DNA from: Schizochytrium sp. TIO01
Taxonomy: Eukaryota; Sar; Bigyra; Thraustochytrida; Thraustochytriidae
Reading direction: 5' to 3'
Length of the DNA: 64,000 nucleotides
Assembly (NCBI GenBank): GCA_004764695.1
Contig: SMSO01000014.1
Location: 2,741,148 to 2,805,147, forward strand
The notes beneath the pieces were generated by a model. That model did no database searches. It had not been told where the DNA came from and saw nothing but the letters and a program-made list of their open reading frames with translations. Positions 1 to 64,000 of the stretch are shown in pieces. Position 1 is the first letter of the stretch; every line of letters starts with the position of its first letter. Position numbers and translations under genes: made by a program.

Positions 1-388
1 ACAGTGGTCTTTGCTCTTCTAAGCTGAAGGCGACACACCTCGGTGGGCTTGAGAACCAGAAAGGCGTGGACGACTTGAAGTGCTTGACGTTCTCCACCCA
101 TAAGCTGCCTTGCAACTATTACAAAATAAATCAGTTTTCGACAATCGACTTTGCGAGGTGCTGCCTGAGTGAGACATCAAGTAGAGTCGCTTGGCATTGC
201 CTTTGTAGCCTCAAGTTTTGCGATCCTTCATACTTTGCGTGTCAACAACAGCCATAACAACGGCACTCCCGGACTGCAAAGCTGGCTGGTGGGAAAGTCT
301 GAGTGCAGTTCGTTCATTTTCCTAGCAGCAGCATATTTCTCGATCGTAGTTGCAGTAGTATACGCTCTCGTTGATTTCGTACTTCGCT
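1..388. other. Upstream region of the kinesin gene
   Basis: No gene is recognised here. Short frames exist but none resembles a protein family. The stretch just before the kinesin ATG at 389 is pyrimidine-rich and is probably its promoter and leader. A neighbouring gene could end before the window starts. Confidence 0.4.
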
Positions 389-3067
389 ATGTCGTATTAT
401 TCTCCTTCCCCAGGTGCACCGGCTATCTCACGCCCGAAAACTTATGATCCAGATCTGGCAAGACGAACGCAGGAGGAATACGAGAGTGAAATGCATCTTC
501 ATGATCTTGCAGACAGGATCGCAGAGAACCAGCGACGTTCACTGCGTCAGGAACTTGGCTTCGATGATGACGATGACTTTTTGCTCGATAGTGAAGATGA
601 TGAAGAAGAGTGCAAAGGAGGCGAAGCAGACGCTGTCATCCGTGAGGAACTTCAGCAGCTTCAACAGCGCTACATGACAGCCTTGCGAGAGCTACATGAG
701 ACAGGAGAGAAAGAACGCCGTGCCGCCGAGCAAGTGGCAATTCTTAAGCGTATGTCAAAGACACAAGTTACAATTTTGAAGAAATCTTTCAAAGAAAAAC
801 TTGGCCAGCACCATACCTTAGCACATCGTCTCTTAGCAGAGTTGAAGACTTACGAAAGCTCTCTTGGTCAAGAAGACACTAAATCGGAACGATTTGCAAG
901 GGCACTTGCTGAGGAGCGTTTGGCCACTGATAATTTTATTGAGAGCGATGTGTCTGATGGTCTTTCAGAGGCAGAGATCTCCCCATCAGTGGAAGATCGG
1001 CTTAACTCATTGCAACGCCAACTTGAATCTCTTGAATCGGAGAATTCTATATTGCGTCAGTCACTTGACGACCTTCGGCCTAGCCACATGCTACTGCGTT
1101 CTCGAACGGGCTCCATCTCAAATCCTGAGACCCCAAAGATGAGGGCCAAGCCCTCAAATGGTGATGCTGGAGCTGAGCGCATTATTACGGATTTGCCCAT
1201 GACCCCTCGCACAGAAAATGCTGATACCCCATCATCTGTGAGCAGCAAGTTGAACAGTCTGAGTGTTGAAGCACTTCGTGTCAAGTTAGTGAAAGCACTT
1301 AAGGTTGCCAAAATTACGCAGACAAAGCTTGCAAACGTAGAGCAAGAAAAGGTCGCCATGCTTGCTTTGTTGAACGAAGCGCAAGCTGAACTTGAGCGCC
1401 GTCAACAGGAGTCTCAAGCACCATCTGTCGCAACCACTCCACCAGCAGCACCTCAGGTGGAGAACATTCCTGCGACACCAAAGAGAACTCCGCAATTGCA
1501 GCTTCAGAGTGAAGCACTTCAAGGTCCCCAAACGCCACCTACACCGGCCATGTCGAATAAGGGTGAAAAAATTAAGGAGAAGTTTGAGAAGCTCAAACAG
1601 AGACTTGCGGAGCGAGAACAGGAAGTTGAAGAGGCAAAATCACTTATGGCTGCTCGTGAAGGCGAACTGTCCAATGCAAAGGCAATCATTGCAGAGCTCT
1701 CAACAGAGCTCGAAAAGTCCCGGAAGGAGGCAGACCATGGTGCACAACAAGAATCTCGCCGGGCTAAAGAGCTTCAGCGAAATCTGGATTCACAAAGTAA
1801 AAAGCAAAAGCGGCTTATCAAGGGACTTGGACGAGTTCGTAAAGAGCTACAAGACTTGCATGCCTTCAAGTCTCAGTTCACTCAGGAGGTACAGGCGATC
1901 ACGCAAAAGACAAATATTGACATGGCAAAGCTTATTCACGAACTCTCAGCGCGTGTTGCTGCTAAGGAGGCTTCGGTATCGGGCATTGTAACCAAGTATG
2001 AGCGAGAGTATAAGGAAAGACGTAGATTGTTTAATATGGTACAAGAATTGCGCGGCAATATTCGTGTGTTGTGTCGCGTTCGACCAGCACTAGACTTCGA
2101 GGAGAACGACGTAATTGTACGCTTCCCAGAGGACGGTACAGTGGAGTTGAAAAACTCAAAGGGACGTGAAAAATCTTGGGAATTTGACCACGTATTCAAG
2201 TCAAATGCCGACAATGCCAAGGTTTTCGAGCAGGTTTCTGACTTGTGCACATCCATCTTGGATGGCTACAACGTCTGCATTTTTGCGTATGGTCAAACTG
2301 GCAGTGGTAAGACCCACACGATGGAGGGCCCGGAAGGTGATCGTGGTGTCAACTTTCGCGCCTTGGACCGCCTCTTTACGAACATGCGCGAGCGTAACGA
2401 AGGAGGGGAGTGGGAGTACGAAGTTCAAGTCAGTCTACTCGAAATCTATAATGAGCAGATCCGTGATCTTCTTACGGACAAGAAACAACAGCAACAGACA
2501 AAGAAACTCGAGGTCAAGGCAGGCCCGCATGGCATGCACGTCCCAGGCCTTACGATGGTTACCGTCAACGATCACAGTCAAGTGCTTAAATTGATGAAGC
2601 TTGGCAAAAAGAACCGTTCTGTTGCTTGTACCGACATGAACTCTCATTCTTCGCGCAGTCACTCGATGCTGTCCACTTACATTTTCGCGCGCAACACAAT
2701 CACTGGCGAGGAGGCGCGTGGCAAGCTCCACCTGATCGATCTTGCTGGTTCCGAGCGCATTTCTAAATCTGGGGTCCAGGGTGCTAGGCTGACGGAGGCC
2801 ACCAATATCAACAAGTCCCTCTCTGCACTCGGAGATGTTATCCAGGCCCGCGCCAACAAGCAAGGCCATGTCCCTTACCGCAACTCGACGCTCACGTACC
2901 TGCTTCAGGACTCTTTGTCGCAGGACTCAAAGACTCTGATGTTCGTACAGGTCAGCCCCGTCAGAACCAATGCCGAAGAGTCGTTCTGCTCGCTCAACTT
3001 TGCTGCCCGGGCTCGCACCGTTGAGCTTGGCAAGGCAGCCAAGCACACGTCCGCTGCCAAGAAGTAA
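389..3067 (+). CDS. Kinesin-14 family C-terminal motor protein
   Basis: Microtubule motor of 892 residues with the motor at the C-terminus, the layout of minus-end-directed kinesin-14 (Kar3/Ncd/HSET). Residues about 75-550 are mostly charged coiled coil, with an acidic patch near residue 60 and Pro/Thr-rich linkers. The neck-motor junction reads ELRGNIRVLCRVRP (about residue 550), a kinesin-14 hallmark. The motor has the P-loop GQTGSGKTHTMEG (about 635), switch I NSHSSRSHS, switch II LIDLAGSER and YRNSTLTYLLQDSL. ATG 389 is chosen; the frame is open a few codons further upstream but has no earlier ATG. All nucleotide-binding motifs are intact, so the motor should be active. Expected role, from the family: spindle focusing and minus-end transport. 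No intron is needed. Confidence 0.95.
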   Translation: MSYYSPSPGAPAISRPKTYDPDLARRTQEEYESEMHLHDLADRIAENQRRSLRQELGFDDDDDFLLDSEDDEEECKGGEADAVIREELQQLQQRYMTALRELHETGEKERRAAEQVAILKRMSKTQVTILKKSFKEKLGQHHTLAHRLLAELKTYESSLGQEDTKSERFARALAEERLATDNFIESDVSDGLSEAEISPSVEDRLNSLQRQLESLESENSILRQSLDDLRPSHMLLRSRTGSISNPETPKMRAKPSNGDAGAERIITDLPMTPRTENADTPSSVSSKLNSLSVEALRVKLVKALKVAKITQTKLANVEQEKVAMLALLNEAQAELERRQQESQAPSVATTPPAAPQVENIPATPKRTPQLQLQSEALQGPQTPPTPAMSNKGEKIKEKFEKLKQRLAEREQEVEEAKSLMAAREGELSNAKAIIAELSTELEKSRKEADHGAQQESRRAKELQRNLDSQSKKQKRLIKGLGRVRKELQDLHAFKSQFTQEVQAITQKTNIDMAKLIHELSARVAAKEASVSGIVTKYEREYKERRRLFNMVQELRGNIRVLCRVRPALDFEENDVIVRFPEDGTVELKNSKGREKSWEFDHVFKSNADNAKVFEQVSDLCTSILDGYNVCIFAYGQTGSGKTHTMEGPEGDRGVNFRALDRLFTNMRERNEGGEWEYEVQVSLLEIYNEQIRDLLTDKKQQQQTKKLEVKAGPHGMHVPGLTMVTVNDHSQVLKLMKLGKKNRSVACTDMNSHSSRSHSMLSTYIFARNTITGEEARGKLHLIDLAGSERISKSGVQGARLTEATNINKSLSALGDVIQARANKQGHVPYRNSTLTYLLQDSLSQDSKTLMFVQVSPVRTNAEESFCSLNFAARARTVELGKAAKHTSAAKK

Positions 3068-4789
3068 GGGGCTAGAGTTGCGCTCTGGCATCCCATTGAA
3101 CAGCCTGTGCACGGGCTGGCCGCTGCTGCGCTGTTCAAGCTAGTTAGATTAGAAACAATTGCATTGCTCCAGCTTATCAACAACTTCTTCTCTCCATCTT
3201 GTAAACTTTAACGATCGATGCTCATGTTGCTGTCGCTGTGGCACCAACCCGCCACGAGACTTTGTCCCTGCACGTATGTATGTATGTATACCTGCCAGCT
3301 TTGCTCACGAATCGAGTGCTCCAACCGAAGCACGCGAAATGGTCGACTCGGCATTCGCGTATGCCCGTTTGGGATCTCGCGAAACTGCACTTACGCCGCC
3401 GTAAACTTACCGTCTTTGTGAGAGCAAGCTTTCAGAAACATCTCTACCTAAGCCTTAAGAACTACGCACGCGTGGACAAGTACTTTCTGAAATTGCGCTA
3501 TCCAGAACTTGATGCGAAGCGAGTTCTTGAGGCCAGTTCTGCTGCACTTGCTGGCAATGCTGCTGTATCACTCACTTGCGCTTTGATGTCCCTGTACTGT
3601 CGTCATCCATCACTCGCAAGTTTTGGTGTTACGACCGCAGACGAATTGAGTGAGCGATGCAATCGTGCAAACGGAGGATTGATTGCCGAGCTTCGATGGC
3701 GCTAAAGTACGCCCAAAAGGCGTCACTCAGCTGTCACCAGTGGCGTCAAACCCTTCCAGCTCCGTCGTACCATCGCGAACCTGAAGATGGACCCGAGTTC
3801 CATGTCGATTGACACCTTGGAACAGAGAATCGCATTCAATCTTCATCAACTGATTTTATAATCTTACAATCTTATACTCAAAACTCATTCATTCATTCAT
3901 TCATTCATTCGTTCATTCACTGATTCTCTTCTGCTCTAAGTGCACCTTCGCAATCCAGTTCAGGTACTTGGGGATTCAGAGAGGAGTGCACACCTCAGCA
4001 TTTTCTAGCCCCCCCGCATCGCAAGGTCTCCCATGAAAACCCCCCCTTCGCTCGACTTGACCCTCTGCTAAACTGAGGTTCGCCGTCGAAAGGGGGTATA
4101 GAAGGCATAAAAGGCTCTAGAAAAGGTTCACTGTTCATTCGGGAATCGAAAGCCAAGCTCCGGTTTAAGAACTTGAAGGTACATAGGCTCCAAGTCTCAA
4201 GAGTGTAATACCGCACCCACGGGATTTGAGCGGATGGGACATCTTGGAGTAATTTGCTCGCTTCGCACATGATCTCTGGTGACATCGCTGACTCGTGGAG
4301 ATGGCCATTCGTATTGCATTTGTTTGGGAGCTAAAGATGACTGCAATGCGATAAACGCGAAAGGTTGCGGGGTTTTGGGCAAAGTGAAGAGTAAAAGGTA
4401 AAGGTGAGTGATTGATGAGATGATAGCCTGTAGAAAATAAGTCGGCTCCTAGGTAGGGCTAGGCCTTAGTTGCGGGCCACTCAGAGACGAATTACTCGGC
4501 AACTTGGAGAGTGACAAGTGGCGACGCATCAATTCTGGACTCTTTGTGCTTCTTGGAGCTGTGTGTTCCTGCCTCTTTGATAAAGTTTCCCTTTCTTCCT
4601 AGTGTTCAAGAGAGCGAGGTTTTGCGAAACTTGAAAGCAGAAACCAAAAGCAAGCAAAACCCAAATAAGGCTGCGCCAGATTGAAGAAGAGGCGCAGAAT
4701 TTTGATATAAGAGAGGCTTGGGGAAACCTAGGGGGTTAGGGTATTGAAAACAGAGCAAGGAAAAGGCAATAACTAAACTTGGCAGGAAG
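3068..4789. other. Intergenic region with a CATT microsatellite
   Basis: Between the kinesin stop and the oxidoreductase ATG. A (CATT)n tract lies at about 3885-3920. An unassigned open frame at 3430-3705 is listed separately. The rest (3.9-4.79 kb) holds only short frames that resemble nothing known; the last 200 bases before 4790 are likely promoter and leader of the oxidoreductase gene. Confidence 0.4.
3430..3705 (+). other. Unassigned open frame, possible exon or gene remnant
   Basis: About 90 codons ending at a TAA (3703-3705). The translation has the mix of charged and aliphatic residues of a folded helical protein, for example NYARVDKYFLKLRYPELDAK and ALMSLYCRHPSLASFGV, and the codon use resembles the neighbouring genes. 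I do not recognise the family. The frame is open further upstream (to about 3238) but becomes less protein-like there. A TTTCAG just before position 3436 could be a splice acceptor, so this may be the last exon of a gene or a decayed fragment. It could also be chance. Confidence 0.22.
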
Positions 4790-5926
4790 ATGACCAAAAA
4801 GGTTGTTGTACTTGGTGCTGGCTATGGAGGAACAGCTGTAGCAGGAGGCCTTGACAAAATTGTAAAGACGGAAGATCTTGAACTTACAGTGATAGATAAA
4901 CGCGATGCCATGATTCACAAACTTGGTGGTTTGCGTGCTGCTACTGACACGACTTGGGCCGACAAAGTCATTGTACCACGTGACAAGCTGCTTAAGAATG
5001 GCAAATTTATGACTGGAGAAGTGGCAAGTCTCACTGACCACTCCGTTACACTAAAAGATGGAACGTCCCTTGATTTTGACTTCTGTGTCATCGCAACCGG
5101 TGCTCTGAATGCATCACCTGGTGAACCAAGCGCAAACGCGCACTCCATGCAAGATCTTAAGGCCTACTATGCAAAGAGTCACGAGGCCTTTGAGAATGCA
5201 ACGAAGATTGCGATTATTGGTGGTGGCGTTGTGGGCGTTGAGCTTTCGGGCGAAATCAAGAACAAGTTCCCCAGTAAGGATATTACAATCATCCACTCTG
5301 GTGATACTCTGATCAGCGGTAGCACCCCGCCGCTACCTGCTTCCTTTCACCGACGCCTCAACAAGCAAATGGACAAGCTTGGGATTAAGCGAGTCATGGG
5401 GGCCCGTGCGGAGATCGACATGAGCGAGTTTCAGGGTCAAGTACTGCTTCCTGGTGAGCGCACAATCCACACAACAACTGGTGATGATGTGGTGGCTGAC
5501 CTCACCATCCTTTGCGTTGGAACAGTCCCCAATACGGGAGGTTTCCCTAGTGCTTGGCTAAATTCCAAAGCCCTTGTCAAGGTCAACAACAAGCTTCAGG
5601 TCTTGAACGGGGATGAAGCTCTTCCCAACGTTTACGCACTCGGAGATGTTTGCGATGTTGCAGAAAATAAGATGGCCTACTACACGGGTCTAATGGCTCC
5701 AATTGTTTTGAAGAATCTTATAGCGTCAATTCAAGGAAAGAAAGTCATCAAAAGCTATAAAGCTCACAATACACCATTTATGGTGGTCCCTCTCGGCCCT
5801 AAAGGCGGTGCCATGGCAACCCCTCTTGGTGCATTTGGGGCTACATTTGCAAGCATGGTAAAAGGCAAATCCCTCTTTCTGAATTTGGCTTGGCCCCCAA
5901 ACAATCTAAAGACGCCATCTGCATGA
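4790..5926 (+). CDS. AIFM2/FSP1-like FAD-dependent NAD(P)H oxidoreductase
   Basis: 378-residue flavoprotein of the pyridine nucleotide-disulphide oxidoreductase fold, most like AIFM2/FSP1 and fungal AIF-like NADH:quinone oxidoreductases. It starts with the FAD dinucleotide-binding motif VVVLGAGYGGTAVAGGL (residues 5-21). A second Rossmann motif IAIIGGGVVGVELSGEI near residue 140 should bind NAD(P)H. The second FAD motif NVYALGDVCDV is near residue 280. No redox-active CxxC pair is visible, which separates it from glutathione or thioredoxin reductases. The length is that of AIFM2 (about 370), and there is no presequence or transmembrane helix. From the family, it would reduce quinones with NAD(P)H. 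Its 3' end faces the EF-hand-like gene across 203 bases. Substrate assignment is inference. Confidence 0.88.
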   Translation: MTKKVVVLGAGYGGTAVAGGLDKIVKTEDLELTVIDKRDAMIHKLGGLRAATDTTWADKVIVPRDKLLKNGKFMTGEVASLTDHSVTLKDGTSLDFDFCVIATGALNASPGEPSANAHSMQDLKAYYAKSHEAFENATKIAIIGGGVVGVELSGEIKNKFPSKDITIIHSGDTLISGSTPPLPASFHRRLNKQMDKLGIKRVMGARAEIDMSEFQGQVLLPGERTIHTTTGDDVVADLTILCVGTVPNTGGFPSAWLNSKALVKVNNKLQVLNGDEALPNVYALGDVCDVAENKMAYYTGLMAPIVLKNLIASIQGKKVIKSYKAHNTPFMVVPLGPKGGAMATPLGAFGATFASMVKGKSLFLNLAWPPNNLKTPSA

Positions 5927-6129
5927 TGCCTCCGGCTCCATTATAAAAGCTTTCTTATAATACATATATAATTCTCTTGTTAACCAATTCAGATCGTAAG
6001 TTTTTTGTTAGAGTCTTGGTTTATGCCAGCCCCCAAAACCACGTGAGCCTGCAGCTTTACTTCTCTGTAGCCTATAGCCCAGTAGAATAAAATAAGATAA
6101 CAATATGATTGATTGGACGTATTGAGGTA

Positions 6130-6765
6130 TTATTCTAGCTTTTCTGACACGGCAGAGTATCGCACAGCGCGGATTGGAATGGTTGGAAGAATAAGAGGTA
6201 CTGCAAAGTCGATAAACTCATCATATGTCACAAACCCCGGGGCATCATCAGGAAGATCAAGGTACCGACGAAGCTCCGCCCAATGATCTGCTAGGTCGCT
6301 GACAGCCTCTAAGTCAGGTGGCGAGCAACCCAAATTTGTAACAGCAAACTTAAGATCGCCGCATTTGATTTTGCCAGTATCATTTGGGTCCAACGACCTA
6401 AATAGTCTTGACGCACGCAATAGTGCTGTTTTATCCTCGGGCATATCTAGGTCACCTTCCAGAAGCTCGCGATGCTCTGCTTGAACAAGGCGAGCGGCTG
6501 CTAGAAGGAACTCTTGTTCGTCCAGTAGCAGTTTAGGTTTACTTGGATCTTGCACCACAAGACCGCCACTCTCTGTAAGCTCGACGTTAGGCAGTCCAAA
6601 GTGCCTCAAAACATGCGCAGCCTGATTTGCTTCTACGTACCCCTTCGTCTTCCCGTGTGATGCATGCAGGAAGAAGTCAAAGGCTGCCCTCAGGTCCTCA
6701 ATGTCATCCATCGTCAGCGGGCTGGTGCGCACCAGCACCTTCGCAAACGACTGCAAGTCCTCCAT
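6130..6765 (-). CDS. Small EF-hand-like protein (calmodulin-superfamily)
   Basis: 211-residue protein, ATG at 6765. The helical layout, with two halves each containing a loop followed by a hydrophobic helix, resembles calmodulin/centrin-like proteins. The best loop is DPNDTGKIKCGDL (about residues 125-137); it has Asp/Asn at positions 1 and 3, Thr at 5 and Gly at 6, but Asp in place of the final Glu. A first degenerate loop near residue 35-46 (KTKGYVEANQ) and a last one near residue 185 (GFVTYDEFIDF) keep the hydrophobic and Glu/Phe pattern but lack most calcium ligands. Calcium binding is therefore likely weak or lost and the protein may be structural. It is convergent with the AIFM2-like gene. 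The exact family is not recognised. Confidence 0.7.
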   Translation of the reverse strand: MEDLQSFAKVLVRTSPLTMDDIEDLRAAFDFFLHASHGKTKGYVEANQAAHVLRHFGLPNVELTESGGLVVQDPSKPKLLLDEQEFLLAAARLVQAEHRELLEGDLDMPEDKTALLRASRLFRSLDPNDTGKIKCGDLKFAVTNLGCSPPDLEAVSDLADHWAELRRYLDLPDDAPGFVTYDEFIDFAVPLILPTIPIRAVRYSAVSEKLE

Positions 6766-7873
6766 TCTTCAGCCCGCGCCCGCGAAGATCTACACGGCCT
6801 CACGATTGTCCTTGGGCATCTGCACTCGCTGCTCACTCCTCGCACGCAAGCAGTTCTTGTGCACGTGCGTGCGCTCCCACGAAAAACAATGGGTGGGTAA
6901 ATTACACGTAACGGATCGTTCCTGTCTACCGCAAGTGCACCTCATTTGCCTGTATTCAAGGATATCCTGGCCCGCGCCTTTTCTTTCCTTCAGGTTCTTT
7001 CTTACTTCTGAAAGTGCTGATTATATGATGCACTTTGTGTTTTCGTACCTCCTTATTTATTTGTGCTCCCTTAGAAGAAAGAAGTCAATAACTCGAAAGT
7101 TGTTCGTGCTGCAAGTCTTCTGAGGCCGTCATCGAGAGCCTGGAGCTCTGCCGATACTGTTAGAGAGAGCGTCTCTGGCTGGAAGAGGGGCTCGAGTGCG
7201 TGTGGATCGCGCCGTCCACTTCGCCATTTCCACGAGTTCTTGGAAACGCAGACGGATCCCAAACGGGGCTTTACGATCACAATCGTTGTTTGTTAAGAAT
7301 TAATTGTTTTGGCTTCAAGATGATAATTTTCGAGCTTCAATTTATTTACACACATAGTATGGTCTATACATTCATCATTTTTATAAATGTTCTTTTAATT
7401 TATTAAACATAACCTTGAGAACTTAAACATTTTATTCAACATAAATGAAAACTCCCCCGTAGGACTCCTATCTACACCTAAGCTAACCCTACCTGCGCTG
7501 GGACTTCCGCAAGCTGCCTTAAACTTCTACTGTACTTGGGAAATAGCCCACTTGAAGATAATCTCGGTTACTATGGGGTATAAGTTTGTTCTATAGTATA
7601 CACCATCCGATTCTGCACTTGCCCGCAGCGTCCCCGCTGCCGAAAGGCCAACTTACTCAGTAGCTTCCTTCAGTTCGTTTGTTGTTCTCGTTTGCGGTTG
7701 ATCAGTTTCTTCGCTGGCTTGATCGAAGGTTCGCTCACGCTCTACTGTGGAAGCCTCTGGCTGACCAGAGCTTGGACTGAGGCGACCTTTCCACTGCGAA
7801 CCAGCTCTCGAGGCTGAGCTGTGAAGCTTTCTCAGTCCTTCAGCCATTTGGTCTTTAAGCCGATAAACGGAGT

Positions 7874-7874
<1 letters not shown>

Positions 7875-7909
<35 letters not shown>
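7875..7909. repeat. (GTTA)n microsatellite
   Basis: About eight to nine uninterrupted GTTA units in an intergenic stretch. Confidence 0.9.
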
Positions 7910-8052
7910 TGTTATGGGGGAAACTCCTACGCACTCACTTACCACTTTCCACTAAGCTCAACTCTTTTCTAAATTTTTATGTTAGAGAAAGTAAACCGCA
8001 ATTAATTTATAAACAAATATATTTAAAATAATAATAATAAATAATGAATAAT

Positions 8053-8070
8053 AATATATATATATATATA
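8053..8070. repeat. (TA)n microsatellite in an AT-rich block
   Basis: A run of alternating T and A inside a roughly 130-base block that is almost all A/T (7975-8110). Confidence 0.85.
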
Positions 8071-8599
8071 TTATTTTTGTTCTGTTTTTTAATATATTTT
8101 TTTAATATTATATGAGGAAAACTATATAATGAAAGAAACATACATCGATGTGAATTGAGACTAAACTGCTGAGAAAGCGAAACGAAGTTAAGTTAATTCC
8201 GAACGATGCCACAACTTCACCGTCGCCGCCACCACCAGTGCTGGCTCGACTGGCTCTGAGCTGGCACCATCGCAGCTCCAGAGGTCGAGAGCGGTTTGGC
8301 GCTAAAAGGGAGGAGGCCGGCGCCAGGAGAGGGCTCGGGGCGACAGCTTTTGCAGCAGGAGCGGCAGCGAACTGACTGACTGAGTGACTGAGTGACTGAC
8401 TACTGACTGCGCAGAAAATAATGAACCAAGAAAGAAAAGAAAACGTAAGTGGAGTAAAGGAAATAGTGCACTTGTGGAGGGCACGCAAAGTAGAGCAAAG
8501 GCGGCGCGTAAGTAGAGAATAGAGCGCAGGAAAGTAAGTAAAGACACTAATAACTTCTTAATAAATTTTAATATAATAGAACATTGTATTATAAAATAA

Positions 8600-8643
8600 G
8601 TGAATGAATGAATGAATGAATGAATGAATGAAAGAATGAATGA
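8600..8643. repeat. (GAAT)n microsatellite
   Basis: About ten tandem GAAT units with one interruption (GAAA). Translated in either direction it gives repetitive Ser/Phe/His/Ile-rich frames that are not genes. Confidence 0.9.
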
Positions 8644-8923
8644 ATAAAAATAGTAAATTGGGATCGTCAAAATATTTGAGTTGAAATAGAGTAAAAATTA
8701 TGGGTCCAAGTTCCTTCAGGAAATGACAACAAAGAGGCTTTGAGGGGGCTGGTGGTGGCGAAGTAGAGGCCCAACGCCTGTGCGCGCAGAAACTGGACTT
8801 TGCGTGGCGCCCGTTGGCTGCGGCGAAAGACCATCGCTGGAACGCAGGCGAGAACATTACGGGATCGTAACGGAGAATCCGCGATTTACTGGAATTGCAA
8901 AGCTAGCTTGGCGTATATTGAGA

Positions 8924-8961
8924 CCGTTCGAGTCTCCCTGAAGGCCTGCCTGCTCGAACGG
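8924..8961. repeat. Perfect 9-bp inverted repeat
   Basis: CCGTTCGAG at 8924-8932 and its exact complement CTCGAACGG at 8953-8961, with a 20-base loop. It lies about 300 bases before the kinase ATG and could form a hairpin in a leader transcript. No function is known. Confidence 0.6.
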
Positions 8962-9255
8962 ACTTAGACCTGTTCGATCAGCGGCAAGGGTGAAGTCAAG
9001 GCACGCACAAGCTTTGCAACGCGAAGCTCTTGCAGAGGAGCCTCTGAAGACCCTGTTCGGTTTTGGTTTGCACAAAGTTTGTGATCAAGTCAATAACGGT
9101 GAGGATCTGACTTTTCAGACAAGGAATCCTCAAGAGCACAAGCTTCAACTAATTTCAACTAACTTTCGCCAGCTTTTTGAAAATATCGAGACGGGACTGG
9201 AAAGGACCGCTCTTCACTAAGGAGCCCGTGTTGTTGTAGCAACACACGAAAGAAA

Positions 9256-10896
9256 ATGTTGGCAACGAGAGGTCTGTTCATGCGGAGCGTACGAGCTTCG
9301 GGTGGAGTGAAACTACTCAAAGGTAGATTTCGCTATGCAGGAGGTGCAACTGGTACCTCTGGACCGGATAAGACAAGCAGTGGCGTGCAGGAGGTGGAAA
9401 ACACTGCAGCAGGACATCCCTTGCAACAGTGCCGGCACATTTCATTTGGGAGCATTATTAGCAAACTTAATCCATTCGAATCTACCTCTGTGACTGGAGT
9501 TACCGCGCGTCTTGATGATCGGTTCGAGCTTCTTGAAGAGCTCGGCCGTGGTCGTTACGGAGTTGTCTACAGATGCAAAAGACTTCCGCAACACAACACA
9601 GAGTGCAATGCGGATTACTATGCTATTAAGGTAGTACACAAGGACTCGGTTGATCATCTCGACGAGCTACGTACAGAGCTAGAAATCATGGAACGTATTG
9701 AGCATCCACACTGCGTTGGCCTGACTGAGGCGTTTGAGGACGTTGATAAAGTTTACTTTGTCAGCCCTCTATGCGTAGGTGGCGAACTCTTTGACCGCAT
9801 TATTGCTAAAGGATTCTACACTGAGGCTGATGCGGCAAAGCTGATTCGCCAGGTTCTCTTGGCCCTTGAATACTGTCACGAAACCCTTCATGTAGTACAC
9901 CGTGATATCAAGCCAGAAAACCTACTTTTCTGGGATAAAGATGAGCAATCTGCCCTCGGCCTGTGTGACTTTGGAATGGCCCATCCCTTTAAAAACGACG
10001 AGCTCATGCATTCCAGCTGTGGCAGCCCTTCGTATGTAGCCCCAGAGGTATTAGATGGTAATTACAACGAAAAGTGTGACATCTGGAGTGCTGGTGTTAT
10101 TCTGTATATTCTTTTGAGTGGCAGCGTTCCTTTTCCTGGCGAATCGGACACTGAAATCATGCGCAACGTGGCTCGTGCACAATACGATTTTGATGACATA
10201 GCTTGGGACTCAATCTCCGATAGCGCAAAAGAGCTAATTCAAGGGATGGTATGCAAAGACCATACAAAGCGAATGTCGGCATCGCAATGTCTCCATCACA
10301 AGTGGATTCGTGAACTTGGCGAGGGCCGAGAAGTCCCACTCTTGCTCGCTCTGGAAAATCTCCGCGCATTTGATAGGTTTGCTCGCATCAAACGGATCGC
10401 GCTTCAACTTGTGGCCAAACATCTAGCCTCTTGTGCAAACCATGATGAAATGGACTCTTATATCATGAGTCTACGTGAATTTTTCGATTGTCTGGCAAAG
10501 GATAACGGAGGATTAATTTCTGCTGAGGATTTGGCCCAGGCCATTGTAAAAGAGTCACAAAAGGAGAACTCATTCAACGTTTTAACCACAGCTGAGGATC
10601 TCGTCAAATTGCTTAACAACTCTGATTTGGATCGTAACGGAATGATTGATCTGAACGAGTTCTGCGCTGCTTGCCTTAACGAGTATCTTCTGACGAAAGA
10701 AACTGAATTGCGTTGGGTCTTCGAATTCATTGACCACGACAGCGACGGTGTTATTTCATTGGAAGACCTGCGAAAGGAGTATGGTGACTCCGAATCGTAC
10801 GAGAGTTTGAAGGAGGAATTCGATCGTTACGATCTTAACAATGATGGTGTAATCTCTTATGAGGAATTCACCTCAGGAATGAAGAAGTCGCCGTAA
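9256..10896 (+). CDS. Calcium-dependent protein kinase-like (kinase plus EF-hands) with presequence-like N-terminus
   Basis: 546 residues in CDPK order. The Ser/Thr kinase domain (about 88-346) has the glycine loop ELGRGRYGVVY, YYAIKVVHK with the ATP lysine, HRDIKPENLLF, LCDFGMA and the activation-segment end GSPSYVAPEVL, so the catalytic residues are intact. A junction helix region (about 350-400) leads to EF-hands: a degenerate one near 415 (KDNGGLISAEDL), then three good loops DLDRNGMIDLNEF, DHDSDGVISLEDL and DLNNDGVISYEEF. Expected role: Ca2+-activated phosphorylation. The first 30 residues, MLATRGLFMRSVRASGG onward, are rich in Arg and Ser and lack acids, like a mitochondrial presequence; no N-myristoylation Gly2 is present. 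ATG 9256 is the first in-frame ATG. Confidence 0.93.
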   Translation: MLATRGLFMRSVRASGGVKLLKGRFRYAGGATGTSGPDKTSSGVQEVENTAAGHPLQQCRHISFGSIISKLNPFESTSVTGVTARLDDRFELLEELGRGRYGVVYRCKRLPQHNTECNADYYAIKVVHKDSVDHLDELRTELEIMERIEHPHCVGLTEAFEDVDKVYFVSPLCVGGELFDRIIAKGFYTEADAAKLIRQVLLALEYCHETLHVVHRDIKPENLLFWDKDEQSALGLCDFGMAHPFKNDELMHSSCGSPSYVAPEVLDGNYNEKCDIWSAGVILYILLSGSVPFPGESDTEIMRNVARAQYDFDDIAWDSISDSAKELIQGMVCKDHTKRMSASQCLHHKWIRELGEGREVPLLLALENLRAFDRFARIKRIALQLVAKHLASCANHDEMDSYIMSLREFFDCLAKDNGGLISAEDLAQAIVKESQKENSFNVLTTAEDLVKLLNNSDLDRNGMIDLNEFCAACLNEYLLTKETELRWVFEFIDHDSDGVISLEDLRKEYGDSESYESLKEEFDRYDLNNDGVISYEEFTSGMKKSP

Positions 10897-11559
10897 GGAC
10901 TCATGAATGAGGGCTTCACACCGTTCCAGCCTCTCGAATCTACCCATTTATCGAAAAAGACCAAATGCCATATTAATATGGTGGTCCAGGCTCACACAGC
11001 ATCTATTGTTTGTGGAGCCGTTGTCCCGTCCAGCATCTGCACCATTGTCCACCGATCTATGAATTCATGTGTGCCAATGCAATAATGTCTACAAGTAGTA
11101 TAAGCCCCACTGTCTGCGTGCTCTAACTTCAGAAAGCGAATATATGTTTAACATGGGGTATCATTTAGAACAACAAGAAAAGAATGATGATTTGAAGATG
11201 AAAGAGGAGGTTTTTTGTTAAAACTGACATCAAAATAACGACTTTGACAATCTATCTTTTTATTTTTACATGCCATATCTCCCACATAGAGGTCACGCCA
11301 TTGGCTTGTTCATTTTAAAAGTGTTAAAAATAAACATACTGAGAACATCAAAACATTTTCAATTCTCTTCCGACCATTATCAGGATTCAATTTTAAATTT
11401 TCATTTTTCATTTAAAAGTTAGAAAGAGTAAGAGCGAAATCGTAAGCGGCAGAACAAGATCTTCTTTTTCCTGGAAAGACAGGCGCACAGACAGACCTCT
11501 CTCTATACCCTTTCAGGACTGATTATGTATGTTTGTTAGTTATATTTACGTCATGTTGT
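10897..11559. other. Convergent intergenic region
   Basis: Lies between the 3' ends of the kinase gene and the hydrolase gene. AT-rich, especially 11.2-11.4 kb. No gene is recognised; likely holds both 3' UTRs and polyadenylation signals (AATAAA-like strings around 11325). Confidence 0.4.
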
Positions 11560-13944
11560 TCACACAACCCAAAATTGACGAAGCATTAACGTTAAGGTTA
11601 CAGCTGGCAACACAATCAAAAATAAAGGAAAGATTATCAATGGCGAGTAATCTGGTAGCACAATCTGTTCCCGTTGTTTTGCAAGAAGCTTTTCTTTTTC
11701 AAATCGACCAGCTGTGAAGAACTCTAATAACCAATATGTCGCTGGAAGTGTATTGGTCTTCCAATCTACTCCAAGGTAGCGCATCCAATTCACTGGAAAC
11801 CCATGGAAAGCATGCGTGCCTGGCACAACATGCATTGTACACTGGTGACCCAAATCCTTGAGAAATCTATTTGCAATAAGGTTGCAGGGCAGTAAAGGGT
11901 CAGATTCGCCGCAAATAAGCATCGTCTCTGGTGCATAGCACTTCAGCTCCTCGGCAGGAATGTCTGTCAAAGAAGACCTTGGACCACTCGCACCCTTGGC
12001 TGGAGTGTTCAGCCCACTGTCGTATAGTCGAAATACAAGAAGGATTGCAATGTGACATATCATTTTCCAAAGCCACGAACTTGTTTCAAAACCCTCTACC
12101 TTGTCCCGAATCGGTGTTTGCCTACCAAGAAGTCCATACAAAATACCGACCCTTTCAACCTTGGGGAAATCCTCCAACGTAAGTTGCTTGAAGATTTCGT
12201 ATTTTGGCGAGACGCAAGCTGCAGTCTTCTCGTAAAGCTCCTTGTTAGTGAGCAGAGCTGTTGCCATGGCAACAAGACTGCCTCCTGCAGAGTCCCCGAG
12301 AAATTGGATTTTGTCAGTCCCTAGCGTACCTCCACACCAACGACACTTTCGGTCCTTTTTTGAAGGCTTTAGATTCGAATAATCCAGCACAGGAGGAGAG
12401 AATCCGCACGTTGAAAAATGGCACTCATGAGAGCCAAGGCGATCTGTAAATGGGTCTCTTGCAACACAAGGATAAATGCATTCGGGGTTTCCGCAGTGAA
12501 ACTCTTGAATCCATAAAAGCGCATGCAAAGCGCTAAATACAGCAGCTGGGTATTGCTCATCAGGACTCAATGGATACTCCACAGAATAGACAGTAATACC
12601 AGCTCTTGGGAATGGTGTCATCGAATGCAAGAGCAACTCTGATGATACAGCAAGGTGCCCTCCTCCATGAAGATAAACTAGTGGGGCTAAAGATTCGCCC
12701 TTGGCTAGTTTCGTATGTATCTGATCCATATGTAAAGGCCGCAAAATATCCAAGACGTGACGGCGCGAGGGGGCATATGCAATGTTGCGTTGCAAATGAA
12801 TATTCTGTAGTGCTTGGAGGCCATCAGGTGATAACCAGCCTTTCCAACGTTTTGCAGTAATGCCATAGATATGCATGGGGTAGTCCAGAAAAGCACGGAT
12901 TGAAGGCAAAATGATGTACGAAAAAAAGCGGATAAAAATGTAGACCACGATTGTTGAGAGTGGGATTGCAATAAATGAACCAAACATTTCGCGTGGAGAT
13001 GTAGTCGAGACCGTTGCTAGTGCTAAAAGAATATGAGATGCTAGATTAGACAAACCAGCAAGGGTAGCCGACCATGCCTTTGGGATATACTGATTATTAT
13101 ACACGCTGTTGATGACCAAAAGCGCACCAAGAAGAATTGTAAAACTCCACATGGCAGAACCAAGAACGACCAATGTTGGAGAATATAATCCTGACTTGCG
13201 GACTTTTGAGCGCATCATTACAAAGCCCGAAAGAGGAACAGAGGCGCAAGCTGCAACCCATGCGCTCGCGATAATTGGACGGACAAAGGAGTATGGCAAC
13301 GCGAAGCGAATCACAGCAAAATCTACAAGAGTGAATAACGCGACAGAAAACAGACTTAGCATAAGACCAACACCACCATCAATAGTTGCTGCAAACTTTG
13401 GCAACTTCGTGTAATAGCGCAATGACCAAACTAGGATCAGCTGCGAGGATGCAAAACCCGCGCCCAAGAGTGAAAGAGAACCTCGAATTGCTACTACATA
13501 CTCCAGACCTGCGTTTGCCGCAATAAGGGACATCACTAAACAAACAGAAAACAAAGACCATGCAATTGATTGGAACAAAACAAACATCGATCCGCCTTGG
13601 AAAGGTTGAAAGAAGCGATATCCAGGCTGTGTACGAGGTCCAACCCAGATATGAGTTAAAAAGACTCCAAACAAGGCCATGCTCACGGCAGCTATAAAAG
13701 CTTGCTGTAGCAGCAAGATTGATTTGGGCTCAGACCAATCAGCTTGGTCTATCCACACAAATATTACCGCCTGCACAATAGATTCAACAATTACTACCCA
13801 AGGTGACCATCCGCTGCTTTGTGGCTGTGCAGCCAAAAGCATACTCATAGATGTTGATCTCCTTCGACGATCATCCCTCTTTCCATGTGCCATTTTTTGC
13901 TCTTCATCAAGTCGCACGAGCGCACCATAGCGGAATGAGCACAT
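11560..13944 (-). CDS. HSL-type alpha/beta hydrolase with N-terminal membrane modules (3' part of a probable split gene)
   Basis: 794 residues if started at the ATG at 13944; a second ATG at 13893 gives 777. The N-terminal half (to about residue 370) is membrane-embedded: one copy of the repeat module with the signature GYRFFQPFQGG (about residue 110) and a further degenerate copy. The C-terminal half is a hydrolase of the hormone-sensitive lipase/carboxylesterase group: oxyanion motif HGGGHL (about 425), nucleophile elbow GDSAGGS (about 550), acid in ICGESDPLLP (about 680) and base in HAFHGFP (about 712), so the Ser-Asp-His triad looks complete. An insert near residue 490-535 has several Cys (CIYPC, CRWCGG) that may bind metal. 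Predicted ester or lipid hydrolase at a membrane. The upstream gene ends in a 38-base overlap and carries the same modules, so the two are probably one protein interrupted by a +1 frame break. Confidence 0.85.
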   Translation of the reverse strand: MCSFRYGALVRLDEEQKMAHGKRDDRRRRSTSMSMLLAAQPQSSGWSPWVVIVESIVQAVIFVWIDQADWSEPKSILLLQQAFIAAVSMALFGVFLTHIWVGPRTQPGYRFFQPFQGGSMFVLFQSIAWSLFSVCLVMSLIAANAGLEYVVAIRGSLSLLGAGFASSQLILVWSLRYYTKLPKFAATIDGGVGLMLSLFSVALFTLVDFAVIRFALPYSFVRPIIASAWVAACASVPLSGFVMMRSKVRKSGLYSPTLVVLGSAMWSFTILLGALLVINSVYNNQYIPKAWSATLAGLSNLASHILLALATVSTTSPREMFGSFIAIPLSTIVVYIFIRFFSYIILPSIRAFLDYPMHIYGITAKRWKGWLSPDGLQALQNIHLQRNIAYAPSRRHVLDILRPLHMDQIHTKLAKGESLAPLVYLHGGGHLAVSSELLLHSMTPFPRAGITVYSVEYPLSPDEQYPAAVFSALHALLWIQEFHCGNPECIYPCVARDPFTDRLGSHECHFSTCGFSPPVLDYSNLKPSKKDRKCRWCGGTLGTDKIQFLGDSAGGSLVAMATALLTNKELYEKTAACVSPKYEIFKQLTLEDFPKVERVGILYGLLGRQTPIRDKVEGFETSSWLWKMICHIAILLVFRLYDSGLNTPAKGASGPRSSLTDIPAEELKCYAPETMLICGESDPLLPCNLIANRFLKDLGHQCTMHVVPGTHAFHGFPVNWMRYLGVDWKTNTLPATYWLLEFFTAGRFEKEKLLAKQREQIVLPDYSPLIIFPLFLIVLPAVTLTLMLRQFWVV

Positions 13945-15946
13945 GAGAGAAGATATACCCTATTGTAGTTGCAGTGATCCACCCCCGGGCAGTTGTTAAT
14001 GTAGTAATAGAAATGCGTACATGAACTTCTTTGGCTACCGGGATTCCTAAAATTACAGCGCTACCAAGTGCAGAAATTATAAATAATGTCCACGAGATAG
14101 CCTCGCAAAGAATCCACAAATCAGGACCCTCAAAAGGACGCCATTTGCTAAGGTTTCCATGATATGCAAGCAAGTACAGGAACAGCCGAGCGAAAAACCA
14201 CGTGAAACCTGCACCGACATGGACAATCCACCACACCCACTCGTCAACGATAGACACTTGCAAGAGGAAACTACTGCCAGCCGCTATAATGGCAAGAAGA
14301 TCAGTAAAATGGAAGCTCACGCCGACGGCTTGCTTTTCAGACGAAGTAGCTTTAGAGCTTGATCGGCTTCTATCACTCTGCTCGGCGGAATCTGAACCGC
14401 CTGACGATGCCTTTGATGAGCTACGAGTATAATGACGTACTGAGGCATAGAGAAGCATAAATGAGATGATACACAATGGAGCATACAGCTCTTCATGCCG
14501 TCCGTGTGTTATCAATAAGACATAAACCTGCAGACCGTATAGAATCCATCCAAAAGTTTGAGCGAGAATGTGGGACGAGTTGCCGTGCAACGGCTTAAAC
14601 AGGCGATAACCCATGGCATCTCGCAGCTTGACCCACCCACCTAGGTGCACGAGTGGTGGACCAATATATGCGGAGAGCTGGATCCCACCAGAGCTTACCA
14701 GATTGAGCCCTAGGAAGTAATGAAGCGAAACAATCAATACAAAGATCCAGCTAAAATACAAAAGACCAGAAGAACCCATCTGTTCACGATTCACACTGGC
14801 AGAGTCTTGGGTTTGCGACCGAGTTGACTGAAAATGAGACATGCTATTAACCATAAGTGTAGATGAAGTGAAACCAAATGCACCAAAAAGTGCCGGTGCT
14901 CCCTGAAAGGTAATCAGTCCGAATGCATCGCGGTGAACGAAGGTATAAACATTGACGCCAAACAGCGCCCAGCCGATACCTTGCAAAACTTGGAACTCCA
15001 TTGAACCTTGAAATGGCTGGAAAAAGTGATAGCCCTCCTGGTGTAAGTCCGCCATGCCTGAAAGAACATGTGTGACAAAGACACTGGCACCAAAAGCCCC
15101 CACCGCGAGGCGCAGAGCAAGCTCCATCCAGTCCTCCCGCAAACGTGAATCGCTAGCCCAACTAGCATCCAGAATGCATAACACTATAAATGTGCCACCA
15201 CCGAGAAGTAGTGAAAATGAATGTTTAAAGGAACGTTGTCCAAGCAGTGTATTGATCCTCCGGCGAATGCGGGATTCGTGACGTTGTGGTGAGAACCGAT
15301 CGAGACTCGAGTTCAGAAGTGCATTTGCGCAGAATCCTAGAGCGCCAATGCCCATCATCGTTCCTTCTGGTACATTAGGATTCAACGCAATGAGGATGCA
15401 CATGCCCAGAGCAATGGCGTAGAAGGTCCAGCCCAAAGCTTGCATAATCACAAATGAAAAGCCACCTTGAAGAGGCTGATAGAATTGAAACATATACGAT
15501 CCATATTTTTGGGTGCCAGCAATGATCGTCAGCGGCCCACTCCACAAAAATCCAAGGACGCCAAGCACTACAGGAAGTTGGTCTCTTGCGACGATATTCT
15601 CGTGCTGAGTTTGCCTTGCAAAGTCACCATCGGTCAAAGCAAAACAACCAACCGAGAACACTGCCAGAACCCATGCTAGAGTCCTCATTGACTGGCCATC
15701 GGCCTGTATCGTAGGATTCACATTTTGCCTAGATTGGTTTTCTTCTTTATCATTCTTAATATTGTTGTCATTAGCGCTTTCGGACTCGTTCCCTTCAATT
15801 GACCTGCACACTCCAACGTTGCTCTGCAATACGTCCCCCGGGCGAAGGTCATCCACACCTTCGGATCTGGTTACCTCGCTCGAGGACGAGTCAGCGGTCT
15901 GCAAAGGCAGCTTACTCTCACCCCTCCGCCTCAGCAGCGCAGACAT
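13907..15946 (-). CDS. Multi-pass membrane protein with four tandem repeat modules (5' part of a probable split gene)
   Basis: 679 residues from the ATG at 15946 (the frame is open slightly further but without an earlier ATG). A disordered Ser/Asp/Asn-rich head of about 85 residues is followed by four modules of about 155 residues. Each has several hydrophobic segments and a central signature: MFQFYQPLQGG (about 15463-15505), GYHFFQPFQGS (15004-15040), GYRLFKPLHGN (14582-14615) and LSKWRPFEGP (14126-14155), each followed by an aromatic helix of the type QxIGWxLF. Ser-rich linkers lie near residue 520. I do not recognise the family. It stops just after a transmembrane stretch (WCARAT) and overlaps the next frame by 38 bases, where a fifth module continues at the same spacing. 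See the finding on this pair. Confidence 0.82.
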   Translation of the reverse strand: MSALLRRRGESKLPLQTADSSSSEVTRSEGVDDLRPGDVLQSNVGVCRSIEGNESESANDNNIKNDKEENQSRQNVNPTIQADGQSMRTLAWVLAVFSVGCFALTDGDFARQTQHENIVARDQLPVVLGVLGFLWSGPLTIIAGTQKYGSYMFQFYQPLQGGFSFVIMQALGWTFYAIALGMCILIALNPNVPEGTMMGIGALGFCANALLNSSLDRFSPQRHESRIRRRINTLLGQRSFKHSFSLLLGGGTFIVLCILDASWASDSRLREDWMELALRLAVGAFGASVFVTHVLSGMADLHQEGYHFFQPFQGSMEFQVLQGIGWALFGVNVYTFVHRDAFGLITFQGAPALFGAFGFTSSTLMVNSMSHFQSTRSQTQDSASVNREQMGSSGLLYFSWIFVLIVSLHYFLGLNLVSSGGIQLSAYIGPPLVHLGGWVKLRDAMGYRLFKPLHGNSSHILAQTFGWILYGLQVYVLLITHGRHEELYAPLCIISFMLLYASVRHYTRSSSKASSGGSDSAEQSDRSRSSSKATSSEKQAVGVSFHFTDLLAIIAAGSSFLLQVSIVDEWVWWIVHVGAGFTWFFARLFLYLLAYHGNLSKWRPFEGPDLWILCEAISWTLFIISALGSAVILGIPVAKEVHVRISITTLTTARGWITATTIGYIFSHVLIPLWCARAT

Positions 15947-18667
15947 CGCGCTCAATGTCCAGGAAGAGCTCGGAGTTCGGGTTTTGCCGCTTTCAGTTCT
16001 CAGATTTCACGCAACTCACTCATCATCGTCATCATATAATTTATTATTCCATTTTTGCACAATGCGCAATCAAAACAGTGCCTATAAAAAAGAAAAGAAA
16101 AAGAAAACCAAAATAAAACAATCATATTTCTCTTTCTCTACTTTCTATAATACAGCACTTTCGCTTGCAAGTTTCCATCTTGTTAGGCCTGCTACAGTTG
16201 TTCTGTGCTGTCACGACCTTCGTTTGCTGCTCTAGTTCTGCTCTTGGTTAATTGAATGTTTGATCGTTTGTTCGAGTTTGCAATCGCTCAATTTGTATTT
16301 CACTTCGTTTTACAGGAGACGCTCGTTTGGGGCATTTGAACGGCAGTTCTCGTCTTTTCTTTCTGTCTGTTTCTTCAAAATTGGACCTAATGTTAAGAAG
16401 AGAAATGTGTGCGCATGATGCGTAATTTCCATTGACATCATGCTGCAGAGCTGCGTGTACTTTGCCTGAGATTTCATTCGAAACACTCGGAAGCAGCTGA
16501 TTGTAGCTTTGGCACGCTTGGGTTTAGGTGAGGCGGCGAGGAAGGAAACCGTCATGCTCAATTGTACTACTACTTCTTCAAGATGCCGCTCTTTCTGAAC
16601 CATATTCGGTTCTCAACAGGTCGAAACATGTGCAGTAGCGCCAGTGCAATGGAAATGCCAGCACAGCAGTAAGGTGTGTAGATCCTCGCTGTTCAGTTGT
16701 ACGAAACCTGAGGATGAGGAATCGAGGTTAGACAAGCTGCCTCTTGAATGTTGAGCCTCTCTTGTTAGAGCTGATTTTGGTCCTCGCTGGTACAAGCGTT
16801 AGCTGCCGGCTTTCCCAGGGCAAATCCAAACTGTTTTAAGCACTTTATTTTAATCTTCTGCTGGCAAGAACTACGTCAAAAGCTCTTCTTCCCTGTCTTG
16901 TAAGTTTATGAGGCTCTCGACGTGCTATTCACTGCTGCAGAACAATTTGATTATTTTTAGCCCGAGCGATTTTATACCGCACTTTGAGAAATTAAGCGAT
17001 AGCGGGGGCTCTAATATCGTTTGCAACTGTCTAGTTACTAGGTGGGGCGTGGTCATGGCGGCTTAAAGTTGATTGACTACCACGCAGGAGTAGGGCGTTC
17101 CTGGTTTGGGGAGCTTGACAGCTTACTGGTAAAATCTGACCACTGAACCGTGGAAGGTAATCAAAGCTGCCTCAAAGCTACTAAGAAGAGAGCACGGTTG
17201 CGCTCCATGCGATGACGAATCGGCTATCATCGAGGAGTGTACGCAAATGGAGTTCACCAGCTTAAAAGAACAGCCGCAAGAAATGCAAAAGCCAGGAACA
17301 CGACAGCATTCACTAAGCTAGGACAGCTGTTGCTGACTCCATTGGTCAATCAACGCTCCTGAAGGAGACAACGCCGCTTGAATGCTCCATTAAATAGCAA
17401 CATGCGAAGCTCCCCTCGCTTCCCCTGATCTGGTCCGAGGATTTGCGCCATTACAACCAACCATACATTTTGCAAACCCCCGAAAGCGTTGATTGAGGTG
17501 GCTGTCCACAGCATAGCTTCACCAGAACTATTCTATTCCTCTGGCACCCATCACCGACGCTTTCCACTCTCGCAAGCAACCATCTGAACCCAGGGGTATC
17601 GAGACGGCAAAGCTGTGGCGATCCTGCAAGAACAGCAGGCCATCAGATACCCGCACGAGTTGTTGCATGTCATCTCAATAGCGCCAAATTGATGAAGTCC
17701 ACGCGGTCAGTATGAGCTGACTTCATGGCACTGCCAATGTGCAAGCCCAGCTTGGCCCAGCCCAGAAGCTGGGTCCACATGTCCTGAATACATACAGCCT
17801 ATTGAAGAAGAGTCCATTGCAGGGCTCTTGGAGCGCCAGAATCGTCCCAATCTAGGTCCTGGTAATTGCGAGAGAACCAAGGGGTCCCTTTGTTTGCAGC
17901 CAAGCTTAGCTCAGGTTTAGCAGTTCGGATATGCGCAAGTAAGGGTAAGCCCAAGTCAGCAATTGCGCGTGGCGTGAGACAGATCAAATGCACGAGTGGG
18001 CTTGTGCTCGCGTCCAAGATCGCCTTGAGAAGAGGCTGCGGATGTGCCTTGATTTGCTTCAGGAATACCAGGATTCCTGAAATAGAGCAGCAGGTAACCA
18101 ACCTAGTTCTCAAAGCTTGCTTGGAATATGCAATAATAACAAGGAAGGCTCAGCTGTTCTTTTAGAATCCAACAGCAAATGAGATTGGAACAGAGGATAC
18201 CAGCGGTCATATCCGCGCAAAGACGAGAGCAAACTCCGTTCGGGTAAGGCAGACGAGGCTCGATGATTGTAAACATGGTCGTCGGTTGGTTTCTTCTTTG
18301 GTAGTCCATCAAAGTTAGGCGTATGAGAACCAGATGGGATGAAAGAAACACCATGATGACATGAAAATAAATATGTATTAAAAATAAAAATAAATGAAAA
18401 TCCTTAGTCCCCCATGGTCTCGTCCGTACCATGCCAAGCCATCATTCCGTCGCGTGGACCATGGCCCAAGAAGCTCTAAACGCGCAGCGATTTCGATGCA
18501 AGCACGGAGCTTGTGGCAAGGCCCGCCCTGCGATGTCCGGGCCTCTCGAGGCAGCGTGGAAGGGCTTGGATGACAGGCCATTGTCCAAATTTGGAGGTCG
18601 GCATGATCGGAGTTACATAGTAAAAGGGGGCAATAATATTGGAAAGCAGTTCTATGAGGGTAGGTAC

Positions 18668-18703
<36 letters not shown>

Positions 18704-18717
18704 CTACGCCAATTGTA
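15947..18717. other. 2.8-kb intergenic region
   Basis: Divergent spacer between the membrane-repeat gene and VWA8. I see no conserved protein in it; the frames at 16310-16603, 17799-18113 and 18378-19022 (minus) are composed of random-looking sequence. It ends in a (TA)n tract with palindromic flanks, listed separately. Promoters for both genes should lie here. Confidence 0.4.
18660..18707. repeat. (TA)n tract with palindromic flanks next to the VWA8 start
   Basis: GTAGGTAC at 18660-18667 and its exact complement GTACCTAC at 18700-18707 enclose CTC plus about 29 bases of alternating TA. The whole can fold as one hairpin and ends 10 bases before the VWA8 ATG at 18718. If that ATG is used, the hairpin is in the leader; if the start is the later ATG at 18793, it may be promoter DNA. 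Confidence 0.75.
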
Positions 18718-21700
18718 ATGTTCTGTCGAGACACGAAATCAACACCAAACCTGGAATTCCAGTACCGCTCAGGGCCACGACGAGCCCTTGCGATGGATTT
18801 AGGCACGATGGAGAAACGAGGAGCGGCAGCTGCGGCAAGGAGGCGCGTGCGTATGTTTATGGAGCACTTGTCTCTGGATTCTTCGGCAAGAGCTGGCGGA
18901 CGTGGAGCAGAACTGCAGCTCCAGCTGCAGGTACAAAGTCTAAGTGCAGAAAAGTTGTCCTCTGAAGTTACGATCTCTTCAGGCGGAACGGTGAGATGCT
19001 CCATTGTGACGCAAGATCCCAAAAGACCTGATCTTGTACCTCATGGGTTTCTTGATCGATTTCGGAATGAGGATGACGGCGAGATTTCGCAAACCTGTCT
19101 TGAAGGTCTCCTTTTTCTAATGAAGAAAGACAAACTCGGCCAAGACACATTCCTTGTCGGCGCACCAGGTAGGGTGAAACGAAATCTTGCACTAGCATAC
19201 TGCGAGCTCACAAGACGCGAAGTTGAGTTTGTGGCGATCTCGCAAGATATTACAGTTAGCGACCTGACGCAGCGCCGCGAGATCCGAGCGGGCTCTGCCA
19301 TTTTTGTTGATGGACCTGCTGTACGGGCGGCTATCAAGGGTCGCATTTTAATTCTCGAAGGCGTTGAAAAAGCCGAGCGGAATATTCTCTCTGTACTAAA
19401 TAATCTCTTGGAGAACCGTGAGATGCAGCTCCTCGACGGTCGCTTTTTGACTCACCCAAAGCGTTTCGATGGTCTTCAAGCAGCTGGGACACTGGGAGAA
19501 GAGAATAAATCCCAGAGTGGGAATGGAGGTGATGTGCCGTTAATCCGTGTCAGTGATACCTTCCGTGTTTTTGCCCTTGGTCTACCAGTGCCTGAATATG
19601 ATGGAAGTCCGCTCGATCCGCCCTTCCGCTCGCGCTTTCAAGCTTTCGATGTTCCTGTATCAAAACTCCTGCACGAGGATATGGTGGCCAAAGATCCTGC
19701 GCACTCCTTTTCAAAGCTTGTAGCCCTCCGAACGTCTATGATGGCTGCAGAAGCAGCAGGCCTTGAAGGTCTACCAGCACGTATGATGCGCAGGACTGAA
19801 TTTCCACGAGAGCTGAATGCTGTTAAGACATTGCTGCAATACTTCCCACAAATACCGATTCGAGTTCTGGTTGGTTTTGTGTATCCCTACTCTAGCTTGC
19901 CTTGGTACGATCCGCTCCAGGGCCAACTTTTCGTTGAGCTCCTCGTACGCCAAGGTATTTTACCTATGAATGTACTTAAGGCTGATTCTTTGGCGTCGAG
20001 GTGGGCCCCAGTTTCAATCGACCCTAAAACAGGAGAAAGACGAAAATTTCAAGAAATTCGCGAAGAGGTCCTTCGCCGCGATAATGTAGGCATGAGTATC
20101 CATGAGGTTAATGCACGATCACGTCTTATTGGTGAAGGGTATACTTCTACATGTGGCTATCAACTCAAACTTGAGAATGGTGTGCTTTCCCACCCTGATC
20201 CTTCCTTTGTTAGCATCTCAGTCGCTGTTCCCACTGATCAACAAAACAAGGAAACCACTGGAGCTTTTGTACCAATTCCGTATCACGTTGAATTACTCAC
20301 CCAAATGCTGATGATTCATCACTCAGGCCTAGACATGTGTCTCGTCGGCAAACGTGGAAGTGGAAAGAGTGTACTGGTTCGCCAGTTTGCCAAAGCTGCC
20401 GGCCGCAATCTCTTATATTTTCCTCTCTACAAGGACATGACATCGCTTGACTTATTGCAGAGAAGGTCGACGAAGCCAAATGGTGACACCTATTGGTTGC
20501 CATCCCCGCTTGTTCTTGCTTGTCTGCACGGGGGGGTTGTTGTTCTTGATGGTCTCGAACAAGTTCCCCCACCCACTCTCGCATCTATTCAGTCTTTACT
20601 AGCAGACCGAATGATTGCACTTCCAGATGGAACCCGCTTTCATGATGCAAAATCTGTAGAGGTACTACGGCAGCGTGGCCATTTGCGTCAACCAGAGAAT
20701 GAGCAGGAGGATCCGGTGCTAATTCTTCCTGTGCATCCCAATTGTCGAATAATTGGAGTAGCAAGACCTCACTCACTTGCATCTGGAGCTTCTACAATGT
20801 CTTCTTGGTTAACCCCCGAGGTGACTGCGGCATTTTTACCATTTTTGTGGGTGCGCGCACTCGAGGAATCTGAAGAAGCTGAAGTCATTCGCGCTTTGGT
20901 TGGTCAAGCTTTAGAAAGCGGGTCTGATGTAAGCAAAATGCTAGCCCTTGCTCACGTTCTTCGAGGCCGATCTGATGAGGAAGCCAGGTCTATTGCAACA
21001 ACGATCACCACTCGACAAATGCTGCGCATAGCACGACGTGTAGCAAAACGGGAGAAAGACCATCATGAGGAAAGTGTGGCTACCCTCATTCGAAACGCTT
21101 GCTTATGGCGATTTCTGCCATCTCTAGCACAGCAAGTGTTGCAGACCGAATTAGAGACTGCTGGTCTTGTTGAGGCTCAAGATGAAGATGCAGAATTCGA
21201 GGCGCTTATGTACGCGGAGCCGTCGGAAATCCCCAAAATTACCATACGACAATACCAGTCTCCTAAGCCATCATCATTTGTGAAGACTAATTCTGACCCT
21301 CCAACAGGGATAGAACTTCGCCGGCAAAGGCCAGTTATCGGTGAATTGCAAATTGGGAATGCTCGTACTTTAATCCATGAGTCCTCAAATCGTCTACTCG
21401 TTCCCCAAACTGTGTTTTATGACAATCCGCGCCAAACAAGCATTTTAGCAGATATGCTTGTTGATTTCGAGCTAGGGGAACATTTGCTGCTGATTGGAAA
21501 TCAAGGCGTTGGAAAAAACAAACTGGCTGATCGCTTTCTTGAATTATTGAACCTTCCGCGAGAGTACATTCAGCTTGATCGTGACACTACGGTTCATCAT
21601 TTGACTTCACAACCTGTTGTAGAAGAGGGCATTGTAAGGTACGAAGATTCATCCCTTGTACAAGCTGCCTCTCATGGTTATGTTTTGGTCATTGACGAGG

Positions 21701-24700
21701 CTGATAAGGCTCCGACTCATGTCACAGCAATCCTCAAGTCGCTTCTCGCAGACGGTGAAATGTTGCTTGCCGACGGTCGCCGCCTCGTGCGGCATGGCAC
21801 TCAGCTAACGTCATCTGAAGAACAGACTATATGGGTGCATCCTGACTTCCGGGCAATCATTCTAGCTAATCGTCCGGGATTCCCCTTTCTTGGTAATGAC
21901 TTCTTCCGTGAAATTGGTGATATCTTTAGCTGTTATGTGGTCGATAATCCTGATGAAGAGTCCGAAATGCATCTTTTGCGTAAATATGCGCCTGAAGTAC
22001 CCGAAGATACACTACGTAGGCTCTCGGTAGCTTTCCAAGACCTGCGGGGTCTTGTAGATAGAGGAGTAATCAACTATCCATATAGTACTCGCGAGCTCGT
22101 GAATGTTGTGCGCCATATGCAACTCTTTCCTGATGATGGCATTGCTGCGACATTGAGAAATGTGTTTGACTTTGACCAATATGCTGTGGAGGAGAAAGAA
22201 ATCATTATGAATCTTTTCCAACGTCACGGAATTCCTGTAGGTCTAGACGCCGTTTATAAGGTTACTCTTGGGTCCTTGACCCCTTTACCAGCTGACTTCC
22301 TCACCGAACGTTGGTCCCGCCCGTTTGACCAAGTGAAGGCTGTGCGTTGCTCATTCGAAGTATCCGACGTACCTTGGAAAGCTAACTTGACCACAGATCA
22401 AGCTGAGGCAGGCCAGTTACCCAGTTTCGACTTCCCTTTGTCGCGGGCACGAAAAATGCATATAAAGCTACCTCGTTTTGAAGGCCGCACTGCAGTGTTC
22501 AACGAACAGCTTTTCTCTTTTAGCTTACCTTTGGGTACCCAGATGAGTGGGCCCAATTCAGGAGTCTCTGACATGGTGATTGATTCCCAGGGCGAAATTT
22601 TCGTTACTGCCAATGACTCCTTTCATAGCATGTTCTTGTATGCAATCGCTTCAAACCATCGTTCATATGAAAAATTGGAGCTTGACTTTCCGCATTTCAA
22701 TTTTCGTGGAGAAGTCATACCATCCGTACGTAAACCAGCCCCATCGCGCTGTAGTCTCGCACCGTTACAGGAAGGCAAGCGAATTGCAATGTATGTTCAT
22801 GATGAGCAATTTGTACATGTGCTTGATCTTATGTCTAATACGCAGTCTTTAGTTCATTTACCAATTGACGTTTTCCGCGAAGCTCAGATGTCATATGAGC
22901 CAGGCAAAAGCCCAGGGCTCTGGATAGAACGCCAACGCATTACAATGCTTTCAGCTTTGTCTGAGTCGCACAATGTCCTGATGTTTTATCAGTTCGGGAG
23001 CGCGGCGTTTGTGATTCTTAATCTAGCGATGAATACACTTACTACAGTTCGCTTGCCTATCTTAGTAGATTGTATAGAGGTTCTTTCTCCTACGCAATTT
23101 CTCATTACAGAATGTACCACAGGCCTTGACTCCTCTCTCGAGTATAGTCAGCAAAATGCTTCAACTAAAATTCCACTAAATCGGTTTCACATTCTTCATG
23201 CAGAAGGTGAACGAATCGAATCAGGATTAGCGCATAGTTCAATGTCGGCATCTGACGATGTCGCTGTTTATGAGGACAGCTACCATGAAGACGCTGCCAC
23301 CGCTGTAGCAGAAGATGGCTCGTTGGGAACCCAAGGCTCTTTAGAAAACACCATTAAGTCAATGCGAACAATTCGTTATGACGTTTTTGTCGTTGAAGGT
23401 GTTGTGAGAGAGCACGTACAGCCTGTCTCTAAATCACCTACACGATTGCATGCGGAGCATTCTTATCTTGCAGCATCAACGCTTTCTTCAGAACGACTTC
23501 CTCTTCGCGATGGAAGTGCGTCTGTTGATCGTCGTTGTATGTGTAGTAAAGGTACCCTGGCACAAGTTGTTTCAGGTCTCACTAGCAAATTCGCTTTCAA
23601 TGATGCTGTACTCGCCTCTGAAGGTAAGATCTCTAGCTTCGACGCGCGTGAGTCAGGTGTCGAGGTCCGTTCGTATCTTCGTACAACGACAACATCGACC
23701 ATCAACCCTGCTGATGAAATGCTAGCTGGAAATACCTTCCAGAATGTTTCATCACAATTGTGTACCGTATTTATGCAAAAGCACAGTGATGTAGAGAAAT
23801 CCAAAATGTCTCCTGGATCTCAAGCACCTGGATATCTCGGATATTCCAAAGATGCCGTTCTCGAGGTAGTTGACCTTGAGGGTAAGCAGGTGCGCCATAT
23901 TAGCTTTGCGTTGCCTGACACATCCATTTACGGAGCACAGAGAATGCTTACATTGGGGTCGACATTTGAAGAAGACGAAATTGACGATACTGATGCTCCT
24001 GAAGCTTCACTGCTGATGGAGAACCAGGAGTACTCGCTTTCTACTCAGGAAGACAAAGGACCAGCGGTTGGGGGATTTCCAGAGCGTTTCCGGAGGAAAA
24101 TGCTCTTTATGGTTCCTTTACAAGACGGAAACATTATTGTCATGGACCGTACTGGAGTTGGGCGGGTTTTCGAAATCGACTCTGCACAGCTTGAAAAATC
24201 CCACGAGAATTGGCGTAAGATGATTGGAACCAACAGTCCTGCAAACAACGGCGATCTTGATCTGGAGTATGAAAATATGGAAGAGGTTTCTGATGACTCA
24301 TGGGACGGCGAGTCTACAGATCAGAGTGAAGATGGTGAATATGCTGATGTTGACATTCAGAACATTCAGGAAATCGAGATGGAAGGAGAAATTGAGTTTG
24401 ATGAAAATGGAGAAATGACCGGTGAAGGACAATTAGTAGTTGTGCGAGGTGCAAAAGTAAAGGGCGGCAAGCGCAACGGCAAGCGCGTGCGTATCCGTGG
24501 CTCAGATGACTCTAGTCTTGATGCGCTTGGCCAGGGTGGACGCACTAAGACTCAGTCTCAAAGCAAACGTAAAGGCCGCGCTACGCGCCGAGCTCGAGCT
24601 CGAGCTCGCCCTCGAGGTCCTCGCAACCAACGAAACCAGGGCGGAAATGGCGAAGGACAGGGTGAAGGACAAGGACAGGGTAATGGATCGGGCTCTGGAT

Positions 24701-26106
24701 CTGGCTCTGGCTCTGGCTCTGGCCGAGGCTCCGGCAGCGGAGGTGGCGGTGGCGGCGGAGGCGGAGGCGGCGGAGGTTTGGGTGATGGCCTCACGCTACC
24801 AGAACCCGGGCAAATTCATGGGCCTAGAAAGCTTTCGCAAAGAGCACGCGATGAAGTGAATCTCCGTATGTCTGACCTGAAAGAGATGTTAAAGCTCTTT
24901 CCTCACAATGAGAAGCTAGAAGCGGAGCTTGAGACATTGGAAAAACGCCTTGCTGAAGCAGACGAGGCTGAACTACTTAGCCAAGATAATGATGTTGCAG
25001 AGCGTCTTACACGTGAGCGCCGTCGATTAGAACGTGTACAGCAACAAATTTCGCAGGGCAATGTAGATCCTCGTTTACAAGTCGAAGCTAGCCAGCTGCA
25101 GGAACTCATCAAACATCTTGAAAAACAAATGCAAGAGCTTCTGTCGAAACCAGCTGGTCGCCAATCCTTGGAGGAAACAAGACGTCTTCGCCAAGAAAAC
25201 AACAGCGAAATGGCGCTCGAGGCCAAGGAAGCCGCTAAACGTATTGGAATGGAACGCTGGAACGAGGTCCTGGGTTCCCTTGACATGCAAAAGTACGACA
25301 GTGAGATCTATCTGAGATACAAGGAAGCAGTGCGTCAGGAAATTCATGAACTTCGTACAACGCTGCAAGCGATGGAACGCAAGAAGAACGAGCGGACATG
25401 GGTGAAGAATCGAGATAACGGCGATCTTGATGACACACGGATTGTAGATGCCTTAACGGGCTCTCGAAATATCTATAAGAGACGGATGGATCGCCCACCT
25501 GATCCGTACTCCTTCCTCTCAGTGCCTAAGAACCTTTGCTTTCTCATGGACTGTTCCTCATCAATGACATCGATGGGCTTTGATGGGCGCCTTGAGCGTT
25601 CTCTTGAGGCAGTTTGTATGATCCTTGAGAGTCTCAAGGGATTTGAATGGAAGTTTCGCTATAGTGTTCGAGGTCATAGTGGTAGTACAGACGATCTTGT
25701 GTTTGTTGATCCGCTCAAACCCCCTCCTCCGAATGATGGCGCACGCCTACGTGTGCTTAGGGAAATCAATGCCCACTCCGAGACGTGTGGGTCTGGTGAT
25801 AATACCTTAGAAAGCGCTCGTCTTGCCATAAAGGAACTCGCAGCTCAAGAATCCGACGAATCCTTCCTTGTCCTTTTCTCAGATGCAAACCTAGAACAAT
25901 ATGGTATCGAACCCGCAGATCTCCGGGCATTGCTTGAGCAAGATGCCCGTGTTGCAGTGTTTATTATCTTTATTGGCACTAGTGGTGATCAGGCCCAGCG
26001 TTTAAAGTCAGAACTTCCCGCTGATCGTGCATTTATCACACTTGAAACAAGCGATATCCCTCGTGTTCTCAAACGTATCTTCATGTCTTCCGTACTCTCG
26101 GCGTAA
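18718..26106 (+). CDS. VWA8: VWA8: AAA+ ATPase with C-terminal von Willebrand A domain
   Basis: 2462 residues, a little longer than animal VWA8 (about 1900). Near-identical strings to the family occur in order, for example LTRREVEFVAIS, QRREIRAGSA, LNNLLENREMQLLDGRF and LDPPFRSRFQAFD. There are three AAA+ modules: the first (about residue 150) has a degenerate P-loop GAPGRVKRN, as in the family; the second (about 543) has GKRGSGKSVL; the third (about 927) has GNQGVGKNKL with Walker B LVIDEADKA. A beta-rich middle part (about 1250-1900) follows, then acidic, basic Arg/Lys and Ser-Gly/poly-Gly linkers (about 1880-2025), a coiled coil and a VWA domain with MIDAS DCSSSM at about 2277. VWA8 is a mitochondrial-matrix/peroxisomal ATPase in animals. 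The true start may be an internal ATG at 18793; the basic stretch that follows could serve as presequence. No intron. Confidence 0.95.
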   Translation: MFCRDTKSTPNLEFQYRSGPRRALAMDLGTMEKRGAAAAARRRVRMFMEHLSLDSSARAGGRGAELQLQLQVQSLSAEKLSSEVTISSGGTVRCSIVTQDPKRPDLVPHGFLDRFRNEDDGEISQTCLEGLLFLMKKDKLGQDTFLVGAPGRVKRNLALAYCELTRREVEFVAISQDITVSDLTQRREIRAGSAIFVDGPAVRAAIKGRILILEGVEKAERNILSVLNNLLENREMQLLDGRFLTHPKRFDGLQAAGTLGEENKSQSGNGGDVPLIRVSDTFRVFALGLPVPEYDGSPLDPPFRSRFQAFDVPVSKLLHEDMVAKDPAHSFSKLVALRTSMMAAEAAGLEGLPARMMRRTEFPRELNAVKTLLQYFPQIPIRVLVGFVYPYSSLPWYDPLQGQLFVELLVRQGILPMNVLKADSLASRWAPVSIDPKTGERRKFQEIREEVLRRDNVGMSIHEVNARSRLIGEGYTSTCGYQLKLENGVLSHPDPSFVSISVAVPTDQQNKETTGAFVPIPYHVELLTQMLMIHHSGLDMCLVGKRGSGKSVLVRQFAKAAGRNLLYFPLYKDMTSLDLLQRRSTKPNGDTYWLPSPLVLACLHGGVVVLDGLEQVPPPTLASIQSLLADRMIALPDGTRFHDAKSVEVLRQRGHLRQPENEQEDPVLILPVHPNCRIIGVARPHSLASGASTMSSWLTPEVTAAFLPFLWVRALEESEEAEVIRALVGQALESGSDVSKMLALAHVLRGRSDEEARSIATTITTRQMLRIARRVAKREKDHHEESVATLIRNACLWRFLPSLAQQVLQTELETAGLVEAQDEDAEFEALMYAEPSEIPKITIRQYQSPKPSSFVKTNSDPPTGIELRRQRPVIGELQIGNARTLIHESSNRLLVPQTVFYDNPRQTSILADMLVDFELGEHLLLIGNQGVGKNKLADRFLELLNLPREYIQLDRDTTVHHLTSQPVVEEGIVRYEDSSLVQAASHGYVLVIDEADKAPTHVTAILKSLLADGEMLLADGRRLVRHGTQLTSSEEQTIWVHPDFRAIILANRPGFPFLGNDFFREIGDIFSCYVVDNPDEESEMHLLRKYAPEVPEDTLRRLSVAFQDLRGLVDRGVINYPYSTRELVNVVRHMQLFPDDGIAATLRNVFDFDQYAVEEKEIIMNLFQRHGIPVGLDAVYKVTLGSLTPLPADFLTERWSRPFDQVKAVRCSFEVSDVPWKANLTTDQAEAGQLPSFDFPLSRARKMHIKLPRFEGRTAVFNEQLFSFSLPLGTQMSGPNSGVSDMVIDSQGEIFVTANDSFHSMFLYAIASNHRSYEKLELDFPHFNFRGEVIPSVRKPAPSRCSLAPLQEGKRIAMYVHDEQFVHVLDLMSNTQSLVHLPIDVFREAQMSYEPGKSPGLWIERQRITMLSALSESHNVLMFYQFGSAAFVILNLAMNTLTTVRLPILVDCIEVLSPTQFLITECTTGLDSSLEYSQQNASTKIPLNRFHILHAEGERIESGLAHSSMSASDDVAVYEDSYHEDAATAVAEDGSLGTQGSLENTIKSMRTIRYDVFVVEGVVREHVQPVSKSPTRLHAEHSYLAASTLSSERLPLRDGSASVDRRCMCSKGTLAQVVSGLTSKFAFNDAVLASEGKISSFDARESGVEVRSYLRTTTTSTINPADEMLAGNTFQNVSSQLCTVFMQKHSDVEKSKMSPGSQAPGYLGYSKDAVLEVVDLEGKQVRHISFALPDTSIYGAQRMLTLGSTFEEDEIDDTDAPEASLLMENQEYSLSTQEDKGPAVGGFPERFRRKMLFMVPLQDGNIIVMDRTGVGRVFEIDSAQLEKSHENWRKMIGTNSPANNGDLDLEYENMEEVSDDSWDGESTDQSEDGEYADVDIQNIQEIEMEGEIEFDENGEMTGEGQLVVVRGAKVKGGKRNGKRVRIRGSDDSSLDALGQGGRTKTQSQSKRKGRATRRARARARPRGPRNQRNQGGNGEGQGEGQGQGNGSGSGSGSGSGSGRGSGSGGGGGGGGGGGGGLGDGLTLPEPGQIHGPRKLSQRARDEVNLRMSDLKEMLKLFPHNEKLEAELETLEKRLAEADEAELLSQDNDVAERLTRERRRLERVQQQISQGNVDPRLQVEASQLQELIKHLEKQMQELLSKPAGRQSLEETRRLRQENNSEMALEAKEAAKRIGMERWNEVLGSLDMQKYDSEIYLRYKEAVRQEIHELRTTLQAMERKKNERTWVKNRDNGDLDDTRIVDALTGSRNIYKRRMDRPPDPYSFLSVPKNLCFLMDCSSSMTSMGFDGRLERSLEAVCMILESLKGFEWKFRYSVRGHSGSTDDLVFVDPLKPPPPNDGARLRVLREINAHSETCGSGDNTLESARLAIKELAAQESDESFLVLFSDANLEQYGIEPADLRALLEQDARVAVFIIFIGTSGDQAQRLKSELPADRAFITLETSDIPRVLKRIFMSSVLSA
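24655..24785 (+). repeat. Ser-Gly / poly-Gly coding repeat inside VWA8
   Basis: Imperfect GGCTCT and GGCGGA-type tandem codons encode a Gln/Gly, then Ser-Gly, then about thirteen-Gly linker between the beta-rich region and the coiled coil. On the minus strand it reads as a Pro-rich frame, which is not a gene. Confidence 0.85.
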
Positions 26107-26600
26107 GTGAAAAGCACAGTTTTAATTTATTATGATTAAATTTCTGATATTGTTGATATCTTAGATTGTTCTGCCTCGTTTTAAACCTTTCAGGCGTAAG
26201 AAAGAGAAGTGATTCGGTGTCACTACTAGCTAGTCAAGAACCCAATTTATTAATAATAGATCACAGACCTAGTTCCTTTTCGTATTATGGTACAGTACAC
26301 TGGGGGGAGAAATTCTTCTTGCCACAAGAAATAAAATCAAACAAAGTAAAAGTAAATGAACAAATGGGTTTTGTCTTTTGTTGCAGAAATACGTTGGATA
26401 AAACATGTGTTGGGCGGAGTTTTTGTCGCTAAGAGACAGACAAAATGAGTACGAGTGCTTCCTGAAGAAGACAATACATGAATGATAGCAAACTGGAATC
26501 TGTAAAGGGGCAATACGAATCAAAGTTGCTGAAAGAGCCAAATCCAAAGGAGTCTGGGTCGTAGAAGTAGTAAAGGTGATATAGCTGACATGTGTGTGTT
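26107..26600. other. Convergent intergenic region between VWA8 and MNS1
   Basis: Holds the two 3' UTRs. An AATAAA-like string (GAAATAAAATC) is at about 26329. No gene is recognised. Confidence 0.4.
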
Positions 26601-27995
26601 TTAAAATTGAAAGTTGCGCAGGCCGCCACCGTATGTCTCGATGACATCCTTGTGCTGTTCGAGAAGCCTTCGTGCTGCCTCGCGAACCACACGCTCTCGG
26701 AACTCGTCCTCGAGCTGCTGACGGGTAGCTTCCTCCTTTTCTTGCTCTTGAGCTTTGTAGTACATGTCGAGGCGATCCTTGCGCTGCTTTTCGACAGCAT
26801 CGCGATGAGCACGCATTTGTGCAGCGCGGCGGCGCGCTTCCTCTCGCTCCTTCTCTGCTTGACGCTCGTACTCGTCGAGCATCTTTTGGCGAAGTTCAAG
26901 CTCTTCGAGTGCCTCTTGTTGTTGAATTGCAGACTTGTAACGCTTCTGTGCTTCGTTTGCAGCAATCATCTCCTGCTTCATCTGGCGAATACGTTCCTTT
27001 CTAGCTGCCTCACGGACACGCTCACGCTGCTCAACCTCCTCCAACGACAAGGTCTCACGAATATCCAGAAGCTCCTCTTCTTGGCGACGAATCTCCTCTT
27101 GCTTAAGGAGCATTTCCTGGTAAATAGCTTCTTGGCGAGCAGCTTCCTCCTCGCGCTTTGCAGCCTCAGCTTCTGCTCTTTCGTGTACAGCTGCTTGGTA
27201 CTCTTGCACGCGGCGTTCGTGTTCCTGCTCTTCCCGAATACGAGCAGCTTTTTCCTGCTCGTGCTGCACCTGATACTTCTGGAGCAGTTCTCGTGTCTCT
27301 TGCTGCTTATTGCGTTTGGACTCCATTGCAGCATGCTCTTCGCGCATGATTTGTTCAATGACAGCCTCGACATTTCGCTTGTCGGTTTCATACTCTTCAG
27401 CGGCCTGCTGGCGATTGATTTGTTTGCGCTCCTGCATTTGCCGCAAGAGATCATCTTTGCTCTTCTGGATCCATTCCTGACGGGATGCTTCTTCGCGAGC
27501 TCGACGCTCTTCCTGTTCCTTCATAAAGTCGAGCATAGCGTGGTCCATTTGTGACTCCTCAACCTTCTTTTTGTACTCAAACTCTGACTTTTCCTTCAGC
27601 TGCAGCGTACGCTCTTTCGAGACGTACGCAAGTTTAAGTTTTCGCTGCAAATCTCGCAGACGTGGGTCACTCTGGATGATGAGTTCCACACGCTTAGCAT
27701 CAGCGTTGTCCTCCTGCTGCTTTTTGCGAAGCTGCTCTGCAAGACGGCCTTCCTGGGCACTTTCACGCTCGCGGATCCGAGCATCAATTTTTGCACGGCG
27801 AATTTCCTCCTCACGGCGTCGCTCCTCCTCGAGTTGCTCAACCTTGTACCGGTAGCGCTGTCCCTCGGCTTTTTGCTGCCATCGGTTCACTTGCTGCACA
27901 CGAGAGTCTTCGTTAAGCACTCTGCAAAGACTTTCGCGGCGAGATTCTGCCTCGCGCTGTGCTACCATGCGTCGCTGGTAAAGACGATCGCCCAT
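26601..27995 (-). CDS. MNS1: MNS1-like ciliary protein (TPH domain)
   Basis: 464 residues, almost entirely Glu/Arg/Gln/Lys-rich alpha-helix of the trichohyalin-plectin-homology (TPH) type; animal MNS1 is about 495. The segment RDLQRKLKLAYVSKERTLQL matches the MNS1 signature (L-x-K-L-x-x-A-Y-x-x-K-E-R) and the tail ARRLLEQHKDVIETYGGGL matches its conserved end. In animals MNS1 is a microtubule inner protein of motile cilia doublets. A homologue implies an axoneme, so the organism should make flagellate cells. ATG at 27995. CFAP53/trichoplein are related TPH proteins and a less likely alternative. Convergent with VWA8. Confidence 0.85.
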   Translation of the reverse strand: MGDRLYQRRMVAQREAESRRESLCRVLNEDSRVQQVNRWQQKAEGQRYRYKVEQLEEERRREEEIRRAKIDARIRERESAQEGRLAEQLRKKQQEDNADAKRVELIIQSDPRLRDLQRKLKLAYVSKERTLQLKEKSEFEYKKKVEESQMDHAMLDFMKEQEERRAREEASRQEWIQKSKDDLLRQMQERKQINRQQAAEEYETDKRNVEAVIEQIMREEHAAMESKRNKQQETRELLQKYQVQHEQEKAARIREEQEHERRVQEYQAAVHERAEAEAAKREEEAARQEAIYQEMLLKQEEIRRQEEELLDIRETLSLEEVEQRERVREAARKERIRQMKQEMIAANEAQKRYKSAIQQQEALEELELRQKMLDEYERQAEKEREEARRRAAQMRAHRDAVEKQRKDRLDMYYKAQEQEKEEATRQQLEDEFRERVVREAARRLLEQHKDVIETYGGGLRNFQF

Positions 27996-29891
27996 AGTGA
28001 ATACTAACTTAGTTGTCTGTCACAAAATGCAAGCTGCGACTCGCTTCAATCGACACCGATACACAATAAGATTGGAGAAACTGCGAGTTCGAAGAAACCT
28101 TCAATAACTTAGATGCTTTGTAGAAGACAAACTATACTTGGCACCAAATTATAGATGGACAAAGAAAGGGAGTGAAGGTGCGGCAAGGGCCGTATGAACA
28201 AAATCTCCACAAACAAAGAGCTGGCCCTTGGCTACGCTGCAAAAATTTTCGAGGAGCGCGAAGGCTCCAGAGCGCGATGGACCAGAAAGTGCGATAAAAT
28301 CGCAACTGCCGCGGAGACCGGCCCCGTTGAATGTAGGGCTAAGCGACGCAGAAGCTAGGGGCTGACAGAGAAATAATCGCGAATCCTTCGCGAGTAGCTA
28401 ATCGAAGCAAGGAGACCCTCTTCGCAGCGACGAGACTTCTTTTTGCGCTGCTCAAGAGCTTTGCCCGGTAGTTCGCAGCTGTTTCTGCTTGTTCACAAAC
28501 TTTCTTGTCTGTTAATATTCAATAGTCTTCGTTACTGCATTATATTGCCTTAGTTCGAGAAAATTTAATATTACTGAAACAAGAGGTGATGTCCGTTGAA
28601 GGCGCTTTTCTTCAACACTCATGGTGAATGAACGCACAAGGAATCATAACGTCAATATGGTGATGGCACTTCTAGGAGCAAGTAGAGTCGAGCCTACGTT
28701 TATGTATTGCTTTCTATTCAGAAGACACGTAGCTTTAATGAGAGTTAGTTACCGCATGACTGAGAATGATATACGGTGGTTAGCATGAGTAACAACAGAG
28801 GTATGACGAGAAATGATTGCCGACGAAGATTGTCAAAAGATGGGACATTTGGTTATAGTGAGTGAAAGTTGGCTTTACAGAACAAAAGAAAGGGAATAAT
28901 TGCCTCAGCATTTTGCTCTTCTGGGAGCAACAGTAGGTACTTATGGAGAATTTATCTCTGGAAACGAATTCAGGACTGCTGCGTATTGGGTAATGTCCTA
29001 AAACAGAATTGAAGGAATTTATTTGCAACAGGCTTCTTCGCTAGGAGAACTGATATCGAAACTCCTTCGAATATTTCATCGAGTATTTGTGATTGTCAAT
29101 CTTCGCTTAGACATGAGTTTGTCAGGGGAAATTGATGGGAGACCCATCAAGTCGAATCTGGTTTTTCTTGAAACCAACGCCAGGGCAAGAATGCAAAACG
29201 AACTTAACACTTGATCTCTCATTTGAACTTGAAAATTTTTCTCCAGCCGGGGTGCAAAGGGGTCGCACAACAAATACCGGTTTCTTCGATGCATCCGCGG
29301 GAACCATTAAGATAGATATAGAGATAGAGGGAGATAATTCGAGGTAGATAATTCGCTGGGTTTTAAAGGTGGTGCTTTCTTCTAATTACTCTAGTTAAAT
29401 TGTGCTAGCATATTTTAATTAAGAAACAGAAATAAAAATAAAATAAAGCGCCTCGTAACTACGAAAGTGAGATTCCTTAGATACCCATTCACACATTGTT
29501 GTAATCACTACCAAGGTAGATTCATAAAGTGACAACATTATCAACTAGAACAGTACCGTGTTCAATAGGCAAGATACTGATTCATCAAAAATAGTTTTGC
29601 GGAGTCAGATTCATGCAACACGGTCAAATATCACAAGTTTCGTTTGTGACTCACAAGAATATGCCAATGCTGAACCGAGTGTAATCAGATATGCTATGAA
29701 TTCTAAGAATGTGCTTTGAACAGGTGGTCGTTGTTCCTATTGTCTTGATATTATCACAGAGACAAATGTGTCCTCGAGCACATCTGAGTTAAAGTGGTAT
29801 AGAAACGACGATTGGAATCTGACCAAAGCAACAAAACAATAGCCGACCTAAATAAGACACTAGTTTCAAGGCAAACCCATTATCCTCTGAT
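27996..29891. other. 1.9-kb intergenic region
   Basis: Between the start of MNS1 and the 3' end of the Gln/His-rich gene. Short frames (for example 29023-29347) look like nothing known. A promoter for MNS1 should lie at the left end. No other structure seen. Confidence 0.4.
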
Positions 29892-31169
29892 TTAAAACAT
29901 TCGCTTCTTTGATCGAGGAGCAGCAGAATCTGTTGTGTTGAGATCGTCAAGACGACGCTTGTAGCGGTCAAGGCGGTCACGGTCCTTATCTGACTTTTGC
30001 ATTAACGCTTCGTATTTAGTTTCGAGCACAGAAATTTCACGTCTTAAGGTCTTGGCTATACGCTCACCAGCCTCAATACGGTCATCTAAAGCAGCAGTCA
30101 GACGTTGAACCTCAGCCTTGAGCTGTTTGTTCTCACGTTCCATCTCTTGTAGAGAGCGACGGGTAGCGTGTAACTCTTTGATCGCACCTTGACCAACATC
30201 AAGAAGTTGAATTGTCGTAGGACCTGACCTGCGCCTATTCAGGGCAGAAGCTAATACGGAATACTGTGATTTAACAATAGACTGGGGATGCATCCCCCCA
30301 TGCATCACGTGATGCTGTGAACCTTGTTGCATTCCATCAATGTTTGCATCCTGAGTTTGGTCACTGCCTTCATGAATGCCACTCCCCCCTGGGTTCCCTT
30401 GTGAATCTCCGTGGCTATGATGTTGCTCATCCATTTCATGACCAACCTGACCAGTACCATCACCAGAAGGGTCATCCTCTGATGGAGGCATCGGCGGAGC
30501 GCCACTTCTCTCTGCGTTAGGATCATCATGTGAGTCCGGTCCCAGCCCACCATATGCAGAAGTCGGGGGAGGAGGTGGCGGTGGATTTCCATGGTGATCA
30601 TTAAGCGACCCATCCTGGTGCATAGTGTCCACACCCCCAGAGCCAGCGAGTTCGGATATATGATCATCTGGCATGGGAATCACTATACGCTCAATCATGT
30701 ATTGGTCTAACATTGATCGCATCTCAGCTTCGGAGATTTCTGGCACTGTTATTTCATAATCTTTGAGATCTTTCGTAAAAAGATTTTCAGGTGGTGTAAC
30801 ATTTGTTGCAGGTTTCCATCGCACAAGACGTTTACCATCGAATCGAGAGCTTGAAAAATGAGCTTTACTCAGACGTTTGTCTTTACCTTTTTGCACTTCG
30901 TCCTCAGAAATGCCTAGTGCTGCAAGCCATCTAGTTCTGGAAAAGGTATTAAGCTCCCTCTGATTTTTAGCATCTTTTGATGGGAGTTCCACAAAGCCTC
31001 CTCTAATATCACCAAGCTGTGAGAAAACACTAGTCAAAACTTTACACATGTCCCTGTCACACAGACAACGTTTTTTTAAACGCGGGACCTTTGACGTAAC
31101 TAGAGCGGAGGGTTGCGAGCTGGTTGCTCCCATGGGTAATGGAGGAGGTGGAGGGGGCATCTGCTGGTG

Positions 31170-31200
<31 letters not shown>

Positions 31201-32033
31201 TGGTGTTGTTGTTGCTGGTGTTGCTGTTGCTGTTGCTGGTGTTGCTGTTGCTGGTGTCGTTGTTGCTGCTCCTGCTGCTGCTCCTGCTGCTGCTCCTGAT
31301 CTTGCTGTTGTTGTTGCTGCTGCTGCTGCTCCCGCTGCTGATTCTCTTCTTCATCACGTGGGTTCTGCTGGTCTTGATGTTCCTGATGTTCCTGATGTTC
31401 CTGCCCAACCTGCTGACCCGGCTGTTCTTGTTGATCTTGTTGTTCGTGCTGACTGTGGTGGTCCTGTGAATCGTGCTGGTTGTGCTGATCGAGCTGGTCT
31501 TGCTGAACTTGCGGATCTTGCTGTTCCTGCTGATCATGTTGGTCGTGTTGGTCGTGCTGATCCTGTTGATCGTGCCGTTCTTGTTGGTCTTGTTGGTCTT
31601 GTTGATCCTGCTGAACATGTTGCTCATGATGACCATGTTGATCAAGATCATCCTGCAAATCTTGAATTGGTTGTTGTTGAAGATGATGTTGGTGATGTTG
31701 CTGCTCGTCCTCCCGCTGCTGCTCTAATTGCTCAACCTCCTCCTGTGCTTGGTGCCCCTGCTGCTCTTGCTCAATTTGAATCTGTTGTTCATGAACATCT
31801 TCTTCATCTCCATCATTCTGCTGACCATCATCAAGACTCTGTTGCTCTACTTGGTGTTCCTCGTGGTCTTGAACAACACTATTGTCACCCGTAGCTTGCG
31901 CTTGTTCTGACATATCGTTCATGTGCTCCATATTCTCCACATTTTCAACATCCTCGGGATCCACAGAAGCTTGCACAGACGATGCGGCTGGATCGAGATT
32001 GCCAATATCGACGTTCCCAGAAGGATCTGCCAT
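29892..32033 (-). CDS. Gln/His-rich protein with THAP-like domain and C-terminal coiled coil
   Basis: 713 residues, ATG at 32033. Residues 1-290 are Gln/His/Asp-rich low complexity with a polyglutamine tract at about 230-290 encoded by CTG/TTG repeats, followed by a Pro stretch. Residues about 318-415 look like a THAP zinc-finger: CLCDRDMC, an Arg-Trp pair (RWLAAL), KAHFSSSRFDGKRL and the closing NVTPPENLF, which parallels the AVPTIF-type end of THAP domains. The C-x2-H part reads SKAH, so one zinc Cys is replaced by Ser. A Gly/Pro/Asp-rich linker follows, then a leucine-heptad coiled coil (about 600-700) and a basic end with RSKKRMF that could be a nuclear signal. A DNA-binding, dimeric transcription regulator is the likeliest role; this is inference. 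Confidence 0.75.
31160..31335 (-). repeat. CAG/CAA-type coding repeat (polyglutamine)
   Basis: Imperfect tandem CTG/TTG triplets on the plus strand encode Gln runs broken by His in the Gln/His-rich protein. The same DNA yields spurious Leu-rich, Val/Ala-rich and Cys-rich frames on the plus strand. Confidence 0.9.
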
Positions 32034-33749
32034 TCTATTTCTGTGCCGGATGGTTAATATTGCGTGAAGAAGATGTGACCAGAAAGGAAAATCAAGGGCG
32101 CAAAGGCGTCGTTGGAGGCCAGCTCCTGCCGCACAACCTTACTCTGGCACAGGACTCCAGGACCGGCGCAGCTCTCTAGAGCTCGTTCCTTGTATGGTAC
32201 GGGAGCCGGTTTCGTGGCGTGCTCCCTGCGAGAGAGACTCGCGTCTGGGGCCACGCCGTGCGCAAGGCAGTCTCGGAATTGGCTTGGCAAAAAAGAAAGA
32301 AACAAAGAACGAACTGTAGTAGGGACCTAGACTAAACTGGAGATGCGATTTGTTCCGTAAGTTCCTGATGATCCAAATGCTCCTAATTTAGTTAGATACC
32401 TACGCTTATTTATGATATGTGATACATTCTCCTTGTATAAAACGAGATGGTGCTCTGATATCTGAGCATTCGTTTCAGGAAATCTATGTCTGTATTTAGT
32501 TCAAATATATACCAAACAGAAGAATGTTTAGGAAGTTTATTGATGTGAAGCTGACGGTGATTAAGGTAGGATGCTGTAATTTGCAGCAAGGAACGCTACT
32601 CCAAAGAGTTCGCACAGAAGAATAACAAGCTTCTTGAGTTCTGTATCAATGTTGACAAAGCCCGCATTACTTAAATACTTTCTACAGAGTTCTCATATAC
32701 CTCCAAATTTATCAAAAGGTTTCCATTGCTGACGTAAGATACGAGGTTAGATGTACTACTTGATAACGAAAAACAGAAGACTAAAGCTCACATAATTCAT
32801 TCTTCATCGGGTATATGAATGTATCAGCCCCAATCTTAGGACTTGAAAGCTCCTAACCTTTGCAGTAGAAAATCACAAAGATACAGTTATGCAAGGGAAG
32901 TGCATACGTTGGATGAGATTGATAATAATGGCATGAATATACTATTGGCTTGGTAGAAACGAAAAAGGACAACCCGTATTCCAGAGGGAAAATAAGTATT
33001 CTTTTCGCCTTTGTATATTCGATTCCTATCTTAACTCTCAGTTCCAAGTTTCCATCGATGGTGCTAAAACGACTAGCACCAATTCATATGTTTTACTTTT
33101 TGAATATTTTCTTTTCACGACTCGCATCCACAAAGCATAGATAGCTAGATTATAAGGTAAATGTACAGCTTAACCCATCGGATTGGTTCGCACTACCTAA
33201 CGAGTCTCGAGGCGTAATCATATGTTTGACAAGTAAACCATCTTTGGATCATTGGGTTCTTTGTCATGGAATCAACTTAAGACATGCTATCGTTTCTATT
33301 CTTTGCTAAAAATGGTTCTTGTAACTAATAAAATTAATGAAGCATTACAGATGGATCAAAAAACGTAAAAGTTCGATAACTTATATTTCGATGTGATTGT
33401 TTCATATTAACCATATATTATGTTTAGTTAGATTATTAATAAGAAGTAGAGGTTAGATAAGAAAATGGGGAGGCCGAGGAACCGACAAGCTCCAAACACT
33501 GCAAGTGGAGCAAACCTCGAATACAAACCAGCAAAGTTCTTTCACCATCTCATTGGAAACACGCTAGTCGCTTACTTGATGCTTCAGGTGCTGACGCGTG
33601 ATTTGCGGGGGAGTATTGAAGTAATATACAGCTACTGTCTAACCTAACCTAACCTAACCTAACCAAGCCCTCATGTCCGACACATCCTGTGTATCGGACT
33701 GACATCATACATTCATTCCTGCCTGTATCCAGACCTGAAACCCCAATAA
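32034..33749. other. 1.7-kb intergenic region before the IS607-type element
   Basis: AT-rich, with promoter DNA of the Gln/His-rich gene at the left. No protein is recognised. A five-copy CTAAC tandem lies near the right end, about 110 bases before the recombinase frame opens; listed separately. Confidence 0.4.
33639..33664. repeat. (CTAAC)5, TTAGG-type tandem repeat
   Basis: Five head-to-tail 5-bp units plus a partial one, equal to TTAGG on the minus strand. TTAGG is the arthropod-type telomere unit, but 26 bases in an internal position is better called a microsatellite. It lies just left of the IS607-type element. Confidence 0.85.
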
Positions 33750-34457
33750 CTCATATATCATCCTCTTTCTCTTTCTCCTGAGTTCGTCATCCTTGTCAGA
33801 CTACCTCTCCACGCTTCACAGCTCAGGCTACTCTGCAATAGGAAGTTTGGGGTCTCAGCAAGCGCCCTTCGGGGCTGGGCCGACGGCGGACGCGTGCGCT
33901 TCGCGCGCTTCCCCGGAGGCAAGCGCATCTATGCCAGCGACGATGTTGAGCGCATCTTTGATTGCGGTTCCACCGGCCGCGAGCAACGCAGCTCTGGATG
34001 TACCGTTATCTACGCCAGAGTGTCCTCGGTCAAGCAAAAGGAGGACCTCGAACGCCAGGTTGGCGATCTCCAGCGCGCCTACCCAGATGCTTCCGCCGTC
34101 TACAAAGACATCGGTAGCGGGGTCAATTTCAAACGCCAAGGTCTGTGCTCCCTACTGGACGCCTGTGACCGCGGCGGAATCGGCCAAGTTGTGGTCATGC
34201 ACCGCGACCGACTTGCGCGAATCGCAGTCGACCTCTTGGAACACCTTTTCGAAAGATAAAATGTCAAACTCGTGGTACACGGCCAAGATGCACATGCCGG
34301 AGACTCAGACACCTTCACCAAAGACCTCCTCGGAATCATCACCGTCTTTGTGGCATCGCATCACGGAAAACGAGCAGCGCAAAATAGACGGCGACGACGC
34401 AGCGAGGAAGAAGCGAGCTCGCACGAAGGCGCGCAAGACCATCAAGAAAGAATATAA
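33750..34457 (+). pseudogene. IS607-type serine recombinase (TnpA), interrupted
   Basis: A MerR-type helix-turn-helix (about 33840-33960) reads FGVSASALRGWADGG then FPGGKRIYASDDVERIF. The small serine recombinase domain follows, with YARVSSVKQKEDLERQ (nucleophile Ser in ARVSS) and VVMHRDRLAR. This order, HTH before catalytic domain, is that of IS607 TnpA. A TAA at 34257-34259 interrupts the frame directly after LLEHLFER, yet the same frame continues with a typical TnpA C-terminus, NVKLVVHGQDAHAG and DLLGIITVFVASHHGKR, to a stop at 34457. No in-frame ATG exists between the upstream stop (33747) and the HTH; GTG 33894 lies inside the HTH. So both the start and the middle are broken. GC-rich compared with flanking DNA, which suggests foreign origin. 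The 3' part overlaps the nuclease gene. Confidence 0.85.
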
Positions 34458-35637
34458 CCTTGTCCGTACCAGAAAGGTTAGGGTATATCCTACTAAAGAT
34501 CAACGTACACAGTTGCTTAAATGGTTTGGTGTCACTAGAAGAGCCTACAATATTGGCGTTGCGTTTCACCGAGACATGGCGAAGGGCGAGGAAGAAGCCA
34601 TCAGATTGCATCAAGAAGCGTGCATCAAAAAGGATCGTAAGACGAAGCAGGTTTTGGTAGATGAAGATGGGAATCCAAAAACACATGGGGCACTTGGTGG
34701 AGAACTGAAGGCCGTCCGATATAAAGAAAAGAATGCTGCTCCTAAATGGGTTCTCGAGGTCCCACAGGCTATCCGTGATTCCGGGATTCTGGATTTCTTC
34801 AAGGCTATTAACTCGGGACGAGCCAAAAACGAAGAACTCGCTGTACAAAAGAAAGTCCATGAGCAATCTTTTTATAAGTTTCGGACCAAGCGTGATGAAT
34901 CACAGATTTTCGAAGTGAATGCACGTACCTGGAATGCGAAGAAATCAAAGACCTCCAACTTTCTAAAAGAATTCCGAATACGTAAAGAAAAGTTCCCCGA
35001 CCAGATTTCGAACGCCATGCGTGTGCAAATGAATCGCCTTGGGCATGTCTACTTCTGCTTCTTACGAGAAGAAAAAAAGCGTCCAATGGACCAGGCACCC
35101 AAGGCGCACCATGGTGTCATTGCTCTAGACCCGGGTGTTCGCTCGTTTCAGACGATGTATGACGCCGATGGCCGCGCCATTGAATGGGGCACAGGGAAAG
35201 ATTTTAGAACCATATTCTATCTCTGTCGCCGCGTTGATAAGATCCAAAGCAGCATTGATAAAAAGAAAACTGCATCCAGTGATAAAGACAATTTCAACAC
35301 CCCCTTGAAGCGCGCCTTCTATCGCGCCCAACTCAAGATCAAGAACAAGATCACTGAGATTCACCGCAAGCTCGCGCTTTGGCTTTGTGAAAACTATCGT
35401 GTTATTCTCCTGCCCAAATTCGAAACCTCTAAGATGAGCAGGAGGATGGAGCGACGGATCTCCAAGAAGTCTATTCGAATGATGTGTCGTTGGTCCCATT
35501 TTGGGTTCCGCCAGGCTCTCATTCATAAGGCTGAGATGTTCCCGTGGTGCAAGCTTGTTCTTTGCCAAGAAAGTTACACTTCCAAAACATGCAATGAGTG
35601 TGGGAGAAATAAGGATAGTGTTAGACTAGTGTACTAG
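34261..35637 (+). pseudogene. Fanzor2/TnpB-type RNA-guided nuclease, C-terminally truncated
   Basis: 458 codons from ATG 34261, which starts one base after the premature stop of the recombinase; later ATGs (34288, 34294) are also possible. Domains: basic N-terminus; the OrfB helix-turn-helix RKVRVYPTKDQRTQLLKWFG and TRRAYNIGVAFHRD; a central WED/REC-like part; RuvC-I GVIALDPGVRSF (Asp near residue 290); RuvC-II ILLPKFETSKM (Glu near 387); and the first half of the zinc ribbon SYTSKTCNECGRN (about 440-450). It stops ten residues later, so the second CxxC and the RuvC-III Asp (D-x-N-A-A-R-N region) are missing. Known TnpB/Fanzor proteins need that Asp for DNA cleavage. Association with an IS607 recombinase is typical of Fanzor2. 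Either the 3' end has been lost or an unseen splice supplies it. Confidence 0.88.
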
Positions 35638-36103
35638 ATGGGTGATAAACCTTGCTTAACCAATTATTATCGTTTAAGCTAATTGTCATTATTTATATTT
35701 TCAGAGATTAACCTGAGTGGAGGAGACATGGTTCCGCTGCGACTAAAACCTCGTGAATGCCTTCTGGCAAATTGGACATTTTATGAGGGATCCCTCCTCG
35801 GAAGAGTTCTCTATATATTTATTGATGACGTATGACGCTTTGCATTAGTATGGTAGAGTGATCGGCCGCAGCAGTACAGTTTTTCACTATGTAACATATG
35901 TAAATGGTAGTAGTTACTCTTATCCGATTACTGTGTGTAGTGATAGCCTTTTGTCAATCAGGAGTGATTGTAGAACACTTTCACATGAGCATACTAGAAG
36001 GCACTGCAATCAAATGCAGACGAACACAAACCCTGATCAGGGTTTTCAAGGCTTGACAAGCTCTGCCCAAGCAAGCGTGCTCGGAAGAGGCTACAACGAT
36101 TAG
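35638..36103. other. Spacer after the truncated Fanzor gene
   Basis: A splice-acceptor-like TATATTTTCAG is at about 35692-35703. The frame after it (to a TGA near 35837) does not resemble a zinc ribbon or RuvC-III. No trace of the missing nuclease end is found. The right part should be leader of the next gene. Confidence 0.4.
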
Positions 36104-37534
36104 ATGTTTGCCAAGGGAAAGCAACAAGAGGCTACAGGAGAGAGGGGTCAGTACAAATGGTTCGATCGTCTACATCGTTCTTGCCTTGGTTCCGCTAAAG
36201 TTGACTCGAAGGAATTCCTTGAGAAGGCCCTCAACATATGCGAGGAAATCAAAGATGCGCTGTCTAAGGAGGAGGGTGATGACAAACACGCCCAACTATG
36301 TGACTCAATCAGATCTTTCTTCGCAGTCACTGGCATGACTGTTGCAAATCTTGATGTTCTCGACTTTAAAAGCTTTGAAAGCATCATTGAGTCGTTCAGA
36401 CTCGTTGTGATTGCATATTATGAGATTGAAGACCCTCGGAGAGCTCGTGCCATTGCATTACTCGGCTTGGAGGTTTCCAAAGGGCTTCAAACTCGAAACC
36501 GAAACTTAAAATCAGATAGCGTGGAACATTATTTCCAGCTTTACGAAGCCATATTTAAGAATATCAGTAGTGAAGACCACTTGGCTTATATGGAGCTGGC
36601 GTACCAAATGAAGAAAGATCTAGGGCTACATAAATTGAATCAAGACTCAGTTAAGGTGATTCTTCCATCAAAACCTCATTTATTCTTGAAAGTGAATATA
36701 TTACATTCTCTTTGCAAACTACGTTTGCCCACTGCACGTTGGGGATCAATTCCTATGGACTCTGAACACGTGAATATATTTTTTCTTCACGCATGTGCAC
36801 TTCTTCTGGTTTCGTGGCTCCTAAACTCACGGAGTATTTTACTGATGACATTATTTGATGTTTTACTCCTATACAAATCCGCTCGCCAAGAGTTTTCTCG
36901 TGTAGAATCCGTAACTCCTTCGGAGCAGCAGGCAATCAAGCGTGAAAAAATGAAAACATTCGAGAAGAGCGAAGCTGATTATTTAAAAATGGACTTAACT
37001 AGAGCCCAAGCAGACCTCAAAGATCTTGAAAAGCAGCTAGAGAATTTACACAAAGAGCTCGAATATTCGAAGCTTGAAACAACCAAACAGGAGCATGTAG
37101 CAGCAGCCCTTCGTAAAGAAATGGGTCTTTCTGAAAGGAGCAACGCCAAATTTAAGAAGACTTACCAAGCCAGAATAGAGGAACTTGAGAATACGATAGA
37201 GGCCAACATGCAGGAAATTGAACACTTCAAAGAATTAGATAAGGTCCGCTGTGAAGAAGAGAAGGTAAAGAAGATAAAGGCGGATGCTGAAGTGTTAGAT
37301 CGCCTGAAGAAGATTGATGAAGCGGCAGTCAGAGGCTGGGAAAACTTTGTGGACTTCATCAATAAGGAGTATTGTGTACCTCAGCAGCGAGATAAGGCAT
37401 TAGACAGAAGAAAGGTAATTTTGCGCGCACTTAGAGCGTATCATCCTGACAAAGCCTGGAACGTCCCAAGCCTGTCAGGGGTGGACGCGAGCATTTGGCT
37501 AAGAATTGCAAAACATTTAAATAGTTTCAAATGA
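36104..37534 (+). CDS. Membrane-anchored coiled-coil protein with C-terminal J-domain-like module
   Basis: 476 residues from ATG 36104. The N-terminal 220 residues are helical and may be TPR-like. A hydrophobic stretch at about 225-255 (FFLHACALLLVSWLL and LLMTLFDVLLLY) suggests one or two membrane helices. A long coiled coil (about 270-400) follows. The last 75 residues form a small module: GWENFVDFINKEY, then VILRALRAYHPDK and WLRIAKHLNSF. The HPD-like core at the helix end resembles the loop of DnaJ J-domains, but it lies at the C-terminus and the rest does not match a standard J-domain. The next gene downstream ends with the same module. Function is not known; Hsp70 contact is inference. 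Confidence 0.75.
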   Translation: MFAKGKQQEATGERGQYKWFDRLHRSCLGSAKVDSKEFLEKALNICEEIKDALSKEEGDDKHAQLCDSIRSFFAVTGMTVANLDVLDFKSFESIIESFRLVVIAYYEIEDPRRARAIALLGLEVSKGLQTRNRNLKSDSVEHYFQLYEAIFKNISSEDHLAYMELAYQMKKDLGLHKLNQDSVKVILPSKPHLFLKVNILHSLCKLRLPTARWGSIPMDSEHVNIFFLHACALLLVSWLLNSRSILLMTLFDVLLLYKSARQEFSRVESVTPSEQQAIKREKMKTFEKSEADYLKMDLTRAQADLKDLEKQLENLHKELEYSKLETTKQEHVAAALRKEMGLSERSNAKFKKTYQARIEELENTIEANMQEIEHFKELDKVRCEEEKVKKIKADAEVLDRLKKIDEAAVRGWENFVDFINKEYCVPQQRDKALDRRKVILRALRAYHPDKAWNVPSLSGVDASIWLRIAKHLNSFK

Positions 37535-38751
37535 AATGATCTGCACCTTCCTTTTGTTTTTCTTTGAAAAGTTGACTGAGACAATGTAACAAACTTGAAA
37601 ATAAATAAGAGTCAAAAAATAAAAGAGGGGCAACTCCACTGCAGCTAATTATTCATTACTATTTCTCCTTCTAATACTAGGTATTTATATATTGGCCTGC
37701 ACGTTTTGGAAAGAAAAAGAAAACATTATTATTATTATTATTATTATTAAATTATTTTTTAATCACATGCTGGAAATTAAGGACAGTACTCAGCGAGAGA
37801 TGGTGTATGCGTCACACTTTTAATCAATTGTACCTTGAGATCTCAAAGCAGCCCGAAATACATTCATCACGGTAGAATCTGATTTTTGATTTCGAATGGC
37901 AAAACTCTAGTGGGGGCTGCTGGCACGTCTTTTTATACTATCGCAATAAGTAGCTTGAAAATATTGGAAATGACACTGATTGAGAAACATTCAGTCTTTA
38001 TTTTTAAAAAATAGCCTTTATAAAATATGTGGGGCTACATATATATTTCACATTAGGAAATTTAGGTTTTAATTTTAAATAAAAAATAAAAAAATCAATA
38101 CTACATATATATATATATACATATAATAATAAATATAAGAACACTTTTTTATATTAAAACTTTTTTAAAAAATTGAAGTGTTAAATCCATGTGTTGAGAG
38201 CGCTCCCAAGAGTTCAGAGAGCTTTACCATTAGTACTTGGTTACTCGTAGAGTCAATCGATGTGTTTGGTTTCAGAAGGCCTATATATCATGACGATTCA
38301 TCAGTCGAGGGATGCATTCTCTAGAGTTTCTCACTGCACGAGACTCTTAAGCACGCGCCAGAACGTTTTTGAAATATTCTCTGCTGTAGTATGAAAGCTC
38401 AAGTATGTCGAAGAAACATCACTCTGCAGTAGAGAGTTTAGTTTAATGTAGAGATTAACAAGTGCACTGGCTTGATTATCTTGCCCCGTGCCACTCCCAT
38501 TAGATAGAATTCAGTACCAGAAACCCTTGCACTTAGATAAAAGCTCAAAGCAAAAGTACATCACTCATATAAGCTTTTGCTTCTTTGTATTTTTGAATTG
38601 TAAGAATTTCTCAATCAGTCTATGTGTGCATTATTTGGCACAAATAATACTTCTCCTTTCCATTGGGTTAGGAGTTTATAGTAAAGGTATTTCCGTGAGG
38701 AGCGCCAAACTCCGCGTCTACAAACCCTCAACCCTTGGAAACAAACAAATC
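37535..38751. other. 1.2-kb AT-rich spacer between the J-like pair
   Basis: Contains (ATT)n at 37725-37749, a very AT-rich block at 38000-38170 with a (TA)n run near 38105-38120, and the leader of the next gene. The open frame of the next gene extends back to 38488 but without an ATG before 38752. Confidence 0.45.
37725..37749. repeat. (ATT)n microsatellite
   Basis: About eight tandem ATT units in the spacer. Confidence 0.85.
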
Positions 38752-40536
38752 ATGGGTGGCACACCATCCAGTAACGCAGGGGTAACAAAGTCCGGCCTAA
38801 GCGTCAGAGAAGTCTACTCGAAGGCATTCTCAATAGAGGATGATCCGGAAATTATATTTGCTGAGCTGAGAAAGGTCATCGAAGGGAATGTATCTACTTG
38901 TTGGACACCAAGTTTACGTGGCTATTGTTTGCTACTTGCGGGAAGACTTGAGAACCATCTCCAAGGCCAACGATTGAAATCGAATCTAAGCTCCCGGCGC
39001 GCTCAACTTTATACATTTGCCGCAATTTACTTCAAGGCCCTAGCTGAAGAAAAGAGTGATAAACCATCTCGTGCAACGGAGCTGATGAAGCTAGCTTCAA
39101 GCAAACTTTCTCAAGTGCATGAATCTTATGTCTTCAGAAAACTCAACCTTGATGGCCTCAACAATCGAGAAGATTTAACTTCTCGAATACAGAATCTAAG
39201 TATTTATACAGCAAGAATCGCTTATGCTCGTAGGGTACAGGTTCAACAATTATCTTCGTTTTTGCAAGAGGTAGAAACCTACTTAGAAAATTCGAATGGC
39301 GAGAATGGTAGTGTAAGCCTTCATAAACTTCGCTCATACGAGGACGTCTTTCGTAAATTGACGAAAATCGGCTCAAGCCGCAGCTTAGCAAAGCGTGCTG
39401 CATATATACGGCTCAATCTCTGCGCCCAAATCATATCTCATTCTAGTGAGAACAATTCTGAATCAGATGTCTATCTGAGCATTTGCCTCCATGTTGCGAG
39501 CATACTAGCAGACCTGAATGATTGGTTGGAAAGCTGGGAAGTTGACGAGTTTGTACTGTCTCCAGATCATGTACCTCAACATTCTGTTAATGTGGCAGAG
39601 TTTGAGATGATATCATATAGACTCGCCCCCTTTTTGAGTATTGCGCAGCTCAACAGCGCTCTGAGGCACACTTCGAACTGGGTGGTGTACTCACAAATTT
39701 GTCTCATGCTTGCGCGCAAACATTTGCATGCAATGGTGGAGATTCGCGAGAACCAAGGGGAGATAGGGAAAATTCTGCAACATGCAGAGCACGGTCTTAT
39801 GCTTCTCCGGCAAATTGAGGTTGACAGTAGTCTGTCAACTATTCGTGAAGAACTCCAGATAGATATAGATACGAACTTGGAATTTGCAAGGGGGCATTCT
39901 GCCCTTGACAACGCAACACGTGCTCTCAACACGGCTTTGTTCGATTCTGAAGAGCTCAATGTTGAATTGATCTGGGACGCGATCGATCAGTTCCGCAATG
40001 TACCAGAACACACCTTTGAGCTACACCCTGCTGTAGCGGGAAACATTTCTATCGCATTTAGAGCGCTAGGAATTTTTGAAAAGGCACACAAGAATGCATA
40101 CGCGGCCACGCAACTGGCGCAAGCTTGTGCTCCAAGGACATTTAATCACGAAACCTGGTATCAGGAGTGTTTGAAGATTCTTGAAGAGCGCGATCGCAGA
40201 AATAGAGAGCAAGAAGCAGAAGAGGCCCGTAAGCAAGCAAAGCTTGATGAGCCCATTTTAAAGGAACTACAACCTCAGCTTGAGGCTATAGAAAAGGCAG
40301 CACGGGCTTCATGGTCCGACTTGATTCGACATATCTATGAGCATCACCCAGTGCCAAATCGTAAGCAACCTGAGGACTTGTCAACAGAGAGTTGGAAGGT
40401 AGCATTGCGTGCAGCTCTTCTTGCATATCACCCGGACAAAGTGCCTCCGAACAGTCCGCGTAAAGTACAACTCTTGCATAACAACATTACTCGTCACCTC
40501 ACTGAGAAATACAACAAGTTGAAAGATTTGGACTAA
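38752..40536 (+). CDS. Helical-repeat protein with C-terminal J-domain-like module, possible N-myristoylation
   Basis: 594 residues from ATG 38752, which sits in AATCATGG and begins MGGTPSSNAG, fitting the N-myristoylation pattern (Gly2, Ser6). The frame is open another 88 codons upstream, but with no ATG. The body (about 30-500) is all helical with TPR/SEL1-like spacing, for example LRGYCLLLAGRLENHL and ALGIFEKAHKNAYAATQLAQ. A charged coiled coil at about 490-520 leads to the last 85 residues, WSDLIRHIYEHHPVP, WKVALRAALLAYHPDK and NNITRHLTEKYNKL, clearly the same module as in the upstream gene. The pair looks like an ancient tandem duplication with very different N-terminal parts. Role unknown; lipid anchor plus J-like end would suit a membrane-bound chaperone adaptor, which is inference. 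Confidence 0.75.
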   Translation: MGGTPSSNAGVTKSGLSVREVYSKAFSIEDDPEIIFAELRKVIEGNVSTCWTPSLRGYCLLLAGRLENHLQGQRLKSNLSSRRAQLYTFAAIYFKALAEEKSDKPSRATELMKLASSKLSQVHESYVFRKLNLDGLNNREDLTSRIQNLSIYTARIAYARRVQVQQLSSFLQEVETYLENSNGENGSVSLHKLRSYEDVFRKLTKIGSSRSLAKRAAYIRLNLCAQIISHSSENNSESDVYLSICLHVASILADLNDWLESWEVDEFVLSPDHVPQHSVNVAEFEMISYRLAPFLSIAQLNSALRHTSNWVVYSQICLMLARKHLHAMVEIRENQGEIGKILQHAEHGLMLLRQIEVDSSLSTIREELQIDIDTNLEFARGHSALDNATRALNTALFDSEELNVELIWDAIDQFRNVPEHTFELHPAVAGNISIAFRALGIFEKAHKNAYAATQLAQACAPRTFNHETWYQECLKILEERDRRNREQEAEEARKQAKLDEPILKELQPQLEAIEKAARASWSDLIRHIYEHHPVPNRKQPEDLSTESWKVALRAALLAYHPDKVPPNSPRKVQLLHNNITRHLTEKYNKLKDLD

Positions 40537-41486
40537 TATTCTCTCTCTCAGCAACTGTGTTTCCAGCCGACACAACAGTCGATGAGGCATATAAAGAACC
40601 AAGTACTTAGACCGTGCAATAGTATTCATAGACCTACATTTAAAAAAATTATACATTCTCATTGTCCTCTTCATAGATCCATTTCACCAATCTATTCTCT
40701 CTCTAGACTTTCCACCGCCGTCCACCGCAGCACTTCATGTTTTACAATCGCTCGTGCAGAATATCACTCCCCGTCATGTGGGGTCCCCTCAATCTTGAAA
40801 CGGTGGGTCTGACCCAATCCCACATCACACAACTGTTTGTTACCGACTCTTTCTACAGAGGGGATGGGCGCCTCCCGCCTTTCGGCCCAACGGTGCGGTA
40901 CACGAGCAGGTGGCTTTCGTGCAGCTCCATCTGGCAGCGCCAACTCTGCGATCCCGCGTAACCAACCCCCCACTTCTCGCTGCTCAGGAACAAACTTCGA
41001 AGCATGCAGTACTTCTAATTCCCGATTCCTACAAAGAAGCCGCCTCCCTAAGAAGCAAGTGCAAAAGCAAATGGAGACTTACTTACTTACCTCCTTGGTT
41101 CTCCGAGCTTGGCTGCCCCCGAAGCTCCTTCGATCATCGTCTCTACTCAGGCGCTCCCGCTTCTTCTTTCTCTCCTCGAGATGCACTGGCAATGTCTCCT
41201 TTCCTTCAGCTAAGCTTCGAAGGGGCTCGCTCGCTCGCTGGTGCACAGCGACGCTGCTGCGCTCCAACCAACCAGGTCCTGCGCCCAAACTGCCGCGCGG
41301 GCGGGTGCCCGAGTCGGTGAGGTTTGCCGCACCTCGCGTGGCCGTCCGCTCGCTTGCATCCGCCACAAGCGAGCAAGCGAGTGAGCCGCTTTCGGGCTCT
41401 GGATGGCCTCGGTCCGTGTCGCAGCCGCCGTCGCAGGCGGCGGATGGCTTGTGCTGCCTTCCTTGCGAGAGGCAGAGCTCGAGGTG

Positions 41487-41541
41487 CTGGAGTCAGGTCC
41501 TGACGGCTGCTGGCGAACCGGCAGGCAGGACCTGACTCCAG
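41487..41541. repeat. Perfect 16-bp inverted repeat
   Basis: CTGGAGTCAGGTCCTG at 41487-41502 and its exact complement at 41526-41541, with a 23-base loop. It could be a mobile-element end or a hairpin RNA; no gene or further repeat supports either. Confidence 0.85.
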
Positions 41542-41625
41542 TGCTTGCTTGCTTGCATGCTTGCATGCATGCTTTGCTTGCTTGCGTGCTTGCGTGCTTG
41601 CGTGCTAGCGTGCTTGCTTGGCCTC
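41539..41625. repeat. GCTTGC/GCATGC-type tandem tract
   Basis: Tandem variants of TTGC, CATGC and GTGC units. It explains the Cys/Leu/Ala-rich short frames over it. Confidence 0.8.
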
Positions 41626-41822
41626 TGCGACGCTCTTCGACCAGCTCAGCTCAGCTCTGCCTGGCTGACTCCGGCTGCGCCGCCGCGACGTGGCTTTGCG
41701 ATGCTCTCCGAGTGGGTGGCAACTTCGTCTCCGCCAGGATCGTACCGTGCTGCGGTTCTCGCCTTGAGCCGAACGCCAGCTCCAGTGACACGAAGGAGCG
41801 GCCATGTCATGTCACGACAACC

Positions 41823-41869
41823 ATGACACGAGTCTTGACTCATGCGCCATGAGTCATGAGCCGTGTCAT
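41823..41869. repeat. 22-bp near-perfect palindrome with 3-base loop
   Basis: The left arm 41823-41844 (starts ATGACACGAG, ends TGACTCATG) and right arm 41848-41869 match at 19 of 22 positions around CGC. The inner nine pairs and outer eight pairs are perfect. It would make a long stable hairpin. Confidence 0.8.
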
Positions 41870-42190
41870 ATCTTCGCATCCGCTTTCTTCAAGTGCCTTT
41901 GGACATCCAACTGAAAGAAGAACTCCAAAGGTGAACATCGCTGCTCCAGGAACTGCGTGAAGCGCAGCACTTGCGAGAGCCCGTGAGGGCATCGTATAGT
42001 TTACGATAGGTGCCCGTTAGGAACCCACCCTGGAGGAAGTAAGTAGTTCTGGTACAACTGGAGGAAGAACTGAGTGAGGCCTAAAGGAGCGCGTCTCAAA
42101 TTGAAGATCGTCTCGAAAGAGAAAGCAAACCGGAGACCTGAGGGAGAGAGGGCCGCCCACGTGCTGGTCGACCCGCCTCGGAGTTAAAGT

Positions 42191-42216
42191 GGATTGATTG
42201 ATTGATTGATTGATTG
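42191..42216. repeat. (GATT)n microsatellite
   Basis: Six GATT units just left of a T-rich stretch upstream of the DUF2254 gene. Confidence 0.85.
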
Positions 42217-42687
42217 CCTCGAGGAGTAAATGAACGCGCATAAACTGCGTCGGTCTGTTTCTGGGTCTCTTTCCATGATTTCTTGTAACATTTTTACCCT
42301 CTTTATTTTTTTTATTTTTTTTAAAATTTTAAATTTTTTTTTTTTTTATTCTTCTTCTTTTTCCTCGTATGAAAGAATGGTACCTTCCTATAAAGAGGTT
42401 TTGCTGTTTTGTTAGTTAAAAGTGTTTTCTTTCTTTCTTTTTTTTGTTTCCTCATCAAAGAATGGGGCACTAGAAGTGCCTAGCGCTTTGCATAGTACAT
42501 ATGAGCAATTTTATATAAATTTTGACTTTTGACTTTTCGTTTAATTCTAAATGTGAAGGCCCTCGAGGCATTTCCGCTTGGCCTCACGACTGTGAAATGA
42601 TTCTTGGCGGCAAATGCGTATAGCTTGAGGTATCTCTGGCAGGTCTTTGGAGCACCTTGGAGGAGGATCGAGAGAAAAGCGTCCACC

Positions 42688-44364
42688 ATGGACGGTATTT
42701 CTTCGGTGCTGCCCTCGCAGAATGGGCGCTGCTTTATTCTGCAGAATATGCTCTCGACGTTCTACCTGATGCCGCTCACGTCGATGATCTTGAACGCCGG
42801 CGTAGCGGCCCTGCTTTGCCTGGCGTCAGTAGATATCACCGCAGATGATGTGCAAGATCTAATGCCCCCGTCTTGCCATGCCTGCGTACTATTCTTTTCG
42901 GGATCTGCCTCGGATGCTCATGATTTGCTTGGAATGGTCTCGTCGGCATGTATCTCCATTTCAACTCTTACTTTCTCACTAACTGTAGTTGCCATCCAGC
43001 TTGCCTCGGTAAACTACTCGCCTCGACTTCTCGATGAGTTTTTGAAAGACCCTATCTCTAAACAGGCATTTGCCATCAACCTTGGAACCTGGGTTTACTG
43101 CTACGTAGTGCGCAACAATGTCTATGTTGCGACTGATGAGGTTGAGGGTTTCGTACCAATCATTGCCGTGAATGTTTTGGCGCTACATGTTGCAGCGGTC
43201 ATGTGCAACTTCATTTACTTCATCCAGTATTTTGTAAACAGCTTACGCCTGGAAAGTATCCTCGTGAAAGCCGCAGACTCCGCATGGAGCGCGGTCTTGC
43301 GTCTTCGCCTTCTTGACGACACAGACGAAGAAACCCACCTTCCAGACGTGCCAGCCGGTGCGCATCGAGCTCTAGCTGATAGTAGTGGATATGTTTCGTC
43401 GTTTTGCTTTGAGACTGTGCTTAATCAGGCTGTGAGCCTGGACGTGATCGTACGATACGCATGCCATAACGGCGAATTCGTAACAGAAGGTACATTGCTT
43501 GCCTGGATTTGGCCTCGCGATGGTGACCACAGTGCCTTAGAAAAACGAATTAATGAAAACTACCCCCAAGAAACAGACAAGCTTCCTTTTGCTGGGAGCA
43601 TGCAAACCCACGTCACTGACCAGCAACGTGCAGGAAACGCCAAAAATCACATCGCACGGGTTCTTTGGAAATTGGCGAATGATGGGGTTGTTTTGTCGGC
43701 AACCCGTTCGAGAGAGAACGATGTCTCTCTTGGTGTGCAACAACTTGCAGACATTGCAACTAGGGCTCTCTCACCTGGGGTAAATGACCCGCAAACAGCC
43801 ATCCAGGCGATGGACTCCCTAAGTGTTGTCTTTAGTCGCCTCACAGTATCTAAATTTTCACGGAATGCATCTAAGGACTCTGACAAATGTCTTCGTCTTG
43901 TTGCACCTGTTCGAGGTTTCGCGTTTCTTCTCTCTATTTGCATGGAGTCAATTCGCTGCTATGGTGCAGGTGATGCCAAAGTGGTAAGACGGGCCATGTA
44001 CTTCTTAGGTGATATCGGAGCAATCGCTGCTCGTGTACACCATCAAGATCGGGCTTCTGTTGTTAAAGATCACATTCATCAATGGTATGCTAACGCAGAA
44101 GCATCCTTTGGAACATCTAGCGTAGAGTACGGAACGATCACTGAAGTTTACGAGCATGCATTACACCTGATTGACACAGCTCCCTCTGCACGAGTCCCAG
44201 AAAACGAAGACCCGAAACATCATAATGACGAAGCACTTGAAGGCCATGTTCAGGATAGCGAAGATGAAGAAGAGAAGAAAGAACATAATCTAATCCCATC
44301 AAGTTTACCTCAGCCTGTTGCTGAGGTCGTCAATAAGGTTTCCCATCTCACCACTCTTGTATAA
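42688..44364 (+). CDS. DUF2254-family membrane protein
   Basis: 558 residues from ATG 42688 in a good context (CCACCATGG); the frame is open 28 codons further up but only from a TTG. Four hydrophobic segments fill residues 10-190, including MLSTFYLMPLTSMI and STLTFSLTVVAIQLA. The family motifs are present: QLASVNYSPRLLDEFLKD, FAINLGTWVYCYVV and, in the soluble half, ALSPGVNDPQTAIQAMD. The C-terminal 60 residues are acidic and disordered. DUF2254 is known mainly from bacteria, where its function is undefined, so a eukaryotic copy may have come by transfer. A channel- or sensor-like role is a guess from topology only. Confidence 0.88.
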   Translation: MDGISSVLPSQNGRCFILQNMLSTFYLMPLTSMILNAGVAALLCLASVDITADDVQDLMPPSCHACVLFFSGSASDAHDLLGMVSSACISISTLTFSLTVVAIQLASVNYSPRLLDEFLKDPISKQAFAINLGTWVYCYVVRNNVYVATDEVEGFVPIIAVNVLALHVAAVMCNFIYFIQYFVNSLRLESILVKAADSAWSAVLRLRLLDDTDEETHLPDVPAGAHRALADSSGYVSSFCFETVLNQAVSLDVIVRYACHNGEFVTEGTLLAWIWPRDGDHSALEKRINENYPQETDKLPFAGSMQTHVTDQQRAGNAKNHIARVLWKLANDGVVLSATRSRENDVSLGVQQLADIATRALSPGVNDPQTAIQAMDSLSVVFSRLTVSKFSRNASKDSDKCLRLVAPVRGFAFLLSICMESIRCYGAGDAKVVRRAMYFLGDIGAIAARVHHQDRASVVKDHIHQWYANAEASFGTSSVEYGTITEVYEHALHLIDTAPSARVPENEDPKHHNDEALEGHVQDSEDEEEKKEHNLIPSSLPQPVAEVVNKVSHLTTLV

Positions 44365-47300
44365 GCACGCAGCTCATGCAATTGCAATGATCTTAAGCCT
44401 CAATACAGAATGGTAAGTAAGGTAGTTCCCCTATGATGGCTAAACTGGGGGTGAACCATCATCTTTCTGAATCATCGTTTCCGTAAGCTTTGCACGTGAT
44501 TGATTTACAGTGATAAGCTCCTTCTCTCCCTTATGTATAACATGCGTCTGATACTTAATCTAAATTCAAAATCTGAGGCATTTTGACGATCACCCACCCA
44601 TGTTTAGATGACGTTATTGAGACAAACATGAATTTGCCATGCCAATTTACAAAAATTGATCCAGCTGTTTCTTTAAAAGCAAGTCACTCTCCTGCAAATT
44701 TTGTCTTCTGAAGAACGATGCCCTCAAATTATCTCGATTACCCACTGAGTGCAGCAAGTGATCTCCAAAAACGACATTTTCAGCTCGCATATGTGAGCTT
44801 TACTTGTCTTATAACAAATATGTAATCTAACGAATGAGACAGAGGGTAAATGAAAGTTCTACCTATAACGACCTTATATTCACAATTATCGTATGAAGAA
44901 CAAACAGCACCCCGATGCCTTTTGTTTCAGGCTGTGAATTGTTTTCAGGAACTAGGTACCTTCTACCTATTATTCCTACTAGTTTTGTCTTCAAATTTGG
45001 CAAATTAATAAATAAGCAAGTATCTTGATTCACTTAAACCATGTTCATGAGACTGGAAACAGTAAGTAGCTCCATTTGATAGCATCGGAAATGATGCTAG
45101 GATACTTTCCAAACCCGTGCACATGGGGTATATTTCAATTACATTCCAACTTTTACATTCTGGAGATAGAACTTCAAGGTTCTTTTTTGAGCACATTCAG
45201 TAATATCTTGATCCCTCTAGATTTTTGTCAATGTCCGAGCCATGTCTCATCAACTATTTTTCACTGTCGTAGCATAGCAATGACGCTGACATCAGGACGG
45301 CCCTCCCACAGCTCCTCGACGCTTAGGGTAGAAGAGTACACACCTTTGGGTAAGGAAGCCTTGATGATGCGTCTTCTAACCTATACTGTAGAACTATTGT
45401 TAAGGACATCGATTAGTTTCTTTTAGTTGACTAGATGGTGGGTGTTATACTCATTGAGATTCGCGCCTTTGACCACGACACACGCGTAAGCACCTACTCT
45501 CGTTGATCTGTGACACGCAGTTCAATCTCAATATCTAGCTTAACTTACTGTTTAAAGCCAAAAAAAAGAACAACCGAAAAGATTTGTAATGAGGACCATA
45601 TGACTTGAAATGGAAGATAGTAACCCTGTCCATGTGTTTGTCATTCTCAATACAGTCCGCAGAAAATGATTGGGTGCTCGCTGAGTTTTTTTCTATATAG
45701 TACTCGTAGTATATTAACAGATCTATCGTCCTAGCGTTTCATTTTCGAAATGTATGTTTCTGCGAGTTTTAGAGCACGTTGTGAGAATCGATAGCAAGCA
45801 ATTTACAGAAAAAGATACATGCCATAATTTTTGTATGGGAGTGGCTTTCGGTAATCTGATCATACTTCCTAGGAGTTGAAACCTAGAACCCTATGATTGC
45901 CGTAGTAATTCCTCTATGAGAGTCTCCCTGGGAGGTTTTGTTTGAGTGCCATCGCTTCTTCTACCTCTAAGGAGTGTACCCATATATACTTCATGCGCGC
46001 TCACCCCTTCTGGAGGTGAACTCCAATTTGGATATTGAAGTTCACGAAACTGGGAAATCTCTTGAAATCAAAGTATCGTGGATTTTGCAAGTTCGGAAGT
46101 TATTGGAATCTTAGGCAAAAAGTCTGAACGATATCGTGCTTCTCCTCTACGAGTCGAAACTTAATCTCAAGAACAAGAAAACTAGAGAAAAAGCTAGAAA
46201 CCTTCATTTTAGTGGCCCATTCATTGTCTTCATTGAGACCAGATACAACTTTTTGGTTTTGTTCATCTCTCGCAACTGACAGATGGTACAATGATGCAGG
46301 GATGGTGCTGCTCCGGTAGCGCGACTTGTCTTCAAGAATTAATAAACTAAGGCAAGACATGCTGTATAGTACTCCTCGCTGACCTTCCAGGAAACTGCTC
46401 CTCTGATTCACAGTACCCTCGCTTCATAGGACGTACCCACGCGCCACATTTTGCAAAGTCTCCGAGGCGCCATCTTGCCTGCTCTTGTAAGATGGAGCGT
46501 CGCCGCCGAGAAAGTTATTGTAAAGAGGTGCCTAAACCTACAATCTGGGCCTCAACTCCAAGAGTCTTGTAGAGCATAGTAGAATATTGAAGCTACGAGC
46601 GTCTGTCGTTTGTCACAATATGGCAAGCAGCATGCCAACTCAAAAGACCTCGCACACATTCCCCCTTGTGCTTACTTACACCAATACCCATGGTGAAGTC
46701 TAGGCATATTCAGAGAGAGAGAACTCACTCAAACGAGCAGGTATTCGAGCCCTAATTTGAGCTAGCTAGAGAGCCACAACTTGGCTAATTGCCCCTGTCT
46801 TTAGTTCCTACGCACTGAGCGGGTTGAACGTCGCCTTACCTTGTTCGGATTTATTTGAGGCTGGTGTCAAAGCTAATCTCATGCCGGGGGTTGAGGTTCC
46901 TAGCATAACTTTAAGTTGCATTGATGCAACTGTTTCAGGCCCTTCCAATAGCAGTAGTGCCTGGGCGCCTACTATTGAGCAGTGGCGTGGGCACGTTTTG
47001 AAGAACCCCTGCAGGGAAAGTGATTTTCAGACTAGCTAGAAAGCTTTTATTGAGCCTGGAATTCCTAGCCACAGGGATAAAACTTGGCTATGAGCCTTCG
47101 GACAAGTATCCACTCGGCAGTACATCGCTAGTAGCCATGCAAGAAGATGGTAGCACACAAGGAAGATCTCTTCCGAGCTTTATGAGTAGGTAGGTACCCT
47201 GGTAGCTAGAATTCGAGTAAACCTCAGGCTATGATCTCTTTTAATAGCCTATATCTGCATGAATTATAGCTCTTGTTTCCAGCATTTTGGAGGAGCCACT

Positions 47301-50257
47301 TATGACTTTAAAATACTAATTCTTATCTCAAACCAAAAGTCTCGGCATCAGGTTATCGACATGATGGAATTTATAGCTCTGAGTACTGACTGACAGAATA
47401 CGATATAATTGTGGCAGCCGCTTGGTAGAGAAGGACCTTTGAATGTCCGAGGTCTCCGCGCGTTTTCAGGCGCCAATTTTGGGTCACCTTCGACCCTCCT
47501 ATTCTAGAATATCCTTTCGTAAAGTGCTGCTCATAGGATACTTCTATAATTTTTACTAGAAGGCTTTCTTCTACAACCAGCCAGAAATGAAGACGCTGCA
47601 CTTGTCTTTTTCAGGTTCTCGCTCTTTTTCAAGTTTTGAGCAAACTTAATCAGGAACTCAAACTTCAAACAGGTGAACGTCTGCCCAATTAACCTTAATG
47701 ATCTTGCCGTGAATATTCTATGAGTAGGAAAGGTGCGGCGAGCACGAAACGACCGCTAATAAGGTTTGATCTAGTTTTCGGAAACGTTTCGATTTCTTTC
47801 CTCCTCAATTATTGATGGGACTTTCAGGCAAATACAGCGTTCTGCAGTTATAGCTGCGCCAATCATGCCGACGATGGTTATAATGTTGATCATTGATTGT
47901 ATCACCTCGATGCTTATGAGTATGAAACGAGGATCTTTCGTCAATAGTCAAAGACAGGACTGAACGGGAAACGGGAAGAAAGGTAAAAGAAATCGAGAAA
48001 GTTGAAGAAGAGTCTTTTGATCTCTAAACGTTCATTTAGTTAGCTTAAACCTATAGTTCTAATAGCAGAAGAAAAATACACAAAACCTCAAATGAAAATA
48101 CATCAGTGTAAAACATCAACATAAATAATAGGAGTCATCTTGAGTTGAAAAAGAATAATTGTTTATCTGGAAACTCAAACACAAAACGACGTCGCGAAAG
48201 CGGCTGCTGACAGACAGGAGCTCCAGGACTAACTCCGGTCCTCTCTCAAACTACCTGAGCCTTCGACGGCTCCCCCTTCATCGCTTCCCCTCTCGATCCT
48301 CTGCTGCTGTGGCCTGGTGAACAGGGATAGTGAGCAGGAACTCGGGAGTCCATCGGCATCGAGTTCAAGGTCGCTCAACCATTTAGTCCTGCAACTCAAT
48401 TTCCCCAAACTTGAAAGTTACGTGGAGACAGAAACCCAGAAACCCCCACGTGGGAGGAAAGTAACCGCAAGAAACCGAAGAAGCAGCCCATAAACCCCTC
48501 GTGCCTCTGAAGCAGAGCTCAAGCCTCGCCGCGGAAGGCACAAGCTCCCGAGGTACGCGGAAGAACGAGGAGAAATAAAATAAGACGTAGTGCGTTCTTT
48601 CCCCGTTCTTTTGTTGTTCTATCTTATACTGCCTGCACGCGCGCACTTTCAAGGATATAACGGAACACGAGTGCATTGCGGAGCTCCACTTTTCTCCACT
48701 TTTTCACTCAATTCCATCGTTGATTTTAGTTGATTCAACCTTTTATAGCTTCGCTCACTCTCTGGAAGGCCTCCACTCCGGCTGAGCGACGCACGAGAAG
48801 ACACCCTGGCTGCACAGACCAAACGATTGGCAACTTGCTATAGATATTTTGGCCTGCTCAAGGGCGTCCTTAGTTGGGGCCTGGCCATATAGCGTTTGCA
48901 TTTTCACGTGCCAAATCAAGAAGCTCATATATAAACAGACAGTTCCACAGAACAGGTTCCCGCGGAGCAGCTCTGGAGACGCACGGGGTGGACCAGCCTG
49001 GGCTAGCGAGCGTGCTCTTCTCCGCCTAATCCTTTCAAGCTACCTAGAGCAAACCTTGGCGTGGGCTTGGGCAGCGCCTAGCTGGCAGAATCTCCGCCTC
49101 CAACTCGCGCACACCCTGCTGCGAAGAAGGCAAAGAAGCCGCCTTTGGTCTAGGACTCTCTTAGCATATACATAGGACCTACGAAGGGCGCTCGCGTGAG
49201 CTTGCTTCTTTCTTTAAGTTGGTAAGCAAGCTAGCTCGCTCGGACTTCCTGTGTTGCACTGCAAGCAGTCAACCACTAGAGCTAATAAAAATCGCTGCGT
49301 TCATTTTGAGCTGTGCGAGGACTGATTCATCAGCATCATCCACACTCTTTGCATCCTCCACTTTTATTGTTACACCTGCTCTTAGTTTAACACTTGCTAC
49401 GGCCGCGTTAAGTGCATCTCTATTGACAAGCAGACACGCCAATAAACTCTTTGCTTGTCTTCTGTGAATCATATCACCATACTACGGCTGCAAGGCTGCA
49501 TCGTTGTTGCATTACGCACATAGGCTGCAGCAAAGCGATAGAAGCGCTCTCGAAGGACTCAGGGAGACGCGCGCTTGCTTAGAGTGCAGAGCGTAGGTTT
49601 CCGACATAGATAGTAGGCCTAATTCTCTGCGGCACGCGCTGTGCGCTCTGTCTTGGGAAGAAAAAACAAAAAAAAAAGGCGAATTGCTGGTAGTAGTGGA
49701 TCGAGCTGGCTGGTGTGGCAGCATTCTGCGTGGGTTGATTTCGTTGTCGCTTCGAACGCTGGCTGTGGACCTAAGGATTGGTTTTGCTCGCTCAGCCATC
49801 ATTATTACTCTTGGTGATCTTCTGTTTTCAACAAATTTTGGGTAGTGGCAATCTACTAAAGCTTCGGTTTCAAGTTGCCTTGATCATCTTCTTCCGGACA
49901 GGCGAGCAGTTGCCGGCGAGAATTTGCTACGCTTCCGTGGTGGTGCGGGGGATAATCAGGAAAGCTCTACTCGCTGCTCAGTTTTTTTGTTCCTGGTGGA
50001 GGGGGGAGGGCCAAGGATTTCGGAAGCCGAGAGTAGTGAAGTCTCTCTTGGCAGTACTTGTTTACGCGGCTACGAGCGTTTCGGGTGCCGCTCCAGCTCC
50101 TCCTCAGCTATAACTATAACTAGACGAGGGCAATCCAAATAGGGGAGGCGGTTGGCAAGCTCTACTATTGCAGATCTAGTTTGAGTGATCCTGGGCTCGC
50201 TAGCAGTTTATAAACAAAATTAGCACAGAGCTCTCGGGCTCGGTCGTGTAGACCAAC
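44365..50257. other. 5.9-kb gene-free region
   Basis: No convincing gene on either strand. Frames at 45076-45426, 46824-47039, 48849-49467 and 49512-50142 have no family resemblance and mostly lack ATG starts. Composition changes from AT-rich (44.4-48.1 kb) to more GC-rich (48.2-49.2 kb). A TAGGTACC string occurs near 44954 and 47191. The last few hundred bases should contain the promoter of the ankyrin gene. A non-coding RNA gene or decayed element could be present but nothing shows it. Confidence 0.45.
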
Positions 50258-53149
50258 ATGATGTTTGCCTCGAGGTACGGGGCACGCATGCTCACAGAGG
50301 ACCGCGGTAGCGATCATGATAACGAAGTTGCTCTCCGCAGGCGGCGGCGGAGGCGGGTACATTTTCCAGAGGATGACAACATGGCTTCTATCTTCGGAGA
50401 CCCAGACGCTACTCTTGAGGATTTTCATATGGAGAAGCAGGCTGCCAAGGCACTTGAAGGTGCCGGAAATATATCGTCGGGAAGTGACAGCAAAGTAGCT
50501 CGAATTATGGCTGCTGCTGCTGCAATGGCTGCCGGGGCATCAAATAGCGATCAAGATGGTACTTCGGGAGATGAACCTAAACGTTTTATTATAGAAGGGA
50601 TCAAGCCCGCATTTAAGCTGAAAGGCCGTCGCTCCCTTTCTTCGCGTCGACGAATCGACCAAAGATCTCCTGCGGAGGATGCAGAATATGTGAAAGCACA
50701 GTTTGTACTTGCTCGCAAAACAAATAACCCACAACTTTTAGCGCAAGTCGCCGAGAAATTCAACATGGATTCTGGAGCAGGGCTTATACGCAAGAGAATT
50801 ACACAACAAATGGTTGACGAAAGTCTTTTATACAGCATGCTGAGCGGCAATGAGGAGATGGTTTTTCTTCTTATCGAAGGCGTTGGTGCAACCGTCAAAG
50901 GTGCAGACGCAGTCTTCAACGAGAATAAAGGAGAGCTGTCCTCGTGCGAATGCGGACGGCACCCAGGTTTTCTCTTAGTCACGCTCGCCCGGCAAGGTTC
51001 GCATCGAATGGTAGAGTTGGCCCTGCAGGGTGGTATTGACCCAAACCTCAGTGTTTGTGATGGTGAAGCGCAATGTATGCGTTGGGCAATTGCAATGTCG
51101 ATTCAGGGCGTACAATTGATCAAAACGCCAGTGCTCCGTTCAACTTTTGCCAAAAGTACTGCGTTAACAGCCGCCGTTAGAAATAATGATCTTGCAATGG
51201 TTCACTTGCTTTTAGAACATGGCGCAAGGCCCTCTATTCACAACTATGCCGCTATCTCTGAAGCCGCAGTTGTACAAGATCCTATGCATCAGTGCTTGAG
51301 CTTTTTATTGCGGCAATTTCCTGAAGATTCAGCAGAGTTCCGTGATGCCTGTGCTGTGGCATTGAAAGCTGCTGCATCAAGAGGTAATCCAGAATCTGTT
51401 CAGTGGATTATTGAGCAACTGGAGCTGCGCCAGGACTGGGGCGCTCTAGGTGATGATGCGACAAAGCGTGTTCGTCGTCGGCGTACGCTTCTTGCATCAG
51501 CTGGAGCTGGTACTTCGCAAGGCTGGACAATGAAAACAGCTAAAGCTGCCGCGCAAGCGCTGCAAGAGATGCACGAAGATGATCAAATCATTCGACAAAA
51601 GTCAAGCTCGTCTGTCTCATCATCTTCATCGTCTGCGTCACGGAACCACTTGAACAAACATGGTCTTGTTGGAGACTCTGGCTTTGATAATGAGAACTCC
51701 TGTTTGAATGCTTCCAGTATGCGCGAGTACGGAGCACGACGACGCTCACTTTCTACGGCGTCGCATGGACAGTTGCAACAGGAGATTCATACTGGCAGTC
51801 GCAAGGGTCTCCACCGACGTCAGCCAAGCCAAGCAAAAGTCCAATTCGCTGCTTCTGAAGACCTTGTGACAAGTACAGTAGCCCATGCTATTGACGTTCT
51901 TGTCGATGAAGCAACTCAACCAGGCTATGTGCACCGTGATGCATTCGTGCGCGGCCTTGAGGGTCTTGCACATATCGAGCAAGATAGGTGTGGAACCACA
52001 ATCACTACTTCTCGCCGCGTGGAAGATCTCTATAAGATTTTCCTGAACACTCTTGAGGATACAAATCCTATCAATGCACGAGATAGTGTTCTGACTCTGC
52101 TCAACGTTGGTGTTGAGAGCTTTTTAAACCTTGATGGCCCTGCTCCTGGTGCACCAACTACCAAGTGGCGTAATCGAAAAGGTCAGTCGGTACGTTCAAT
52201 GGATAGCCTTTCAGAAACTTCTGACGATATCAACGGCGATTCTTCTGGGACAAGTTCGTCTTCGAAGTCGGGCCTTAGTCGACTAGCTGCTGGCGCTTGG
52301 GGGCGCGTGCGTCTTGGGCTAAAGAAAATCAAGGTACCCACAACATCTTCTTCATCCTCATCATCATCTAAAAACAAAGAACGTGCCCCACGTCGAGCCT
52401 CTGGGGACGAACAAGCAAAAGCATTAATCACTGCGACCAAGGGTGGTCATACATGGATTGTGCAGCATTTGCTATCGGGTGCCCGTCCTGATCTTCGTGT
52501 GCTTGTTCCAAACCTCATTACAGTGGCTGCCAAAGAGAATCACTTTGACACCTTCAAAATGTTGCTTGAATTTATGCCGGATGATATGGATGAGGGTGCG
52601 CTTCAGGAGTCTCTTGATGATGCTCTGGTCGTTGCTTTAGAATCTGAGGCTATGGAGACCGCCCACTTAATCATGAATTCAGGGGCGACACAGGATAAGG
52701 AGACTTTTGTGCAAGCTATGTCGTATGCTTGCTCAGAACCATCATATATGGAGGAGTCTGCCGATGCTCTTGTCGATATCATGCATCATGCTGATATGAG
52801 CTTTACTCTCGATGATGTCAAGGATATCATCATGCGAACTGTGTCTTGCGATGAACCCAATTTGTACAGTCTTGCTACTGTACTCGACCTTGACGAGTCG
52901 TTTCGCACTGCTGCGAGTCCGGAGCATTTACTCAAACTCATTGATTCTTCTGCTCGCAACTCAGCAATCCCCGAGTGGGCAGATCTTACCATGATGTTAC
53001 TCAAATGCATTGAGGACCACCCGGATCATGAAGATATTGCTGCAGAGGTTTACGAGAAAGCCACTTCGGTCCCCAATGTCCATCCGGGCGTATTAGGCGT
53101 TCTGATGCGCCATACCGATATTCCTGAGCATGAAGACCAATGGGTATAA
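50258..53149 (+). CDS. Ankyrin-repeat protein with N-terminal PP1-docking motif
   Basis: 963 residues from ATG 50258. Residues 27-48 read as an Arg run followed by RVHFPEDDNMASIF; RVHF (33-36) is a textbook RVxF docking site for protein phosphatase 1, and the FPEDD...I context resembles animal PP1 regulators such as PPP1R37. Ankyrin-like repeats occur at about 185-350 (for example STALTAAVRNNDLAMVHLLLEHGARP) and about 720-800 (KALITATKGGHTWIVQHLLSGARPD), with more degenerate helical repeats to the end. Ser-rich disordered linkers lie at about 440-520 and 640-715. The architecture recalls MYPT-type phosphatase-targeting subunits, though with the docking motif further from the repeats. Regulatory role on PP1 is inference. 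Confidence 0.85.
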   Translation: MMFASRYGARMLTEDRGSDHDNEVALRRRRRRRVHFPEDDNMASIFGDPDATLEDFHMEKQAAKALEGAGNISSGSDSKVARIMAAAAAMAAGASNSDQDGTSGDEPKRFIIEGIKPAFKLKGRRSLSSRRRIDQRSPAEDAEYVKAQFVLARKTNNPQLLAQVAEKFNMDSGAGLIRKRITQQMVDESLLYSMLSGNEEMVFLLIEGVGATVKGADAVFNENKGELSSCECGRHPGFLLVTLARQGSHRMVELALQGGIDPNLSVCDGEAQCMRWAIAMSIQGVQLIKTPVLRSTFAKSTALTAAVRNNDLAMVHLLLEHGARPSIHNYAAISEAAVVQDPMHQCLSFLLRQFPEDSAEFRDACAVALKAAASRGNPESVQWIIEQLELRQDWGALGDDATKRVRRRRTLLASAGAGTSQGWTMKTAKAAAQALQEMHEDDQIIRQKSSSSVSSSSSSASRNHLNKHGLVGDSGFDNENSCLNASSMREYGARRRSLSTASHGQLQQEIHTGSRKGLHRRQPSQAKVQFAASEDLVTSTVAHAIDVLVDEATQPGYVHRDAFVRGLEGLAHIEQDRCGTTITTSRRVEDLYKIFLNTLEDTNPINARDSVLTLLNVGVESFLNLDGPAPGAPTTKWRNRKGQSVRSMDSLSETSDDINGDSSGTSSSSKSGLSRLAAGAWGRVRLGLKKIKVPTTSSSSSSSSKNKERAPRRASGDEQAKALITATKGGHTWIVQHLLSGARPDLRVLVPNLITVAAKENHFDTFKMLLEFMPDDMDEGALQESLDDALVVALESEAMETAHLIMNSGATQDKETFVQAMSYACSEPSYMEESADALVDIMHHADMSFTLDDVKDIIMRTVSCDEPNLYSLATVLDLDESFRTAASPEHLLKLIDSSARNSAIPEWADLTMMLLKCIEDHPDHEDIAAEVYEKATSVPNVHPGVLGVLMRHTDIPEHEDQWV

Positions 53150-55076
53150 GAATGTTTTCCATGCGCTCTTCCAACGTCAATCATCGACTACGCTCAAACA
53201 ATTCATAACCTTTCTCCTAGGGGTCTAAACCATCCCTCGAAAAAAAATGCATGCATACTTTCGTGCATAAATTCATACACACCAAAGATGTAATATTGTG
53301 TTCTGATTTTTTAAAATCGTAGAGACCATCTGTGTGTCTACTGCTGATCTATTCTCTTACCTTTTCATTATAAAGTTTTTGTTTTTGTTCCACTTACCTC
53401 TGGTTTTTCTCAACTTCAATCAGCGTGATTTACGTTTGTGTGTGTGTGCATATCATATACTGTGAAGGAATGACCACCGGAAAAGCCTATGACAAAAACA
53501 TAGGTGTTCGCGATTATTCTTCTACCCCACCAGCACGCGTCTATATCAACGCGCAACCCACGGTACCTCTATCCTAGAAAAAGTCTTGCGGCATCGACAC
53601 ATGCATTTTCGACTCCCCAGAGAAACAAAGAACACCACTCGGCCCGAGCGATCCCTCCACGGTCCACTCCGGCCAAGGAAGGGTCCATCCGTATCGTTGA
53701 GAAAGTCAAACTCCACAATTTTCATGCGTGCGCGATGTATAGCCCTCCCATGGATGTCCGTTCTCCCCATGGGCCCAAAGAGTACATTCCTTTAAAGTAG
53801 CTGCATGTTTCTGGACTCGAGATTAAGCTGCCCTCAGCATCGGAATCGAAGCAGAAGCTCTACTTCAACTGATATGACAACATAAAAATACACTATCTGT
53901 CTATTTGATTGAGAATTACAGAAGAAGACTCGGGCCAGGACAGTTAAGGCGGTCCGCGGTAAAGGCCTTTGAAAGCTTTTTGCGCTTTGATCCCTTCGTC
54001 GTTTCCCAGACTAGATACCTCGAATGCAGTAGGTAGGTAGGTGGTACGCGCGCGTACTACAATAGTATCTCGCACGATAAGCACGTATTTGTGGGTAAAA
54101 AATCTATGCCTCAAGTATATGAGCAGGAGGACCACCGTCCGTGAAAGTACGCGAGTGAACATTGGAAACAGTCGAAGGCTCGCGAGGACGTCGTCTTTTG
54201 CTGTCGCAAGAGCCGGAGATCACCCGACATCTGAAGACTGCTCCGGGTTGATCTTCTTCAGATTCCGGGTTGATCAGATGATCTTGAAACATACGGTCAC
54301 CGTGCCAGGAGAACTTGAGATCTGGAACTGGCAACGACGATGGGAAAGTGTGACTTTTTTAAGTTTTCGCCGGGAGTTTCAAGTGACGATAGACGCTTAT
54401 CACGAACAGGTACGCAAAAGAAGGGACGTAAACTACGATAGAACCAAAGTTATGCTAATGAATAAATAATTAAATAAATAAATAATGCGGGAGCTGTCTG
54501 TCCGCGTCCGTTTGGCATGCGTTTATTACTTTGCGTTGTTCTCCAACACCAAAAACAGGGAAACTCTGCGTCTTTTCTCTCTTTTTTCTTCTTCTTTTTT
54601 TCGCTTTCTAAAATGGAATAAAAGACTAAACATGTGACTTCGTAGATCTTCGTCTTTCAACCTCACTGGTTGGGCAGAAAATCTAGGTAGAGCGAGACCA
54701 GGCATTTCAAGTATTTGCAATAGTGAAAGGCTTCGGAAAATTCTACAGCATATGGCGGGTTCGTGTTGCTTTGCTGTACAAGGACTAAGAGTAAACACGG
54801 GAAGATCGCACCTAATTTCAAGTGGAGGTAAGAGAGTGGCAGAAACTTTGAGAGCCCATGTTGGATCGTATGTTCAAACTAGTGAATAAAACTAATAGCA
54901 CTTAGTCGTAGGAGACACAGAATGCTAAAGGGCCCTGGCCAAACTAGGAGAAAACGTTCTAGTCAAGATGTGATGGCTAGAACTCAAGAACTCAGCATAT
55001 CTGCTTATAGGATGCATTGCGATACCGATTCTGGCCATTCAGGGATTCGGATAAAACAATTATAGTTACATACATA

Positions 55077-55122
<46 letters not shown>

Positions 55123-55243
55123 TGGTCGAGTCGGAATTTGATGATTGCCTGAGGTGGTACTATCAGCAAACCTTAAACTCATCAACTCAAACAAATACAT
55201 ACAGATAGTGCATCACTTCGCAGTTCAGATCCTTTAAACAACA
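53150..55243. other. 2.1-kb intergenic region
   Basis: Frames at 53504-53800 and 54041-54469 resemble no known protein. A (GGTA)n string lies near 54030, and a long (AT)n tract at 55081-55119 is listed separately. Likely holds the 3' UTR of the ankyrin gene and the promoter of the Cys-rich gene. Confidence 0.4.
55081..55119. repeat. (AT)n microsatellite upstream of the Cys-rich protein gene
   Basis: About 39 bases of uninterrupted alternating AT, ending 124 bases before the ATG at 55244. Confidence 0.9.
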
Positions 55244-56617
55244 ATGCGTCTGCACCAAGAAGCACGCATTCTTGCCTTTATGGTGATCCTGGCGGGGTTT
55301 CTCGCCGCCCAAAGCTATGCTGATGCTGCATCCGCTGAGAGCTCCTCCTTCAAGTTCAATGTAACCGATTCACGAGCACTCATATCTACTGAGCTGAAGG
55401 AACGCATCGCTGAGCTGTTCGAGTACTACAGCAGGTCTTGTGAACTAATGAATACCATCAGTAAACAGCGTTTATGCAAAAAAAAGGCTATGGCTCTCGC
55501 CAAGAAAGATGCAAAAGATATGACAGTTAATGATGAAGCACAGAAAGACGAGTACGGGTTTTATATGGCTCCAATTGATGAGACTACAGGATCTGCTGAA
55601 TTTATGAACCCGAAGCAATTCTGCCGCAAGATTTACGATTGGGTGTCGGGGTCAAGCACGGGCACATTGTCCACATGTGTTAACGAACTTAATATTCCTG
55701 GACACTTGATGCCGCAGACAACGTCTAGTGACTTGACTTCCTCAAATGTGACAGAGGCCATGTGCAATTCTTTAGGTGAAAGCACTTGCTACGGGACTTC
55801 GGGCTGTGCTTTCCAAAATAATATATGTTTTTCGGCCGTCACAAATGAGCATTGCGATAACTACTCTACCGAGAAAAAGTGTAATGCAGATAAAGCGGAT
55901 GCATGCTATTGGGGTACGCCTAACAACGGGACTGAGCCGCAGTGCATGCTTCGGCTCCAGTACTGTGGGCAATACACAGATGCCGAACAATGTGTTGATG
56001 TTGATGGTTGTATGTGGTACAATGATTTGCAAAATGGCCAAAGTGGTGGTCCTTCCGATAGTTCGCATCGGGGCCGCTGCATGGCTGACATGTGCGCACG
56101 TATCAATAATGGCCGTTGCACTATCCAACATACAGGAGGCCGGTGTGTGTGGTATACGAAGGAGCAAAATCTTGCTTACAGAGGCAAAGACTTCCCGGGT
56201 TGCTACTTATCTCCATGCAATAACCGTTTCACGAAGGATAGTTGTAGCTCTGCATCTGAGACTGACCCATACTATGATTGCGTATGGTGTAAGAACTATC
56301 CGGACACAATTTTAGGATGTCAAAACGCCAAAACAGGTTCATTGGCACAATGTTGGAACGTTCAAGACTCCAACCCCGAAGCATATCCTATCCAGGGTTC
56401 TGGGTGTACGCGTTGCATGGGAGAGTTGACTGCTGATGGCATCTGCAAAGGAACTCAGCGAAACCCAAATGCCTGTTTTGAGAAGTGTTGTGCAAGCTCT
56501 GCTTGCACCTGTTTTAGCGGTGATTTGACATCATTTACTGATGGCACAACCACTTCTGGTTTAAACGTCTTCTCCACTCCTTCTCCAACAAGCTCGCCGT
56601 TTGACACTCAGTCTTAA
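55244..56617 (+). CDS. Secreted Cys-rich repeat protein
   Basis: 457 residues from ATG 55244. A signal peptide is clear: basic start MRLHQEAR, hydrophobic ILAFMVILAGFLAA, cleavage expected near SYA-DAA (about residue 28). Residues 30-165 contain helical sequence and few Cys. Residues about 170-380 carry five Cys-rich units with the pattern C-x(5-8)-C-x(4-11)-C-x-W/F...C, for example YCGQYTDAEQCVDVDGCMWY and RCTIQHTGGRCVWY. A Cys-dense segment follows (CFEKCCASSACTCF) and then a Ser/Thr/Pro tail. N-glycosylation sequons are present (NVTD, NNGT). No transmembrane helix or GPI signal is seen, so it should be released or wall-bound. I do not recognise the family; the repeats recall PSI-type modules of protist surface proteins. 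Confidence 0.8.
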   Translation: MRLHQEARILAFMVILAGFLAAQSYADAASAESSSFKFNVTDSRALISTELKERIAELFEYYSRSCELMNTISKQRLCKKKAMALAKKDAKDMTVNDEAQKDEYGFYMAPIDETTGSAEFMNPKQFCRKIYDWVSGSSTGTLSTCVNELNIPGHLMPQTTSSDLTSSNVTEAMCNSLGESTCYGTSGCAFQNNICFSAVTNEHCDNYSTEKKCNADKADACYWGTPNNGTEPQCMLRLQYCGQYTDAEQCVDVDGCMWYNDLQNGQSGGPSDSSHRGRCMADMCARINNGRCTIQHTGGRCVWYTKEQNLAYRGKDFPGCYLSPCNNRFTKDSCSSASETDPYYDCVWCKNYPDTILGCQNAKTGSLAQCWNVQDSNPEAYPIQGSGCTRCMGELTADGICKGTQRNPNACFEKCCASSACTCFSGDLTSFTDGTTTSGLNVFSTPSPTSSPFDTQS

Positions 56618-59600
56618 GAATATAATCATAGTGAGAGGAACACTTGCTTGCTTAGCTCCAAGGTCAAAGCCAACACGTGCGTCTCTAAGTGTCCATCTTG
56701 AAGGAACTTATCTTTGTCTAATTTTGGCTAGCTCTAGATTTCCATCTCCGGCACTATTCTTGCACAAATTTATCTTCCTCTTTCTGATCAAATCCAACAT
56801 TTACATGGCGTATCATTGCTCGGCCAAGATAAATCCACGTCGCGTATGCTTTGTTTGCATTCAAAAAGTCAAAAAACACTATTTTGCTTTGTTATTTTGC
56901 TTCCGACAATTACTCCAACTTTTTTGGTCATCATCAGTTAACAGCAGGCGGGTTGTATACATAGATGCATTCTACCTTCATATTTAAAGATCAAATAGCC
57001 CACTGCACACCAGGTCATGGTACTTCTTCCTGAGTTGGAGATGGTTCGGCATTTGTATTTTGTAGAGTTTATTTGTCACTGATCAAATATATGTACGTAG
57101 CGGCACTTGAAACATAAGCAGGAAGCTACTCTACCAATTTACTCAATATGCTTCCTCTTTTCGGGCACTATGTGGCAAAAAGAAATTATAAGGCAGTTGT
57201 ATTGCAACTTCCTCTCAGCCCCGAATGCTCATCGCGCAATTTTGTCTTTATTTTAGTATTCGAGAATCCCTGCATTGGCAATCCTTCCTCTTCCGCTTTA
57301 TTCTACGCATGCAACACTGCTGTTATGTCGCTGGCGTTGATTTAGGGGTCACAATGACAGCGATCCTTCCTAGTCATCATAAACACGCAAGTCCGCGTTC
57401 ATTAAGTCGGCTGTTATACTGATTCTCAATCAAATCAAGAGGTTCCCACACGTCTCTTTGATCCGCCTGCATCTCTATTGTTGTTAGCGAGAAGTATTCG
57501 AAGCCAAGCCTTCCTTGACTGACTAAGTGAGTCTATCAATTAGCACAGTCCCTCTTCGCAGCCGTACAATTCATGTATGTACTGCCTTGTGCCTACCTAG
57601 TACTGTTTCCCTGCTTGTCCGACGGCAGCAACTTTTGCCTCGCATTCCCTGACAGCAAAGGCCAGTCCTGAAGCAGGGAGGCCCGTTATTCTCGCAAACT
57701 TTCTCCGCGAACGGAAGTGAAAGGCTAGCCCCAATGTTCTGTTTCCTTTCCCCAAACCGTCTCGACGGCGCGCGGGGATCAACGTACTTTTAGAGGTCCT
57801 CCTCGGTTTCCACAACTCACACAATTCACCCCCCTTTCCTTTCTTTCGTTCAAGTAAACTCGACACCCGATAGACAAAGAGACAGCTAACGGTCGCGAGG
57901 TTTGGACGGGCCCCACTACCGAGACCGCCCACCGCAGAGAGTGAAGGAGATGCCAAAGATGTCAACGGCTGAGCTCTGACGAAGGTAACGCATGGGCTCA
58001 GCAATGAAGCCTGAGATGTTTCATCACCTTCTTCAATTCCGTTTCGTGTTCACCCCAAATTATACCTTTCCAAAGTTCCTGTCTATCGCTCTTATAATTT
58101 ATTCATCAAACAAACAATTAAATTAAATTAAAACAAATTAAGTAAATATAGAAGAAGGAAAGAATTTTTAAAAATCAGGTCTCAACTTTTTTATTTTCAA
58201 TAAATAAATAAAAACTTTGAAAGAGCAAAAAAAAGGGGAAAAAGAAAAAGGAGTAATAACAGTGCAAGTTTATCGAGAAAAAATGGTCACCCGCCGGCAC
58301 GTTGTTTGTTTCCCTCCTCTTCTACCTACGGTGCTGTGTGCGCACGTCGCGTCACCCTGACAGTGACAAACCACAGCGGATCCACCACGGTCTCATGTCC
58401 TCCTTCACCTCTATATCATCCATCCACCGCGACCTCCAAGACTCGCGTGTCCCTGAAACCAACGAGTCTCCATTTCTCGAGGTGCTGGTCGCGTCGGGTC
58501 GCGCGTGACCTGTAATGTATAACTACCGCTAATTATAACACTCGTCCAATCGCCATTTATTTATTTTTTCACCCCGGCGCTCCAACGCTGCTGGCGATGA
58601 TGGCATTCGAGAGGTTCTGCAGCCTTGCTTCGTCACTGCACCGGCCACGGCCGTGTTGCTGGATCGCCAAGGCCCTGATGGCACGCTGTAGTGGCCCTCC
58701 TCAAAATACCGTCAAACACAACAGCAGAAGCAAACTAAAGCGAGCAATAAAATGTACATATACTACGAGATGCATGCATCTTGTATGGCACGCTCGAAAT
58801 GATCGGTTCGCCGCTCCCTTCGAGACCTCGACAGGCCCTGCGTGGTCTCTCGCTCGGCCCCTTCTGGGTGGCAGCCGCTCGCCAGCCCGTCTCCGCACGC
58901 GTTCGTTTCCTTTCGGCCTCTGGAAATGTCTCGTTTCCACAGCAGCACTGAGGAATTGCGTGGAACTGCGTGGAATCGCGTAGAACCCGCGGTTCTTGGC
59001 GCCCTTTGCAGCGCCTCTGTCTGCGCGCCTGGCCTTCCGCCGCTCGACCCAGACCCTGGGATGCCGATGCGCTTGGCCTCCACGCTTGCCGGGACCTACC
59101 AGAGCTAGAGTGGGCGTTGCAGGCCGCGCTCTTGCTCCTGGACCCCGCCAGGCTCGCGACGTCTCAGCGGTCCAGGGAGACTGCTTCCAGCTCGGCGTCG
59201 GCGCTGAGTGCTGCTCTTCTCTTCTTTTCTCGCTCCAGCCGCTCACGGCCACCTCAGTGCAGCTGCTGTCCGGCGCAGCCCTTCGCCACCAGGCCGTCGA
59301 TGCAGGGTTTCAACCTGGGTCTCCAGGGTCGCCTCGAACCCCATCAACCAACCTCTTGCGCAGCATCTTCGAAGATGCTCATGCTCACGCTCATGCTCAG
59401 GCCCACGCTCAAGCTCAAGCCCCAGCCAGCAGCAGGCCCAAGCCAGGCGAGCGGCTGCTGGCTCGCGAGAAGCGAAGAAGGTCTTGGAGGCCGTGGGCTG
59501 GCTCATACCTGGCCTGGGCACGAGAGCGTGGCATATCCTCAGCGGCAGCGCGTGAGACGTTGCTGCTCTTCGCATGGACCCGCGTGTGCGTCATGCTGCG

Positions 59601-59782
59601 CTTCGAACCACTGCGCGGAGGAAGAAGCAAAGAACTAACTTCATATCAACCCACCCAGCCAGTCAATTCGCAAGTCGCCAGGTATGCGTACCCAGCTACG
59701 TGCTACCTTCCGCCCGCTCATGGCCAGGGCGCAGGAGGCTTCGCGAGAAGGTCCTGTGCTCCAAGGTCAAGCTGATGGCTTG

Positions 59783-59835
59783 CTTCACTTCACTTCACTT
59801 CGCTTCGCTTCGCTTTGCTTTGCTTCGCTTTGCCT
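59783..59835. repeat. CTTCA/CTTCG/CTTTG pentamer repeat
   Basis: About ten tandem 5-bp units that drift from CTTCA to CTTCG to CTTTG along the tract, a neat series of point changes in a minisatellite. Confidence 0.85.
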
Positions 59836-60487
59836 TAGGCCTCGAGATTGATTGACGAGACTCCAAAGGCCTTTGGACAGCAGGAAGGCGCGAAGAAGCG
59901 GGGGGGGGGAACCGGAAACAGATGGGAAAGCTGTGCGGATGAGCAGCAGGGAACTCGAAGTTCACGGCGGCCGAAGAAAAGCAACGAAACCTTTTCCAGA
60001 GCTATTGCATTACCTTTTTTTCTGCCCTTTTGTTGGAGATAATAACTTTTGTGGAAATGATAACTCGTGTTGCAATTTTCAGGGAGGCGGTGGGTAGCGC
60101 TAAGTGGAGTTTAGGAGGTCTTAGAGGAGGGATGTGCTATTTCCAAGAATCGTCGTCATCATCATCATCCGTCGAAGAAGGTTGAAACCATCTATCGAGT
60201 GACCGAATGAGCTTCGAGGCACGGAAAGGCCTTTGGGCGAAGCTGCGGAAGAAAGAACTCGGGAGGAGCTCTTGGATTGCTCACATCTACGGAGGACAAC
60301 GAGATCCACAGCGAACAGATCGAGTTCTTCCGGAACCGCATCATTACTGTTCTGATTTTCATTGCAATTGTGCATTCATTTCTTCACTTTCATGTGTATG
60401 TATGTGTATAAGGGATTACTTTTTTTAATCTCACCTTTCCTATGTATTCCGCTATTTATGCTGAATAGAAGAAGTGTTAGTGGTACT

Positions 60488-60528
60488 TCTTTTTGTTTGT
60501 TTGTTTGTTTGTTTGTTTGTTTGTTTGA
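60488..60528. repeat. (GTTT)n microsatellite
   Basis: About ten GTTT units; it produces Phe/Val/Cys-Leu repeats in frames that are not genes. Confidence 0.9.
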
Positions 60529-61970
60529 TTTCTCTCAAAGAAAAAGAAAAAAGAAAACTCGTGCTGCTGTCTCCTTTTGACACATCGACTCTGGAAACAG
60601 CAAAGCAAGAAAGCACGATATAACGTAATTCAGGAATGCGAATGCACACGTTTATGATGTCCCTTGCGGCCGCGTTTGCGGTCTTGAAGTTCCACCCAGC
60701 AGCACCTTGTCCAGTTCCCTCCTTCTATCCCAGTGCGGTTCTGCGATTGAATTCAATTCATTCTTCTATTTCATTCATTTCAACGAAAGAATAAAAAAGA
60801 CGGAGAGCCGCCTGAAATAAACAAACAAACAATTAAACAAACAAATAAACTTACCTCGAATAGTTAATTCTTCATCGATCTGCTGAGTTATCAATTCAGG
60901 CACTCCGCCTCTGCCGTCCATTTGATGCTCTCGCCTCAGCCCAATAATGAGAACGCAGTACGAATAGACAAAGTGCCACTGGTGCTGATAAATGAGAAGA
61001 GCTCCATCCGCTAAAACCACCACAAAAGCGCCTTCCCTTCTCCTGACTTTGTTCTTCTCACCGGTATTGACTTTCCCCGACTGCAAAAGTTCCTCTCATT
61101 AGTCTATCGCAATCCTTTTCTTATGTCTTCTTTCTTTCTTTCTTTCTTTCTTATTTTCTTTCTTTTCTTCAGCTTTTCTTTCTGTACTACATATAAGAAA
61201 CACCCAAGCACAGCTTAAGTATGGGAGGGCCTTCGTTTTGATTGCCTTTTCTTTTCTTTCTCATCGAGGGTGCCGTGCTAGCGATGGTTAGCGGTCGCTT
61301 ACTGGGTGTCCCTTTCTTTCTTTCTGTCTCTTTGACCGGCAGATTGGAAACTAGGAGAGAGAGACATAGTAGGTACCATTTGGTTTAGTATTAGCATATA
61401 CTGAATGCCTTCTTCGATTTTTATAAGTTTTAATTATATTATTGTAATTATTATAAATTAGAATTTACATTTAAATTAAAAATTAATTAAATTTTAATTA
61501 ATTTAAAAGATGAGAGAGGAAAGGAAGTAATAGAAAAGGAAGAGAGAGAAACAGACAGAAACCAAACTCGAAGTCAAACTCGAAGTCAAAGCCAAGGTCG
61601 GCCCTCAACCGCGTCCACTCGCCTGTCTTCGGCAGACCTGGCGTGGGACGTCCTAGGTACCCAGGCACCAAGGCAGCTAGGTTTCCACCGGCTCCGACCT
61701 CAAACCTTGAGCGTTCCAACCTCTGGCGCTGCGAGCGGGTCTAGACGCCGCCGTTGTTGCAGCTGCTTTGAAAGTAGGTGTAGGATTATTTCACTCCGCC
61801 ATCGACTCACTCGACGATCCAAGGCACTGACCTTAAAAGCCAAAGCTGGGTCGGTTGAAGGCACGCAGATCAGCGGGTGGCTCAACAGGCACAGTCTGGC
61901 CCTGCAGCACGATCGAAACTCGGAGTGGAACCTCGGTTCCAGCGATTCTGTCAAGCGGCTCGAATACGTA

Positions 61971-62007
61971 TTCATTCATTCATTCATTCATTCATTCTTC
62001 ATTCATT
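61971..62007. repeat. (ATTC)n microsatellite
   Basis: About eight ATTC units, one broken; the same unit as the tract near 3885-3920. Confidence 0.85.
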
Positions 62008-62450
62008 TGTTCATTTGTTTTAAACACTTCACAGACTCACACACTCGCGGAGAAAACAGTGAAAGAACAAATTACTAATTAACTAACCAGATTTAGTAAA
62101 CACCGTGGGTAGAGGTGTAAACGAACAACAACGCGGTACACCCAAAGCTTCGATACTCTCGTCGGGCAAATCAAAGTGTACCTAGGTGCCAGAAGGTTGC
62201 CTCGCTTTGCGTAAAAAAGAATCAGCCTCATTTTTACTGTACATCTTTATATACGGTGGTGGTAGGTACCTACTCGTCGAACAAATAAATACATTCGGTT
62301 GCTTGCGGGTGTGAATACTGCTCTGTGCGGGTGTGCTGTGAGCAAATCAGAAACTGGAACTAGCTCTTGCGTGGACTTGTACAACAGGGGTTCGCAGAGG
62401 CAGTTAAGAACGTAGTTCGAAAAATTAGGAACCATTCAAAAGAAGGAATT

Positions 62451-64000
62451 ATGCTGGACCCGGAGTTTGGCGTAGGGGTGTGCAGCGAATGCTGGGACTC
62501 ACTCCTCGTGGCAAGGGTTCCACATGGAGAAACTGTACGAGTCCTTGATGATGAAAACTCATACTGTTTCCACTGCGGTGCAAGCGGGTCCACATCACCC
62601 GCAATCGTACTGACCTCGAAAATGTCAGCAGCAATTAAAACCTAATTCTCCGCTCGCAGCAGCGGCAGCAGCAGCAGCAGCAGCAGCAGCGGGCTTTGCA
62701 GAGCGGAAGTTTGCAGAGCGGAAGTTTGTTGAGAGTCGTAAACGCAAGTCCGTCAAGGACACTCGTATCAAAAGCCACCGAGTGGATATCAGTTTGGATG
62801 AAGAAGAAGATGATGACGAGGACAACTGGATTAGCGACGACTCTGATGCAAGCGAAATTATGCTCGCTCCTGAGGATCAGGATGAAACAACTCTTACGAA
62901 TGTTGGCTCAGCACGTCTTGTAGATCTTCTTGCGCACGAATACGGGCTTTGGGAAATGATTATGAGCTACCTTCGCCCTGAGTCAATTGCGATGCTTTCA
63001 GTAACATGCCGGGAGGTAAGTATGCAACTCTGGGGCAAACATCTCGATCTTCTTGACATGGAGCCAAGGCGATGGTTTGGACGCACATCATTGGCACGTT
63101 GTTTTGTTTCTCGTAGTGTGCGCCGTAGATGGCTTATTCAAGGTGTTGCTCTAAACTGCCGCGACGCAAATGTTGCGGAAGTTCTCGACGTTGCACTTGA
63201 ACCTTTGGTCTTGCGATCCCTCGCTATTTGCGGCGCAGGGCAGCGAGGACTCTATGGCCTCAGCTCTTGTCGCTGGCTCACAACCTTAGACTTGAGCTTT
63301 AACACCATTGAAAACCTTGCACCCCTCACAGCGCTGCGAGATCTTCGAGAGCTCCGTCTTGAAGGTTGCGAGTCAATCGTCTCGGTGGAACCCCTCGCTT
63401 CTTGTGAAGAGCTTCGCCATCTTGTCTTGGCCGGATGTAGGCGTATTGTGAGCTTGCGAGGTCTTGAGTATTGCACACATCTGGAGGAACTTGATTTGAG
63501 TTTATGTTTTTCGCTATTCAACGATTATGTTACTGCGAATACCGAACTTCGGCAACTTCGAAGCTTGCGCCGCCTTATCATGCAAGGCTGCTCGCAGCTT
63601 TTGAGCTGCCCGGAGATGCCAATACAGCTTGAGTTCCTTGATTTGAGTTCTTGCGATCAACTTATTAATATATCAGAGATCCGTTCGTGTGCTAACAGAC
63701 TACGACAACTCTTTTTGTCTGGTTGCGATTCGCTCACAAATTTTGAGGTGTTGATGCATTTTCGCTCTGTTCAGTTTTTGGACATGAGCCATTGCTATAA
63801 TTTTTCGGATTCAGCTGTGTTGTGCAAATGTACCAAGCTTCAACGCTTGTCGCTAAATGGATGTATTAGCCTTGTGGAGGCCAATTTAAGGGGTTGTACC
63901 TCTCTTTTGTATCTAAATCTTACTGGCTGCGCAAATCTCGCTGATCTTTCGGGGCTTGGTCAGTGCCATAAGCTCTCGTATCTGGAGCTAGGCTTTTGCG
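62451..64000 (+). CDS. F-box and leucine-rich-repeat protein, 5' part, continues past the window
   Basis: Exon 1 from ATG 62451 encodes a small Cys4 motif, VCSECWDSL and SYCFHC, like a zinc ribbon. The frame then stops at 62645, while a second frame open from 62614 to the window end encodes the rest, so an intron is needed. The best candidate is 62578-62659: GTGCAAG donor, CTAAT branch site, pyrimidine-rich acceptor ending CGCTCGCAG; it joins the frames in phase. Exon 2 begins with a poly-Ala run (GCA repeats), an ERKF duplication and an acidic stretch, then an F-box (LWEMIMSYLRPESIAMLSV, about 62950-63010) and at least ten LRRs of the Cys-containing type, such as LRELRLEGCESIVSVEPL. F-box/LRR proteins select substrates for SCF ubiquitin ligases. 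Truncated by the window edge. Confidence 0.75.
62656..62690 (+). repeat. GCA/CAG triplet repeat at the exon junction
   Basis: About ten CAG/GCA triplets encode poly-alanine at the start of exon 2. Because every unit contains CAG, the acceptor could slide by whole triplets (NAGNAG-type splicing) without breaking the frame. Confidence 0.8.

Follow-up and report, generated by a model that had tools for sequence, protein, structure and literature searches.

Among the systems described so far, ACa-1, ACa-2 and ISvMimi come close to the locus reported here in that they likewise combine a TnpA-like serine recombinase with a Fanzor2 nuclease in a eukaryotic setting, and the passages concerned describe eukaryotic and giant-virus IS607-Fanzor2 elements as having neither TIRs nor TSDs (PMC3627910). 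The cyanobacterial "pro-Fanzor" IS607 elements, treated in passages of PMC10711439, have the same DPG motif and alternative Glu, an IS607 TnpA and a deep +1 overlap with tnpA; they are bacterial, and the family analysed herein branches separately from them. The best solved relative, the mimivirus TnpB-like protein L79 (PDB ID: 9b0l), is viral and was compared by its protein sequence. Fanzor1, a eukaryotic RNA-guided nuclease of the same superfamily (passages of PMC10711439), is carried by other transposon types, whereas the nuclease described herein is IS607-borne.

In a stretch of 64,000 nucleotides from Schizochytrium sp. TIO01 (hereafter referred to as the window), positions 33357-35603 were found to constitute an IS607-type element that encodes a serine recombinase TnpA and a Fanzor2 nuclease and is devoid of its 3' end. 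The best explanation, to which we assign a probability of roughly 0.88, is that this copy, truncated at its 3' end and with a dead transposase, belongs to an IS607-Fanzor2 transposon family that was recently active in a eukaryotic nuclear genome and that would move and persist by the mechanism proposed below. The evidence in the sequence consists of two overlapping genes, conserved ends, a foldable right-end RNA region directly abutting the flank, a left target motif common to the copies, the occurrence of both young and old copies, and a subfamily with a dead transposase whose members occupy different sites. In contrast to ACa-1, ACa-2 and ISvMimi as they appear in the passages of PMC3627910, the present family is multicopy, nuclear and recently expanding, 8 of the 20 copies compared retain both genes, and it has defined ends, a predicted guide-RNA fold and a target motif.

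The limits of the element were set where the alignment between copies in unrelated flanks ends, which placed the left limit at 33357, about 400 bp to the left of the start given in the preliminary description of this DNA. The features of this locus given in the present paragraph lie on the forward strand. The element is preceded by the target-like CAGATGG plus 2 nt (33348-33356), the predicted TAM side, and its tnpA starts at 33465 with the frame ending at 34457. The gene was revealed to be broken twice, namely by a 294-bp insertion (33547-33840) that splits the HTH into two halves (33465-33546 and from 33841 on) and by a TAA stop in frame (34257-34259) within the catalytic part (about 34005-34407, limits transferred from the intact protein). 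The nuclease frame, +1 relative to tnpA, is open from stop to stop at 33739-35637, although the sequence right of 35603 is unrelated to the element. From the downstream ATG, the nuclease (34261-35603) comprises the N-terminal part, RuvC-I, which reads LDPGVRS and has its DPG at 35128-35136 (the D being encoded by 35128-35130), the alternative Glu of RuvC-II (35569-35571) and the first CxxC of the zinc finger (35590-35601). With the element sequence breaking off at 35603, the copy has lost RuvC-III, the second zinc-finger half and the right end with the guide RNA; the frame being open from 33739 up to the junction, the loss in the nuclease is confined to the 3' end. Scanning the window with a covariance model of the right end gave no hit at E ≤ 0.01. 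Neither Rfam matches nor tRNA genes were found in the window.

Profile searches supported these assignments. TnpA matched the Resolvase domain (PF00239, 4.5e-16) and transpos_IS607 (NF033518, 1.4e-28), and the nuclease matched guided_TnpB (NF040570, 2.1e-19), the latter two under the curated cut-offs in this broken copy. In one copy with an intact TnpA, NF033518 scored 142.9 against a cut-off of 110, and an intact nuclease scored 94.3 with guided_TnpB, just below the cut-off of 100; the complete zinc finger and the RD of RuvC-III, absent from the window copy, are present in the intact copies. The five solved relatives listed for TnpA were IS607-type or related serine recombinases, one of them labelled only as a putative DNA binding protein. 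The preliminary description, which had read an IS607-type HTH and serine recombinase followed by a TnpB/Fanzor nuclease with RuvC-I and RuvC-II in a copy damaged in several places, was thus borne out, the RuvC-II acid being the alternative Glu.

The 294-bp insertion contains (TAACC)5. Sequences resembling it were found elsewhere in the genome (L026, 6695-6870; L031, 4633-4711; 77% and 89% identical, respectively), and they end at the same point. Together with the TAACC units, this gives the insert the appearance of a member of a separate repeat family that inserted into tnpA. An intron was also considered and rejected by eye, because removal between its GT..AG pair would leave tnpA out of frame.

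As to its class, the nuclease is, judging from its residues and its carrier, a Fanzor2 rather than a Fanzor1 or an ordinary TnpB. DPG together with the alternative Glu are given as Fanzor fingerprints in section 23 of PMC10711439, and an IS607 TnpA is encoded in the same element. The alternative Glu precedes the first Cys of the zinc finger by six residues (QESYTSKTC). DPG and this Glu are present in the window copy and in L019; in a 10-row alignment the Glu was invariant, and the P of DPG was present in 9 of the 10 rows. At what we take to be the usual TnpB Glu site, the window protein reads LLPKF, and the same presumed site is an invariant Pro in the 10-row alignment. A 29-row nuclease profile matched 21 distinct sequences of solved structure at E ≤ 0.001, the best being mimivirus L79 (3.6e-61), with a match that spans the NSWY segment through RuvC-III. 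A search of viral contigs with the single protein yielded no relative, while a motif pattern did find relatives there. In a midpoint-rooted tree of 57 rows (30 bacterial, 19 viral, 4 host and 4 outgroup, without a named eukaryotic Fanzor2), the 53 rows of the DPG-type clade were separated from the 4 DLG outgroup rows with a support of 100/100; the host rows clustered together (100/99), and the remaining 49 non-outgroup rows made up a group (98/97) to which the host rows did not belong, host rows and outgroup both being flagged by the program as long branches. Bacterial and viral-contig rows were interleaved. The placement of the host nuclease within the DPG TnpB/Fanzor2 clade and apart from the DLG TnpB, together with the eukaryotic neighbour genes, was in good agreement with the suggestion of the preliminary description that this is a Fanzor2 in a eukaryotic host, for which it had proposed such a tree.

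In the host copies the nuclease frame stays open over tnpA, and we assessed how general this arrangement is. The loci comprised 52 from a pattern scan of viral contigs, the best 80 of 393 confirmed from a bacterial profile scan (75 cyanobacterial, going by the record titles), 41 from a viral profile scan (some on the same contigs as the pattern-scan loci), and L019, namely 173 bacterial or viral loci and one host locus. With tnpA frames restricted to 480-1000 nt and the nuclease match required to be complete, 83 of these 174 loci remained, and 59 after removal of near-duplicates; 40 were dropped for want of a tnpA or nuclease match, 50 for a tnpA frame outside 480-1000 nt, and 1 for running off the contig. 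All 49 de-duplicated DPG elements whose tnpA frame is full-length, be they bacterial, viral or from the host, have a nuclease frame that runs over tnpA in phase +1 for 350 nt or more. Deep overlaps were likewise observed in the DCG (3/3) and DGG (2/2) elements, as opposed to neither of the 2 DLG elements, where the overlaps measure 23-32 nt. Three elements were left unread by the script; two of these have a deep overlap, in contrast to L071 (DLG). DLG elements have the +1 phase in common with the others, but not the depth of overlap. Of the 50 loci dropped for a short or long tnpA, 47 are in phase +1 and 3 are not (including L165 and L148); their overlap is below 350 nt in 41, most likely because these tnpA frames are short or broken. 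Another set of filters gave phase +1 in 46 of 48 rows.

Such an open frame might alternatively be a by-product of codon usage in tnpA, with the nuclease really starting at the downstream ATG (34261), and several observations favour this: the ATG is kept in all 14 Fanzor-intact copies (only these 14 were compared), the non-overlapping controls amount to only three kinds of DLG-type element, a loose motif search detected NSWF-like and PYW-like segments in only 28 and 36 of the 49 DPG elements, and the host family alone gives a modest signal, with shuffle p values of 0.0045-0.0075 and variable tnpA sites spread evenly over the codon positions (9/8/9 in 11 copies), a distribution that near-neutral change could also produce. 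Against it, the open run was longer than in synonymous-codon shuffles at p ≤ 0.05 in 47 of the 49 DPG elements, the remaining two (L051 and L066) giving 0.056 each in the final test and 0.041 and 0.0445 in an earlier run. Furthermore, tnpA differed less at its third positions than the nuclease-only part did in all 17 related pairs compared, which were chosen by hand, partly share members and have similar protein identity in both parts (factor 0.30-0.94, median 0.58). The values for tnpA and the nuclease-only part were 0.17 and 0.42 in L076-L094, 0.28 and 0.55 in L122-L142, and 0.16 and 0.17 in the weakest pair, L101-L180. Divided into fifths of tnpA, the difference in 12 pairs was 0.30, 0.24, 0.16, 0.20 and 0.13 (nuclease-only 0.37), so that the extension probably begins within tnpA, at some distance from its start. 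Conserved fourfold codons were compared in 54 elements: the mean frequency of the commonest third base was 0.59 over 27 columns of tnpA, as opposed to 0.42 over 35 columns of the nuclease-only part (p = 4.6e-5), and at one tnpA Val codon GTG is used by all 39 elements (of the 54) that have GTN there. By our reading, the +1 translation of that codon supplies the W of NSW(F/Y), which recurs in the host family (NSWY at 34267-34278 in the window, within the tnpA overlap; a PYW motif of the N-terminal extension lies at 34150-34158, in the +1 frame within tnpA) and in mimivirus L79, whose deposited chain includes NSWY. Considering these points, we regard the codon-usage explanation as unlikely.

The overlap and the constrained third positions of tnpA thus suggest a dual-coded nuclease N-terminus. 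We consider it likely that Fanzor2 and pro-Fanzor nucleases of cyanobacteria, viruses and eukaryotes carry an N-terminal extension of about 100-170 residues, encoded over tnpA in its +1 frame and maintained by selection; transposase and nuclease would therefore be genetically welded, and the disordered N-termini of Fanzor2 proteins, reported as segments of 96 and 61 aa in two of them (passages of PMC10432273), would descend from the overlap. If true, this would shift the protein starts of Fanzor2 and explain the linkage of transposase and nuclease in this lineage. Passages of PMC9956272 state that IS607 ORFs may overlap and give no extent, and the main text of PMC10711439 contains no word starting with "overlap". 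In the open-licence literature surveyed, mostly by listings, we recognised neither a description of this family nor one of a tnpA/Fanzor2 overlap under selection.

The preliminary description had proposed searching the whole genome for intact relatives and aligning the copies. The nuclease query gave 107 matches in its own genome (64.06 Mb, 37 contigs), of which 16, including the window copy, span at least 429 of the 449 query residues without an internal stop and lie on 9 contigs. We compared 20 copies, namely 19 retrieved with their flanks (L009-L027) and that of the window, and retrieved a further 20 older places. The 232-aa TnpA is kept in nine copies (L010, L014, L015, L017, L019-L022 and L024), and the nuclease frame is intact in 14 of 20, measuring 491-512 aa from the common ATG and extending 20 residues further in L017; both genes are kept in L010, L014, L015, L017 and L019-L022. 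The nuclease is truncated or shifted in six copies (window and L023-L027), and L018 is 5'-truncated, its left part missing. The closest pair, L020-L021, differs by 0.36%; over 2,250 bp, the window copy and L009 share 99.6% identity. The older places matched the nuclease in 20 of 20 and also TnpA in 17 of 20, and models of the left and right ends matched 18 and 19 of them at E ≤ 1. Because the decayed places match both genes and ends while the young copies are near-identical, the family is, as judged from its copies, a long resident of this genome that has been active recently. Some older decayed copies adjoin young ones, head to head in L014 (2424-2736) and L021 (5499-6631) and in the same orientation in L023 (2211-2867).

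The pattern of damage bears on how the copies spread. Among the 20 copies, the 294-bp insertion is present only in those of the window, L009, L011 and L013, being identical in three and 99.7% identical in L013; these four also share the same tnpA stop, yet align with one another only within the element. L012 and L016 have that stop without the insertion. Since four copies with the same dead TnpA sit in unrelated flanks, TnpA probably acted in trans, the simplest reading being that the dead copies were moved by the TnpA of intact ones; gene conversion could account for part of the shared damage.

The preliminary description had also called the window copy a fossil or a domesticated remnant, of which the first part stands, since the copy is broken. 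A domesticated Fanzor-like host gene, whose nuclease was kept for a host role after the transposase had died, would fit the intact nuclease frames of L009, L011, L013, L012 and L016 despite their broken TnpA. These copies, however, lie at different sites and are young, the nearest copy being 1.0-2.1% away, and in place of a single fixed locus there are many near-identical copies at unrelated sites. The window copy itself has neither RuvC-III nor the guide-RNA end, and we regard domestication as improbable. Bacterial or viral contamination, the former named in the preliminary description as a finding that would refute it, or a recent viral insertion carrying the element might be suggested by the relatives, which are cyanobacterial, other bacterial and viral-contig IS607 elements (the own genome being the sole eukaryotic collection searched), but is highly improbable given that the host copies form their own long-branched tree group, that 17 of 20 decayed places match both genes and so show long residence, that the near full-length matches lie on nine long contigs, and that the window copy is inside a 7.46-Mb contig beside eukaryotic genes for a kinesin (359-3064), a kinase with EF hands (9181-10893), a giant dynein-type AAA protein (18664-26103) and a TPH-domain protein (26604-28019).

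The copy alignment proposed in the preliminary description also defined the ends of the IS607-Fanzor2 family and a predicted RNA fold at the right end. The right end reads CTAAGAG in 17 of 18 copies (L009-L026) and CTAGGAG in L015, and is lost in L027; the base following it is A or T in 18 of 18 (P = 2e-5 from the flank composition). The two ends are unlike each other by eye, and no TSD was seen by eye in the copies. On the left, CAG at the fixed positions -7/-6, which was tested first, occurred in 1 of 18 flanks (P = 0.45), and CAG anywhere in the last 9 nt, a count used afterwards, in 13 of 18 (background 0.11; P = 1.8e-9, post hoc). As a consensus, the left flanks give CAGTAT(A/G) and then A or T; CAGTAT is exact in only 5 of the 18, and CAGTA is present in 8. 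Because near-identical copies differ there, we take the CAGTAT(A/G)-like motif to be target rather than element, and the predicted TAM side.

The last 120 nt of the element gave RNA fold z values of -6.7 (L009), -4.4 (L019) and -4.0 (L020). The proposed layout consists of a 13-bp stem-loop, a short stem-loop, a third stem-loop and a pseudoknot, and is similar to the three stems and pseudoknot of the IS607 guide RNA given in passages of PMC10711439. In the predicted pseudoknot, the loop TCTTAG of the short stem-loop can pair with the 3' CTAAGA, and these pairs hardly vary. Single-sequence folds differ around the layout: in L009 the loop is paired straight to the 3' end, the minimum-energy fold of L020 and a few others is longer-range and not three-stem, and L014 and L019 miss part of the short stem. 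Across 15 distinct right ends (from 19), 97.8% of the cells pair. Covariation on these 15 young right ends was not significant, with 79 of 500 shuffles as high. With the old copies added (35 matches, 32 distinct rows, the alignment being fitted to the structure and the pseudoknot left out), two-sided changes were found in 13 of 30 pairs, amounting to 39 cells against a shuffled mean of 12.7, a value reached by 0 of 500 shuffles, and slid controls gave at most 12. Rfam yielded no match to the L009 right end.

Following known IS607 biology, the serine recombinase would excise the element as a circle and insert it next to a CAGTAT(A/G)-like site. With its 3' end against the flank, the right-end RNA would then guide Fanzor2 to the same sequence at the emptied site, which would carry the left-flank motif as TAM, and, by analogy with TnpB, repair of the cut would copy the element back and so favour its retention. 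Since its TnpA is interrupted and its nuclease has neither RuvC-III nor the guide RNA, the window copy can presumably neither transpose nor cut and is, as far as its reading frames tell, a dead end for transposition and guided cutting. A nuclear genome with near-identical two-gene IS607-Fanzor2 copies would offer a direct testing ground for the native role of Fanzor in transposon upkeep, and the copies yield predictions of the guide scaffold, the guide position and a TAM side resembling CAGTAT(A/G).

Around the element, a 713-aa open frame on the reverse strand (29892-32033) contains long Gln-rich repeats and has no Pfam match. Two neighbouring open frames on the other side (36104-37534 and 38488-40536), without a convincing Pfam match, share similar terminal segments (AYHPDK...) and are perhaps related genes.
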